From positions 1 through 49,770 of the forward strand of contig SCRI01000057.1 of the NCBI GenBank assembly GCA_004298675.1: a stretch of DNA of 49,770 nt. The letters are read 5' to 3'. The notes below the pieces were generated by a model, which was not told where the DNA came from, made no database searches, and saw nothing but the letters and a program-made list of their open reading frames with translations. The position numbers and the translations under genes are program-made. The DNA is from a bacterium. Its GTDB lineage: Bacteria; Vulcanimicrobiota; Vulcanimicrobiia; Vulcanimicrobiales; SCRA01. Below are positions 1-49,770 of the stretch, in pieces; the stretch's first letter is position 1, and each line of letters begins with the position of its first letter.

Positions 1-2
1 TG

Positions 3-476
3 CAGCGCCGTCTGTGCGACCGGCTCGCCGTAAAGGCCGCGTTGCTGCCGGCGAAGACGGGAACGATCTTCGCCTCGTCCAGCGAGTTGGACGCCGCCGC
101 GAGGCAGAGTCACGGGCGTTGGCGCCGCGCGCTAGCGCGCGTGGCCGGCAAGCAGGAGTGGCTCGTGCTCGGCTACACGCGTCCGCACCCAGCCCCCGCC
201 GTTTGTGATCTGCCGACCTTGGGCAAGACGCTTTCTCCGCGCCACGCGGTGGCCGCGCCGTTCGCGGCGCTCTGGGCGACGCTCTCGGCCGCGGCCACGC
301 AGGGGCGCTTGGTGGCCGCGCGCGATCCGCGTGCGGCGTTTGCTGCTGCGCTGTTGGTGGCCGTGGAGCACGCGGCGGCGTTCCGCGCGGTGCTCCTGCA
401 CCAGGCGGACGAGTGCGCGCTCTCCGGTACGACCGTCTACCACGCGGGGCCGCGCGCCCCGTTTCACTTCAGCTAG
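3..476 (+). CDS. 3' end of an unidentified gene, possibly GvpL/GvpF-like
   Basis: The reading frame is open from the first bases of the window to a TAG at 474-476, so this is the C-terminal ~157 residues of a longer protein. It is rich in Ala, Leu and Arg. Two stretches recall the gas-vesicle GvpL/GvpF family: LLPAKTGTIF, followed by a helical segment ending in GKQEWLV (that family has a similar LPxxFGT...EW pattern), and a C-terminal end GPRAPFHF resembling the family's GPWPPYSF ending. This is resemblance by eye only; no other gas-vesicle gene is visible. It stops 14 bases before leuB, so the two may be co-transcribed. An internal ATG at 42 exists, but the coding pattern continues upstream of it. 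Confidence 0.4.
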   Translation, partial: QRRLCDRLAVKAALLPAKTGTIFASSSELDAAARQSHGRWRRALARVAGKQEWLVLGYTRPHPAPAVCDLPTLGKTLSPRHAVAAPFAALWATLSAAATQGRLVAARDPRAAFAAALLVAVEHAAAFRAVLLHQADECALSGTTVYHAGPRAPFHFS

Positions 477-490
477 AAAGTCAGGGAGTG

Positions 491-1567
491 ATGCCGACGA
501 TAGCCGTGCTTCCCGGTGACGGGATCGGCCCCGAAGTCACGCGCGTTGCGCTGGAGATCCTGCGCCGCGTGCGTCCGAGCGACACGTGCGAAGAGTATCC
601 CGTCGGCGGCGGTGCGTACGACCGCTACGGCACCCCGATTCCCGATCGCACGAAGAGCGGGGTCGATCGCGCCGATGCCGTGCTCTTCGGCAGCGTGGGC
701 GGCCCGCAGTGGGACGGCGAGCGGGTCCCGCGCGAGCTGCGCCCGGAGGCCTCACTGCTCTTCCTGCGCGTACACTACGAGCTCTTCGCGAACATCCGCC
801 CCGTGCGCATCTACCCGGGTTTGGAAGAGGCTTCGTCACTGAAGCGCGAGATCGTGGGCGGGCTGGACTTGGTGGTGGTGCGCGAGCTGACCGGCGGCGC
901 CTACTTCGCCCAGCCCAAGGAGTTCGGTGAGCGCGACGGCGTGCCGTACGCGTTGGACACCATTCTCTATCGCGAGCCGGAGATCGTGCGCATCGCGCGC
1001 ATCGCCTTCGAAGTGGCGCGCGGGCGCCGCAAGTCCATACATTCGGTGGACAAACAGAACGCCTTGGAGACTTCGCGCCTGTGGCGCAAGACGGTCGTCG
1101 CGGTTGCGGCCGATTATCCCGACGTCAAGCTGCAGCACGTGCTGGTCGACAACGCCGCCATGCAGCTCGTGCGCAACCCGCGCCAGTTCGACGTTATCTT
1201 GACCGAGAACATGTTCGGCGACATCCTCTCCGACGAGTCGGCGATGCTGAGCGGCTCGATCGGCAACGTGCCTAGCGCCTCGCTGGGCAAGCGCGGCGAG
1301 CCCGGGCGGCACTTTGGTCTCTACGAGCCCATCAGCGGCAGCGCGCCGGATATCGCCGGGCAGAACCTGGCCAACCCGACGGCGGCGATCCTCAGTGCCG
1401 CGATGCTGTGCCGCCACTCGCTGGGAGACTCCGCCGCGGCGGAGCGCATCGAGCGCGCCGTGGATGCGACGTTTGCCTCCGGTGCGCGCACGCGCGACTT
1501 GGTCCCGGAAGGGCAAGCCTACCTCTCCACGACGGCGTTCGGCGAAGCGGTGGCCGCGCGGCTCTAA
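491..1567 (+). CDS. leuB: 3-isopropylmalate dehydrogenase
   Basis: Oxidative decarboxylation of 3-isopropylmalate with NAD+, the third step of leucine biosynthesis; cytosolic. The 358-residue protein has the usual family length. It opens with [13 protein letters not shown], carries the substrate/metal loop [15 protein letters not shown] near residue 240, and the NAD-binding segment [18 protein letters not shown] followed by [13 protein letters not shown]. The start is placed at the ATG at 491 because homology begins exactly there; a GTG at 488 is directly adjacent in frame and longer in-frame extension upstream would overlap the preceding gene. LeuC/LeuD are not in the window. Isocitrate or tartrate dehydrogenase paralogues are less likely given the GSVGGPQWD motif typical of LeuB. 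Confidence 0.95.
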
Positions 1568-1570
1568 GGC

Positions 1571-1716
1571 CTAGGCCGTTGCGTGCCAGGGGTCGAGGAG
1601 CGTGATGTTCGCAGCTTTGAAATGGCGGACGTTGCGCGTGACGAGGGTGAGACCGTACGCCAGCGCCGTGGCTTGATCCATTCTGCCACGACGTTGGTAT
1701 CTAGGAGAAACCTCAC
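1571..1716 (-). pseudogene. VapC-type PIN toxin, internally deleted remnant
   Basis: A GTG at 1716-1714 overlaps the stop of the antitoxin remnant and starts RFLLDTNVVAEWIKPR, the typical VapC N terminus with its first catalytic Asp. That frame is then lost. From 1681 a second frame reads ALAYGLTLVTRNVRHF...ITLLDPWH to a TAG at 1571, which is the typical VapC C terminus with its last acidic-site region. About 70-80 residues that normally lie between the two parts, including the central acidic residues, are missing. The gene therefore looks inactivated by an internal deletion that also shifted the frame near 1680. Established: VapC toxins are PIN-domain RNases of about 130-140 residues; this remnant could encode neither full active site nor fold. 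Confidence 0.75.
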
Positions 1717-1847
1717 AGATCGAGCTCGCGAGCCGCGCCCTTTACGCGCCCGATCTCGATACCGGCGCCTCTGAGCGGCGACGCGGCGAGAAACTCAGCG
1801 AGATTGCCGCGCCGCTCGGTAGTCTTACTGGTCATCAAGGTCATCAT
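1713..1847 (-). pseudogene. antitoxin (VapB/Phd-type), N-terminally truncated remnant
   Basis: The readable part is about 44 residues and ends NLAEFLAASPLRGAGIEIGR...ARELDL, which matches the C-terminal toxin-binding tail of Phd/VapB antitoxins that precede PIN toxins (typical pattern EFLRxSPLxGxxLxxxR). The ~40-residue N-terminal DNA-binding part is not present in any frame I can find upstream. ATG codons at 1845-1847 and 1833-1835 could start a peptide, but it would be an antitoxin tail only. Its TGA overlaps the GTG of the VapC remnant by 4 bases (GTGA), the normal coupling for this operon type. The pair is best read as a decayed toxin-antitoxin module. Confidence 0.65.
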
Positions 1848-1879
1848 AGCAGGGCCGCCGCACTCGTGGCAATGCGCCA

Positions 1880-2176
1880 TCACCAGACGCGATAGGTGCC
1901 GGCGGCTTCGACCACCACGAGCGCGCCGTCGATCAGGGCTTCGCGCAGCGGGTGGTCCCAGCGGCACAGCACTTGGATGACCACACGCGGAAGCGCCGCT
2001 AGTGCGGCGCGGGCGCGGCGCGTCAGCGAGAGCAGGTCCTGCGGCCAGGCCGGGTGCCCCGGCGGCAGCGTGACAGGGGTGCGCAGCTCTTCGCTCTCAC
2101 CGACGGCCTCCGCCGCCCCCGCGCGCAGCGCGCGCGTCTGCGCCGCGTCGGGCTGGACGAGGCGCAGCCCGCTCAC
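1880..2176 (-). CDS. hypothetical protein, 98 aa, coupled to the sigma factor
   Basis: I do not recognise the family. The GTG start at 2174-2176 overlaps the sigma-factor stop (GTGA), which implies translational coupling. The product is soluble-looking: a short N-terminal LRLVQPDAAQ segment, a middle segment with TPVTLPPGHPAWP, and an amphipathic C-terminal half (LLSLTRRARAALAALPRVVIQVL) ending in GTYRVW. There is no signal peptide and no membrane span. Being last in the flgF-flgG-sigma group, it could be a regulator or accessory of that sigma factor, but nothing in the sequence proves this. No clear alternative frame exists here. Confidence 0.55.
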   Translation of the reverse strand: MSGLRLVQPDAAQTRALRAGAAEAVGESEELRTPVTLPPGHPAWPQDLLSLTRRARAALAALPRVVIQVLCRWDHPLREALIDGALVVVEAAGTYRVW

Positions 2177-2853
2177 GCCGCCCGCTCCGCGTGCAGGCGC
2201 GTGCGCAAGCGGCGCAGCGCGCGCACGTGCAGTTGCGAGACGCGCTGCCGGGAGATGCCCATGCACCGGCCCAGCAAGTCGAACGTGACGCTTGCGAAGT
2301 AGTGGCGGCGTAGCACCTCACGCTCGCGCGCGGGCAGTCCCTCGAGCGCCGCCAGCACCGCGCGCACGCGCTGCCGCAGGCGCAGCGCCGCCGTCGGGTC
2401 GTGCTCGCAGGCGGGCTCGTGCAGTCCCGGCGGCAGCGGCTCGTTCAGCGAGAGCGGGGCCTGCAGTGCGGGCTCGCCCAGTACCGCCCGCACGCGCCGC
2501 TCGTCGAAGCCGCCGGCGGCGGCAATCTCCGCATGGCACGGCACGCGTCCGAGCCGCGAGTAGAGATCGTAGCGAATGCGCTCCGCGATGCGCGCCTCGC
2601 GGCGAACCTGCTCCGGTACGGCGTCCATGCGCCGCACGCCGTTGAGGATGGAGCCCAGGATCAGGCGGCGCGCATAGGCGCGCAGCGGGACGCCGCGTTG
2701 CGGATCGAAGGAGTCGACGGCGCGAATGGCGCCCAGCGCTCCGTCGGCGGTCAAATCCTCCAGCTCGCAACTGGGGACTTTGTACGCGATGCTCCGCGCG
2801 ATGCCGCGCACCATCGGGAGCAGCGCGCGTATCGCCGCTTCGCGCTCAGGCAT
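2173..2853 (-). CDS. FliA/WhiG-like RNA polymerase sigma factor
   Basis: Sigma-70 family protein of 226 residues, the size of sigma-28 (FliA) proteins. Region 2 is at about residues 5-80 (RGIARSIAYKVPS-ELEDLTADGALGAIRAVDSFDP, then AYARRLILGSILNGVRR), a short region 3 at about 100-140 (LGRVPCHAEIA), and region 4 at about 175-222 (LPAREREVLRRHYF then MGISRQRVSQLHVRALRRLR, a helix-turn-helix for the -35 element). The ATG at 2853 is chosen because homology starts there; it overlaps the stop of the preceding small gene by 8 bases. Established: FliA sigma factors drive late flagellar genes. Next to flgF/flgG-like genes, a flagellar role is likely. A general stress sigma (SigB-like) cannot be excluded. 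Confidence 0.85.
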   Translation of the reverse strand: MPEREAAIRALLPMVRGIARSIAYKVPSCELEDLTADGALGAIRAVDSFDPQRGVPLRAYARRLILGSILNGVRRMDAVPEQVRREARIAERIRYDLYSRLGRVPCHAEIAAAGGFDERRVRAVLGEPALQAPLSLNEPLPPGLHEPACEHDPTAALRLRQRVRAVLAALEGLPAREREVLRRHYFASVTFDLLGRCMGISRQRVSQLHVRALRRLRTRLHAERAA

Positions 2854-3004
2854 CGTCGCGCTCGACCTTGCGCGCCAAGATATCGGCAAAGCTCTGCGCG
2901 AGCAGTCCACCTGCCGGGCCTGCCGCGTGCTCCAGCGGAGCCAAGAGCGGGCGCAGCAGCAGCGCCTCGATCAGCGCGGACAAGCGTGCGCCTTCGCTCT
3001 GCAC
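2846..3004 (-). CDS. small protein, 52 aa, rod-binding (FlgJ N-terminal)-like
   Basis: This is a short gene fitted between flgG-like (5-base gap) and the sigma factor (8-base overlap). GTG at 3002-3004 starts VQSEGARLSALIEALLLRPLL and ends QSFADILARKVERDDA before TGA at 2846. The pattern of a helix ending in a hydrophobic LLLRPLLAPLE, a Gly-containing linker (AAGPAGG) and a final helix with FADILA resembles the ~50-residue rod-binding domain of FlgJ, which in some bacteria is a stand-alone protein. No muramidase domain follows. The match is by eye; operon position beside the rod proteins supports it. The alternative is a small sigma-linked regulator. Confidence 0.6.
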   Translation of the reverse strand: MQSEGARLSALIEALLLRPLLAPLEHAAGPAGGLLAQSFADILARKVERDDA

Positions 3005-3009
3005 GCGCG

Positions 3010-3744
3010 TCAGTTCCGCTGCAGGTTGTTGGCGACGCGCAGCATTTCATCGGCGGCGCTCACGCCTTTAGCGCTGGCTTCGTAAGCGCGCTGGGCCGTG
3101 AGGATCTCCATCATCGCCTCGATCACCGAGACGTTGGCGCGTTCCAGTGACCCCGCCACCAGACTTCCCGCGCCGCCCTGCGCCGGCGCCACCAGCCGCG
3201 CGTGCCCCGCGCGTGGCGTGGCGAGGAACATGCCGTCCGGGCCGCGGCGCAAGTGCTCGGGCGCCGCAAACAGCGCCAGCCGGATGCGCCCCGCTGCCGC
3301 GCTTCCGCCGCCGGGCAGTTGCGCGCTCACCGTGCCGTCCGGCGCGATGGCTGCACCACGTGCGCCTTGCGGCAGGCGCACGCCCACCAGATGCCAGCCG
3401 GCGCGCCCCAACAGTCCGCGCTCGTCCAGCGAGAAGTCGCCGGCGCGGGTGTAGGCGCTACGACCGTGCGCGTCGCGTAGCTCGAAGAGTCCGGCGCCAT
3501 CGATGGCGCAGTCGTAGGCGCCGCCGCTGTGCTCGAGCTTGCCCTGCGTGAAGCGTGTGCGCTCGCCGGCGGCGATGGTGCCTAGCCCCGGCCCGCCGCT
3601 CGTGCCGTCGAGGATGCGCTCGAACAGCGCCGTCGAGGCTTTGAAGCCGGTGACGTCGGCGTTGGCTAGGTTGTCGGCGATGGTCTCCAGATTGCGTTGC
3701 TGCGCCGCCATGCCGGTGGCGGCGACGAAGAGCGCGCGATCCAT
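3010..3744 (-). CDS. flgG: flagellar basal-body rod protein, FlgG-like
   Basis: Structural subunit of the flagellar distal rod, exported by the flagellar type III apparatus. The 244-residue protein starts MDRALFVAATGMAAQQRNLE and has the family N-terminal motif ADNLANADVTGFK (about residues 24-36), a variable beta-rich middle, and the C-terminal coiled segment LERANVSVIEAMMEILTAQRAYEASAK with a final ADEMLRVANNL. It is slightly shorter than FlgG of enteric bacteria (~260). Its ATG overlaps the stop of the preceding flgF-like gene (TGATG). The alternative is the Bacillus FlhO/FlhP type of rod protein, which is the same superfamily. Other flagellar genes are not in the window. Confidence 0.9.
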   Translation of the reverse strand: MDRALFVAATGMAAQQRNLETIADNLANADVTGFKASTALFERILDGTSGGPGLGTIAAGERTRFTQGKLEHSGGAYDCAIDGAGLFELRDAHGRSAYTRAGDFSLDERGLLGRAGWHLVGVRLPQGARGAAIAPDGTVSAQLPGGGSAAAGRIRLALFAAPEHLRRGPDGMFLATPRAGHARLVAPAQGGAGSLVAGSLERANVSVIEAMMEILTAQRAYEASAKGVSAADEMLRVANNLQRN

Positions 3745-4349
3745 CAGCGCACCGTCGCCACGTCGTCGATGCTCTTGCGGTGCATGGCGTCGTCGGCGGC
3801 GATCACGCGCTGGCCGCTCTCGAAGCTGCGCTGCGCGGAGAGGATCGCCAACAGCTCGCTGGTTGCCTCCACACCGGAGACTTCCAGGGCCCCTTGCCGC
3901 ACGGTGGTCCCGGCTGGTAGCTCGAGCCGGTCAACGATGCGTGCGCCCTCGCGCACGGTGCCGTCGGCGGCAAAGGCCGCCTGCGAACTAACCACGAGCG
4001 GGCCGCACCGCCCCATGAGCACGCGGCCCCCAGCGTCGGTGAGATGGCCGTCCTCGGTGCGGGAGAAGGCGCCGTCGCGGCTGTGCGCGAGCGTGCCGTC
4101 GGCGGCGCGCAACGTGAAGGCGCCGCGCCCTGCCAGCGCCAGATCGAAGGCGCCGCCGCTGGGGCGCAGCGCGCCCTGTGCCTCCGCGGTCCGCGAGCTC
4201 AAGCGCAGCGTGGAGGCGAAGCGCTCGACTGCGGCCTCGTGCCGGCGAAAGCCATTGGTGGAGAGGTTGGCGAGGTTGTCGGCGGCGATCTCCAAGCGCG
4301 CTTGCGCCACGCTCATCGTCTGCGCCGCCCACTCTGCTGCACTGGTCAT
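3744..4349 (-). CDS. flgF: flagellar basal-body rod protein, FlgF-like
   Basis: 201-residue rod protein of the flgBCFG family. The N terminus has AQARLEIAADNLANLSTNGFR (motif residues about 16-35) and the C terminus has the coil VSGVEATSELLAILSAQRSFESGQRV followed by AADDAMHRKSIDDVATV. The middle contains a typical FlgE/F/G fragment (GRGAFTLRAADG...SRDGAFSRTEDG). It is the proximal partner of the flgG-like gene that follows with one shared base. It lies 53 bases downstream of punA on the same strand, so it probably shares a transcript with the glycolysis genes. At 201 residues it is shorter than typical FlgF (~250), the reduction being in the middle domain. Confidence 0.85.
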   Translation of the reverse strand: MTSAAEWAAQTMSVAQARLEIAADNLANLSTNGFRRHEAAVERFASTLRLSSRTAEAQGALRPSGGAFDLALAGRGAFTLRAADGTLAHSRDGAFSRTEDGHLTDAGGRVLMGRCGPLVVSSQAAFAADGTVREGARIVDRLELPAGTTVRQGALEVSGVEATSELLAILSAQRSFESGQRVIAADDAMHRKSIDDVATVR

Positions 4350-4402
4350 GGCCCGACTCTACGGGCGCGATGTTGCGGCGAGATGGCCGCGCGATGAGCG
4401 CG

Positions 4403-5194
4403 TTATGCGGCGGCGAGGATGGCGGAGAGCAGCAGCCCGAGCGGATCGACGGCGGCGGCCACGCTGGCCAGCACCTCTGCATGCGAGATGGCCGCGAAAT
4501 CGTGCCAGACGTTGGCGATGACGCTGACGCCGGCCACGTGCAGCCCCAGCGCGCGCGCCTGGATCACCTCCGCCACGGTCGACATGCCCACGGCGTCGCC
4601 GCCGGCGGTACGGTAGAAGCGCACTTCGGCCGGCGTCTCGTAGGCTGGCCCGAGCGCGCCGCAGTAGACGCCTTCGCGCAGCGTGATCCCTAGGCGCAGC
4701 GCGGCCTCGCGCGCAACGTCGCGCAGGTGCGGCGTGTAGGCGCCGGTCATGTCGGGAAAGCGTGTCTCGCCCGGTGCGGGTGGTCCCAGCAGCGGGCTGG
4801 AGCCGGTGAAGTTCACCTGATCGGCAATCAGCATCAGGTCGCCGGGTTCGAAGCCTTCGTTCAGTCCGCCGGCGGCGTTGGTGACGACGAGCGTGCGTGC
4901 CCCTGCGGCGGCGGCGGCACGCACGGGGAAGGTGACCTCGCGCTGCGTGTAGCCTTCGTAGGCGTGGGCGCGCCCCACGAAGACCGCGACGCGCTTGCCG
5001 CTCCACTCGCCCAGCGCCACGAAGCCGGGGTGCCCGGTCACTTGCGGCCTCGGCATGCCCGCGATCCGGTCTACCGGAACTTTCTCGCGCACGTTCGCGC
5101 GCGTGACCGCCGCGCCCAAACCGCTGCCGAGGATCACCGCCGCGTCGATCGCGCCCAGCCGTTGCGCTGCCGCGGCTAAGGCTTCGTCGCTCAC
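4403..5194 (-). CDS. punA: purine-nucleoside phosphorylase, trimeric type
   Basis: Phosphorolysis of (deoxy)guanosine/inosine to base and (deoxy)ribose-1-phosphate. The 263-residue protein has the family phosphate loop ILGSGLG near residue 20, GRAHAYEGY near 80, VVTNAAGGLNEGFEPGD near 110, GALGPAYETPAEVRF near 190 (purine-binding Glu) and VGMSTVAEVIQA near 210. The GTG at 5192-5194 overlaps the gpmI stop (GTGA); there is no better start. In function it pairs with deoB at 33829, which converts the pentose-1-phosphate further, although the two genes are far apart. Confidence 0.92.
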   Translation of the reverse strand: MSDEALAAAAQRLGAIDAAVILGSGLGAAVTRANVREKVPVDRIAGMPRPQVTGHPGFVALGEWSGKRVAVFVGRAHAYEGYTQREVTFPVRAAAAAGARTLVVTNAAGGLNEGFEPGDLMLIADQVNFTGSSPLLGPPAPGETRFPDMTGAYTPHLRDVAREAALRLGITLREGVYCGALGPAYETPAEVRFYRTAGGDAVGMSTVAEVIQARALGLHVAGVSVIANVWHDFAAISHAEVLASVAAAVDPLGLLLSAILAAA

Positions 5195-6729
5195 GCGTTC
5201 ACGCGCGCCAGCAGCCGGCGCCCCGTCATCTCGGGCGGAATCGGCAGGGCGAGGATCTCCAGCAGCGTGGGCGCCACGTCGCCCAGGCACCCGCCGTCCT
5301 CGAGCGTGCCCAGCGGCTCGCGCGAGATCAACACGAAGGGCACGCGGTTGGTGGTGTGCGCAGTGAGCGGATGGCCGTGTGCGTCGAGCTTCTCTTCGGC
5401 GTTGCCGTGGTCCGCGGTGATCGCCAGGATGCCGTCGCGCTCCAGCACGGCCGTGGCCAAGCGTCCCAGGCATGTGTCGAGCTCTTCCAGCGCCACCAGC
5501 GTGGCGTCCCAGACACCGGTATGCCCCACCATGTCGGCGTTGGCGTAGTTCATCACGATCGCGTCGTGCTTGCAGGCGCGCAGATCGGCGAGCGCGGCAT
5601 CGGTGATCTCGCGCGCACGCATGCGCGGCGCCAAGTCGTAGGTGGGCACGCTACGGTCCGAGGGGATGAGGATGCGATCCTCGCCCGCGAACGGCTCCTC
5701 GCGTCCGCCGCTGAAGAAGTAGGTGACGTGGGCGTACTTCTCCGTCTCCGCCAACCGTAGTTGCGAAAGCCCTTGCTCCGCCAGCACTTCGCCGAAAGTC
5801 TGGCGCTGCAGGCGCGGCTCGAACAGCACGGGGTTAGCGAAGTACTCCTCGTACTTCGTCATCGTGGCGAAGAGGAAGTCTTCCAGCTGCGCAACGGGAA
5901 ATGCGTCGAAGGCGGGATCGCTGAAGGCCAGCGTCAGCTGGCGCGCACGGTCGGGGCGGAAGTTGAAGAAGATGCAGGCGTCGCCGCTGGCGATCAACGG
6001 GCGCGCAGCGTCGATGATGATGGGTTTCACGAACTCGTCGGTCTCGCCGGCGGCGTACGCGGCGTCGATGGCGTCCAGGGCGCTGGGCGCCGTGCGCTCC
6101 GCCACGCCGCGCACCAGCGCGTCGTACGCGGCCTGCGTGCGCTCCCAACGCTTGTCGCGGTCCATGGCGTAGAAGCGGCCGATGAGCGAGCCAAAGCTGC
6201 CGCCGCGCGCGTCGAGCTTGGCTTGCGTCTGCGCGATGTATTCGCGCGCGGAGCTGGGCGGCGTGTCGCGCCCGTCGAGGAAGGCTTGAACTTGGAACCG
6301 CACGCCGGCGCCGGCGGCGGCGTCGATGAGCGCGAAGAGGTGCTCCAGCGAGCTGTGCACGCAGCCTGGCGAGAGCAGGCCCAGCAGATGCAGCGTGCCG
6401 CCGCTCCGCGCCACGTGTGCGAGCGCGCGCGCCAGCACTTCGTTGCGCGCGAAGCTGCCGTCGGCGATGGCGGCGTTGATGAGCACCACGCCCTGCGGCA
6501 CCACGCGTCCGCTGCCGAGATTGAGGTGGCCGACTTCCGAGTTGCCCATGATACCTTTAGGCAGCCCCACGGCTTCGCCCGCCGCTGCCAGTTCGGTGTG
6601 CGGATGGCGTCCGATCAGCTCGCGCCAGCACGGCATCTTCGCCGCGGCGATGGCGTTGCCGTGTGGATCTTCGGAACAGCCGAAGCCGTCGAGGATGCAG
6701 AGTACCAGCGGATGAGGCAGAGGTGTCAT
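5191..6729 (-). CDS. gpmI: 2,3-bisphosphoglycerate-independent phosphoglycerate mutase
   Basis: Interconverts 3- and 2-phosphoglycerate in glycolysis/gluconeogenesis with a manganese-dependent alkaline-phosphatase-fold enzyme. The 512-residue protein is of normal length. The catalytic Ser lies in MGNSEVGHLNLGSGR (about residue 62); the first metal Asp in LCILDGFG; the substrate-binding FLDGRDTPPSS near 150; FNFRPDRARQL near 260; and the final metal ligands in ITADHGNAEE and LTAHTTNRVPF near 440-460. The ATG at 6729 overlaps the tpiA stop (ATGA). It is the fourth glycolytic gene in a row on this strand. Confidence 0.96.
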   Translation of the reverse strand: MTPLPHPLVLCILDGFGCSEDPHGNAIAAAKMPCWRELIGRHPHTELAAAGEAVGLPKGIMGNSEVGHLNLGSGRVVPQGVVLINAAIADGSFARNEVLARALAHVARSGGTLHLLGLLSPGCVHSSLEHLFALIDAAAGAGVRFQVQAFLDGRDTPPSSAREYIAQTQAKLDARGGSFGSLIGRFYAMDRDKRWERTQAAYDALVRGVAERTAPSALDAIDAAYAAGETDEFVKPIIIDAARPLIASGDACIFFNFRPDRARQLTLAFSDPAFDAFPVAQLEDFLFATMTKYEEYFANPVLFEPRLQRQTFGEVLAEQGLSQLRLAETEKYAHVTYFFSGGREEPFAGEDRILIPSDRSVPTYDLAPRMRAREITDAALADLRACKHDAIVMNYANADMVGHTGVWDATLVALEELDTCLGRLATAVLERDGILAITADHGNAEEKLDAHGHPLTAHTTNRVPFVLISREPLGTLEDGGCLGDVAPTLLEILALPIPPEMTGRRLLARVNA

Positions 6730-7493
6730 GAAGCGGCGACGGCCTTTCGTGCGTGCTCGACGATCTGCGCGAAGCTCTGCGCGCTCAGCGAGGCACCGCC
6801 GATGAGCCCGCCGTCGATCTCGGGCTGTGCCAAGAGCGCGGCGGCGTTCTCCGGTTTCATCGAGCCGCCGTACAGGCAGCGCGCGCGCGCGAGTCCCGGC
6901 ACGGCGGCACGCATGGCGGCGATGACCGCCGCCGCCTCCTCCGGCGTATCGGAGGTGCCGGAGCCGATCGCCCAGATCGGTTCGTAGGCCGCGACGCAAC
7001 CCTCCACTGCGGCGCTCTCGATGCCGGCGAAGGCGGCGCGAATCTGGCTGGTGACGCGCTCGATGGTCTGCCCCGCGGCGTGCTCAGCGTGTGTCTCGCC
7101 GACGGCCACGATGGGTGTCAGGCCGTGCTGCAGACAGGCGCGCACCTTGGCGTTGATCTCGTCGTCGCCCAGGCGCGCGTAGCCGCGGCACTCGGAGTGA
7201 CCTACGATGGCGTAGCGCGTCCCGAACTCCAGCAGCATCGGTGCGGAGATCTGCGCCGTGTACGCGCCCCATTCGTGCGCGCTCACGTCCTGCGCACCCA
7301 GGCTCAGCTCGCTGCCGGTGAGCGCTTGCGCGACGGCGGAGAGCGCCGTGTAGGGCGGACAGAGCACCACGTCCACGTCGGCGTAACTTTCCGGCGCGAT
7401 CGCCGCGCGGATCTGCGCCACCAGCACGGCGGCGGAGGCCGCGGTCTGATGCATCTTCCAATTGCCCGCGATCAACGGGCGCCGCCGGCTCAC
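6726..7493 (-). CDS. tpiA: triosephosphate isomerase
   Basis: Interconverts dihydroxyacetone phosphate and glyceraldehyde-3-phosphate. The 255-residue TIM barrel has the N-terminal catalytic Lys in AGNWKMHQ, the catalytic His in VGHSECRGYARLGDDE (about residue 97), the catalytic Glu in AYEPIWAIGSG (about 170), and the phosphate-binding loops ending YGGSMKPENAA and DGGLIGGASL. The gene starts 4 bases inside the end of pgk and ends 4 bases inside gpmI, so expression is tightly coupled to both. Confidence 0.97.
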   Translation of the reverse strand: MSRRRPLIAGNWKMHQTAASAAVLVAQIRAAIAPESYADVDVVLCPPYTALSAVAQALTGSELSLGAQDVSAHEWGAYTAQISAPMLLEFGTRYAIVGHSECRGYARLGDDEINAKVRACLQHGLTPIVAVGETHAEHAAGQTIERVTSQIRAAFAGIESAAVEGCVAAYEPIWAIGSGTSDTPEEAAAVIAAMRAAVPGLARARCLYGGSMKPENAAALLAQPEIDGGLIGGASLSAQSFAQIVEHARKAVAAS

Positions 7494-8695
7494 CGTGCCG
7501 CTGCTTTCTCGAGTGCCACCACGCCCGGCAGAGCGCGGCCCTCCAAGAACTCCAGCGTGGCTCCACCGCCCGTGCTGACGAGCGTGACTGCAGCGGCGAA
7601 TCCCAAGGCGTGCGCCGCTGCCGCGGCATCACCGCCGCCCACCACGCTCTGTGCGCCGGCGCGCGTGGCGCTTGCGATCGCCGCGCCTACCGCCGCCGTG
7701 CCGGCCTGGAAGGGCGCCTTCTCGTAGACGCCCATCGGCCCGTTGAAGACGATCGTCTTCGCGCCCGCGATGATCTTGGCGTACGCGGCGCTGGTCTTGG
7801 GCCCGATGTCTAGCAGCATTTCCCCAGCTCGTAAACTCGCTGGGAGTTCTACGATTCGGGTCTCAGACTCGGCTGCGTCCAGCGAGGTAGCCACGACGGC
7901 GTCCACGGGCAGTGCGATGCTCACGCCGGCCGCGCGTGCCTGCGCCAGAATCCGCGTGGCAGGCTCCAGATCCTTGTCGCGCAGCGAGCTGCCGACGTCC
8001 ACATTCTGCGCGGCTAAGAACGTGTTGGCCATGCCGCCGCCTACGACGAAGGCGTCGCAGCGTGTCATGAGATTGGTGAAGACACCGATCTTGTCGGCCA
8101 CCTTCGCTCCTCCCAGCACGCACACGAAGGGCTTGGCCGGATGCTCCAGCAGCGCGGAGAGCGCGTGCAGCTCGGCCTCCATGAGAAAGCCGGCCACCGC
8201 CGGCAGATATGCGGCCACGCCCGCCGTGGAGGCGTGCGCGCGGTGCGCCGTGCCGAAGGCATCGTTGACGTAGATCTCGCCGTGTTTGGCTAACGCGGCC
8301 GCGAAGACGGGATCGTTGGCCTCCTCGCCCGGATAGAAGCGCAGGTTCTCCAGCAGCAGCGTTTCGCCGTCGCGCAGCGCCGCCACGGCGGCGTCGGCGG
8401 CGGGGCCGATCGCCTCCTCGCAGAACGTTACCGGCGCGCCCAGCGCCGCCGCGAGCGCCTGTGCCACCGGCCGCAGAGAGAGTTCCGCTACGCGCCGGCC
8501 GTCTGGTCGCCCCAAGTGCGAGATCACCACCGTGCGCGCACCCTGATCGCGCAGGTAACGCAGCGTGGGCAGCGCCGCGCGGATGCGCGTGTCGTCGCGT
8601 ACGGCGCCGTCCTGCAACGGCACGTTGAGGTCTTCGCGCAGCAGCACGCGCCGGCCGCGCAGCGGCACGTCGCGCAGCGTCAGGAAGCTGGCCAT
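7490..8695 (-). CDS. pgk: phosphoglycerate kinase
   Basis: Transfers phosphate from 1,3-bisphosphoglycerate to ADP. 401 residues, the usual bacterial size, with two Rossmann-like domains. Substrate-binding elements seen: LLREDLNVPLQDG near residue 20, HLGRPDGRR near 60, YVNDAFGTAHRAHASTAG near 155, VLGGAKVADKI near 195, FNGPMGVYEK near 325, and the C-terminal nucleotide loop VVGGGDAAAAAHALG followed by STGGGATLEFLEG. The usual Ser/Thr after GGGD is Ala here. It follows gapA after 13 bases and overlaps tpiA by 4. Confidence 0.97.
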   Translation of the reverse strand: MASFLTLRDVPLRGRRVLLREDLNVPLQDGAVRDDTRIRAALPTLRYLRDQGARTVVISHLGRPDGRRVAELSLRPVAQALAAALGAPVTFCEEAIGPAADAAVAALRDGETLLLENLRFYPGEEANDPVFAAALAKHGEIYVNDAFGTAHRAHASTAGVAAYLPAVAGFLMEAELHALSALLEHPAKPFVCVLGGAKVADKIGVFTNLMTRCDAFVVGGGMANTFLAAQNVDVGSSLRDKDLEPATRILAQARAAGVSIALPVDAVVATSLDAAESETRIVELPASLRAGEMLLDIGPKTSAAYAKIIAGAKTIVFNGPMGVYEKAPFQAGTAAVGAAIASATRAGAQSVVGGGDAAAAAHALGFAAAVTLVSTGGGATLEFLEGRALPGVVALEKAAAR

Positions 8696-8708
8696 CGTTC
8701 GTTGCGCT

Positions 8709-9719
8709 CTAGACGCCGGCGGGTGATTTGGCGAGCACGTAGGCCGCGATGTCGGCCAGGCGGCACGAGTAGCCCCACTCGTTGTCGTACCAGAGCGCCA
8801 GCTGCACCAGATCTCCGTTGGCGTTGGTCAGCAAGCCGTCCACGATCGACGAGTGCGGGTTCTTCTTGAAGTCTACCGAGACCAGCGGCTCATCGGTGTA
8901 CTCGACGATGCCTTTGAGGTTGGTCTGCGCGGCCGTGCGCAGCACGCCGTTGACTTCGTCTCGCGTGACCTCGCGACCGAGCTGCGCCACCAGATAGACC
9001 ATCGAGACGGTGGGCGTGGGCACGCGTAGCGCGAAGCCGTCGAAGGAGCCCTTGACTTCCGGGATGGTGAGGTAGAGTGCCTTGGCGGCGCCGGTGGAGG
9101 TGGGCACGATGTTGGTGGCGGCGTTGCGCGCGCGGCGCGGGTCCTTGTGCGGCGCGTCGAGGATCTGCTGATCGTTGGTGTACGAGTGCACCGTGGCCAT
9201 GAAGCCCTTCTTCCAGCCGAAGGCGTCGACGAGCGGCTTCACGCCCGTCGCCAGACAGTTGGTGGTGCAGGAGGCGTTGGAGATCACGGTGTGCTTGGCG
9301 GGATCGTAGTCGCCTTCGTTCACGCCCAGGCAGACCGTCACGTCTTCGCCTTTGGCGGGAGCGGAGATGATGACGCGCTTGGCGCCGCCGTCGATGTGGG
9401 CGCGCGCTTTGGAGGCGTCGGTGAAGAGGCCGGTGGACTCGATCACCACGTCGACGCCGAGCTTGCCCCACGGCAGCTTGGCGGGGTCGCGCTCGGAGAG
9501 TACGCGCAGACTCTTGCCGTCGATCACCAGGCTGTCGGCCGTCGAGTCGACGCTACCGTCGTAGGTGCCATAGTTCGAGTCGTACTTGAAGAGCTGCGCC
9601 AGTTGTGCCGGCGTGGTGAGATCGTTGATCGCGACGACTTCGATCTCCGGATGGCGTTCGCGCAACGCCTTGTAGAAGTTGCGGCCGATGCGGCCGAAGC
9701 CGTTGATGCCGATACGCAT
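8709..9719 (-). CDS. gapA: glyceraldehyde-3-phosphate dehydrogenase, type I
   Basis: Phosphorylating, NAD(P)-dependent oxidation of glyceraldehyde-3-phosphate. The 336-residue protein begins MRIGINGFGRIGRN (Rossmann Gly-rich loop), has the catalytic Cys in SNASCTTNCLA near residue 150, the phosphate-binding THR-equivalent loop near 210 (STGAAKAL) and the C-terminal WYDNEWGYSCR. An upstream in-frame ATG at 9734 exists, but the family begins at 9719. It lies 72 bases downstream of whiA and heads gapA-pgk-tpiA-gpmI-punA. The whiA-gap-pgk-tpi order is known from actinobacteria. Confidence 0.97.
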   Translation of the reverse strand: MRIGINGFGRIGRNFYKALRERHPEIEVVAINDLTTPAQLAQLFKYDSNYGTYDGSVDSTADSLVIDGKSLRVLSERDPAKLPWGKLGVDVVIESTGLFTDASKARAHIDGGAKRVIISAPAKGEDVTVCLGVNEGDYDPAKHTVISNASCTTNCLATGVKPLVDAFGWKKGFMATVHSYTNDQQILDAPHKDPRRARNAATNIVPTSTGAAKALYLTIPEVKGSFDGFALRVPTPTVSMVYLVAQLGREVTRDEVNGVLRTAAQTNLKGIVEYTDEPLVSVDFKKNPHSSIVDGLLTNANGDLVQLALWYDNEWGYSCRLADIAAYVLAKSPAGV

Positions 9720-9791
9720 GATCGTCCTATCCATTCCTCTCGAGATTACGGGCTTGGCAGCCGGTAGCCCGGTAGGCCAAAACGTGCGGTA

Positions 9792-10676
9792 CTACCTCGT
9801 ACCCTCCGGGGACGCCTGCTCCGCTTGAAGACGGTGCGCTAGGCGCAGCAGGCTTTGGAGGCGACCGTTGAGGGTGGCCCGGCTGACCGGCGGACGGCAG
9901 AGCGCCGCCAGCTCCCCCAGGGTCAGCTCCGGATGGCGCAGCCGCGCTTCGGCGGCCTCGCGCAGGGCCGGCGTCAGGTGCTGCAGACCGTAGGCATCGC
10001 GCAGCAGTTCGATGGCCCGCCGTTGGCGGGAGGCCGCCGCAACCGCCCGCACCACGTTGGCCGCCTCCACGTTGACCAGGCGGTGGATGCGGTTTTTGGT
10101 CTCCTTGACGGCGCGGATCTCCTCGATCCGCAAGACCGCGCCGTGGGCGCCAATCGCGCCCAGCACGCCTACCACGCCGTCGGCCTCTTTGACGTACAGC
10201 AGCGCTCCGCCACGACGCCGGCCGCGCTTGGGCGCGATGCCTTCGGCGGCGAGGAGGCGCTCGATGCGCGCGGCTGCTGCCTCCGAGGGCGGCGTGAACT
10301 CCAGGTGATAGCCCTTGCCGGGAAGTGCGAGCGAGCCGCACGTCAGGAACGCGGCGCGCAGCTCCATACGGCGGCAGCAGCGCCGCGTGAGCGGTGCGGC
10401 GGTGTGGGCGCGCAACTGCGCGGGGACCTCGGCAGCGTAGACGGTGGCGTGGTAGAGGCGTTTGGAGCTGTGCGTGGTGATGGGGGTGGGGCCGGTCCGG
10501 CCCCGTGCCAGCAACGCATGGAAGAGGCGCGCCACAGCGGGGCGCTGCGTGCGGAACGTGCCCGCGGGCGCGCCGTAGTAGGCCAGGCCGTGCAGCAACG
10601 TTTGCAGGCAGCAGGGACGTTGCGGGACCTCACGCGCGAGCGCATCCTTGACGTCGGCGGAGAGCGTGCTGCGCAT
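9792..10676 (-). CDS. whiA: WhiA-family DNA-binding protein
   Basis: WhiA proteins combine a degenerate LAGLIDADG homing-endonuclease-like N-terminal part with a C-terminal helix-turn-helix; in actinobacteria they co-regulate sporulation and in Bacillus affect division and chromosome segregation. The 294-residue protein shows the N-terminal LSADVKDALAREVP, CCRRMELRAAFLTCGSL near residue 95, GKGYHLEF, the signature KETKNRIHRLVNVEAANVV near 195, then RRAIELL, and the HTH segment LTLGELAALCRPPVSRATLNGRL near 245-270. It is somewhat short for the family. It sits directly upstream of gapA-pgk-tpiA. Its target here is unknown. Confidence 0.88.
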   Translation of the reverse strand: MRSTLSADVKDALAREVPQRPCCLQTLLHGLAYYGAPAGTFRTQRPAVARLFHALLARGRTGPTPITTHSSKRLYHATVYAAEVPAQLRAHTAAPLTRRCCRRMELRAAFLTCGSLALPGKGYHLEFTPPSEAAAARIERLLAAEGIAPKRGRRRGGALLYVKEADGVVGVLGAIGAHGAVLRIEEIRAVKETKNRIHRLVNVEAANVVRAVAAASRQRRAIELLRDAYGLQHLTPALREAAEARLRHPELTLGELAALCRPPVSRATLNGRLQSLLRLAHRLQAEQASPEGTR

Positions 10677-10742
10677 CGTGCTCGAGTTTTCGCGTGCTAT
10701 CCGCGCACCCTCCCGTTCCGGCGCCGTACCGGTGCTCCAGTG

Positions 10743-12368
10743 CTACCAGGTGCGCATGCCCGGCGCGAGATAGATGTGGTAGTGGAAGTGCTCCGTGATC
10801 GGCCCGGCGTAGGCGATGATCACCAGGAGCACGGCGGCCGCAGTCCACAAGCCCAAGCGGTCTAAGATGGCCGGCGTCTTCTCCGCGTAGAGGTCGGGAT
10901 CGGCAAACTCGAAGCGCGTCTCGCCGCGCTCGCCGCCGAAGACCATCTGCACGAACGCGATCAGGTAACAGATCACGCTGGCGTAGACGATGATCCCGCC
11001 GACCGCTGCCAGCATCGTCCACGGCACCCACTGCGCGGCGATGGCGTTGCCGCCGTAGGCTAGCGCCGCCTCGCGCCGCGGTGCCCCTAAGAGCCCCGCC
11101 GTATGCATCGCGAACGACATGATTGAAAGCCCGATGAACCAAAGCCAGATCTGCGCGCGCGCCAAACCCTCGGAGGTGAAGCGCCGCCCCGTCAGCGCCG
11201 GGATCAGCGTATACGTTGCGGCGATGAGCGTGAGCGCCACCGGACCGCCCACGGTAATGTGAAAGTGGCCCACGATCCACATCGTGTTGTGCGTCAACAC
11301 GTCCAATGAGTACGAGGCGTTGACGATGCCGCCGAAGCCGCCGAAGATGAAGAGGATCATGCCGAGCGCGGAACCCAGGAACGTTGGGTTGCTCCAGGGC
11401 AGCGCGGCGACGATGCCGATGAAGCCGTGCCGCCCCTGCTTGGCCGCCGCCTGCTCAAAGGTGGCGAAGAGCGCGAAGGCGGTCATCAGCGACGGGATCA
11501 CCACCATCAGCGTGAAGCCGGTCTGCAGTTCCTTCCAGATATGCGAGATGCCGGGATCGGTGAATTGGTGGTGGACGCCCACCGGCAGCGAGAGGATGAT
11601 GAACAGGATGAAGGCGACGCGCGTGAGGGCGTCGCTGAAGAACGGAACGCCCAGGATCTTCGGTACCACGCCGTACCAAATGAGGTAGGCTCCCAGCAGC
11701 CAGAAGTAGACCAGCGGATGACCAAAGTACCAGAACAGCGTGCGCGAGAGCTGGACGTCGATGCCCGGCACCCAGCCAAACGACCACGGAATCAACTGGA
11801 ATAGCACTTCGATCGCGACACCGATCGTGGCCAGGAACCACATCAGGTAGTTCGCCGCCACCATGAAGACCGGTAGCGGAATGCGCTCGCCGGGGTGGGT
11901 GCGGCGGAAGTAGGCGATGGCGAGCAGCACGTCCAGCAGCACGGCCCAGGTGCCGACGATCAGGAGCGCCGCTCCCACGTAGAACCACGGGCTGGCTTTG
12001 AGCGGTGCGTAGAACGTGTAGAGCACGCTGGCGTTGCCGGCTAAGATCTCGAGCGCGGCCAGCACCGTGCCGGTGGTCATCATCCACCATCCCGTCCAGC
12101 CCAGGGCCAACGAGCGCCGGGGGCGCTCGATGGAGCGATAGGTGGCGTAGGTGGAGAGCCCGGAGATGAAGAGCGTGGTGAAGACGAGTGCTAGCAGCAC
12201 GCCGTGCGCGGTGAGCATGCGATAGTAGTCGAACCATGGCGGTGTTTGAAAGAACCCGGCCCGCGACGTCACCTGGAGCAGTCCGAAGAACGTTCCGATG
12301 AAGACGCTGACCAGCGCCACATAGAGGTACGCGAGAACGAGCCGGTTCTCGGCGCGTTGCTGTTCCAC
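10743..12368 (-). CDS. cbaA: ba3-type cytochrome c oxidase subunit I
   Basis: Catalytic heme-copper oxygen reductase subunit in the cytoplasmic membrane, 541 residues with about 13 hydrophobic spans. Haem and copper ligands are visible: LTAHGVLLALVF (low-spin haem His, about residue 55), YFGHPLVYFWLLGAY (CuB His and the cross-linked Tyr, about 220), HHQFTDPG (CuB His pair, about 270) and IVGHFHITVGG (haem His pair, about 370). The GHPLVYFWLL form and short subunit II mark the B (ba3) family. The stop is at 10743 and the gene begins 10 bases after subunit II. B-type enzymes usually have high oxygen affinity; that is family knowledge, not read from this sequence. Confidence 0.93.
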   Translation of the reverse strand: MEQQRAENRLVLAYLYVALVSVFIGTFFGLLQVTSRAGFFQTPPWFDYYRMLTAHGVLLALVFTTLFISGLSTYATYRSIERPRRSLALGWTGWWMMTTGTVLAALEILAGNASVLYTFYAPLKASPWFYVGAALLIVGTWAVLLDVLLAIAYFRRTHPGERIPLPVFMVAANYLMWFLATIGVAIEVLFQLIPWSFGWVPGIDVQLSRTLFWYFGHPLVYFWLLGAYLIWYGVVPKILGVPFFSDALTRVAFILFIILSLPVGVHHQFTDPGISHIWKELQTGFTLMVVIPSLMTAFALFATFEQAAAKQGRHGFIGIVAALPWSNPTFLGSALGMILFIFGGFGGIVNASYSLDVLTHNTMWIVGHFHITVGGPVALTLIAATYTLIPALTGRRFTSEGLARAQIWLWFIGLSIMSFAMHTAGLLGAPRREAALAYGGNAIAAQWVPWTMLAAVGGIIVYASVICYLIAFVQMVFGGERGETRFEFADPDLYAEKTPAILDRLGLWTAAAVLLVIIAYAGPITEHFHYHIYLAPGMRTW

Positions 12369-12378
12369 GAGTCGCTCC

Positions 12379-12849
12379 TTACTTCACGATGATGTGCGCG
12401 AACATCGCGGAGTGGCCGATGCCGCAGTACTGATTGCAGATGATGGGATAATCGCCGGGCTTCAGGAAGGTGTGCTCGACGCGGCTGACCCAGCCCGGCA
12501 TCACCTCCGCATTGACGTCGGCCTCCGGCACGCTGAAGCCGTGCACCACATCGCTGCTGGTGACGTAGAACGTCACCGTCGAGCCCACGGGGATCGTGAT
12601 GCTAGCGGGATTCCACGAGAACACCTGGCCCACGTAGTACGCCTCATACGCCTTGGGGCCGGTTTGATGCAGTCCGGGGTGGTCAAAGGGTGGTGTTTGC
12701 GAGACCTTGGTGGGGTCGATGGTTTGGCCGTAGCTCGGTGGCTCGATGTCGGCCATGACGGCCAGGCTCAGCACGATGATGAAGAAGAACGCCATCGTGA
12801 TGCCGCCCAGCCATAGCCAGGTGCGCTCTAGGCGCGGCAGATTCAGCAT
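12379..12849 (-). CDS. cbaB: ba3-type cytochrome c oxidase subunit II
   Basis: CuA-carrying electron-entry subunit, 156 residues. It has one N-terminal membrane anchor (about residues 12-33, LGGITMAFFFIIVLSLAVM) and a cupredoxin domain outside the membrane. The CuA ligands are all present: the His in SSDVVHGFSVP (about 103) and the cluster CNQYCGIGHSAM (about 138-150: two Cys, His, Met). The length matches the single-anchor subunit II of Thermus ba3 oxidase rather than the two-span type of aa3 oxidases. It lies between subunit IIa (3-base gap) and subunit I. Confidence 0.93.
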   Translation of the reverse strand: MLNLPRLERTWLWLGGITMAFFFIIVLSLAVMADIEPPSYGQTIDPTKVSQTPPFDHPGLHQTGPKAYEAYYVGQVFSWNPASITIPVGSTVTFYVTSSDVVHGFSVPEADVNAEVMPGWVSRVEHTFLKPGDYPIICNQYCGIGHSAMFAHIIVK

Positions 12850-12852
12850 CGC

Positions 12853-12960
12853 CTACCACCACCGTGCCTGAAACAGCCAGAGCAGCGCGAGCCAACCGGC
12901 GATGAAGCCGCCGAGCATGACGAGCATGAAACGAAAAGTCGTCTTCAGATTCGTTTCCAT
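12853..12960 (-). CDS. ba3-type oxidase small subunit IIa, 35 aa
   Basis: A very short gene just upstream of subunit II. It encodes METNLKTTFRFM, then one hydrophobic span (LVMLGGFIAGWLALLWLF) and a QARWW end before TAG at 12853. Established: Thermus-type ba3 oxidases have a ~34-residue single-helix subunit IIa that replaces the missing helix of subunit II. Size, single span and exact position support the same role here. The ATG at 12958-12960 is the only suitable start. Its upstream flank (12961-13029) separates it from the ATPase gene stop and should hold the oxidase promoter, but I could not pick boxes with confidence. Confidence 0.8.
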   Translation of the reverse strand: METNLKTTFRFMLVMLGGFIAGWLALLWLFQARWW

Positions 12961-13029
12961 GCCCGAGAGCGTACGGTGCGCCCGCTAGCAGGCGACGAAG
13001 AGCGCGCGAAAAAGATGGGAATGCGCGCG

Positions 13030-14406
13030 CTACAGGTAGATATCGTCGGCCGAATAGCAACGGACGCCGGGGAGCGCGCGTAATGCAGCATTTCCGCCCG
13101 CGCGCCCGTACACGAGCCGGGGGGCCAGCGGCTCGAGCGCCGGCAAGGCTTTGGCATGTTCGTCGAGGTTGTGCAGGACGCTCATTCCAAGTTGACGCTT
13201 AGCCCACTTTACGGTTCCGATGAAACTTACGCCGGCGTGGCGCGTGCCGACGATGTCGATCTCATGACGGCCGTCGCGTGTCCACCATGAGGAGACGGCG
13301 TCAGCTCGCAGTTGACCGGCTTGGATTAGATACCGCGCGTGGTCCCGTGCGATGTCTTCGAATGCCGGGCCCATGTGATCGTCGAGCTGGGGGAGGATGT
13401 TGTCGTCGACCACCTGCTTGCCGAGGCCGCGGTCGATGTCCACCCGATTGGGTGCGATGAACCGGAAATAGAAGCGAAAGTACGGGTCGGCGACGCGATA
13501 GAACGATTGTTTGGTTCGTAAAGGATCTTGCAGCGCCGGTACCCGCCGTTCGAGGAATCCAAGCTCAACCAAGCGCTTGAGCGGGCGTTCGACGGCGACC
13601 TGCGCGTAGTCGTGGATCTGATTGGTGCGCGTGTTGCCGAGAGCTACGGCTTGGAGAATTCTCGGGGCGCCTTCTGCCTCCGCAAGATGACTGCTGAGCG
13701 TGAGCTCGGCGGCGTTCAGTATGAGGCTGCCGGGATCAGCGAAGAGTTCGATGAGATTTTCCCGCAGCGAGTGCGCTTGATTCCACTGCTCCAAATAGAG
13801 CGGGGTCCCGCCGAGTATGCCGTAGATCGTGGCCTTACGCTCTCCAGAAAGTTCGGGATGCATCCGGCCGGCCTCGCGGTATGAGAACGGTTGAACGAGA
13901 AGCTTCCCGGTGAGGCGCTGATGGAGCGGGGCGGCGGCTTCGTCGAGGCGTCGCATGAAGGAGACGGCGGAGCCGCACAGGATGAGCATGAGAGCACTGC
14001 GGCTGCCGTGGTGATCCCACCAACGCTGGATGATGCTCTCTAGCCCAGGTGTCGAGTCGGCGAGGTAGGGGAACTCGTCGAGTACGACGACGAGCCGCCG
14101 CTCACCGGCGCGTGACGTGAGATGCGTCAGCGCCGCGTCCCACGTTGGAAAGGCATAACCCGGCGGCAGCCCTTCGTCGCCCAACGCAGAGCGCACGGTC
14201 TCGGTAAAGGCCGCCAACTCGATGGCGGCGGCTTGTTGGCTCGCTCCATAGAAAACGTTGGGGTAGCTCTTCGCGAAGCGTCCGAGCAGATAGGTCTTGC
14301 CGACTCTGCGGCGGCCGTAGACAACGAGGAGTTGACCGTGCGGCCGTTGGGCTCGCTTGGTAAGGGCTTCCAGCTCCGCCTCTCGCCCCACGAACGGAAA
14401 CGCCAT
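13030..14406 (-). CDS. archaeal-type AAA ATPase with DUF234-like C terminus
   Basis: 458-residue ATP-binding protein of the family common in archaea and sporadic in bacteria. Walker A GRRRVGKTYLLGRF is near residue 35 and Walker B RLVVVLDEFPYLAD near 110; a sensor-like LILCGSAVSFM follows at about 145. A winged-helix part comes next (AVERPLKRLVELGFLERR) and then the DUF234-like end: YFRFYFRFIAPN, GPAFEDIARDHARY, and WWTRDGRHEIDIVG. This end normally forms a PD-(D/E)xK nuclease-like site with a GECKW motif; here the corresponding stretch reads FIGTVKW, so the Glu is replaced. Function is unknown. An in-frame ATG at 14424 lies inside a palindrome; ATG at 14406 fits the family start better. Confidence 0.85.
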   Translation of the reverse strand: MAFPFVGREAELEALTKRAQRPHGQLLVVYGRRRVGKTYLLGRFAKSYPNVFYGASQQAAAIELAAFTETVRSALGDEGLPPGYAFPTWDAALTHLTSRAGERRLVVVLDEFPYLADSTPGLESIIQRWWDHHGSRSALMLILCGSAVSFMRRLDEAAAPLHQRLTGKLLVQPFSYREAGRMHPELSGERKATIYGILGGTPLYLEQWNQAHSLRENLIELFADPGSLILNAAELTLSSHLAEAEGAPRILQAVALGNTRTNQIHDYAQVAVERPLKRLVELGFLERRVPALQDPLRTKQSFYRVADPYFRFYFRFIAPNRVDIDRGLGKQVVDDNILPQLDDHMGPAFEDIARDHARYLIQAGQLRADAVSSWWTRDGRHEIDIVGTRHAGVSFIGTVKWAKRQLGMSVLHNLDEHAKALPALEPLAPRLVYGRAGGNAALRALPGVRCYSADDIYL

Positions 14407-14422
14407 GATCGTGGAGTATATC

Positions 14423-14458
14423 ATGTAGTACTACATAATGTAAAGCTACATGATGTAG
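14423..14458 (-). promoter_or_regulatory. pair of palindromes upstream of the ATPase gene (probable operator/promoter)
   Basis: Two related inverted repeats stand in an AT-rich patch in an otherwise GC-rich region. The first, ATGTAGTACTACAT (14423-14436), is a perfect 14-base palindrome. The second, CTACATGATGTAG (14446-14458), is a 13-base palindrome with one central base. Both share the half-site CTACAT/ATGTAG. They lie 17-52 bases upstream of the ATPase start at 14406, where a repressor binding two sites would act. This arrangement suggests autoregulation or control by a dimeric regulator; the regulator is not identified. They are too short to be transposon ends on their own. Confidence 0.55.
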
Positions 14459-14469
14459 CATTGCATGAA

Positions 14470-14745
14470 CTACAGCGGCGGGAGGTCGTCCTCGGCGCGC
14501 TCCGCGATGACTTCGTAGAGCGTGGCGGGATCGGTGCGCACGCCCGGACGCTCCGGAACCGCCAGCACGCGCACCGTCACGATGCGGCGCGCGTAGTGGA
14601 TCTCCAACTCGTCGCCGCTCTTCACTTGGTAGCCCGGCTTGAGCGTGTGGCCGGCGCGCAGCACGCGCCCCGCCTCCAGCGCCTCCTTGGCCACGGTGCG
14701 GCGCTTGGACAACCGTGCTACCTTCATGAACTTATCCAGCCTCAT
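14470..14745 (-). CDS. rqcP: S4-domain RNA-binding protein (RqcP/Hsp15 family)
   Basis: 91-residue protein that is almost entirely an S4 RNA-binding domain: [28 protein letters not shown]... (residues 1-28), the loop [18 protein letters not shown] and the strand [13 protein letters not shown]. Established: in Bacillus, RqcP (YabO) binds stalled 50S subunits with RqcH during C-terminal Ala tailing; Hsp15 does a related job in proteobacteria. The RqcP-style name is preferred because the gene ends an mfd-...-mazG-S4 cluster, as yabO follows yabN (mazG) in Bacillus. Its ATG overlaps the preceding hotdog gene's stop. Confidence 0.85.
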
Positions 14746-15137
14746 GGCTGCTTGCGTTGCAGCGGTTTGGGGGTGACGCAGGTGCCGCTGGCGCGCACTA
14801 CCACGATCGGCTCGCTCAGCACGTCGGCGGCCGACGGTGCCAGTTCGTAGCGCGCCGCGATCACCTTGCGCGCTTCGAACGTCATCGCGCGCGAGGTGTT
14901 GCCGGTGCGCGTGATGCGCCCCTCGGCTTCGATATAATCGCCGGCGTACACCGGGGCCAGAAACTCGATGTTGTCGTAGGCCACGAAGAGGCCTTCGTCG
15001 CCGTCGTGTGCGATCAGCAGCTCCGTGGCCACGTCGCCGAAGAGCGCCAACACGCGCGCGCCGTCAACGAGGTTGCCGCCGTAGTGCGCGTCGTGGGCGC
15101 TCATGCGCACGCGAAGTCGCGCGACGTATGCGTTCAT
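14742..15137 (-). CDS. kal: hotdog-fold protein, 3-aminobutyryl-CoA ammonia-lyase-like
   Basis: 131-residue single hotdog domain. The conserved core [38 protein letters not shown] and [17 protein letters not shown] closely resembles the Kal enzyme of lysine fermentation, which removes ammonia from L-3-aminobutyryl-CoA. Related sequences are also annotated simply as hotdog thioesterases. No other lysine-fermentation genes (kamA, kamDE, kdd, kce) are in the window, so a different CoA substrate is possible. It sits between mazG and rqcP with 4-base overlaps at both ends, hence translated from the same transcript. The gene symbol is tentative. Confidence 0.7.
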
Positions 15138-16345
15138 GCGCGCTCCCCGGTCTTGGCGAGTTGCCAGAGCTCCTCCATCTCGTCGAGCGTCAAGTCGGAG
15201 AGCTCGCGTCCCGACTCCGTTGCGCGCGACTCCACGAAGGCGAAGCGGCGGTAGAACTTTTCGTTGGCTTCGCGCAGCGCGCCCTCGGCGTCGATCTTGA
15301 GCGTGCGGCAGATGTTGACCACGGTGAAGAGCACGTCGCCCAATTCGTCGCGCACGCCGTCGTCCTCGTGCGTGCCGGTGTGATGGGCGGCAGCGGTACG
15401 CAGCGCGGCGGCCAGCTCACCCAGCTCCTCGTCCAGCTTCTCCAACACGCCGCCGATCTCGGGCCAGTCGAAACCCACGCGCGAGGCCTTCTCTTGCATG
15501 CGCTGCGCGCGCAGGAGCGCCCCCAGACCTTTGGGGATGCCGTCCAGCCGGCTCTTGCGCAGGCGTCCCGCACGCTCTTTGGACTTCAACCGCTCCCAGT
15601 TCTGCCACAGCTCGTCGAGCCCGCTCACCGAGGTATCGCCGAAGACGTGCGGATGGCGGCGCACCATCTTGTTGGAGAGCGCGTCGATCACGTCGGCCAC
15701 GGAGAACTTGCCGCGTTCGGTAGCCAGTTGGGCGTGGAAGACGATCTGCAGGAGCAGATCGCCCAACTCCTCCACCAGCGAGTGGTCGTCGGCGGCTTCG
15801 ACGGCGTCGACCACTTCATAGGTCTCTTCGATCAAGTAGGGCAGCAGCGTGCGGTGCGTCTGCTCGCGGTCCCAGGGGCAGGAACGGCGCAGGCGCGCCA
15901 TCACCTCCACCAGCTGCTCCCAGGTGTAGTGGGCGCTGGCCGGCGGCAGCGGCACCAGCGGCATCGAGACGGCCGCGGACAGCGTGGCGCGCGGCATTCC
16001 GGGCACCAGCTCGACGGCGATCCGCGCGTGCTCGAGCGCCCGCAGCAGCGAGGGTAGCCCCGGCACGTCGGAGAGCGGGTTGCCCAGCACGCCCAACGCG
16101 CGGTCATGCTCCGCCGATGACTGCAGCGCGGAGACGAAGTGCTCGATCTCCGGCGCGCTCCCGCGAATAAAGAGCGCGGGGTCGCGCACGAGCCCCTGCT
16201 CGAGCGCGACCCCCTGTGAAGTCAGGAACTTCGCCAGCTCCGGCGGCGCTTGGAGCACGGTTGCCCGCGGGGCGTGCTGCAGCGCCTCCAGGCTCCCCCG
16301 CGTCAGCAGGTCCGGATCGCCCGGACCTAGTCCGACGATGCGCAG
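15134..16345 (-). CDS. mazG: YabN/MazG-type protein: tetrapyrrole-methylase-like plus MazG pyrophosphohydrolase
   Basis: A nucleoside triphosphate pyrophosphohydrolase. Two MazG-type domains follow the N-terminal part: the first has [19 protein letters not shown] and [14 protein letters not shown] (about residues 150-205), the second has [20 protein letters not shown] and [15 protein letters not shown] (about 300-350). The N-terminal ~120 residues look like a shrunken SAM-dependent tetrapyrrole methylase. The first GTG in frame is at 16258, but coding sequence continues upstream with [20 protein letters not shown], the conserved opening of YabN proteins. The only start between the surA TAA (16355-16357, same frame) and this motif is a CTG at 16343-16345, so I place the start there with reservation. 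GTG 16258 is the fallback. Confidence 0.85.
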
Positions 16346-16354
16346 CGTGGCCGC

Positions 16355-17320
16355 TTACTTCGCCGGCGCCTGCGTTGCGGGTGCCGGTGCCGGAGCGGAT
16401 GCGGCCGGAGCGCTCGGAGGCGGCGTCGGCGGCAGCAGTTCGCTGAAGCGCTGATCGTAGATCTCGATCTTCGCGCCCGTGCGCAGCGAGCTCAGGAACG
16501 GCGGCACGAGTTGCGCCTCCTGCTGCTGCGTGAGCTGCTGTTTGATGAGATCGGAGGTGTTGGCCAGCGTGGCCTTCTGCGCCGGGCGGCGCTCCTCGAC
16601 CTGAATGACGTGGAAGCCGAACGGCGACTTCACCGGCTGGCTCGTCTGGCCGATGGGCAAGCTGAAGGCGGCGTCCTGGAAGGCCGGCACCATCTGCCCC
16701 TTACCGAACCAGCCCAACTCGCCGCCCTTGTCCTTGCTGCCGGGATCGGTTGAGTACTCCTTGGCGAGATCCTCGAACTTCTGGCCCTGCTTGAGTTTCT
16801 GCTCCACGACCTGCGCGGTCTTCAGGTCCGGCACCAGGATGTGGCGCGCGCGCACCTGCTCGGGGCGGTCGTACGAGGCGTGGTTCTTGTCGAAGAAGGC
16901 CTTCACGTCGCCGTCGGCCACGTGAACCTGCGGGGCGACCGCCTTCTCGAGCAGCACCTGCTGCGTGACGATCTGCTTGACGTCGTCCATCGTCAGCCCT
17001 TGCTGCTTGAGGAGCGCGTCGAACTGGCCGGCGGGGTAGCGGCTCTTGATCTCGTCGATCTTCTTCTGAGTCTCGGCGTCGGTGGCCGTGATGCCCTTCT
17101 GCTTGGCATACTGGTCGAGCAGCGCGGTCTGGATGAGCTGTCCGAGCATCTGCTTGCCGCCGGGGCTCGCCTCCAGCTTGGAATCGAGCTGGGCCTTGGT
17201 GATCTTCTGACCGTTGACCGAGGCCAGCGTCCCGCCGCCGCCCGAACAAGCGGCCAGAGAGAGGCTGAGTGCGCCGACGGCGGCCAAGAGGGCCAGCCGG
17301 TGCTTCGTCCACGTGCTCAC
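16355..17320 (-). CDS. peptidylprolyl isomerase lipoprotein, SurA/PrsA-like foldase
   Basis: Exported chaperone/prolyl isomerase for proteins folding outside the cytoplasm. The 321-residue precursor has a lipoprotein signal (hydrophobic core LALLAAVGALSLSL, lipobox LAAC with Cys at residue 25), a SurA-N-like helical domain (ASVNGQKITKAQLDSKLE, then EIKSRYPAGQFDALLKQQGLT), a parvulin domain at about residues 150-250 (VRARHILVPDLKTA, EDLAKEYSTDPGSKDKGGELGWF, PVKSPFGFHVIQVEER) and a Pro/Ala-rich tail. The GTG at 17318-17320 is chosen over an upstream ATG because GGAG lies 7-8 bases before it and the signal peptide starts there. Confidence 0.9.
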   Translation of the reverse strand: MSTWTKHRLALLAAVGALSLSLAACSGGGGTLASVNGQKITKAQLDSKLEASPGGKQMLGQLIQTALLDQYAKQKGITATDAETQKKIDEIKSRYPAGQFDALLKQQGLTMDDVKQIVTQQVLLEKAVAPQVHVADGDVKAFFDKNHASYDRPEQVRARHILVPDLKTAQVVEQKLKQGQKFEDLAKEYSTDPGSKDKGGELGWFGKGQMVPAFQDAAFSLPIGQTSQPVKSPFGFHVIQVEERRPAQKATLANTSDLIKQQLTQQQEAQLVPPFLSSLRTGAKIEIYDQRFSELLPPTPPPSAPAASAPAPAPATQAPAK

Positions 17321-17398
17321 GTACGATTCTCCATAGCAACGAAACCGCCCCAAGGGAGGGGCAGCGCAAGGTGGTTCGCCCGGTGAGAAGTCGTTCCT

Positions 17399-20300
17399 CT
17401 ACAGCGTCTCCAGCAGCGAGCCTAGCAGGGGCAGCCAGGTGGCGGGGCTGCCGTCGGGCAGCTCCACCGTCAGGCGCTGGTCGCTGAAGCGGAAGCGCCC
17501 GCCGGTGAGCCGCTGCAGCTCCGGGATGGCCTTGGGCGAAAGCTCGAAGCCGCTACCCACGCCCAGCACCAGCCGGTGGTCGTCCACCACCAGGCGCGTG
17601 ACGTGCTTGCGCAGCGCCACCGTGCGCAGCTTGGTGATCTCCACCAGATGCTGTAGCGGCTCGGGCATGGGGCCGAAGCGGTCTCGCAGGCCCGCCGCGA
17701 TCTCGTCCACTTCGCTCTCGCTGCGCGCGGCCGCGAGCTGCTGGTAGACGGCGATCTTCTGCGAGGGCTGGGTGATGTAGTCGTCGGGGATATACGCGGT
17801 GAGCTTGAGATCGAGCACGGCCTCGCGCGCCGCCTGCTCGTGGACCTTGCCCTGGCGCTCCGCCACCGCCTCGGCCAGCAGTTGGCAGTAGGTGTCGAAG
17901 CCCACGGCCGCGATGTGGCCGGACTGCGCGTGTCCCAGCAGGTTGCCCGCGCCGCGGATCTCCAGGTCGCGCATCGCCAATTGCAGCCCAGAGCCCAAGT
18001 GGGAGAACTCGCGGATCGCCTCCAGGCGCGCCTTGGCGTCGTCGCTGAGGGCCTTGTGCGGCTGGTAGAGCAGATAGGCATAGGCCTGGTGGTTGGAGCG
18101 CCCCACGCGCCCGCGCAACTGGTAGAGCTGCGAGAGGCCGAACTGATCGGCGTTATTGACGAACAGCGTGTTGGCGTTGGGGATGTCGAGCCCGTTTTCG
18201 ACGATGGTGGTGGCCAGCAAGACGTCGATTTCGCCGTCCACGAAGGCCTGCATCACCGGCTCGATCTCCGCCTCGCTCATCTGCCCGTGCGCCACGGCGA
18301 TGCGCGCCTTGGGCAGCAGCGTCTGCAGCGCGGTCTTCACGCCGTAGATCGTCTCCACGCGATTGTGCACGAAGAAGACTTGGCCGCCGCGGTCCAGCTC
18401 GTATTGGATGGCGCGCACGATCAGTGCGTCGTCCGTGGGCACCACCACCGTCTTCACGGACATGCGGTTCTTCGGCGGCGTCTGGATCAGCGAGAGATCG
18501 CGCACGCCGATCAGCGACATGTGCAGCGTACGCGGGATGGGCGTGGCCGACATCGTGAGCACGTCCACGCTGGCGCGCATCTCCTTGAGGCGCTCCTTGT
18601 GCTTGACGCCGAAGCGCTGCTCCTCGTCGACGATGATGAGTCCCAGGTCGCGGAAGACCACGTCCTTCTGCAGCACGCGATGCGTGCCCACGACCACGTC
18701 GACTTTGCCGGCGGCCAGATCGGCCAGGATCGCCTGCTGCCCCTTCTTGGTCTTGAAGCGCGAGAGCTGCTCCACGCGCACGGGGAAGCCCGCGAAGCGC
18801 TCCTTGAACGTGCGCTCGTGCTGCGCGGCGAGAATGGTGGTGGGCGCCAGCAGTGCCACCTGCTTGTGATCCGCGATGGCTTTGAAAGCGGCGCGAATCG
18901 CCACCTCGGTCTTGCCGTAGCCAACGTCGCCGCAGAGCAGGCGGTCCATGGGGCGTCCGCGCTCCATGTCGCTCTTGATGTCGGTGACGGCCTTGAGCTG
19001 GTCGCGCGTCTCCTCGTAGGGGAAGGCCTCTTCCAGCTCCGTCTGCCAGGGCGTGTCGGCCGGGAAGACGTGGCCCAGCGCCAGCTCGCGTTCGGCGTAC
19101 AGCGCCACCAGTTCATCGGCGATCTTGGAGATGGCCTCGCCCACGCGCGCCTTGGTGCGCGCCCAATCGGCGCCGCCCATCTTGGAGAGGCGCGGCGCGG
19201 CGCCGTCGGCGGCGCTGAAGAGCGTAACCTGGTGCATCTGGTGCACCGGCACCAAGAGCCGGTCGTTGCCGGCGTAGCGCAGGTCCAAATAGTCGCTGGT
19301 GGCCCCCAGCACCGTCTCCGTGCGCAGGCCCACGTACTGGCCGATACCGTGCACGGCGTGTACCACGAAGGCACCCACCTTCAGCTCGGCCAGCGTGACG
19401 GGGACGCCTTCCTTCACCGCGCGCAGCTTGGCGCGGCGCACCGGCTGACCGAAGAGCTCGCGGTCGCCTAGCACTCGCAGGCGCTGGTCGGGGAGGACGA
19501 ACCCGTGCTCGATGCTGCCCTGATCCACGAAGAGATGCGCGCGCAGCGCTGCCCCCGCTCCAGCCACGCTGCGCAGATGCAAGTGCACCGGCGTCTGATC
19601 GGGCTCCAGACCCGCGCCGCGCAGCAGCTCGCGCACGCGCGCGGAGCTGGTGGTGACGATGGCCAGCGTCTCGCCCGCGCCCAGCCATTCGCGCGCCGAG
19701 CTCAAGAAGAGATCGATGGAGCGGTTGAAGTGCTCCGCGTTGGCGCTGCCCACGGGGTGGCGCTCCAGCACCGGCGGGAGCCAGTGGGGCGGCTCGGCTT
19801 CGATGCCGCCGGGAATGGAGAGCAGCGCGCGCTCGCGCAGCGCCGCCGCGCTGCCGGCTAGCGTGGGATGCGGCGTCTCCAGCGCCGTCAGCAGAGCCTC
19901 GCCCACCAGCGCCTCGTCGACGGCCAGTTGCCCCTGCGCGTCGGCCTCGGCGATGCTGCGCATGCGCCCGCGTGCCCCCTCCTCGTCCACCGCGCGCTCG
20001 AGCGAGGCTAGTGCCGCCGGCTCCTCCAGCACCACCACGCCGCGCTCGTTCAGGTAATCCAGCAGCGTCGCGGGCTGCGCGTAAGCCAGACCGGTCCACG
20101 CCGCGGGCACGTCGTGTCCGGCCGCCAGGAACGCGCGCACCGCGGAGACCACGCCGTCCTCTCCGGCGGCGCGCTCGGCCACGCGTTCGCGCAGCTCCGG
20201 ATCCCGCAGAATCTCGAGCCAAGGCCCCGCCGTGACGCGCGGCACGCGCTGCGTCGAGCGCTGCGACTCGATCTCGAAGGCGCGGATCTCCTCGACGTCG

Positions 20301-20911
20301 TCGCCCCAGAGCTCCACGCGCACCGGTAGCGGCTGCTCCGGCGGAAAGAGATCGAGGATGCCGCCGCGCACGGCGTACTCGCCGGCGGCGGAGACCACCT
20401 CGACGCGGTTGTAGCCCAGGCGGTGCAGGCGTTCCAGCGCCGCTTCGAAGTCCAGCGGCTGCCCCTCGGCGATCTCCAGGCGCTCCTCGCGCAGGACCTG
20501 CGGCGGAGCCAGCGCCTGGCGCAGCGCCGCCAGCGGGGCCACCGTCAGCAGCGGCTCCCCAGCGGCCAGGCGGGCAAGCGCCGCCATCCGCGCCGCGCGT
20601 TCGGTGGGGTTGTCCAGGGTGCCGATCTGCTCGTCGTAAGGGCGCAGCAGCGCGAGCTGCTCGCTCTGGTCGCCTAGCCAGTAGGAGAGGTCGGAGAAGG
20701 TGCGCTCGGCCACGTCGGTGGTGGGCGTCAGCACTAGCATCTGCCCGCCCAAGGCCGCGTAGAGGCTGCCGATCAGATAGGGCCGGGCGGCAGCGACGGT
20801 CTCGGTGAGGGCGAAATGGGCGCGGTGGCCGCGCAGGCGATCGGCGAGCGCGGCAAGGGTGCGGCTAGAACTAGGAAGGGCCCGAAGCAGGGCCGGCGCG
20901 AGCGTGGGCAT
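17399..20911 (-). CDS. mfd: transcription-repair coupling factor
   Basis: Removes RNA polymerase stalled at DNA lesions and recruits UvrA. 1170 residues, the family norm. The N-terminal UvrB-like part (to about residue 330) includes LTPTTDVAERTF and GGILDLFPPEQ. The RNA-polymerase interaction domain has AVHGIGQYVGL (about 490). The helicase motor carries Walker A GDVGYGKTEVAIRAAF (about 650), motif II VDEEQRFGVKH, MSATPIPRTLHMS, and the translocation motif IENGLDIPNANT-like ENGLDIPNANTLFVNNAD with GQLYQLRGRVGRS-type LYQLRGRVGRS. The TRCF C-terminal domain holds AYIPDDYI. Start: ATG at 20911; the frame is open far upstream but without homology. Confidence 0.96.
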   Translation of the reverse strand: MPTLAPALLRALPSSSRTLAALADRLRGHRAHFALTETVAAARPYLIGSLYAALGGQMLVLTPTTDVAERTFSDLSYWLGDQSEQLALLRPYDEQIGTLDNPTERAARMAALARLAAGEPLLTVAPLAALRQALAPPQVLREERLEIAEGQPLDFEAALERLHRLGYNRVEVVSAAGEYAVRGGILDLFPPEQPLPVRVELWGDDVEEIRAFEIESQRSTQRVPRVTAGPWLEILRDPELRERVAERAAGEDGVVSAVRAFLAAGHDVPAAWTGLAYAQPATLLDYLNERGVVVLEEPAALASLERAVDEEGARGRMRSIAEADAQGQLAVDEALVGEALLTALETPHPTLAGSAAALRERALLSIPGGIEAEPPHWLPPVLERHPVGSANAEHFNRSIDLFLSSAREWLGAGETLAIVTTSSARVRELLRGAGLEPDQTPVHLHLRSVAGAGAALRAHLFVDQGSIEHGFVLPDQRLRVLGDRELFGQPVRRAKLRAVKEGVPVTLAELKVGAFVVHAVHGIGQYVGLRTETVLGATSDYLDLRYAGNDRLLVPVHQMHQVTLFSAADGAAPRLSKMGGADWARTKARVGEAISKIADELVALYAERELALGHVFPADTPWQTELEEAFPYEETRDQLKAVTDIKSDMERGRPMDRLLCGDVGYGKTEVAIRAAFKAIADHKQVALLAPTTILAAQHERTFKERFAGFPVRVEQLSRFKTKKGQQAILADLAAGKVDVVVGTHRVLQKDVVFRDLGLIIVDEEQRFGVKHKERLKEMRASVDVLTMSATPIPRTLHMSLIGVRDLSLIQTPPKNRMSVKTVVVPTDDALIVRAIQYELDRGGQVFFVHNRVETIYGVKTALQTLLPKARIAVAHGQMSEAEIEPVMQAFVDGEIDVLLATTIVENGLDIPNANTLFVNNADQFGLSQLYQLRGRVGRSNHQAYAYLLYQPHKALSDDAKARLEAIREFSHLGSGLQLAMRDLEIRGAGNLLGHAQSGHIAAVGFDTYCQLLAEAVAERQGKVHEQAAREAVLDLKLTAYIPDDYITQPSQKIAVYQQLAAARSESEVDEIAAGLRDRFGPMPEPLQHLVEITKLRTVALRKHVTRLVVDDHRLVLGVGSGFELSPKAIPELQRLTGGRFRFSDQRLTVELPDGSPATWLPLLGSLLETL

Positions 20912-20946
20912 CGGCTCACCGAGTCTACCACATGCGGCAAGAGCCG

Positions 20947-21702
20947 TCAGCCCGAACGCCAGCGCTCCACGAAGGCGCGGCGCGCGGGGCCCTCCCACAG
21001 CTCGCCGAAGCGACGCGCCTCGCGTTCCAGATCGACGGCGTGGCTGGAGCTCTCTTCGAGCGATACCAGTTCCTCGATCGCGCGCGTGCACTCCGCGGGG
21101 TGCGCGGCGATGGAGCGCGCCAACTCTAACGAGCGCGCGAAGGCGTCGTCGGCGATCTCGTCCACCAGCCCGTAATCCGCGGCCTCCTGCGCCGGGACCA
21201 AGCGCCCCGTCAGCATCAGCTCCAGCGCGCGCGAGCGGCCGATGGTACGCACGAGGCGCGTGCGGCCGCCCCATGCGGGCATCAGCCCAACCTTTACTTG
21301 AATGGCGCCCAGGCGCGTGCCGGGGCACGCGATGCGGTAGTCGGCGGCGAGCGCTACCTCCAGCCCGCCGCCCACGGCGTCGCCGTCGAGCGCGGCAATC
21401 GCGAAGAGCGGCGCCGACCAGAGCGCGTCGAGCGTGCTCTGCATCTCGCGCGACATGCGGAAGGCCTCGCCGCTGCCGGTGCGCTCGGCGTAGATGTTCT
21501 GATCGCCCCCGGAGCAGAAGGCCGAGCCCTCACCGCGCAGGATCAGCGCGCGCAGCTCGCGATCCCGCGCCAGCGCGCCAACCGCGTCGCGCAACTCTTC
21601 GATCATGCGCGGCGAGACGGCGTTGCACACCTCCGCCCGCGCCAGACTGAGCGTCGCCAGGCCAGCTTCGGCCCGCTCGACGCGGATGGTTTCGTAGGTC
21701 AT
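20947..21702 (-). CDS. enoyl-CoA hydratase/isomerase (crotonase) family protein
   Basis: 251-residue crotonase-fold enzyme acting on an acyl-CoA thioester. The oxyanion-hole segments are clear: GEGSAFCSGGDQN (about residue 58) and DGDAVGGGLEVALAADYRIA (about 105-125). The stretch KVGLMPAWGGRTRLVRTIG (about 137) has Met/Pro where hydratases usually place a catalytic Glu (PELG pattern), so a simple hydratase reaction is uncertain; isomerase or decarboxylase activity is possible. The C terminus has the helical FGELWEGPARRAFVERW. It starts 4 bases inside the preceding GT-C gene and lies 35 bases upstream of mfd; its role in this cluster is unclear. Confidence 0.85.
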   Translation of the reverse strand: MTYETIRVERAEAGLATLSLARAEVCNAVSPRMIEELRDAVGALARDRELRALILRGEGSAFCSGGDQNIYAERTGSGEAFRMSREMQSTLDALWSAPLFAIAALDGDAVGGGLEVALAADYRIACPGTRLGAIQVKVGLMPAWGGRTRLVRTIGRSRALELMLTGRLVPAQEAADYGLVDEIADDAFARSLELARSIAAHPAECTRAIEELVSLEESSSHAVDLEREARRFGELWEGPARRAFVERWRSG

Positions 21703-23153
21703 TCTCGTTCAACCGCCGATCGTAGCGCGGCGGGCAGCGTAACCGGCGGCCCGAGCAGCAAGAGCAACGGCGGCGCGTATTGCAGCAGCGCCGCCACGAA
21801 GTTATAGGCTACGTTGCCGTTGCCGTAAGCGGCGTCGAAGACGTAGCGGATGGCGCTGGTCAGCGTGAGCGCCAGCAGCGTCAGACCCGCGCGCGAGTCG
21901 ACCGCGAGCAGCGCCAGCGGCAGCACCCATAGCACGTACCACGGGTAGGCATTCGGAAAGATTAGCCACGCGCCTAGCGCGATCACCGCGTAGCCGCTGC
22001 GCGTGCCCGCGCGCGCCATGCGCAGGCCGCGCAGCATCAGCGCGCCCGCGCCCAGCACCACCAGCGTACAGCCCACGGCCATGGCGGGGGCGCCCGCCGG
22101 CAGGATCAGGGCCGTGAGTTGCCACGCCATCCACTGCGGTGAGAAGACCGGTGCGTAGTGCGCGTGCGGCACCAGTACGCCGGCCACGCCGTGCTCGAAG
22201 GGGATGGAGAGCAGCGCTACTCCAGCTAAGCCGAGCGCGCCGCCCAGCGCGGTGCGGCGCAGCCCGCCGTTGCCGCGCTTCACCGAGGCGTCCACCAGCA
22301 GCAGTGCCGCCGCGGCCAGACCGGTGGCCTTCACGAGCACGGAGAGCGTGATGGTGCAGGCACCGGCAAAGAGATGGCGGCGGCGTGCCAATACCGCTCC
22401 GGCCAGCACCACCGCCAGCATCAGCGCATCGTTGTGGCCCTCGGCGCAGGTCCAGATCGCCACCGGGTTGAGGGCGATGCCGGCGGAGAGCACCAGGCGC
22501 CGCCGCAGCTCCCAGCCCTGCGTGGCGGCGAAGGCCAACGCCGCGCAGGCCAGCAGCGAGAGCGAGGCCAGCACGCGGAAGGCGTCTAGTTGGGCGGCGG
22601 TGCCCAGCGGCGCGGCGAGATGGACGATGCCTGCCGAGAGCCAGGTGAAGAACGGTCCGTAGACGCTCATCGGCGGTGGATTGCCCCACTGCTGGACGCT
22701 GGCGCGCATGAGCGCGTCGAAGGGCTGCACGGCGGTGTGCACGTAGGGGCTGAGACCGTGCAGCGCGAGGTCGCCGTACCAGCCGTAGGCATAGACGTCG
22801 GAGGAGAAGAGCACCGGGAACGAGGCGGCACAGAGCGCGGCTAGTCCCGAGGTGCCGAGGATCGCCGCTAGCAGCGTGCGGTGTGGCGTGCCGTCGTCTT
22901 CGTGAACCCACAGTCCCCGCAGCAAGTAGATGTAAGCCACGGAGCCGCCGGCGATGGCCAGCGCTAGCGCGGACCACAGCAGCAGGCCCCAGTCTCCCTG
23001 CCAGGTGACGACGGGAACGGGGGCGGCGACGCCGGCGCGCACCTGCCATGGGGCGTGCGCGAGGATCGATGAAGCAGCGATGCCGCCGAGTACGAACGCG
23101 GATCCCACGGCGACACCAGCCGCCGTGATGCGATCAGCGACGTCTCGTGCCAT
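21699..23153 (-). CDS. polytopic GT-C glycosyltransferase, GT87/MptB-like
   Basis: 484-residue protein with about 11-13 hydrophobic spans. After the first spans it has SSDVYAYGWYGDLALHGLSPYVH (about residues 125-148) and MSVYGPFFTW, the layout of the catalytic loop of polyprenyl-phosphate-mannose-dependent transferases (an acidic residue, then GxxPY and YGP). A second loop has WTCAEGHNDALML, and near the end FPNAYPWYVLWVLPLALLA. These enzymes add a sugar from a lipid carrier on the outer face of the cytoplasmic membrane. The ATG at 23153 overlaps the preceding gene by 20 bases. The exact sugar and acceptor cannot be told. Confidence 0.75.
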   Translation of the reverse strand: MARDVADRITAAGVAVGSAFVLGGIAASSILAHAPWQVRAGVAAPVPVVTWQGDWGLLLWSALALAIAGGSVAYIYLLRGLWVHEDDGTPHRTLLAAILGTSGLAALCAASFPVLFSSDVYAYGWYGDLALHGLSPYVHTAVQPFDALMRASVQQWGNPPPMSVYGPFFTWLSAGIVHLAAPLGTAAQLDAFRVLASLSLLACAALAFAATQGWELRRRLVLSAGIALNPVAIWTCAEGHNDALMLAVVLAGAVLARRRHLFAGACTITLSVLVKATGLAAAALLLVDASVKRGNGGLRRTALGGALGLAGVALLSIPFEHGVAGVLVPHAHYAPVFSPQWMAWQLTALILPAGAPAMAVGCTLVVLGAGALMLRGLRMARAGTRSGYAVIALGAWLIFPNAYPWYVLWVLPLALLAVDSRAGLTLLALTLTSAIRYVFDAAYGNGNVAYNFVAALLQYAPPLLLLLGPPVTLPAALRSAVERE

Positions 23154-24477
23154 CGTCCAGCCATTTCCGGTCGAGCAGGTCATGCCCTGCGCGCGCGGCC
23201 GGCAGCGCGCAGACACAGATCCAGAACTGACCGACTTTTTCGAAGAAGGTCAGCAGGTCGACGGCGCCGTGCACGGCCAGGGCCGCCGAGCCGGCGGCGA
23301 TCCCCGCGCAGAGCGCGCTCCTGCGCGCGCGCAGCCAATAGGGAAAGATGGAGGCTAGCGTCAGCGCGATCAGTGCGGCCAAGCCCACGATGCCGGTCTC
23401 GGCGAGGGCTTGCAGGTAGGCGCTGTTCGCATGGGTGCGGACGCCGTGGAGCCCCACGCGCCCCAACTCCAGCTCGAAGTTGCCCGCGCCAACCCCGAGT
23501 AGTTTGTGGCGCCCCCACAGTGCGATCGCGGCGCGCCAGAGCTCGCTGCGCGTGCCGATACCGCCAACGTAGGTTGTGTCGGCGCGCCCGAGCAGCGCCG
23601 TGGAGGCGGAGAGCGGATGTGCGATCACGCCGGCGCGCGCGAGCGCGAGGAGCGAGAGCGCAAACCCGCCCAGGATGCCGAGCGCGCCCGCCTTGGCCGG
23701 AGTCTGGTTCGCTGCTACGCCCGCGCGTCCGCGCCAGATGAGCACCAGCACGAGCGCGCCGAAACCGGTGGCGATGCCCGCGCGTGAGAACGTCAACAGC
23801 AGCGCTGCGCAGCCGGCGGCCAGCGCCGCGCCGTAGAGCGTGCTGCGTGCGCGATCTTGTCTTGTGCGCAACCCGTATGCGAGCAGCAGCGGAAGCGCCA
23901 CGTCGAGGAAAGCCGCCAGCTGGTTGGGCCCTTCGAGCGGTCCCGCTACCCGCGGCACGATTTCGCCCAAAAGCGGCAGCGCCGACGGCGCGCCGGTCCA
24001 GAGTTGGGCGATGGCCGCAAGCGCTACCGCTAGCGTGGCTGCCGCAGCGGCCAGCACCGCCGGCTCCGCGTCCTCCTGGGCCAGCAGCGCGGTGACGGCG
24101 AAGAGCACCAGGTACTGCAGATCCTTCAAGGTTTGGCGCAGCGCCTCGGCAGGATAGGAGGCCACGGCGATGGAGGCGGCAGCCACGGCGGCGACGGCCG
24201 CCAGGGCATAGAGCATGGGCGCGCCGATGCCGTTGCGTAGAGTGTTGAAGGCTTCACGTAGCCCGCCGCCGCTGAGCAGCCCCACCAGCGCACCCAGTAG
24301 GGCGAACTTCGCCAGCGTGAGATCGGTGTGCCGCAGATGGGTGTAGAGCGCGAAGGGCACGCTGCCCGTGAGCACGGCGGCGGCCCAGGGCTTGCGCGTG
24401 CGCGCAAGCGCAAGTGTGCCCAGGAATATCGCGGCGTACGCCACGGCGAAAGCGAGATGGATTGCAGTCTGGCCCAC
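23134..24477 (-). CDS. O-antigen ligase-like polytopic membrane protein
   Basis: 447 residues with about 12 membrane spans and a large loop between two late spans. The loop region has GIGTRSELWRAAIALWGRHKLLGVGAGNFE and then GVRTHANSAYLQALAETGIVGL (about residues 320-385), which is the Wzy_C signature of O-antigen ligase/polymerase proteins: an Arg-rich start, a GxGxxNF turn and HxxxLQxxxExGxxG. An upstream GPLEGPNQLAAFLDVALPLLL is also family-like. GTG at 24475-24477 is the start, just before the first hydrophobic segment. Ligase (WaaL) and polymerase (Wzy) types cannot be separated by eye. Confidence 0.8.
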   Translation of the reverse strand: MGQTAIHLAFAVAYAAIFLGTLALARTRKPWAAAVLTGSVPFALYTHLRHTDLTLAKFALLGALVGLLSGGGLREAFNTLRNGIGAPMLYALAAVAAVAAASIAVASYPAEALRQTLKDLQYLVLFAVTALLAQEDAEPAVLAAAAATLAVALAAIAQLWTGAPSALPLLGEIVPRVAGPLEGPNQLAAFLDVALPLLLAYGLRTRQDRARSTLYGAALAAGCAALLLTFSRAGIATGFGALVLVLIWRGRAGVAANQTPAKAGALGILGGFALSLLALARAGVIAHPLSASTALLGRADTTYVGGIGTRSELWRAAIALWGRHKLLGVGAGNFELELGRVGLHGVRTHANSAYLQALAETGIVGLAALIALTLASIFPYWLRARRSALCAGIAAGSAALAVHGAVDLLTFFEKVGQFWICVCALPAARAGHDLLDRKWLDDGTRRR

Positions 24478-24542
24478 GCGGCAGGGTACGCGCCGTGATG
24501 ACCGGAGGCCTGTTCGTGGCGTCTCCCCGCCCCATCTTGGTG

Positions 24543-26492
24543 CTACAGCGGAGAGGCGATCACGGCGGCACGGTCCGCGTAGACCACGCGCCCGCAAGCG
24601 TGCAGCGCCAAAGTGCGGCGAGCTGCGCGCACGGCAGCGGGCGTGTCGCGATCCGTTCCCACCACCAGCAGCGCGCCTAAGCGCCGCGCCTGCGCGCACG
24701 GCTGCGAATCCAGCGCATCGTAGACCGTCGTGCGCGGCAGCAGCATGGAGATCGAGCCTGCGCGCACGTCCAGCGCCACGAGCGCCGGCGGACGCAGCTG
24801 CACTAAGCGCGAGAACAACCCGGTCGGCACGCCGCTCGGATCGGAGCGCATACCTTCGTCGTAGAACGCCACGGCGCGCGTGCTGGAGAGCCAGACGCCC
24901 ACGCAGAGCAGCGCCGCCGCGCAGGCCGTGCCAAACAGCGCCGCCCAGCGCTTCCAGTCAGGGTGCCAGAAGACCACCCACGCAAGCACCGCCACCAGCA
25001 GCGCGCACGTGAACGCCGCCGGCAGCGCGGAGCGCGTCGGTGCGTCGTTCCAGAAGAGCGCTTGAAAGCGTGCCACGCCGAAGAGCGACGAAAGCAGCGC
25101 CAACCCGCCCACCAGCAGCGGCGCGCGCGCCGCAAATAACGCGACTACCGCGCAGGCACAAGCCAGCGCCGGGAGATCAAAGCGCAGCGAGGCGCCGTTG
25201 GCCAGTTGCGGCACGCTGCCCGCGAAGCCGAAGGGCGCCGCCAAGTAGAGCCCGCTTACCAGCACGCCCGTCAAAGAGAGCGTGCCGAAGGCCAGCCCCT
25301 CGGCGCCCAAGCGTGCACGCAGCGAGCGCACGAAAAACTCGCCCAATGCCACGAACGGAATCAGCGCGAACGCAATCGTGGCCGCGCCCGCTGCCGCCAG
25401 CGCGCGCAGCAGCGTCGTGAGACCGGTCAACCCTTGTCCGGCGATGGTGCTGCCCCAGGGCTCGGCCAAAGCCTTGGAAGCGATCGGACTTAGCGCGCCG
25501 GGTGCCAGCAGCACGTCGCGTACGATCCACAGCAGCAGCGGCAGAAAGCCCCCCGCCACGTCGATCGCGCGCGAAGAGAACGGTGGCTCGCCGCGCTGCA
25601 CCGCCACGCGCGCAACGAAGTACGCCACGCCGGCCGCCAGTGCCACGACGGCTCCCAGCGGCTTGATCAGCGCGCACAACCCCACCGAAACCAGCAGCGC
25701 GCGTGAAGAGCGCGCGTAGAGCAGGCTCCACAGCACCTCCAGCGTCGCCGCTGCCAGCCACAGGTCGTTTTGCAGCGTTCCCACCTGCCCGGCCGCCACC
25801 GGAGTGGTCAGCAGCGCCACGGCGCAGAGCGCGCCGGCGGCGGTGACGGCGGTGGCGGAAGAGCGCCGTGCGGCGAACGCAACGATACGCAGCGTCAAAA
25901 GCAGCGCCGCCGCGCCACCTGCCAGCGGCAGCGACCAGCGCGCCCCCACGGCGATCATGCCGGCCGCGAACAGCTCCGAGCCGCCGGGATACCACCAGTA
26001 GCGCGTGCCGGTGACCCAGAGCGTGTGCGTGCGCGCCCAGGCAAACGCATTCGGCAGATGATAGGCCAGCGTGTCGCCCTCGAGCGGTGGGCGCAGCAGT
26101 TGCGGCCAAAGCAGCAGCACCAGTGCCGCCGTCACGATCGTCAGCCACACCCACGCGCGCGACAGCGGCGCGTGGCGTGCAGCGGTGGTGCGCTGCGCGG
26201 CGGGGCGCCAGGCTAGCACCACGCACGGCAGTGCCGCGATCAGGCAGATCTCACCGTAGAGCGCGTGCGCGAATCCCAACACAAACGGGATCCCCACGCC
26301 CAGCGCGATCGCGTTGCGCGTGCGCAACGCGGCCCGCTCCGCCAACGTCGCGCCCTCACGTGAAGCGGCGCCAAGCAACGGCGCGCCCAACCACAGCAAC
26401 GCCAGCCACAGCGTGGCCAGTAGGCCCGCGCCCGCGCCGGCGTTCTCAAACGTCGCCGGGGACCTCCGCGCTGGCGCGATCGACGCGCGCAA
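24543..26492 (-). CDS. large polytopic membrane protein, GT-C glycosyltransferase-like
   Basis: 649 residues with many hydrophobic spans and a small C-terminal soluble part. The first outer loop holds PPLEGDTLAYHLPNAFAWARTHTL (about residues 135-158) and later YWWYPGGSELFAAGMIA, which resembles the loop of PMT/ArnT-type transferases (acidic residue followed by YHLP). The C-terminal domain ends with a periplasmic-like segment (ALVALDVRAGSISMLLPRT ... ACGRVVYADRAAVIA). The start is unsure: a TTG at 26492 overlaps the GT2 gene by 47 bases and is the only common start before the first span. Substrate unknown; the neighbours suggest envelope polysaccharide. Confidence 0.7.
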   Translation of the reverse strand: MRASIAPARRSPATFENAGAGAGLLATLWLALLWLGAPLLGAASREGATLAERAALRTRNAIALGVGIPFVLGFAHALYGEICLIAALPCVVLAWRPAAQRTTAARHAPLSRAWVWLTIVTAALVLLLWPQLLRPPLEGDTLAYHLPNAFAWARTHTLWVTGTRYWWYPGGSELFAAGMIAVGARWSLPLAGGAAALLLTLRIVAFAARRSSATAVTAAGALCAVALLTTPVAAGQVGTLQNDLWLAAATLEVLWSLLYARSSRALLVSVGLCALIKPLGAVVALAAGVAYFVARVAVQRGEPPFSSRAIDVAGGFLPLLLWIVRDVLLAPGALSPIASKALAEPWGSTIAGQGLTGLTTLLRALAAAGAATIAFALIPFVALGEFFVRSLRARLGAEGLAFGTLSLTGVLVSGLYLAAPFGFAGSVPQLANGASLRFDLPALACACAVVALFAARAPLLVGGLALLSSLFGVARFQALFWNDAPTRSALPAAFTCALLVAVLAWVVFWHPDWKRWAALFGTACAAALLCVGVWLSSTRAVAFYDEGMRSDPSGVPTGLFSRLVQLRPPALVALDVRAGSISMLLPRTTVYDALDSQPCAQARRLGALLVVGTDRDTPAAVRAARRTLALHACGRVVYADRAAVIASPL

Positions 26493-27387
26493 TCAGGTAG
26501 AGCGGACGCGCCTTGATCTCGTCGTAGATGCGCCCCACGTACTCGCCTAGGATGCCGATCGTCACCAACTGCACGCCGCCCAGCAGCAAGATCGCCAGCA
26601 TGGTCGAGGTGTAGCCGGGCAGATTGTATCCCAAGCCGTTGAGCACCAGCACCACCAGGCCGTAGCAGAAGGCGAAGGCGGCGATCAGAAAGCCCAGATA
26701 CGTCGCCACGCGCAACGGCACTTCGGAGAACGCCGTGATGCCGTCGAGCGCGAAACGCAGCATCCGGCGCAGCGGGTACTTGGAGCTGCCCGCGAAGCGT
26801 ACGTCGCGGTCGTAGGAGACGCCGGTCTGGCGGAAGCCCACCCACGAGACCAGACCGCGCAGGAAGCGATGGCGTTCGCGCATGCCGGAGAGCGCGGCCA
26901 CCACGCGCCGGCTCATCAAGCGAAAGTCCCCCACGTCCACCGGAATGGAGACGTTGGTCAAGCGCGTGGTGAGGCGGTAGAAGAGCGCGGCCGTCCACAC
27001 TTTGAAGCGGCTCTCGCCGCGGCGCGTGCGGCGCACGGCGTAGACCACGTCGAAACCGTCGTGCCACTGCGCCAGCAGCTCGGGGATCAGCTCGGGCGGA
27101 TCCTGCAGATCGCCGTCCATCAATACCACGGCGTCACCGCGCGCGCGGTCCAAGCCGGCGGTAGCCGCGATCTGGTGGCCGAAGTTGCGCGAGAGCTCCA
27201 CCAGCACTAGCGCCGGGTACGTCGCGAAGAGCGCGCGCACGGCGGCCGCGGTGCCGTCGCGGCTGCCGTCGTTCACCAGCACGATCTCGTAGGCGTCGTC
27301 CACGGTCCGCAGCACCGCATCTACGCGCCGCACCAGCTCCGGTACGATCGCCTCTTCGTCGTAGAGCGGAATGACGACGCTGATCAC
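26446..27387 (-). CDS. GT2 glycosyltransferase, GtrB/DPM1/ArnC-like
   Basis: Transfers a sugar from a nucleotide donor to polyprenyl phosphate on the cytoplasmic face. 313 residues: catalytic GT-A domain with VVIPLYDEEAIVPELV (1-20), IVLVNDGSRDGT (about 37-48), LSRNFGHQIAATAGLDRARGD and the metal site VLMDGDLQDPPEL (about 90-105); DVGDFRLMSRRV (about 150); then two C-terminal membrane spans around residues 230-295 with ILGEYVGRIYDEIKARPLY at the end. This is the usual partner of GT-C enzymes such as the ones downstream: it makes the lipid-linked sugar that they use. Starts ATGA-overlapped with the preceding gene. Confidence 0.9.
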   Translation of the reverse strand: MISVVIPLYDEEAIVPELVRRVDAVLRTVDDAYEIVLVNDGSRDGTAAAVRALFATYPALVLVELSRNFGHQIAATAGLDRARGDAVVLMDGDLQDPPELIPELLAQWHDGFDVVYAVRRTRRGESRFKVWTAALFYRLTTRLTNVSIPVDVGDFRLMSRRVVAALSGMRERHRFLRGLVSWVGFRQTGVSYDRDVRFAGSSKYPLRRMLRFALDGITAFSEVPLRVATYLGFLIAAFAFCYGLVVLVLNGLGYNLPGYTSTMLAILLLGGVQLVTIGILGEYVGRIYDEIKARPLYLIARVDRASAEVPGDV

Positions 27388-28334
27388 GCCGTGCGCGCGC
27401 GCAGCATGCGCACGCCCTGCCAGAAGAGCGGAAACATCAGCTCATGATGGCCGGTGAGCGAGTAGCCTTTGCCGTTCGTGCCCAGATGCGGGCGGCGCAC
27501 CACGTTGGTGGCGGCGCGATACTGGCGGATGAAGTCGAAGTCGGCGGTGGTGCAGTCGCCGTGGTAGCCCATGTTGCGCGCCACGCTGATGGCTTTCAGA
27601 AAGACCTCCGGCAGCATCACGGCCGAGCCGAAGTTGAGATAGACCCCGCCGTCCAGCAGCTCCGCCACCACGCCGCAGAGCAGGCGGAAATCGTAGTGAG
27701 TGGCGGCGCCGATGGCCGCACCGTCGGCTTGCGGATGCATGTGCACGATGTCGGTGCCGATGGCAACGTGCACGGTGCAGGGGACGTTCATCGCGGCACA
27801 GGTAGCCAGCACGGAGGTGGAGGCGTACGGCGCGTTGCGCTCCAGCAACATCTCGCCTAGCGCGCGTCCCAGACCCACCTGCGCTCCGCGCCGCGCCACG
27901 CACTCCAGCAGTGCGGCGGCCGTCTGTCCCGACATGCCGAACGAGCCGTCCTGCAGCGCGACGTCCACGTCCTCGGAAGTCTTGCCCACCAGCGCCAGCT
28001 CCACGTCGTGGATGGTCACGCTGCCGTTGGTACAGATGGCGGAGATGTAACCGCTGCGTACCAGATCGCAGACCAACGGCGCCAGCCCGACCTTGACGAC
28101 ATGGCCGCCCATCCCGAGCAGTACCGGCCGTTCCCGCTCGAGCGCCTGGACGGTGCGAGCGGCCAACTCCTTGAGCGCCGTGGCGCCGAGGAAATTAGGG
28201 AGCGCCTCCCACCACTCGGAAAACGAGGCATCCGCGCCGACAGTGCGCGCGACGTCGTCGCGTGACACTTTCGACGGCCGCTCCTCCAAGTCGGTAACGG
28301 CGATACCCGAAAAGTCGAGTGGGGAGAACTCCAT
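27384..28334 (-). CDS. conserved protein of unknown function, deoxyhypusine-synthase-like appearance
   Basis: 316-residue soluble protein. Notable segments are LLGMGGHVVKVGLAPLVCDL (about residues 70-90), TNGSVTIHDVELALVGKTSEDVD (about 103-125), DGSFGMSGQTA, CTVHVAIGTDIVHMHPQADGAAIGAA (about 195-220), GVYLNFGSAVMLPEVFLKAIS (about 245-265) and VVRRPHLGTNGKGYSLTGHHELM (C terminus). The pattern of Gly-rich loops and conserved His/Asp suggests a nucleotide-binding enzyme; I associate it with proteins labelled deoxyhypusine-synthase-family in bacteria, but the canonical catalytic Lys motif of that enzyme is not obvious. It is first in the array of glycosyltransferases, overlapping the GT2 gene by 4 bases. 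ATG at 28334 chosen by start of conserved sequence. Confidence 0.55.
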   Translation of the reverse strand: MEFSPLDFSGIAVTDLEERPSKVSRDDVARTVGADASFSEWWEALPNFLGATALKELAARTVQALERERPVLLGMGGHVVKVGLAPLVCDLVRSGYISAICTNGSVTIHDVELALVGKTSEDVDVALQDGSFGMSGQTAAALLECVARRGAQVGLGRALGEMLLERNAPYASTSVLATCAAMNVPCTVHVAIGTDIVHMHPQADGAAIGAATHYDFRLLCGVVAELLDGGVYLNFGSAVMLPEVFLKAISVARNMGYHGDCTTADFDFIRQYRAATNVVRRPHLGTNGKGYSLTGHHELMFPLFWQGVRMLRARTA

Positions 28335-28396
28335 CGTCGGCACAGCATTGGCGCACCAACGAGGGACGGCCTCCCTTCGCCGCGCATTAGAGGGCC
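28335..28396. promoter_or_regulatory. divergent intergenic region (inferred promoters both ways)
   Basis: A 62-base gap between the minus-strand DHS-like gene (start 28334) and the plus-strand lipoprotein gene (start 28397). It must contain promoters for both directions if each is the first gene of its unit, since these are the only divergent starts for many kilobases. I do not see convincing -35/-10 boxes, and the call rests on gene orientation alone. Confidence 0.35.
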
Positions 28397-29113
28397 GTGT
28401 CTCTGCTGCCGCGGCTCGCGCCGCTCCTCGCCGCCGCCCTGCTCTTGAACGCCTGTGCGCATAGCGTAAAGCAGCAGGCCGTGGCGGTGTCGACGCCCGC
28501 GCAAGCCCCCACCGCCACCGCCGCTCCGACACCCCCGCCGCCGACACCAACGCCCACACCCGTTCCCACGCCAACGCCGGCGCCGACACCGCCGCCTACG
28601 CCGTCGCCCGCGCCGCCCCCAACCGCGTCGCCGTCGCCGCTGCCTACTCCGCGTGCCGGTAAGTTAGTCGAACAGGTCGCCACGCCGATCCCCAAGCCCA
28701 CCTTGGCGCCCGCCAACGAGCTGCCGCCGCGCGTTATCTCGCCGGCGCCCGCACCGCCGGCGCCCGCGCGCCCGCGCGTGCATGTGGTGCCGCAGGACGG
28801 CCGCTACGCCGGACGGATCGCTTCCCCTGAGGACCCGCCCAAGATCTTCAGCGTGGAGGTGTCGGATGATGCGCCATCGTCCGGCGAGACCGTGATCGGC
28901 AGAGTCGTCACCACGACCAACGTCGCGGCGGTGCACGCGAGTCTGCAGGGCATCACGATCGGCTTTCAGCGTCAAGATGCCGGCGTCTTCACGGTGAGTT
29001 ACACCGTACCGCGCGTCCCGTTCTTCCTCAAGCGTGGCTATACGTTAGAAATCGTGGCCCAGACCACCGACGGGCGCACCGCCAGCACCGAGTTCCCCAT
29101 CCGCGTGCACTAG
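28397..29113 (+). CDS. proline-rich lipoprotein with C-terminal beta domain
   Basis: 238-residue probable lipoprotein. GTG start at 28397; signal segment LPRLAPLLAAALLLNAC with lipobox LNAC (Cys at residue 20). Residues about 33-86 are a Pro/Thr/Ala tract made of TP, PTP and APTP units, probably an extended spacer across the periplasm or cell wall. The C-terminal ~110 residues look like an Ig-like beta domain (SVEVSDDAPSSGETVIGRVVTTTN, ITIGFQRQDAGVFTVSYTVP, YTLEIVAQTTDGRTAST). Family not recognised. It converges on the CBM-like gene, and their TAG stops overlap at 29110-29113. A role in envelope anchoring is inferred only from architecture. Confidence 0.7.
   Translation: MSLLPRLAPLLAAALLLNACAHSVKQQAVAVSTPAQAPTATAAPTPPPPTPTPTPVPTPTPAPTPPPTPSPAPPPTASPSPLPTPRAGKLVEQVATPIPKPTLAPANELPPRVISPAPAPPAPARPRVHVVPQDGRYAGRIASPEDPPKIFSVEVSDDAPSSGETVIGRVVTTTNVAAVHASLQGITIGFQRQDAGVFTVSYTVPRVPFFLKRGYTLEIVAQTTDGRTASTEFPIRVH
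28493..28655 (+). repeat. Pro/Thr-rich low-complexity coding tract
   Basis: DNA composed of imperfect CCN-ACN repeats (for example CCGACACCAACGCCCACACC) inside the lipoprotein gene. It encodes alternating Pro with Thr, Ala or Ser. Such tracts can change length by slipped replication, but the codons used vary enough that the repeat is imperfect at DNA level. Confidence 0.7.
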
Positions 29114-29727
29114 CGCTGATCGCTCCAGCGCGCCACCGTGTCGCTGGCGCTCAGACCGGGCCGTGCCCGCAGCGTGCGCGCCGGTGCTTGTCCGCCCGCG
29201 GGGTCGCTCTCGACGCTGCTCCACGCGCCGCGCGTGTAGCGGTAGGTCAGCGCGGCGCCGTCGGGCAGCGGGATGGCGCAGCGCCAGGTGATGCCGTCGA
29301 GCTGCGTGCAGCGCACTTGATTCGCGTTCCAGCCGCTGGCGGCCGTGGCAACGTACACGCTGTCGCCGGGGGGCGTGGAGGAGGGCACTTGCACCGTCAG
29401 CGCTACCGTGACGTTGGCTGCTTGCGTAAGCTCCGTCGCGCTGTGCGGCGGCGTGACGAAGAGCGCGGCGGGGACGGCGCTTGCGGCTTCCCCTTCGCTG
29501 AAGGGATGGTCGGCCACGCGCAGCGCGCGCACCACGCCCTGATCGTCGAGCGCGATCAGCACGTAGCGCCCGGGCCTGGCCTGGCGCTCGACGTTGGGAT
29601 CCAGCGCGGGATCGAGGCGCAGCGCGTCGCCGCTGGTCAGCACCAGCAGACCGTCCTGGAGCGCCAGCACCTGCGCGTGGATCCGCAGCGCTACGGCAAG
29701 AGCGAGATGGTGAAGCGTGGCGACCAC
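29110..29727 (-). CDS. exported protein with CBM20-like domain, copy B
   Basis: 205 residues, last gene of the duplicated module. GTG at 29725-29727 begins a short signal-like segment (TLHHLALAVALRIHA) and overlaps the preceding barrel gene by 37 bases. An N-terminal small domain has LQDGLLVLTSGDALRL and GRYVLIALDDQGVVRALRV. The C-terminal domain has VALTVQVPSSTPPGDSVYVA, SGWNANQ, LDGITWRC, ALTYRYTRGAWSSVE and DTVARWSDQ. The order VY(I/V)A ... W ... YRYTRG(S/A)W ... D-V-W matches starch-binding CBM20/CBM48 folds. It is clearly paralogous to copy A (31196-32002) along its whole length. No catalytic domain is present; its ligand is not known. Confidence 0.75.
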   Translation of the reverse strand: MVATLHHLALAVALRIHAQVLALQDGLLVLTSGDALRLDPALDPNVERQARPGRYVLIALDDQGVVRALRVADHPFSEGEAASAVPAALFVTPPHSATELTQAANVTVALTVQVPSSTPPGDSVYVATAASGWNANQVRCTQLDGITWRCAIPLPDGAALTYRYTRGAWSSVESDPAGGQAPARTLRARPGLSASDTVARWSDQR

Positions 29728-31190
29728 GTCTGCCCTCCGTAGTTGAAGTAGTAGGAGCGCTGCAGCTCCAGGATGCCGTAGCGCGAGATGCGCAGGCGCA
29801 GATCCAGCGCGGCTTGGTAGGGGATGCGTACGACGTTCACGTCGTCGGCATGCTGCAGCGAGAGCGCAAACTGCGTGCCCGCCGGGCCGTCGTAGGTGAG
29901 ACCGAGCGCGCTGGTGCGCTCGAGCAGCGCGGGGTTGGAGGTCTCGACGAGCTGGTAGCTCGCCACCGCGCTCACGCGCCGGGCGATGCGCCGCGCCGCC
30001 GTCAGTACCAGATCGTCGCCAATCGCGCCGCGGCCCGGACCCGTGGAGTACCAGGCGAGATCGCGTTCGGCGTAGGCCGAGAGTTGCACGTGCAGCGGCA
30101 GCGTGTAGACGGGGCTGCTGAGTGACAAACCCGCGCCCTTCGTCCAGGCATTGGTGGCCGTGGCTGGATCGACTTGCGCGCCCAGGCCAAAGGCGTCGTG
30201 ACCGTAGCCGAGCGTGCCGTGCAGGCGGTAGTGGAAGTTCGAGCGCCCGAGCGCGCGATCGTAGCCGTACCACGCCAGTTGCGCGCCGCTGGGATGGTTG
30301 GGAACGCCGTCGGCCACCAGCGAGTCGTAACTTTGGTTCAGCGCAAGTTGCAGGTAGGAGCTCCGCAGCGCAGCGGTGAGCGAGTAGTTGAAGAACGCAC
30401 CGGCTTGCCGCGGCGTGCGCAGGAGCTCGCCTTGACGGTAGCCGGTGGCGCTGAAGGTTTGGTAGAGCGAGGGGCTCATGCGCTGGTAGAGCGTGAGCGA
30501 GGCGTTACGATTGCTTTGCGTGAGCGGCGCCGCCGAGAGCAGCGCATAGGCGCGGTTACCGAAGACCAGGCGATGGTCGAAGCCTAGCGATGCGCCGGCG
30601 CTTTGATCGTAGCGCAGGTGCAGCGTCTCCAGTGCGTGCGCGCCGCCGCGGTAGGGCCAAGGCTGATCGAAGCTGGCGTACGGCAACGTGTTGTTGGCGT
30701 AGTAGGCGTTGGAGGAGAAGACGTAGACGTAGCTAGGCACGGTGGCGCCGCGGGTGGGGTAGAGAAAGGTGGCGTGGCGTAGCGTGACCAGCGTCTCCGG
30801 CACCACCTCCGCGGAGGTGGCCACCATCCACGGCGTCTCGGTGAGATTGGGAAAGGCGAAGGCGTCCGCGGGCGCGGCGCTATCGAGTGCTTGCAGCGTG
30901 CGCGCGTCCAGGCGTTCGCGCAGGGGTTGGGGCTGCGTGACCAGCGCGTACAGCGTGCCGTTGGGCGTGCACACCACGGCGGCTGCATGCAGCGTTGCGC
31001 CGTCGCCGGCGCCGGTGATCGTGACGTGACCCGCCAGCAGCAGGCGCCCGGAGCGCAAGTCGTAGGTGAAGGCATCCGCCTGCGCCTGCCGCCCAGCGCC
31101 CAACTGCGCCTGCGCGGGGCCGCGCCCTTCGATCACGCCGGCGTTGACGTAGAGCGCGATCTGGGCCGCCGCGAAGGTCTCGAGCAGCAC
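29691..31190 (-). CDS. OstA/LptD-like outer-membrane barrel protein, copy B
   Basis: 499 residues from a GTG at 31188-31190, eight bases after the stop of CBM copy A. The N-terminal ~100 residues form an OstA-like jellyroll (ADAFTYDLRSGRLLLAGHVTITG, DGATLHAAAVV), and the rest has alternating aromatic/polar strands expected of a transmembrane barrel (LHLRYDQSAGASLGFDHRLVFG, RSSYLQLALNQSYDSL, FHYRLHGTLGYGHD). It ends YYFNYGGQTWSPRFTISLLP, matching the end of copy A (FFNFGVQKWSPGFSITFGP). Only a weak signal peptide is visible at the start. True LptD proteins transport LPS, but this one is short; it may be a specialised relative. Function is not proven. Confidence 0.7.
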   Translation of the reverse strand: MLLETFAAAQIALYVNAGVIEGRGPAQAQLGAGRQAQADAFTYDLRSGRLLLAGHVTITGAGDGATLHAAAVVCTPNGTLYALVTQPQPLRERLDARTLQALDSAAPADAFAFPNLTETPWMVATSAEVVPETLVTLRHATFLYPTRGATVPSYVYVFSSNAYYANNTLPYASFDQPWPYRGGAHALETLHLRYDQSAGASLGFDHRLVFGNRAYALLSAAPLTQSNRNASLTLYQRMSPSLYQTFSATGYRQGELLRTPRQAGAFFNYSLTAALRSSYLQLALNQSYDSLVADGVPNHPSGAQLAWYGYDRALGRSNFHYRLHGTLGYGHDAFGLGAQVDPATATNAWTKGAGLSLSSPVYTLPLHVQLSAYAERDLAWYSTGPGRGAIGDDLVLTAARRIARRVSAVASYQLVETSNPALLERTSALGLTYDGPAGTQFALSLQHADDVNVVRIPYQAALDLRLRISRYGILELQRSYYFNYGGQTWSPRFTISLLP

Positions 31191-31195
31191 CGCTA

Positions 31196-32002
31196 CTACG
31201 GCGCCTTGATGATCGGTCCCGGAGTGGGCGGCGCGCTCAGAATCTGCGGCACCACGCTGCCGGGCAGCAGATCGGCCCAGTTCGTCACGGTGTCGTCGCG
31301 CTGCGCGGTGTCGGCTTCGGGGACCGTGAACCGGCGCACGTTACCCTCCTGGCCGGCCTTGTTGCGCTCCTCCGTCTGCCACGAGCCGCGCGTGTAGCGG
31401 TAGTGGATGATCGTGCCGGACGGCATGCGTGCGGTGACGGCGAAGTGCAGGCCGTCCAGACGATGGAGCTTGATGGCGTCGGCGCGCCAGTCGCTGACGT
31501 CGGTGGCGATGTAGACGCTGGAGGTGATGGGCGTGTTGGGCGGTACCTCCACGCGGAAGGTCATCAGCACGTCGCGGCCGGTGTAGCCGGCGGCGTGGCC
31601 GTACTGGCCCTGTTTGGGCACGAGGTCCGGATTGGCCACGGGCGGCGAGAGCGCGACGATGTACGCGTGATCGACTTTGTCCGGGGCGATGCCCTCTTTG
31701 ATGGGCTTGGTACTGAGCTGCACGCCCACCACGATCTTGCTGGCGGTGTCGAGATCGGCCAGGGCATAGGTACCCACCGCGAACGGTGGGAGCGTCGAGG
31801 TGTGGTAGCCGCTCACCGCGGCGTCCTGGGCGAGCCTGAAGGCGTCACCGGTGGTGAAGAAGAGATAGCCGTTCTGCACGTCCAGGATCTGCCCGGAGAT
31901 GGCGATCTGCGGTGCCGGCGTTTGGGCCAGCGCCGGTGTGAGTGCAAGTGCGCCTAAGGCTGCCCAGGTAAACATCACGCGCATCAAATTTCGCACGTTC
32001 AT
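31196..32002 (-). CDS. exported protein with CBM20-like domain, copy A
   Basis: 268 residues with a clear signal peptide (MRVMFTWAALGALALTPALAQ, cleavage after ALA). A small domain follows (ISGQILDVQNGYLFFTTGDAF, GTYALADLDTASKIV, STKPIKEG), then a beta domain with MTFRVEVPPNTPITSSVYIA, VSDWRAD, LDGLHFAV, TIIHYRYTRGSWQTEE, and DTVTNWADL. These are the typical positions of CBM20-type starch-binding folds. Copy B shows the same elements in the same order. The ATG at 32000-32002 overlaps the stop of barrel copy A (ATGA). A Pro-rich end (PPTPGPIIKAP) completes it. Likely periplasmic; partner of the barrel gene upstream. Confidence 0.8.
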   Translation of the reverse strand: MNVRNLMRVMFTWAALGALALTPALAQTPAPQIAISGQILDVQNGYLFFTTGDAFRLAQDAAVSGYHTSTLPPFAVGTYALADLDTASKIVVGVQLSTKPIKEGIAPDKVDHAYIVALSPPVANPDLVPKQGQYGHAAGYTGRDVLMTFRVEVPPNTPITSSVYIATDVSDWRADAIKLHRLDGLHFAVTARMPSGTIIHYRYTRGSWQTEERNKAGQEGNVRRFTVPEADTAQRDDTVTNWADLLPGSVVPQILSAPPTPGPIIKAP

Positions 32003-33735
32003 GGCCCGAAGGTGATCGAGAAACCCGGCGACCATTTCTGGACGCCGAAGTTGAAGAAGTACGTGCGCGCGATGTCCACGCTCAGCGAGTGGGTTAGGCG
32101 CACGCGCAGATCCGCCAGGAGTTGATCGGCAGGCCGCGTGGTCAAGAGCTGGCCCGGCAAGAGCGGCATCACCGCCGGCGTGTCCGCGTCGTGCTGGTAG
32201 GAGAGCTGCAGCGAAAACTCGGGGCTGGGCGTGAAGTAGTTGCTCAGGATGTAGCTGCGCTGTGTGGCGCCGCTGCGCGAAAAGGGCGGCCATTGGTCCA
32301 CGGAGTTCGCGAACTGCACCTGCGCCACCATCGCCTCATGGGTGGTAAAGAACTTGCTGGCGGTCAGCGTGGTGGTCGTCGAAGTGTTCACGTGCGGATA
32401 ACTGTAGGACATGATCTGCCGGTCCACCGATCCGTTCAGCTTCACGCCGCGTCCCACGTTGAACGACTGGGTGTAGAGCGTGGCGCCCACGTAACGATCC
32501 CAGAGCGTCGGATAGACGTCGCCGTAGTGGCCCTGCAGCACGCCGTACGCGTCGTGATCGTAATCCATCCCGGAGCGCAGGCGGAAGAACGTCAGGTAGT
32601 GTTTGTCCAGATTGTGGGCAAAGCCCGTCCAACTCGCCGCCCCCTTGAACGGATGGTTCTGCACGATGCCGTGCGCGGGATCGCCGTAGTAGCCCAGCGG
32701 GTTGGGTGCCAGCAGGTTGCCTTCGCTCTGCGTGCCCGTCACCGTCACGAACGATTCGCTCAGCGCATGGACTAGCTGGTAGGTGGCGAAGCCGGAAGAG
32801 GAGAGCGGCTGCGAGAGCCCCGACTGGAACGTGAAGAGCTGCGTCACCAGTTGACCCGACGTGCGATCGCTGAACTTGTGATACTCCACCACGTTGAATT
32901 GTTTATCGGGACGCGTGAGCGGGTTACCGGAAAAGACCAGATAGCCACGTCGGCCGTCGTGCCCCTCCACCAGCCGCTCCTCGAACGAAAGAAACGCGCG
33001 GTCTTGCCCGTTGTAACGCAGATGCAGCGCACCCAGTTGGTTTGGTCCGCCCAGGAAGAAGTACGGGCCGTCGAACTGCGCGCCCGATAGCGAGTTCTGT
33101 CCGAAGTACGGGTTGGCCGCGAAGTTCAGTACGTAGGAAGGTGTGGGTACCAGCGTGCGATCGCCCGCGGAGAGCAGCGCGGCGGGGCGGAACGTCACGG
33201 ACGAGCGCGGACGAATCAGCGCCGTGCGCGCCGTGAGAAAGAGCGTGGAGCCTTCGGCATTCGGCAAGTGGAACGTGTCGCCGGGCATCTCGCGCCCGGG
33301 GTTGTGCGTGGCGTACGAGCCATCGATGAACGTCCAGCGGTCCGGCTCCGGCGAGACCGGAATGAAGTACGCGCGGTGGAAGTCGATGAACTCCGCGAAG
33401 GCCGCACCGTCGTATGAACCGTCGGGTGCCTGCAGATGCACGCCTCCGGCTACGAGAAAGCGGTTGAGCCGCAGGTCCATCGAGAAGCGCTCGCCGGTGA
33501 TTACCGCGGAGCCGTAGTCGACGCGCACGTGTCCGGTACCGGCGATCACATAGCGATCGCTGTAGTACGCCAAACGATCGGCACTGATACGGAATGGCTG
33601 CGCGGTGGCAGCGGGCGTTGGCGACGGCTCCGGTGTGGCCAAGGGCGCAGCGCAAGCGCGACCCGTAGCGGCAACGGTGATGATAGACAGAATTGCCGCG
33701 ACGGCCCAGCACTTCACGCGCAACCGGCTTCGCAT
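31999..33735 (-). CDS. OstA/LptD-like outer-membrane barrel protein, copy A
   Basis: 578 residues, first gene of the four-gene module. Signal peptide at residues 1-29 (CWAVAAILSIITVAATGRACA), a Pro/Thr linker, then the OstA-type domain (FRISADRLAYYSDRYVIAGTG, VRVDYGSAVITGERFSMDL, FLVAGGVHLQAP; about residues 48-110), and a long beta-strand region with alternating aromatics (LHLRYNGQDRAFLSFEERLV, RGYLVFSGNPL, FSLQLSYQHDADTP) ending TYFFNFGVQKWSPGFSITFGP. LptD is usually 650-800 residues with a disulfide pair; few Cys are seen here. ATG at 33735 is chosen because the signal peptide begins there. Confidence 0.75.
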   Translation of the reverse strand: MRSRLRVKCWAVAAILSIITVAATGRACAAPLATPEPSPTPAATAQPFRISADRLAYYSDRYVIAGTGHVRVDYGSAVITGERFSMDLRLNRFLVAGGVHLQAPDGSYDGAAFAEFIDFHRAYFIPVSPEPDRWTFIDGSYATHNPGREMPGDTFHLPNAEGSTLFLTARTALIRPRSSVTFRPAALLSAGDRTLVPTPSYVLNFAANPYFGQNSLSGAQFDGPYFFLGGPNQLGALHLRYNGQDRAFLSFEERLVEGHDGRRGYLVFSGNPLTRPDKQFNVVEYHKFSDRTSGQLVTQLFTFQSGLSQPLSSSGFATYQLVHALSESFVTVTGTQSEGNLLAPNPLGYYGDPAHGIVQNHPFKGAASWTGFAHNLDKHYLTFFRLRSGMDYDHDAYGVLQGHYGDVYPTLWDRYVGATLYTQSFNVGRGVKLNGSVDRQIMSYSYPHVNTSTTTTLTASKFFTTHEAMVAQVQFANSVDQWPPFSRSGATQRSYILSNYFTPSPEFSLQLSYQHDADTPAVMPLLPGQLLTTRPADQLLADLRVRLTHSLSVDIARTYFFNFGVQKWSPGFSITFGP

Positions 33736-33828
33736 CGCACCGCGATGCTCCTCCGAACAAAAATTCGCACTATGGAGGCCGTAGCCGCGCGTAATGCGAA
33801 ACCCGCCCATACTTCCAGAGGAGGGTGC
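33736..33828. promoter_or_regulatory. divergent promoter region between barrel operon and deoB
   Basis: A 93-base gap between divergent starts. On the minus side a purine-rich GGAGGAG lies 12-19 bases before the barrel ATG. On the plus side a strong AGGAGG precedes deoB. The centre (around 33760-33770) is the most AT-rich part (AACAAAAATT), a natural place for overlapping promoters. Boxes cannot be assigned with confidence. Confidence 0.4.
33819..33824 (+). promoter_or_regulatory. strong ribosome-binding site for deoB
   Basis: AGGAGG with a 4-base spacer before ATG 33829. It decides the start against an in-frame opening that extends upstream to 33436 across the barrel gene. Confidence 0.7.
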
Positions 33829-34962
33829 ATGTCTCGCGCGGTGATTCTGGTGATGGACTCCGGGGGAGTTGGGGCGCTTCCGGATGCCTCAGCCTTCGGC
33901 GACGCACCGGGCGCCAACACCATCGGCAACACGATTCGTGCGCTAGGTGGTCTGCATCTCCCTACCCTGGACCGGCTCGGTCTGGCCGCCGTGCTGACGC
34001 ACGGCAACCAGAACCAAGGCGACCGGCCGGACGCTCGCTACGCCCGTCTCGAGGAGCGCTCCCAAGGCAAGGACACGATCACCGGGCACTGGGAGATGAT
34101 GGGGATCGTGACCCAGGTTCCGTTTCCAACGTACCCGCATGGCTTCCCGGCTGACGTCATCGAGCGCTTCACGGCCATCGCGGACGGCAGAGCACCTTTG
34201 GGCAACCAGACGGCTAGCGGTACCGAGATCATCCAGCGCCTGGGCGAAGAACACCAAAGGACCGGCCGCCCCATCCTCTACACGAGCGCCGATTCGGTCT
34301 TCCAGGTGGCCTGCCACGAACAGACCGTCCCGCTAGAGACGCTCTACCGCTGGTGCGAGGCGGCTCGCGCGATGCTCACCCCGCCGCACAACGTCAACCG
34401 GGTGATCGCCCGCCCCTTCCTCGGCGAGCCCGGCCGCTACTACCGCACCGCCAACCGGCGCGACTACGCCCTGGAGCCGCCGCCCATGCTGCTGGACGAG
34501 CTGTCTGCCGGCGGCGTCAAGGTGCATGCCATCGGCAAGATCTCCGATATCTACTGTGGGCGAGGTGTAACGTCGTCGGAACGGACGGCGGATAACCTCG
34601 AGGGCATGGAGCGGACCCGCCAAGCCCTAGCCCGCATGGATCACGGTCTGATCTTCACCAATCTCAACGACTTCGACTCCAAGTACGGACATCGCAGGGA
34701 CGTGCGCGGGTACGGCCGGGCTTTGGAGCAACTGGACGCAGCCTTGGAAGGCTTGCTTGCCGACCTACAGGAAGGGGATCGTCTCTTGATCACGGCGGAC
34801 CATGGGTGTGACCCCACAGCCCCAGGAACCGACCATACCAGAGAGTACGTTCCCTTGTTGGATTATGGTAGGGGACGCGGCGATGCCGGCGTGCTCGAAG
34901 GCCTGGGTGTGGTCGGCGAGATCGTCAAGTCGACGTTGGCTCCCGGTTTCGCCACTCTCTAA
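33829..34962 (+). CDS. deoB: phosphopentomutase
   Basis: Interconverts (deoxy)ribose-1-phosphate and -5-phosphate in nucleoside salvage. The 377-residue alkaline-phosphatase-superfamily protein has the metal/catalytic N terminus AVILVMDSGGVGALPDA, GANTIGNTIRALGG near residue 30, the phosphorylated-Thr region GKDTITGHWEMMG near 85, TYPHGFP, TSADSVFQVACHE near 150, GKISDIYCGRGV near 240, FTNLNDFDSKYGHRRD near 280 and ITADHGCDPTAPGTDHTREYVPLL near 330. It uses the product of purine-nucleoside phosphorylase (punA). It is the first plus-strand gene and is followed by the polysaccharide locus after 17 bases. Confidence 0.96.
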   Translation: MSRAVILVMDSGGVGALPDASAFGDAPGANTIGNTIRALGGLHLPTLDRLGLAAVLTHGNQNQGDRPDARYARLEERSQGKDTITGHWEMMGIVTQVPFPTYPHGFPADVIERFTAIADGRAPLGNQTASGTEIIQRLGEEHQRTGRPILYTSADSVFQVACHEQTVPLETLYRWCEAARAMLTPPHNVNRVIARPFLGEPGRYYRTANRRDYALEPPPMLLDELSAGGVKVHAIGKISDIYCGRGVTSSERTADNLEGMERTRQALARMDHGLIFTNLNDFDSKYGHRRDVRGYGRALEQLDAALEGLLADLQEGDRLLITADHGCDPTAPGTDHTREYVPLLDYGRGRGDAGVLEGLGVVGEIVKSTLAPGFATL

Positions 34963-34979
34963 GCGCTGAGTTTGGACGA

Positions 34980-35663
34980 ATGCGGACGTCGTATGCTGAC
35001 GAGGTTCAGACATTGCCCGATGCGCGGCTGGTTGCCGCGTTGCGTCCGCGTGCCGTTCCACGCTCGTGGCTGGCCTGGAAGCGCGCCACGGACCTAGCAA
35101 TCGGCACGTGTGCGCTCATGCTGGCACTCCCCGTGATCATCTTAGCGGCGCTGGCCATCGTGGTCGTCTCCCCCGGCAATCCGTTCTTCGTGCAGAAGCG
35201 CGTGGGGAAGAACGGGCGGCGCTTCCGCTTCTATAAACTACGCACCATGTACGACGGGGCACATTTGGAGCACGAGCGCATGCGCGCGTACAACGACGTG
35301 GACGGCCCGGTGCTGAAAGTGATCGACGATCCGCGCCTGCATGCCCTGGGCGGCGTGCTGCGGCGCACCAGCATCGACGAGCTGCCGCAACTGTGGAACG
35401 TGCTCAAGGGCGACATGAGCTTGGTGGGGCCGCGCCCGGCCTTACCGTGCGAGGTGGAAGCCTACGACGCCTTCGCCATGCGCCGGCTTTCGGTGCAGCA
35501 GGGTATCACCTGCTATTGGCAAGTCAACGGCCGCTCGAGCGTGACGTTTGACGAATGGATGGCGCTGGACAACCGCTACGTGGACGCCTGGACGCCGCTG
35601 GGTGATCTGAGGCTGCTGCTGAAGACGATTCCAGCTGTGGTGAAGGGCGATGGCGCTCACTAG
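34980..35663 (+). CDS. undecaprenyl-phosphate sugar-1-phosphate transferase (initiating enzyme, WbaP/EpsL-like)
   Basis: Starts a lipid-linked polysaccharide repeat by loading a sugar-1-phosphate on undecaprenyl phosphate. 227 residues: N-terminal tail, one re-entrant/membrane helix (about 40-62, CALMLALPVIILAALAIVVV), then the catalytic core with PFFVQKRVGKNGRRFRFYKLRTM, HALGGVLRRTSIDELPQLWNVLKGDMSLVGPRP (about 120-155) and GITCYWQVNGRS, followed by DNRYVD. This is the short, monotopic PglC-like type without the extra N-terminal spans of WbaP. It overlaps the MurJ-family gene by 14 bases. Confidence 0.93.
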   Translation: MRTSYADEVQTLPDARLVAALRPRAVPRSWLAWKRATDLAIGTCALMLALPVIILAALAIVVVSPGNPFFVQKRVGKNGRRFRFYKLRTMYDGAHLEHERMRAYNDVDGPVLKVIDDPRLHALGGVLRRTSIDELPQLWNVLKGDMSLVGPRPALPCEVEAYDAFAMRRLSVQQGITCYWQVNGRSSVTFDEWMALDNRYVDAWTPLGDLRLLLKTIPAVVKGDGAH

Positions 35664-37281
35664 CCCAACGCCTGGCCGCAAGGTCATCCCGCTTCCAAGC
35701 CGCCGGCAGGTAGCCGGCTCCACGCTCCTCGTGGCCGGGGCCACCCTGGCCTCCACCGTGATGGGCTTCTTCCGCGAGGTCATCAACGCGCGCTACTTCG
35801 GGACGTCCTGGGAGATGGACACGTTCCTGGCGGCGGCGGTGGTGCCGACGATCCTCTTCGGGGTCTTCAACGGGGCGCTGGTAAACGCGCTGGTGCCGGT
35901 GTTTAGCGAGCTGGTGCAGCGGGGCGAGGAGGAGCGGGCATGGCGCGTGGCCAGCAGCGTGATCAACGCGCTGATCATCGTGCTGGGCTTCGGCGTGTTG
36001 GTGGGTTGGATACTGGCGCCGCTGTACGTGCCGCTGGTGGCCAAGGGCTTCCCCGCACCGCAGATGAGCGTGTGCGTGCACATGACGCGTATCCTGCTGC
36101 CCACCATCATGTGCACGTCCCTGGCGGGCGTGCTCTCCGCGATCCTGTATTCGCACCATCGCTTCAAGGCGCCGGCGGTGCAGGGCATTGCCATCAACTT
36201 CGCCACCATCGGCGGCGTGCTGCTGTGGCACGGACACTTTGGCATCTTCGCGTTGGTGTTTGGCACGGCGATCGGTTTGGCGCTGCAGTTGGCAGTGCAG
36301 ATCCCGCCGCTGCTGCAGGCCAAGCCCGGCTACCGGCTCTTCATCGACCTGAGCGATCCCGCGTTCAAGAAGATCTACGAGCTGCTGGGGCCGATCATCA
36401 TCGGCTCCGCGGCCGGGCAGATGGCGCTCTTCTTCGACCGCTACTTCGCGAGCCAGCTCTCGCCCGGCTACATTAGCGGGATGAACTACGCCACCAAGTT
36501 GGTGGGGTTCCCGCAGCAAATCTTCGCCGCGGCGATCGCCACGGTGATCTTTCCGCTGCTCTCGCGACAGTTTGCTCGCAAGGACAACGAGACGCTGCGC
36601 GAGACCATCGTGACCGGGTTGCGCATGGTCAACTTCATCAGCGTGCCGGCGGTGGTGGCGCTGATCATCCTGGCGCGGCCGATCGTGGCCACGCTCTTCG
36701 AGCGCGGCGCCTTCCAGTCGGCGGCGACCGATCTGACGGCGGGGCTGCTGCCGTTTGCTGCGGTTGGGCTGGTGGCGCTCTGCGCCAATATCGTGCTGAC
36801 GCGCTGCGCCTTCGCCTGCTGCGAGACCCGCTGGCCGGTGGCGTTCGCAGTGGGCAGCGTGGTGCTGAATATCGTGCTGTCGATCACGTGGCTGCCAACG
36901 CTGGGGGCGCGCGGGCTGCTGCTAGCCAACAGCGTGAGCCAGACCGTGCAGATGATCGCGATGATGCTGCTGGTGCGCCATCTAGTCCGCGGGCTGCGTA
37001 TCCGGCGCGTAAGTTTCTCCATGCTTCGGATAACAGGGGCTGCCTTTGCCATGGGTGTAATGCTATTATGGTTTCGGCACCTGGACGTCCACGTGGGGCC
37101 GGCGATCTTCTCTCGAATCGAGCTCTTGGTGGGTCAGATCGCTATTGGCGCGTTTGCATTTCTTACCGTAGCCGGGATACTTCGGGCGCCGGAGTTCGAG
37201 CTCGCCCGTGCTCTTCTCCGGGAGAAGCTGCGCGGAGGCACGCCGACCCCTGCAGAGGGGACAGGAGCGCCGATCGGCTGA
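35650..37281 (+). CDS. murJ: MurJ/MviN-family lipid flippase
   Basis: 543-residue polytopic protein of the MOP flippase superfamily with about 14 spans. Family marks: STLLVAGATLASTVMGFFREVINARYFG near residue 20, DTFLAAAVVPTILFGVFNGALVNALVPVFSE near 45-75, LAGVLSAILYSHHRFKAPA near 155, and AIATVIFPLLSRQFARKD near 300. MurJ normally flips the peptidoglycan precursor lipid II. Here the ATG at 35650 sits inside the end of the initiating sugar transferase, so it may instead flip a polysaccharide repeat, replacing the absent Wzx. Whether another murJ exists elsewhere cannot be seen. Confidence 0.9.
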   Translation: MALTSPTPGRKVIPLPSRRQVAGSTLLVAGATLASTVMGFFREVINARYFGTSWEMDTFLAAAVVPTILFGVFNGALVNALVPVFSELVQRGEEERAWRVASSVINALIIVLGFGVLVGWILAPLYVPLVAKGFPAPQMSVCVHMTRILLPTIMCTSLAGVLSAILYSHHRFKAPAVQGIAINFATIGGVLLWHGHFGIFALVFGTAIGLALQLAVQIPPLLQAKPGYRLFIDLSDPAFKKIYELLGPIIIGSAAGQMALFFDRYFASQLSPGYISGMNYATKLVGFPQQIFAAAIATVIFPLLSRQFARKDNETLRETIVTGLRMVNFISVPAVVALIILARPIVATLFERGAFQSAATDLTAGLLPFAAVGLVALCANIVLTRCAFACCETRWPVAFAVGSVVLNIVLSITWLPTLGARGLLLANSVSQTVQMIAMMLLVRHLVRGLRIRRVSFSMLRITGAAFAMGVMLLWFRHLDVHVGPAIFSRIELLVGQIAIGAFAFLTVAGILRAPEFELARALLREKLRGGTPTPAEGTGAPIG

Positions 37282-37358
37282 CCGCACAACTCGTTTGAAG
37301 GTGACGGACGTAATACACCTATCACTCGGTGCTCTATATTCAATTGGTGAATATAATA

Positions 37359-37364
37359 AGGAGG
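37359..37364 (+). promoter_or_regulatory. ribosome-binding site selecting a TTG start
   Basis: AGGAGG lies 5 bases before TTG 37370, the start of the GT4 gene. An ATG at 37365 touches the site and opens a six-codon frame that ends at 37385; it is too close to be used normally. Confidence 0.65.
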
Positions 37365-37369
37365 ATGAA

Positions 37370-38728
37370 TTGTCTAGTCGGTTGAGGGGCAACGCTAAAC
37401 GTGCGTTGGTATTCGCCGAATATTTCCCGGCCTACAAGGGCTCGGATCGGCGCCTCTTTCATCTCATCGACGGGGTTCAACGCATCGGCTTGAAGGTCGT
37501 CGTCACCCCCCCGCTGCGCGTGTTGACCGGGCGCTGCGAAGATGTTCTCAAACCATATATTGAGCCATTTTTCCCGCCGTCTAAAACTCGCGTCGTCCAT
37601 GGCTTCGAGTGCACGTATCTTTCCTTACCCCGTTTCCTACATCGATGCTTCAGAGGCCGCGTACCGCTGCAATTGTCCTACTTGCTGGCGCTTATGTACC
37701 TAACAGTGCAGGCGCTTCGTATCGTCAAGCGCGAAAAGCCTGATCTCGTGGTGCTGGGTCATCCCTCGTATATTACGGGTGTAGTTGGCGCGATCACGGC
37801 CAAACTGCTCCGCATACCAATTCTCCTGGACTATCCTGATGCTTGGACCCCGCTTGCCATGGAAACGGCGAATCTTAAACCAGGACGTTTGTCTAGGCTG
37901 CTCGCCAAGATTGAATCTCTTGTTGCGCGTAGTGCGGACCGAATTGTTTCGGTAACAGATGTGCTTGCATCCTATATTCGGAAACTTGGGGTAACCGCTC
38001 CGATTGTGACGATCCCGAATGGAGCTGATGTTAAGCACTTCTCACCACTAGAAGTTGCTGAGGCACCGCGGACTGGGCATCCCTTTAGGATACTATATGC
38101 AGGGCGACTTGAGTCGTGGGCGGGCGTGGATGACATGGTTGAGGTCGTAAAGAACGTGTCCGATCGGTTCGGGGATGAAATCCGCTTTATATTCGTTGGC
38201 GATGGTGGCGCCGCCACTCGTTTCCGCGGTGATATCGAGAGTCGCGGGCTCATGCGCTACTGTAATTTTGCCGGCTCTCAGCCGTATAAGCTTATGCCGC
38301 GTTTTATCGAGGAGTGTGACCTGGCCATACTCCCCTTTCCGAACACCGTTACGGCGAGCCTCTCGTCACCGCTTAAGTTGTTCGAATATCTCGCTATGAA
38401 GAAGCCCGTTATCGCTACGGATATCGCTGGAGTTCGGGAGGCCGTCTCCTCCGATCATGTAATCCTCATTGAGGATATCACCGACCCACGCCTCATCGAT
38501 CACATTCTCGATCTGTTGAGATCCCCTGAGCGCTGCGCGGCAATGGGCAATGGTGGACGGCGCTTGGTCCTGCAGTACTTCAGCTGGAATCGGCTTGCGC
38601 AGGGATTCGAGCGAGAGATGTTCCTCACGCTAGGTGAGGAGTATCCTCTGGCTCAGGCCGCACTCGAGGCGGGCGACGAGCGGAGGGAAGCAGACCTATA
38701 CGACGGCGCGGCAACCAAGAGCGCATGA
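37370..38728 (+). CDS. GT4 family glycosyltransferase
   Basis: 452-residue GT-B enzyme that adds a sugar to a lipid-linked intermediate. The N-terminal Rossmann half has ALVFAEYFPAYKGSDRRLFHLI and RIPILLDYPDAW; the C-terminal nucleotide-binding half has FRILYAGRLESWAGVDDM near residue 240, RFIFVGDGGAATRFRGD, NFAGSQPY, and the donor-site motif SSPLKLFEYLAMKKPVIATDIAG near 350. The TTG start is fixed by the AGGAGG before it. From here the sequence is more AT-rich and uses A/T-ending codons more than the upstream genes. It overlaps the next gene by 4 bases. Confidence 0.88.
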   Translation: MSSRLRGNAKRALVFAEYFPAYKGSDRRLFHLIDGVQRIGLKVVVTPPLRVLTGRCEDVLKPYIEPFFPPSKTRVVHGFECTYLSLPRFLHRCFRGRVPLQLSYLLALMYLTVQALRIVKREKPDLVVLGHPSYITGVVGAITAKLLRIPILLDYPDAWTPLAMETANLKPGRLSRLLAKIESLVARSADRIVSVTDVLASYIRKLGVTAPIVTIPNGADVKHFSPLEVAEAPRTGHPFRILYAGRLESWAGVDDMVEVVKNVSDRFGDEIRFIFVGDGGAATRFRGDIESRGLMRYCNFAGSQPYKLMPRFIEECDLAILPFPNTVTASLSSPLKLFEYLAMKKPVIATDIAGVREAVSSDHVILIEDITDPRLIDHILDLLRSPERCAAMGNGGRRLVLQYFSWNRLAQGFEREMFLTLGEEYPLAQAALEAGDERREADLYDGAATKSA

Positions 38729-39882
38729 TTGCACGACGATTTGCGCTATACACTCCGCTGGACCCAGGATTTGTGGGAGGCTTACGTTCCTGGATCGGAA
38801 GCTTCTGGACGAAATACCTCGCGCTACGAGATGGAACGCTCGATGTATATCATACCGGAACCCGTCCCTGGGCTGCGGTTTCGAGAAATTCCGACGACGA
38901 AGGCTCTGGGCGGATTCGCTATTACCGGCTTCGCGGGCGGGCGATTCCCGGCTCCGCGGCCCGCATTGCCCGGGTTGGCGAGCTCGCTGAGTGCCTGTCG
39001 TCCGCGGACGTATTGTACGTTGACAATGGTTATGCGTTTCAAGATGTTGTCGGATTGACAGCGGCGAGGCGAGCCGGGGTAGCAGCGATCTCAGGGCATC
39101 ATTCCGTGATTCGGTCCTCGTGGAGTCACAATATAATATGGGATTTCGTGGGGAGAAGAGTTGTACGGCATTTTAATGCGGTCCACGTCCTTAACAGTGA
39201 CGACGAAGCCTACCTCCAACGATTAGGTGCGAAAGGCGTCCACTGGGTGCCTATCGCTATCGACATTGAGCGCTATACACCCAGAGAACGCTTCGGTACG
39301 TTTACCATTCTTTTTGTAGGGAGGTTGCATAAACAGAAAGGCATCGATCGGTTGGTCTCATTGATTGGGAGGTCGCGCGAAATGCTGCGCGAGGGGCGAG
39401 TCCAGTTTATTGTTGCCGGCGGTGGGCCCGAACTTCGTCTGCTAGAAACGGTACGGGACGTACCAGGCGTTCGGCTCGTGGGTGCAGTTTCGCGAAGCGA
39501 CTGCGCTGAATTGATGGGGCGGTCGCATGCGCTGCTCATGCCATCGCGAAGCGAGACTTTTGGTATAGTTGCAGCGGAGGCCCTAGCAAGCGGCTTGTTC
39601 GTCCTCGCGAGCGACGTTCCGGGCGTGCGAGACGTCTTGCGAGGTACCTGTGGCGAACTCATTCGGACCCCAGATGACCCGTTAGCATGGGTAGGTGCAC
39701 TAACTCGAACCGTAGCGATGTTCGAGAAGCGGCATGACGACTTCGTTCGCGGGTCGGTCGAGGCACGCTCCTCTGTGGTGGGCAGATTTTCGTTCGATAG
39801 TGTAGCATCGGGTTTTGACAATCTCGTGAACGATGCTCTAACTGACCACTGTTGTGGTCGACATGTTGCGACCGCTGGTTGA
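38725..39882 (+). CDS. GT4 family glycosyltransferase
   Basis: 385 residues, GT-B fold. N-terminal acceptor half: PLDPGFVGGLRSWIGS and SSADVLYVDNGYAFQDVVG. C-terminal donor half: FTILFVGRLHKQKGIDRLV near residue 195, FIVAGGGPELRLLE, and the EX7E region HALLMPSRSETFGIVAAEALASGL near 275 with both Glu residues. ATG at 38725 is ATGA-coupled to the previous gene. The sugar is unknown. Confidence 0.9.
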   Translation: MIARRFALYTPLDPGFVGGLRSWIGSFWTKYLALRDGTLDVYHTGTRPWAAVSRNSDDEGSGRIRYYRLRGRAIPGSAARIARVGELAECLSSADVLYVDNGYAFQDVVGLTAARRAGVAAISGHHSVIRSSWSHNIIWDFVGRRVVRHFNAVHVLNSDDEAYLQRLGAKGVHWVPIAIDIERYTPRERFGTFTILFVGRLHKQKGIDRLVSLIGRSREMLREGRVQFIVAGGGPELRLLETVRDVPGVRLVGAVSRSDCAELMGRSHALLMPSRSETFGIVAAEALASGLFVLASDVPGVRDVLRGTCGELIRTPDDPLAWVGALTRTVAMFEKRHDDFVRGSVEARSSVVGRFSFDSVASGFDNLVNDALTDHCCGRHVATAG

Positions 39883-39938
39883 GTATGACCGACGATGTAG
39901 GCTCTGCCTCTGAAACATATTGGAGCCGTCGGGGTTCG

Positions 39939-41123
39939 ATGAGGATCGCTCTTGTTGGCGCCTTTCCTCCGCAGGAGAAAGGAGAGGCTCACTATCTGGG
40001 AGAGTACGCCCGCGCGCTTGCTGCCCGTATAGGCGCAGAGCAATTGACCGTGATCTCCCAGTATGCAGATCGGCCTGGGTCGGCCGAGTGGGGAGGAATC
40101 GCTGTCGAGAGGCGCATCCGTGACCGGACGGTCTCGGGCATGAGCTATAGGCCGCAGAGAGAGCTAGCTGATGCAGTAATAGCCTCGCGAGCGCAGATCG
40201 CGCACTTGCATTATGGCCCCAATAAAGATTACGGCGGACGCTTGGGCGAGCCCCTAGTGCGTGCGCTGCAGCGGCTAAGGCAAAACGGAGTTCGCATTGT
40301 CGTTACGCTGCATAGTCTTTGGATGCCGCGAGATGTCATTGATGCTGCAAGAGCCGCAGGGCTGCCGCGAATTCTGCATCCGCTTGCTGTGAGCTATTTT
40401 GGTAACTTCATGCGAAGACTCCGCGCGGCTTCCGACGCCTTCCTCTGCCTCACGTCGGGCGACGATTCGCCCATAGCGAGGGAGTTCTGCGAAGCATACG
40501 GACTTTCCGACACAGGAGTCGAGGCGCATGGCTGCGGCATTCGTTTCACCGATCTTCCGAGGACCGAAGATCCCCTCTTTTTGTCGTTTGGATTCTTGCG
40601 ACCTGACAAAGGGTTTGAGATACTTCTTCGGGCTTTTGACAAATATAATAGACAAGGCGGACGCGGAAGATTGCTCATTGTTGGTCGCCCTCAGAGTGAT
40701 GGCGACAAACCCTACGCGCGGCATCTGCTAGGGCTCGCAAAGAAACTACAGCCAAAGCTTTGCTCGGTTGAGGAGCGCTTTGTTGATGATGCTGAGCTGG
40801 AGGGCCTCTTAAAAGCCGCGTCCGTGATTATCTTGCCATACCTACGAAACGTCGGAGCGTCTGGCCCACTACATCACGCGCTGGGGGTCGGGCGAGCGGT
40901 TATAGCTACGGACGTCGGGCACAACGCGGCGCTGCAAGACGAGCTGACGCTCGTTCCTCCTGGGGATGTCGAGGGGTTGGCCACAGCTCTCTTAAGGGTG
41001 GGACAGTCGCCAGCGGCGCTCAAGGCGGAGGCCGCGCGCGCTCAGCAGGCGGCGGCGAAGCGAGATTGGAACCGGTTAATCGAAAAACACCTTGAACTGT
41101 ATCGGAGAATATCAGGCGAGTGA
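39939..41123 (+). CDS. GT4 family glycosyltransferase
   Basis: 394 residues. MRIALVGAFPPQEKGEAHYLGEYARAL is the family N terminus; a second in-frame ATG at 39885, three bases after the previous stop, would add 18 residues with no homology, so 39939 is preferred but not proven. Other marks: VRIVVTLHSLWMPRDV near residue 110, DPLFLSFGFLRPDKGFEILLRAF near 205, GRLLIVGRPQSDG, and YLRNVGASGPLHHALGVGRAVIATDVGHN near 310. The usual first Glu of the EX7E pair is not obvious (position occupied by GASG), so the donor-site details differ. It overlaps the epimerase gene by 4 bases. Confidence 0.85.
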   Translation: MRIALVGAFPPQEKGEAHYLGEYARALAARIGAEQLTVISQYADRPGSAEWGGIAVERRIRDRTVSGMSYRPQRELADAVIASRAQIAHLHYGPNKDYGGRLGEPLVRALQRLRQNGVRIVVTLHSLWMPRDVIDAARAAGLPRILHPLAVSYFGNFMRRLRAASDAFLCLTSGDDSPIAREFCEAYGLSDTGVEAHGCGIRFTDLPRTEDPLFLSFGFLRPDKGFEILLRAFDKYNRQGGRGRLLIVGRPQSDGDKPYARHLLGLAKKLQPKLCSVEERFVDDAELEGLLKAASVIILPYLRNVGASGPLHHALGVGRAVIATDVGHNAALQDELTLVPPGDVEGLATALLRVGQSPAALKAEAARAQQAAAKRDWNRLIEKHLELYRRISGE

Positions 41124-42088
41124 ACAACTTTCTAAATGTGCAGAAAAAGAATGTCGTCGTTACGGGCGGCGCAGGCTTTGTGGCGTCGCACCTAGCTGAC
41201 GAGCTCGTTGAGAGAGGCGCGCATGTTACCGTCGTCGACTCCCTCGTGGACGGCTACAGGGAAAACGTACCTGCGGGGGCGGAGCTGATCGTCGCAGACG
41301 TTAGAGATACCGCCGCGATCGATAACGTTATCGCAAGTGCCGACCTTGTTTTCCACCACGCGGCGGTTGCTAGCGTACCTCGGGCCTCTGCCGATCCTGC
41401 GACTGCCTACGATGTCAATGTTTCAGGTACGATCGCGGTCCTCGAGTGTATAAGGCGTCATAACGCGACAGCTCGCTTTCTCCTGGCTTCGTCTGCTTCT
41501 GTATACGGCACGACCGGGGAGCCGTATGCGTTTAGCGAGGAAGATAGAACCGCCCCCGCCTCTCCCTACGCTTCCAGTAAGCTTATGGCCGAAGTTGTCG
41601 CTTTGAGCTACCGTAGAACCTATGGCATCGACGCCCGTATCGTGCGTTATGCGAACATTTTTGGGCCTCGTCAGCCGCGCTACATTATGTTCGACTTCTA
41701 CGGTAAGATTTTGCGGGCAGATGACTTCCTGGAAATTCTCGGATCCGGAATGCAGCAGCGCGATTTTGTCTATGTTTCGGACGCCGTTAACGCGACCATT
41801 AGCGTGCTAACCGCAAACCTTCTTGACGGTTGCATCTTTAATGTTGCGACGGGGAGCGCGACATCGGTGGTTGATCTCGCTGGCTGCATGGCCAGCTTGA
41901 TGGGTAAGCCTGGGCTCAAGCTGGTAACGACAGGAAAGTCGTGGGTAGGTGATATTGACTACCTGCTGTGCGCTCCAACGAAGCTCGCGTCGCTCGCTTG
42001 GCACGCCAATATAGATCTGCCGACAGGCGTCGGCCGCTACATCCGGTGGATGAACGAGCGCGGTCTACGGACTCTGGCGTCAGGGTAG
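41120..42088 (+). CDS. NAD-dependent sugar epimerase/dehydratase (extended SDR)
   Basis: 322 residues. NAD-binding VVVTGGAGFVASHLADELV at residues 12-30, DVRDTAAID and the catalytic set: Ser in LLASSASVYG (about 125), Tyr and Lys in SPYASSKLMAE (YxxxK, about 150). NIFGPRQ and RDFVYVSDAVNA are typical of UDP-sugar 4-epimerases (GalE/WbpP-like). It probably makes an activated sugar for the glycosyltransferases in front of it. GTG at 41120 overlaps the previous stop (GTGA). The exact sugar cannot be told from sequence by eye. Confidence 0.88.
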   Translation: MNNFLNVQKKNVVVTGGAGFVASHLADELVERGAHVTVVDSLVDGYRENVPAGAELIVADVRDTAAIDNVIASADLVFHHAAVASVPRASADPATAYDVNVSGTIAVLECIRRHNATARFLLASSASVYGTTGEPYAFSEEDRTAPASPYASSKLMAEVVALSYRRTYGIDARIVRYANIFGPRQPRYIMFDFYGKILRADDFLEILGSGMQQRDFVYVSDAVNATISVLTANLLDGCIFNVATGSATSVVDLAGCMASLMGKPGLKLVTTGKSWVGDIDYLLCAPTKLASLAWHANIDLPTGVGRYIRWMNERGLRTLASG

Positions 42089-42161
42089 CCCCTGACACTC
42101 GATACGCAGCGACGTCTTGGAATCGTCGTGCAGCATTTCGGTCTGTCAAGCCCGTTTAGCT

Positions 42162-42182
42162 GGAGACTTCGACCGAAGCTCC
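42162..42182 (+). terminator. hairpin after the epimerase gene, weak terminator candidate
   Basis: GGAG-A-CTTC-GACC-GAAG-CTCC forms an 8-base-pair stem with one bulged A and a four-base loop. It lies 74 bases after the epimerase stop within a 173-base gap (42089-42261). A run of T is missing (GTGTCTTT follows), so it may be a Rho-type or partial terminator. The rest of the gap shows nothing clear. Confidence 0.35.
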
Positions 42183-42261
42183 GTGTCTTTAGCCGATCTA
42201 GTAACTTTCTCAGCATAGTCCCATCCTAGTACACAAAACAAGGCCTATAGAAAGGTGTCCG

Positions 42262-44652
42262 GTGCTGATCCTCGTTCTATTGAGCGTCGCTCTGGCGGCG
42301 ACGGTCGGAATTCGCTTCTGTGGCGACCAGATGTTGGAATTCTATGTCTTCTACGCTGTTGGCTCACTTGCTACCGTGTTGGCGTTGCTATCTGCACGCA
42401 GGATTTACGCGCAGCGCTATAAGGGCGGGGGGCACGCAGATCTACGTTGGCTTATTGTGATAGTCCTCGTTGGTGCACTTACGCGGATCCTGTTCTGGAG
42501 CTTCCCTCAGCCGCTATCCATTGATCAGTTTCAGTACCGAGACTTTGAGACGTTTATGAACCGTGGCCTTGCCCCCTATACGGGATTCTTCTTTCCATAC
42601 CCCCAAGGGGCGGCGCTCATCTTTTCAATTATCCGGCGCGCGGCTGATCCGCTAGCCGTATGGCGTATTGTGATCCTCGTCGCCGACCTACTTTCGATTG
42701 TCACCATTTGGCTTGTATGCAGGCGTCTAGCTGTTTCGGGGTTCGCGCTGTTCGCAGCTGCGTGCTATGCGGTAATGCCGATGACAGTGCTTGAATCTGG
42801 GATGAACGTACACCTCGACGTTCTGCTCACGCTCGCCGTAGTCGCCGGCTATATGGCGTTTGAGCGAGAACGTTTTACTGTGGCCGGCATATTCTGGGGA
42901 TTTGGCGCGCTGCTAAAGGGTTGGCCCGCGATCTTGGCTGCGTTATCGGCCTTTGCATGCCGCGAGCCGCGAAGAGTACTGAAATATTCCATCGCTTTGA
43001 TTGCTACGCTGATCGTCACGAGTGCCCTGTTGGGAACTGGCGTTTCGGCTGTAGAGAAATACTGGTATACATTGCTGCCTGTACCGGGAGCCGGATCCCT
43101 CGCTGGCGCAATAACCGCATCAGTATTTGCGCAAAATTCGGTTCGCGCCTTGACTATTGATATTCCAGCCTTGCGAGTCCTGTACATAATATTTGGGGCA
43201 CTGTTGCCCCTCTCAATGATCCTAGCGATTGTAGATCTCTGGTACGTCGACAAGGCTCCTGGTCGGATCCTGGCATGGCTCTGCGACAAGCGAAATCTCG
43301 CTGAGCGATTGAGTCTTGGTGCCGCGCTTCTCGTGTTTGCAGCGATTGGTGGTTATCACGCGCTGTCGCCATGGCTAGCGGCTCAGTACTTATACAAATG
43401 GTGGACACCGACGCCGATCGTCGCCCTAAGGGGCTGGGCAGAATTGCTATTTTCGCTTTGTACGATTGTGCTGGTTGTTCGCTACTATTGCCTCCCGGCT
43501 GGCAATAGCCGCGCGCGCAAAATTGCGGTACACCTTATATCGATTTCCCTGCTCTCAATATTTCTCCACGGCAACGATTACGGTTGGTACCTCCTTCCGC
43601 TGATTCCCCTCTTTTTTGTCATCCCGAATATGGTCGGTGTCGGCCTCCTTGCAAGCTGCCTTGCCTACTATGCCTCTTATCCTTCCGCTGTATTTGCGAG
43701 GCTTGGATTTGCTGAGCATCACGTCAACTTGCAGGGCTGGAAGGTTAAGGAGTGGCCAGGTCCCTCGCGCTCCCGCAGTGGCGGTGCTGCCGACCTGTCT
43801 CGGGCACCAGGTTCGGGCGACGGGTGGATTCGGGTTATTTTGGATAGTCCGCGCGCTCAAGATGGGTTTCTGCGCGTGGGAACGCAAGGAAATTGCGCCC
43901 TCGGACGGCGGGTCGTGGTGCGCAATCTTTCGCATTTATCGAAGGGCAGCGCACCAATAATTGGCAACACCGGGATTGTAGCACTCCCGGCTAGCATTAT
44001 CCCAGGATCAGAGGTATTAGCTATTAAAGTTCCTGGTGCTGCCGGATGCACAATCGCTAGCACGAGCATTATCGCGCCGGACTACGATGAAACAATGGGT
44101 ACGCGCGCAATAAGAGACGGCATATCCGCGGTTTTGCGGCCTAACCACACACAAGATGGCTGGGCTCCGTACGTCTGGGCAGTCAGAACAGGATCGATCC
44201 CCATTGATAACTGGAGTGCTCTTCAGATTGTTCGACGTTCAAACACGGACGCATCGTTTGGTGGGGCAGCGATTGCATTTTCGATTTGGGTGTCCGGTGT
44301 CGATGCAAACGGAAGCGTGCACCGCAACGTTCCAGTCGTACTGCAAGATGCCACAACTAGCAACGATTACTTTATCGTGGACCGATACCCCTTGAGACAC
44401 CTTCCCATTTCGCTTCGGCGAATCGAAAAGGTTTCTGCCATGCTGACTCTGCAGAGCCCACGCGTACGAGAGGCCAGACTGCAACTCAGGGATATGGAAA
44501 TCGTACAGGAACCACTGGTGAATTCTAAAACTTGGCTGATCATTGGATTTGGACTACTAGTCTTTATTGCGGTGGCGGCTCTGATGCTTAGGACTGCCGC
44601 CAGTGGTTTGTATGAGACGTCAGAGTCAGCCGATACTGCGGGGGCACCCTAG
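42262..44652 (+). CDS. polytopic GT-C-like membrane protein with C-terminal extracytoplasmic domain
   Basis: 796 residues. The first ~470 residues have about 11-12 membrane spans; the loop IDQFQYRDFETFMNRGLAPYTGFFFPYPQGAALIF (described by its start SIDQFQYRDF and GLAPY) near residues 90-125 matches the GT87/GT-C pattern of acidic residue, GxxPY and YPxG. HLDVLLTL and KGWPAILAAL follow. From about 480 to 755 a soluble beta-rich domain is predicted, then a final span (TWLIIGFGLLVFIAVAALML). GTG at 42262 is the start (AGAAAGG upstream). It probably transfers a sugar outside the membrane, using lipid-linked donor; the big C-terminal domain is unidentified. Confidence 0.7.
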   Translation: MLILVLLSVALAATVGIRFCGDQMLEFYVFYAVGSLATVLALLSARRIYAQRYKGGGHADLRWLIVIVLVGALTRILFWSFPQPLSIDQFQYRDFETFMNRGLAPYTGFFFPYPQGAALIFSIIRRAADPLAVWRIVILVADLLSIVTIWLVCRRLAVSGFALFAAACYAVMPMTVLESGMNVHLDVLLTLAVVAGYMAFERERFTVAGIFWGFGALLKGWPAILAALSAFACREPRRVLKYSIALIATLIVTSALLGTGVSAVEKYWYTLLPVPGAGSLAGAITASVFAQNSVRALTIDIPALRVLYIIFGALLPLSMILAIVDLWYVDKAPGRILAWLCDKRNLAERLSLGAALLVFAAIGGYHALSPWLAAQYLYKWWTPTPIVALRGWAELLFSLCTIVLVVRYYCLPAGNSRARKIAVHLISISLLSIFLHGNDYGWYLLPLIPLFFVIPNMVGVGLLASCLAYYASYPSAVFARLGFAEHHVNLQGWKVKEWPGPSRSRSGGAADLSRAPGSGDGWIRVILDSPRAQDGFLRVGTQGNCALGRRVVVRNLSHLSKGSAPIIGNTGIVALPASIIPGSEVLAIKVPGAAGCTIASTSIIAPDYDETMGTRAIRDGISAVLRPNHTQDGWAPYVWAVRTGSIPIDNWSALQIVRRSNTDASFGGAAIAFSIWVSGVDANGSVHRNVPVVLQDATTSNDYFIVDRYPLRHLPISLRRIEKVSAMLTLQSPRVREARLQLRDMEIVQEPLVNSKTWLIIGFGLLVFIAVAALMLRTAASGLYETSESADTAGAP

Positions 44653-44653
44653 G

Positions 44654-45202
44654 ATGCCAACGCTCGGCGGATCGATGCGCGTCGCTCAGCGTCTTCTCTT
44701 TAGCCTCGGTTTCGTAATTCGCTCGGCAGGACGCGTCCGTCTGCGTAAGTTGGCTACGATTGATCGGGGATTTGTTTATGTCGGTCCAGGATTGTTGTTA
44801 CTTGGGCCTCGATCATATCTTGGCTGCTACGCTGTTTTCCAGGGTCCAGGTGATGTGGTGATTGGCGAGAATACCTACATTGGCCATTACTGTTGCTTGA
44901 ATTCTACGAAGTCTATCTCGATTGGCCGCGACTGCGTAATAGCAAATAATGTGTCGTTCGTCGATGATGATCATCGCTTCGAGCGACTCGACGTTCCAAT
45001 CCGCGATCAAGGCGTGATCTCGGAAAGCATCAATATAGGCAACGGATGCTGGGTTGGTTCGGGCGTGGTTGTTCTTCGAGGAGTTACTATCGGGCAAGGC
45101 AGCATTATCGCGGCGGGTGCGGTTGTACGTTCCGATGTTCCCGCGTTTACAATAGTCGGTGGCGTGCCCTCCCGCCCGATCAAGAAGCGTACGCAACTTT
45201 AG
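44654..45202 (+). CDS. left-handed beta-helix O-acetyltransferase
   Basis: 182 residues of hexapeptide-repeat acyltransferase (CatB/WcaF/LacA-like). Imperfect [LIV]Gxxxx turns run from about residue 55 to 165: VVIGENTYIGHYCCLN, ISIGRDCVIANNVSF, the catalytic His in DDDHRFERLD (about 96), SINIGNGCWVGSGVVVLRGVTIGQGSIIAAGAVV and VGGVPSRPIKKR at the end. It would acetylate a sugar of the polysaccharide using acetyl-CoA. ATG at 44654 begins two bases after the previous stop and lacks a strong ribosome site. Confidence 0.85.
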   Translation: MPTLGGSMRVAQRLLFSLGFVIRSAGRVRLRKLATIDRGFVYVGPGLLLLGPRSYLGCYAVFQGPGDVVIGENTYIGHYCCLNSTKSISIGRDCVIANNVSFVDDDHRFERLDVPIRDQGVISESINIGNGCWVGSGVVVLRGVTIGQGSIIAAGAVVRSDVPAFTIVGGVPSRPIKKRTQL

Positions 45203-45283
45203 AAAGATTGGGTCATCTGCTGTTGAATGCGGTCAGAGATGTGGGGCCGATCGGGGCCAGATGACGGGTCGCTAAACCCACCG

Positions 45284-47659
45284 ATGCGTAGGCTGCTCGT
45301 GGTTGCCGCATGCGCTGCACTTGCTGTTTGTTGGCCCATAGCTCTAGTGCCAGGTCTACCTGCATATCACCATGACTGGAGCTGGCCTTTTACGAGAGAA
45401 GAGCTCCTTCACGGTCTCATTAACCACGCTTCAACGTGGGATCCGAACGGCTTCGGCCATGAGAATATTCTCGCGACCGTAAACCCAATAATAATATTGA
45501 TGAGCGGGCTCGGTTTAGTCCTCCCGTCGACTATAGCGGGTCACGTAGTGCTTGTCGCGGCGCTCGTCGTTTCCGGCGTTTCAGTAATGCTATGTGTTCG
45601 AAGTTGCGTAGGTTCGAGTGATGCGGCACTGGTCGCTGCAACGCTAGCATACGTTGCGTCGCCCGTTGTTATCAATAAGATCGCAGCAGGTCACGTTGGG
45701 TTCTGGGTTGCGTATGCACTTCTCCCACTAGTCTTTGAGAGAGGGCGAGCGGTTGTCGCGACCGGTAGTGCGACCAGTGTTCTGGGACTCGCGCTCACGG
45801 CTGCACTCTCGTCGGTGCAGCCCCAGTTTATCCTCTTTGATATAGTGGCCGCTGCCTGTGGAGCTCTCACCGTTAAATGCTGCACAAAAAGGCTGGCTGT
45901 GGTAGTGCTCGCCTCCGCGTGCGGTGGCGTGCTCGCCTTTGCTCCTACCCTTTGGTCTCTTTATACGGGCTCAGGTAGCCTCTCGACCGCGGTTCCGCCA
46001 CCGCTGCTAAGTTGGGAGATCGCGCAATCTAATGCATTCCCTGGGATCCTGACCTTGAATCATTACTTAAGCCCGTATTTCGAGCAGATGGCTGGTGCCT
46101 ATAGCCTGTGCTCGTGGATCGTTGTTGGTATAGCAGCTTTTGGGATTATTGTAGCGCGAGATTGGCGTATCTCGGTCGCTATCGGGATTCTCATTTCTGT
46201 CGGGCTTGCGTTTGCGAGTGGACTTCTGGGGCCGTTTGGCGGGATATGGGGATATCTCTTTATACACGTCCGTGCAGCGAGCGTATTTCGTGAGCTGTAT
46301 GACGCGTCGGCTATGGTTTCATTGGGATACTCTGTAGGGGTTGCGCTAGTATTCTCAAGGCTTGAAAAGTACGGGCGAACTGCTGCCGTTGTGCTAGTAG
46401 CGGTGGGCGTGTCGCCTGCACTCGCGGGTGGGATCCGGTATGTTGCGCCGAATGTTGTACCACCCTCGTGGTTCAACGAAGCAATAGCAGGAATTAAAAG
46501 GATTCCGCCGGGGCGCGTTCTGGCTCTACCTGTCCTGACGCCGATGCGATATGATGGTGTCCCGACCGGCGGTGTAGATGCGTTTGCTCCTGCAGACGCG
46601 GAACATGTGCCGGTTACGGAATACCCTGCGACCTTTCCGCTTACTGTCATGGCGCAGGCCGGGGGGCCGGCTGACGAATGGTGGAGGCGCCTAGCTGGTT
46701 CCGCAAATATCACGGCCTACGTTTCGCGGCCCGATCTCGTGGCGGTCGGTGCAGGCCGAAGCGTGGGTAAGGCGCCGGGCGCCATATCGACGCCGCCGTT
46801 CGGGCTATTCCCGCTTAAGGCGAACCGCAGCGTGTACTCGCCGTCATACGCTTATGTGATGCCGTTATCGTTCGAAAGGCTACTTCCGCACGGCGTTGGC
46901 TTGGAGGCTGCGGAAGGACCGTCTCCGCATGGGTTCGCGGTGGTAACGGCGTCCCTCTTACCATCTCCCAATCGAGAGACAGACGATCCGAGTAGTGGTT
47001 GGGTGGCGGCTGCGTCACGCATTCCCGACTTACCATGCCCTACGGCCGCAGTACCGAACGGCGTGTACACATCTTCGCGCAGACCTCTTCTGATGAATAT
47101 ACGAAGGCCTAGAGCCTATTGGCTTTTAATGTCCAACACAGGTCCCGTCGTGGTTTCTGCCGGTAGCTACAGGCTTACTGCGTTACCGGCTAGAGAGCCC
47201 AAGTGGATATTTCTGGGGTCGCTTTCCGGCCCAGTCGAAATCAAACCCGTCACTGGGCGGACTATCGTTTATCGCTTGATATCGGGCAGCCGTGGAAATA
47301 TCCCGGAAGGTAGTTATACGGCCGCCGCGATAAGGCGTATATCGCGGCCATATCCTTGGCTCGTTCGCGTCACGCTTGCTGAGCCACGTCGTGCCCCGTT
47401 CCTGCTGGTATTTACAGATAAGTTTGCAGATGGCTGGAGAATTGCAGGGGCGCATGTACTTTGGCACGGGAAGGCAAACGGCTTCGAAAACGCCTGGCTT
47501 CTAGAGCAATCTACTAGTTCCCTAAAGCTGTACTATGCTCCGCAGCGAGCGTTCCTGCTCATTGGCGCGATGTCGTTGTTGGGATATGTCCTTTTGGCGC
47601 TGTGGCTGCTACTGTCGGTTAGTCGTGTTAATCGAGCGGATTGCTCACCGATTACCTGA
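45284..47659 (+). CDS. large polytopic membrane protein, probable GT-C/YfhO-like
   Basis: 791 residues with about 12 spans in the first ~400 residues, then a large extracytoplasmic domain and one C-terminal span (LLIGAMSLLGYVLLALWLLL). Early loop AYHHDWSWPFTREELLHG and later KIAAGHVGFWVAYALLPLVFERG and SSVQPQFILFD. This build (N-terminal transferase-like spans plus a beta-rich outer half) is seen in mycobacterial arabinosyltransferase-like and YfhO-like proteins, but I cannot match a family firmly. ATG at 45284 is chosen just before the first hydrophobic segment; the frame is open from 45227. Role: likely sugar transfer or modification outside the membrane. Confidence 0.6.
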   Translation: MRRLLVVAACAALAVCWPIALVPGLPAYHHDWSWPFTREELLHGLINHASTWDPNGFGHENILATVNPIIILMSGLGLVLPSTIAGHVVLVAALVVSGVSVMLCVRSCVGSSDAALVAATLAYVASPVVINKIAAGHVGFWVAYALLPLVFERGRAVVATGSATSVLGLALTAALSSVQPQFILFDIVAAACGALTVKCCTKRLAVVVLASACGGVLAFAPTLWSLYTGSGSLSTAVPPPLLSWEIAQSNAFPGILTLNHYLSPYFEQMAGAYSLCSWIVVGIAAFGIIVARDWRISVAIGILISVGLAFASGLLGPFGGIWGYLFIHVRAASVFRELYDASAMVSLGYSVGVALVFSRLEKYGRTAAVVLVAVGVSPALAGGIRYVAPNVVPPSWFNEAIAGIKRIPPGRVLALPVLTPMRYDGVPTGGVDAFAPADAEHVPVTEYPATFPLTVMAQAGGPADEWWRRLAGSANITAYVSRPDLVAVGAGRSVGKAPGAISTPPFGLFPLKANRSVYSPSYAYVMPLSFERLLPHGVGLEAAEGPSPHGFAVVTASLLPSPNRETDDPSSGWVAAASRIPDLPCPTAAVPNGVYTSSRRPLLMNIRRPRAYWLLMSNTGPVVVSAGSYRLTALPAREPKWIFLGSLSGPVEIKPVTGRTIVYRLISGSRGNIPEGSYTAAAIRRISRPYPWLVRVTLAEPRRAPFLLVFTDKFADGWRIAGAHVLWHGKANGFENAWLLEQSTSSLKLYYAPQRAFLLIGAMSLLGYVLLALWLLLSVSRVNRADCSPIT

Positions 47660-48007
47660 TCTTCTGGATTCAAATGCTTCCCGCGAGTAGATGGCGAGCC
47701 GATATAGCGGGAAACCTGGCTGAGAGATACACGGGGAAGCGGAGATGAATCATGTCGCAGAAAGTCTGATGTATGACCAGACAGCTGGCTGGGAGTAAGT
47801 AGTGGTGACCGACGGTCAGCGATGGCTGACTCTGTCGGCTCTCTGCTGTGATTACTGATCAACGAGAGATTCCGTCGCCCGAAAGGGCACGACCGGCGGG
47901 GTGTTCGCTTGGGCGGAGGCACGACATCGTGGCGTTCGGACTAAAGCAAAGCGAAGAAGTTAGAGCAGTCCGTAGTTAAGTGACATCGCCGAGAAGGTGG
48001 TACGCTC
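47660..48007. other. 348-base gap without a gene
   Basis: No convincing coding frame is seen on either strand. It contains a weak inverted repeat (TTCCCGC at 47678, GCGGGAA at 47707) and a stronger hairpin (47809-47838). A GAAGG stretch near 47994-47998 serves the methyltransferase gene that follows. Confidence 0.6.
47809..47838 (+). other. strong hairpin in the gap (structured RNA or terminator candidate)
   Basis: CCGAC-G-GTCAGC-GATG-GCTGAC-TCT-GTCGG: a perfect 6-base inner stem with a GATG loop and a 5-base outer stem separated by a small internal loop. No T-run follows. It could end the 45284 transcript or be a structured leader for the 48008 gene. Confidence 0.4.
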
Positions 48008-48832
48008 ATGATAAGCCGAGCAAAATATACTGGAGTCTGTGATGGGTGCGGTATCGAGCTCAGTGTTGTATCGCGGTCCATAGGTGTCGTGGTCGGCCGC
48101 TGTCGCTCGTGCGCTTCACTCTTTATGATGGAGGGAGTTGAGGAAGCTGTTACCTATGAACAGTGCTGGGGTGAGTTATTCGACCAGAGACTTGCTACTA
48201 TCAGAGCCGCTCAGGCTAGGCAGATTGTGCGGCGGCTTGAGGCGGCGACTGTAGGTAGAAAGGTACTGGATATTGGCGCTGGTCGCGGTATACTGGTGGG
48301 CGCGCTTCGAGCCCATGGGTGGGACGCGCTCGGGATTGATTCGGACGCACAGTCGGTTCGGCTTGCCGGGGGGATGGTCAGGCATGCGAGTGTTGAGTCG
48401 ATAGAAAGTGGTACGTTTGATGTTGTGACGATGATGGACGTGCTGGAACATGTGCGCGATCGTATTGCGGCGCTCAACGCGGTGAATGCGCGTCTAGTTG
48501 CAGGTGGACTACTTGTTCTGCGCGTTCCGAACTGTGGGGAGATTACCATGCAATGTAAGCGCGCGGTTGATCAAGTGATCGACAGCGCGTACTTATGCCC
48601 GATGTTCGGTGAGCATAAGGTCTACTACTCCGCTCTTGGCCTAGCGCGGGCAGCTGAGCGTTCCGGTTTTCATGTTATTAATTGTTGGTATGAGCACGAG
48701 CCGGTGATCGCGACGGCAGTTCCCGGTTGGCGAGGAATTGTCTCTCGGGTAGGGATCTGGGCTCTTCGGAGGTTGGCCGTGGCTGTTCCGCGATTGAGGG
48801 TAGAGATCGCGTTGATGTGTACGAAGGTTTGA
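48008..48832 (+). CDS. class I SAM-dependent methyltransferase with N-terminal zinc ribbon
   Basis: 274 residues. An N-terminal two-knuckle metal site (CDGCGIEL and GRCRSC, Cys spacing CxxC...CxxC) precedes a Rossmann methyltransferase core: motif I VLDIGAGRGILVGALRAHG near residue 90, acidic LGIDSDA, motif IV-like DVVTMMDVLEHVRD near 135, and GGLLVLRVPN near 165. This build is common among sugar-modifying methyltransferases of O-antigen loci. Its ATG is preceded by GAAGG. It is the last intact gene before the transposon debris. Confidence 0.85.
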   Translation: MISRAKYTGVCDGCGIELSVVSRSIGVVVGRCRSCASLFMMEGVEEAVTYEQCWGELFDQRLATIRAAQARQIVRRLEAATVGRKVLDIGAGRGILVGALRAHGWDALGIDSDAQSVRLAGGMVRHASVESIESGTFDVVTMMDVLEHVRDRIAALNAVNARLVAGGLLVLRVPNCGEITMQCKRAVDQVIDSAYLCPMFGEHKVYYSALGLARAAERSGFHVINCWYEHEPVIATAVPGWRGIVSRVGIWALRRLAVAVPRLRVEIALMCTKV

Positions 48833-48839
48833 CCATGAG

Positions 48840-49187
48840 CGAGGAGCAACAGGGGTAGCAAAGTCAGAGGCACGCTGCCGAAATACGCGAAGGCGTTCTC
48901 TGGGTAGCCGATCAAGATTTCGACGCGATCGTTGTTGGCGAGATCCGCATAGCCGTAGCGCGAGTGGCCGAGTGATGCGGTGAAGGCCGTCAAGGGCGTT
49001 GGGCACCGCCTGAGGGTCACAAAATGAATCTGGGAATGCTTGCCGGGCTCAGTCTCGAGCCGTATCAATGGCTCCGGTGCCGTTGGCGGCCGCAATGAGG
49101 CGACGAGCTTCGTGAGTTGCGAGTATCTGCCACCGTAGCCTCGTTCGCGGATCTCCCGTAGGAGGACGGTCGCGGCCAGAGCACGAC
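48840..49187 (-). pseudogene. IS21-family transposase (IstA) fragment
   Basis: On the minus strand from about 49187 down: LLREIRERGYGGRYSQL, then SLRPPTAPEPLIRLETEPGK and QIHFVTLR, then LTAFTASLGHSRYGYADL and YPENAFAYFGSVPL. This is the middle of IstA, which normally runs REI..RGY.GSY..L...R...P..RFET.PG.QAQVDF. The first catalytic Asp (QVDF) is replaced by His (QIHF). The helix-turn-helix start and the C terminus are missing, and no istB follows. The end near 48840 borders the methyltransferase gene. Confidence 0.7.
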
Positions 49188-49435
49188 GCCGCGGGTGAAG
49201 TCGTTGCCGGTTGCATCCGCAAGCGCCCGCAGCACTCTGAAGCCGCGTGCGGTGACGGTGGCGATCGCCTTAATCTCGATGCCGGCGACGCGACCGCGTG
49301 CATCTTGAACGACGAAGTCAACTTCGTTGTCATGCTGCGTTCCGGGAACCTGGGCTACATAGCGAATTTCACCATGCCATGATGAGATTCTCCTCTTCTT
49401 GCCCGGCGCTGCGCTGTTGAGTGCGTTCTAGCGTC
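49168..49435 (-). pseudogene. C-terminal fragment of a DUF4143/AAA ATPase
   Basis: Minus-strand frame with ISSWHGEIRYVAQVPGTQ, DNEVDFVVQD, GRVAGIEIKAIATVTARGF and LRALADATGNDFTRGVVL. This is the nuclease-like end of AAA_14/DUF4143 proteins (pattern EVDFVV...GIEvKa.at...f..L..la...g..f..GvvL). The ATPase half is absent and the frame runs directly into the IstA fragment at about 49170-49187, so two unrelated broken genes are joined. Confidence 0.65.
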
Positions 49436-49470
49436 TCTAGCCGATCATGGCTTTGACCTGAGCCCCCGTT

Positions 49471-49652
49471 TTAGGCCACCGATTCTTGTGGGGGTGGCAT
49501 AGTTGTGGCCGTCGCCGCGAACTCCTCCGGCGTCAGGTTGGAGAGCGAGCTATGCGGCCGGACACGGTTGTAGTCCTCGAGCCAGTCGTCGGCGTGTTCG
49601 CGAGCTTCGGGCAGCGTGCGGAAGAGGTGAAGGTTGAAGAATTCATCGCGGT
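49471..49652 (-). pseudogene. 3' end of an IS3-family transposase OrfB
   Basis: Minus-strand frame with DEFFNLHLFRTLPEAREHADDW, LEDYNRVRPHSSLSNLTPEEFAA and a TAA at 49471. DYNxxRPHSSLxxLTPxEFA is the hallmark C terminus of IS3-type transposases. The frame is cut at about 49652, exactly where another element starts. A possible element end TGACCTGAGCCCCC lies at 49454-49467. Confidence 0.8.
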
Positions 49653-49703
49653 GAAGTGACCCCCTCGGGGACTGGACACCTCTGAAGCGAAGTGAAGGTG
49701 TCC
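49652..49703 (+). mobile_element. left end of a second insertion sequence (truncated by window end)
   Basis: The disrupted OrfB meets TGAAGTGACCCCCTCGGGG at 49652, starting TG as IS3-type ends do. Inside it an 8-base inverted repeat GGACACCT (49674-49681) / AGGTGTCC (49696-49703) forms a hairpin just before the first gene of the element. The right end lies outside the window. Confidence 0.5.
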
Positions 49704-49704
49704 G

Positions 49705-49770
49705 ATGAAGAAACCCACTCCACCGGCCAGTCCGGCGAGCGAGCCCGAAGCGTTCGGGCGCTGGACCGCG
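49705..49770 (+). CDS. start of an IS transposase OrfA (partial)
   Basis: ATG at 49705 begins MKKPTPPASPASEPEAFGRW and the window ends after 22 codons. The segment FGRWTA, followed in known elements by a helix-turn-helix start, is typical of IS3-type OrfA proteins whose first residues vary. The call rests on this short similarity and on the position beside the IS end. Confidence 0.45.
   Translation, partial: MKKPTPPASPASEPEAFGRWTA

Follow-up and report, generated by a model that had tools for sequence, protein, structure and literature searches.

Four genes lie on the minus strand at positions 29110-33735 of the window, i.e. the whole 49,770-nucleotide stretch of DNA that was analysed, and their coordinates bear out the co-directional order barA-cbmA-barB-cbmB given by the initial annotation. 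The barA gene (33735-31999) is associated with the ribosome-binding-like sequence GGAGGAGC, starts with ATG and encodes a signal peptide, an OstA domain and a predicted outer-membrane barrel; it is copy A of what we describe below as an LptD paralogue. The OstA-type domain was placed at approximately 33358..33594 (minus strand) by hhalign, by the strands of a weak structural model and by Foldseek. The ATG start of cbmA (32002-31196) overlaps the barA stop codon as ATGA, and the gene encodes an exported CBM20-like protein with a signal peptide. Its CBM20-like domain lies at approximately 31265..31579 (minus strand; sub-threshold Pfam CBM_20 match, hhalign and Foldseek). About 5 bases separate the cbmA stop from the GTG start of barB (31190-29691), which encodes copy B of the LptD paralogue, with no signal peptide visible. 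The start of cbmB (about 29727-29110) is uncertain, probably a GTG, and overlaps the end of barB; the product is the B copy of the CBM20-like protein. A convergent gene on the plus strand (28397..29113) encodes a lipoprotein with the lipobox LLNAC, a Pro-rich linker and a conserved C-terminal domain.

The neighbourhood of this module includes genes of glycan metabolism. Divergent from barA, on the plus strand, are a metalloenzyme-superfamily gene, probably a phosphopentomutase (33829..34962; PF01676, E 1e-31, and synteny), a sugar-phosphate transferase gene (Bac_transf; 34980..35663; Pfam match and conserved neighbour by synteny) and murJ (35650..37281). Downstream, Pfam and synteny define a minus-strand block of conserved glycan genes (23134..27387), made up of a GT2 gene (26446-27387), a gene for a multi-pass protein (24543-26492) and a gene of the O-antigen ligase family (23134-24699). 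The conserved flank, assigned in the same way and also on the minus strand, consists of mfd (17399-21328) and a gene for a SurA/PpiC-like chaperone (16355-17353). Within the taxonomic order, MurJ, the sugar transferase and the metalloenzyme are kept on one side of the module, and GT2, the O-antigen ligase family gene, mfd and the SurA-like chaperone on the other. The O-antigen ligase family gene, GT2 and the sugar transferase give a moderate hint that the substrate is a glycan. MurJ had been considered as a dedicated glycan flippase. This was rejected, since the MurJ beside the module is the only full-length MurJ in the source genome and in 19 of the 21 genomes checked (none was found in the other two), and it is therefore probably the peptidoglycan flippase.

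Several other features of the window were recorded. Between 38000 and 49770 the G+C content drops from about 0.70 to 0.54-0.57, and the genes there (glycosyltransferase, epimerase, GT87-like and acyltransferase-type) look like an acquired polysaccharide island adjoining the module; this low-G+C block includes an open reading frame of 810 amino acids (45227-47659) without any Pfam match. The product of 27384-28430 is weakly similar to deoxyhypusine synthase / ArgZ-like domains, and its gene is found beside the module in several relatives. An archaeal-type ATPase with a DUF234 domain is encoded at 13030-14424 among housekeeping genes.

The two halves of the module are homologous far above chance, as the initial annotation had proposed. 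In sequence searches of the genome barA matched barB with E 1.3e-36 (30% identity) and cbmA matched cbmB with E 5e-21 (35% identity), and at the sensitivity of the barA and cbmA searches the genome contained no further barrel or CBM copies. The motifs that had been noted as shared were all located, i.e. YFFNFGVQKWSPGFSI / YYFNYGGQTWSPRFTI at the ends of the barrels, and TTGDAFRL / TSGDALRL, VYIA / VYVA, YRYTRGSW / YRYTRGAW and DTVTNWAD / DTVARWSD in the CBM proteins. Comparison of congeners showed purifying selection on all four genes, with dN/dS of 0.09 for barA, 0.19 for cbmA, 0.28 for barB and 0.19 for cbmB, and each of the products therefore appears to be functional.

Ten of the 41 loci read in the order carry a tandem B module. 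The tree of the order copies groups all B barrels in a single clade (support 100/98), which persists (99/95) when copies from a second order within the class are added; the split between the A and B barrels is therefore placed before the divergence of the two orders. The cbmB sequences also form one clade (99/95). In the second order the B barrel is set apart, in many cases close to MurJ, and the second CBM gene occupies another site. To judge from these trees the A/B duplication is ancient and copy B was lost in many lineages; we infer the direction of the A/B events from midpoint rooting. A signal peptide of BarB is not recognisable in three congeners (including L035 and L118; in the window, positions 31181-31200 and the barB start), the protein beginning directly at the OstA domain, unlike the B copies of other genera, which carry one. 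A programmed frameshift or read-through from cbmA into barB was considered as an explanation and rejected, because the three congeners differ in how far the barB start lies from the cbmA stop and in the frame of the two. Copy B would be a version that has diverged and has often been lost, and it may serve a variant substrate.

The pairing of barrel and CBM gene is well conserved in relatives, contrary to the absence that would have refuted the initial annotation. A search with a single sequence found the barrel in 55 of 61 relatives, and barA and cbmA were adjacent in all 41 loci read in the order. The second order has barA-cbmA in the equivalent locus, adjacent in 9 of 11 A loci; one of the remaining two is at a contig edge and the other is rearranged. 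In a survey of 149 genomes within the phylum, the barrel profile matched 107 and the CBM profile 104. All barrel matches fell within the class (107 of its 117 genomes, as counted from the genome listings); the profile search found no barrel in the 32 genomes from other classes, and one of these (G069) has a distant CBM match. A contig search with one sequence returned a single congener, FW021_bin.48, and nothing else, and no relatives were found among the viral contigs searched.

The relationship of the barrels to LptD was investigated by profile comparison. When all barrels were aligned with all LptDs, the two families were collinear over 421 columns with E 5.6e-9 and a score of 80, the best of 20 column shuffles reaching 22.5. 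Compared with the sister-class LptDs alone, the barrels scored 60.8, whereas 30 shuffles gave at most 22.0 and reversed profiles 17-18. The unrelated barrels BamA, FhuA and FadL of E. coli did not match the family. The OstA domain alone matched the LptD N-terminus (hhalign, E 4.7e-6). The barrel part taken alone gave no significant match to LptD, but the combined profiles do align through it. The N-terminal OstA-type domain of the initial annotation is further backed by PF03968, which matches 5 of 10 B copies and is above its cut-off in genome G004, and by the B barrel profile, which among PDB sequences found LptA/LptH only (best 1.5e-4); the barA and cbmA profiles gave nothing meaningful there. 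AlphaFold2 with four sequences produced a barA model of mean pLDDT 31, in which the OstA strands reached up to 69, and Foldseek ranked LptA, LptC and LptD first with this weak model. Alignments of four sequences are too shallow for structure prediction, and the Foldseek results are therefore taken as no more than supportive. From the profile alignments we regard as real a homology to LptD that extends from the OstA domain into the predicted barrel region.

The barrels have in common with LptD an OstA domain at the N-terminus, followed by a linker and a C-terminal region, an arrangement that is collinear over about 420 columns. They differ from it in being shorter (about 530-600 amino acids) and without a PF04453 match, and in being an additional paralogue, restricted to one class of the phylum and encoded with a CBM20-like protein. 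Cysteine is absent from 16 of 29 A barrels and 8 of 10 B barrels, and inter-domain cysteines of the type found in LptD of E. coli, which served as the comparison rather than the LptD of the phylum, are not conserved.

The source genome also encodes a genuine LptD. PF04453, the Pfam family of LptD, has no match in the source genome and only weakly matches proteins in other classes of the phylum. A profile built from seven of these sister-class proteins found a full-length LptD in 143 of the 149 phylum genomes, including all 85 of good quality. In the source genome it lies at G000:C81:15330-17306 (E 2.4e-51), directly after an LptF/G gene. Since PF04453 also misses the genuine LptD of the class, the absence of a match is weak evidence, and LptD may be under-reported in such genomes. 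As the genome has its own full-length LptD at another locus, barA and barB are LptD paralogues; in other words, the "OstA/LptD-like barrel" of the initial annotation stands as regards homology and is sharpened to a paralogue. All of the 61 relatives have LptF/G; the source genome has two such genes, which make one pair, and a second, dedicated pair was not found in it. LpxC is present in 142 of the 149 phylum genomes, which indicates that lipid A is made. The source lineage probably belongs to the Eremiobacterota, of which Vulcanimicrobium is a cultivated member; the outer membrane of Vulcanimicrobium alpinus has been described as covered with LPS (PMC9758169).

The similarity of the partner proteins to CBM20 is weak but reproducible. 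Pfam CBM_20 matched cbmA with E 0.027, below the cut-off. Single members stayed under the gathering score (14.7 bits against 23.3 bits), but CBM_20 was still the commonest family match among the A members (5 of 29). A profile of the domain matched four CBM20 starch-binding domains over about 60 columns (hhalign, E 2.6e-4), with a score above all 100 shuffles, and CBM20 domains were the top Foldseek matches of a low-confidence cbmA model (pLDDT 38). We take the classic CBM20 site-1 residues to be W543, K578 and W590 of A. niger glucoamylase, the sequence used in the comparison being identical to PDB 1ac0. Every A copy has a Trp at the position of W543; the K578 and W590 positions vary. What links the partners to the CBM20 domains of glucoamylase (1ac0), beta-amylase (1ven) and STBD1 (8x8k) is thus the profile match, the top Foldseek rank and this Trp in the A copies. 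They differ in falling below the Pfam cut-off, in the two variable positions, and in that the CBM20-like part is joined to an extra N-terminal domain and to no enzyme. The CBM20-like assignment therefore stands at the level of similarity, short of the Pfam gathering score, whereas the suggested alpha-glucan binding is not backed beyond a similarity of fold, since only one of the three classic site-1 residues is conserved; glucan binding is possible but not indicated. The CBM proteins of the A copies have signal peptides, and most have a conserved Pro-rich tail, PTPFNPxPF, which the B copies lack.

A third component may be the convergent lipoprotein. In many loci its homologues are directly convergent with the CBM gene, with a gap of -3 to about 30 bases; elsewhere they are farther off within the locus, and some genomes have additional copies near mfd. 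From this arrangement it may be part of the barrel-CBM system. LptE, LptM and LptY (PMC12644819) resemble the CBM20-like proteins in being small exported partners of an LptD-type protein. Unlike the CBM20-like proteins of the A copies, which carry ordinary signal peptides, these three are lipoproteins. By analogy, the convergent lipoprotein is a possible counterpart of LptE, LptM or LptY.

We propose, with about even confidence, that BarA and CbmA make up an accessory translocon of the outer membrane, which descends from LptD, works beside the normal LptD and has a glycan-recognising subunit. The OstA domain of BarA would dock on a periplasmic LptA-type bridge and continue it; as there is one LptF/LptG pair only, this bridge would be shared with LptD. 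The cargo that the barrel inserts into the outer membrane would be a particular glycolipid or a lipid bearing a glycan. The CBM20-like protein would either recognise the sugar part of this cargo or gate the barrel, a role comparable to that of LptE or LptY. The collinearity with LptD, the matches to LptA, LptC and LptD, the separate LptD, the near-invariant pairing, the ancient duplication of the pair, the purifying selection, LptF/G, LpxC and the glycan neighbours favour this reading. It is weakened by the pLDDT of 31 for barA, the non-significant match of the barrel part, the single LptF/G pair, the probable role of the neighbouring MurJ in peptidoglycan synthesis, the partially kept CBM20 residues and the lack of a signal peptide in barB. 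The initial annotation's reading as an outer-membrane machine for a glycan or glycolipid is still the best, if unproven, inference. More tentatively, the system might constitute a second, dedicated Lpt branch, in which a class-wide LptD paralogue, together with a glycan-recognising subunit of its own and possibly also a lipoprotein, delivers to the outer membrane a cargo distinct from the bulk LPS, either a surface glycolipid or a lipid-linked polysaccharide, and which was duplicated early into two substrate versions.

Other readings of the same genes are less probable. BarA could be an outer-membrane channel or surface-glycan anchor whose OstA-derived domain serves assembly and not lipid transfer, with the CBM-like protein binding exported or environmental glucan, as in SusCD-like uptake or in holding a capsule. 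The CBM20-like partner, the weak resemblance between LptD and the barrel part and the failure to find a second LptF/G pair are in keeping with this, but we consider it unlikely, as the collinearity with LptD runs from the OstA domain through the linker into the barrel region, a glucan-degrading gene was not recognised in the conserved neighbourhood, and the site-1 residues are incompletely kept. It is still less probable that BarA and CbmA assist the normal LPS translocon as an assembly factor, hetero-oligomer or regulator of O-antigen-bearing LPS, and do not form an independent gate: the locus does contain genes for a SurA-like chaperone and an O-antigen ligase family protein, and LptD of E. 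coli has the small accessory subunits LptM and LptY (PMC12644819), but the known accessories are small lipoproteins and not LptD-type barrels, and the barA locus and the LptD gene are on different contigs. That BarA is simply the divergent LptD of the lineage, working as the usual LPS translocon while the CBM-like protein takes the place of LptE, is very improbable and already largely refuted. In its favour are the lack of a PF04453 match in the genome, the near-universal occurrence of the barrel in the class and the presence of lipid A genes. Against it, every well-assembled genome of the phylum has a full-length LptD (adjoining an LptF/G gene in the source genome), and the LptD profiles of the class and the sister class match over their full length (E 7e-65). 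An earlier conclusion that barA is the LptD of the class, drawn from the empty PF04453 result, LptF/G and LpxC, was overturned when the sister-class profile found the separate LptD.

An Lpt-type route for non-LPS glycolipids, as in our proposal, has also been suggested for the Lpt-orthologous system of Borrelia burgdorferi (PMC10353723); that system, however, belongs to an organism without LPS, whereas the bacteria studied here have a complete LPS route and the LptD-like protein besides. A literature search that covered few subscription journals found neither an LptD linked to a carbohydrate-binding module nor an LptD paralogue of the BarA kind, which agrees with the initial annotation, to which no system pairing these two families was known. 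As far as can be read from the genomes of the phylum, barA-cbmA is a real, conserved and class-specific LptD paralogue with a CBM20-like partner, and the pairing is apparently undescribed. The near-constant pairing suggests that a glycan or glycolipid of the cell surface is exported by a route of its own, so far undescribed. In the usual account LPS has a single gate in the outer membrane, LptD. If our proposal is true, Lpt transport can fork towards more than one cargo, and BarA-CbmA would be a concrete candidate for the export of surface glycans in a diderm lineage that has received little study.
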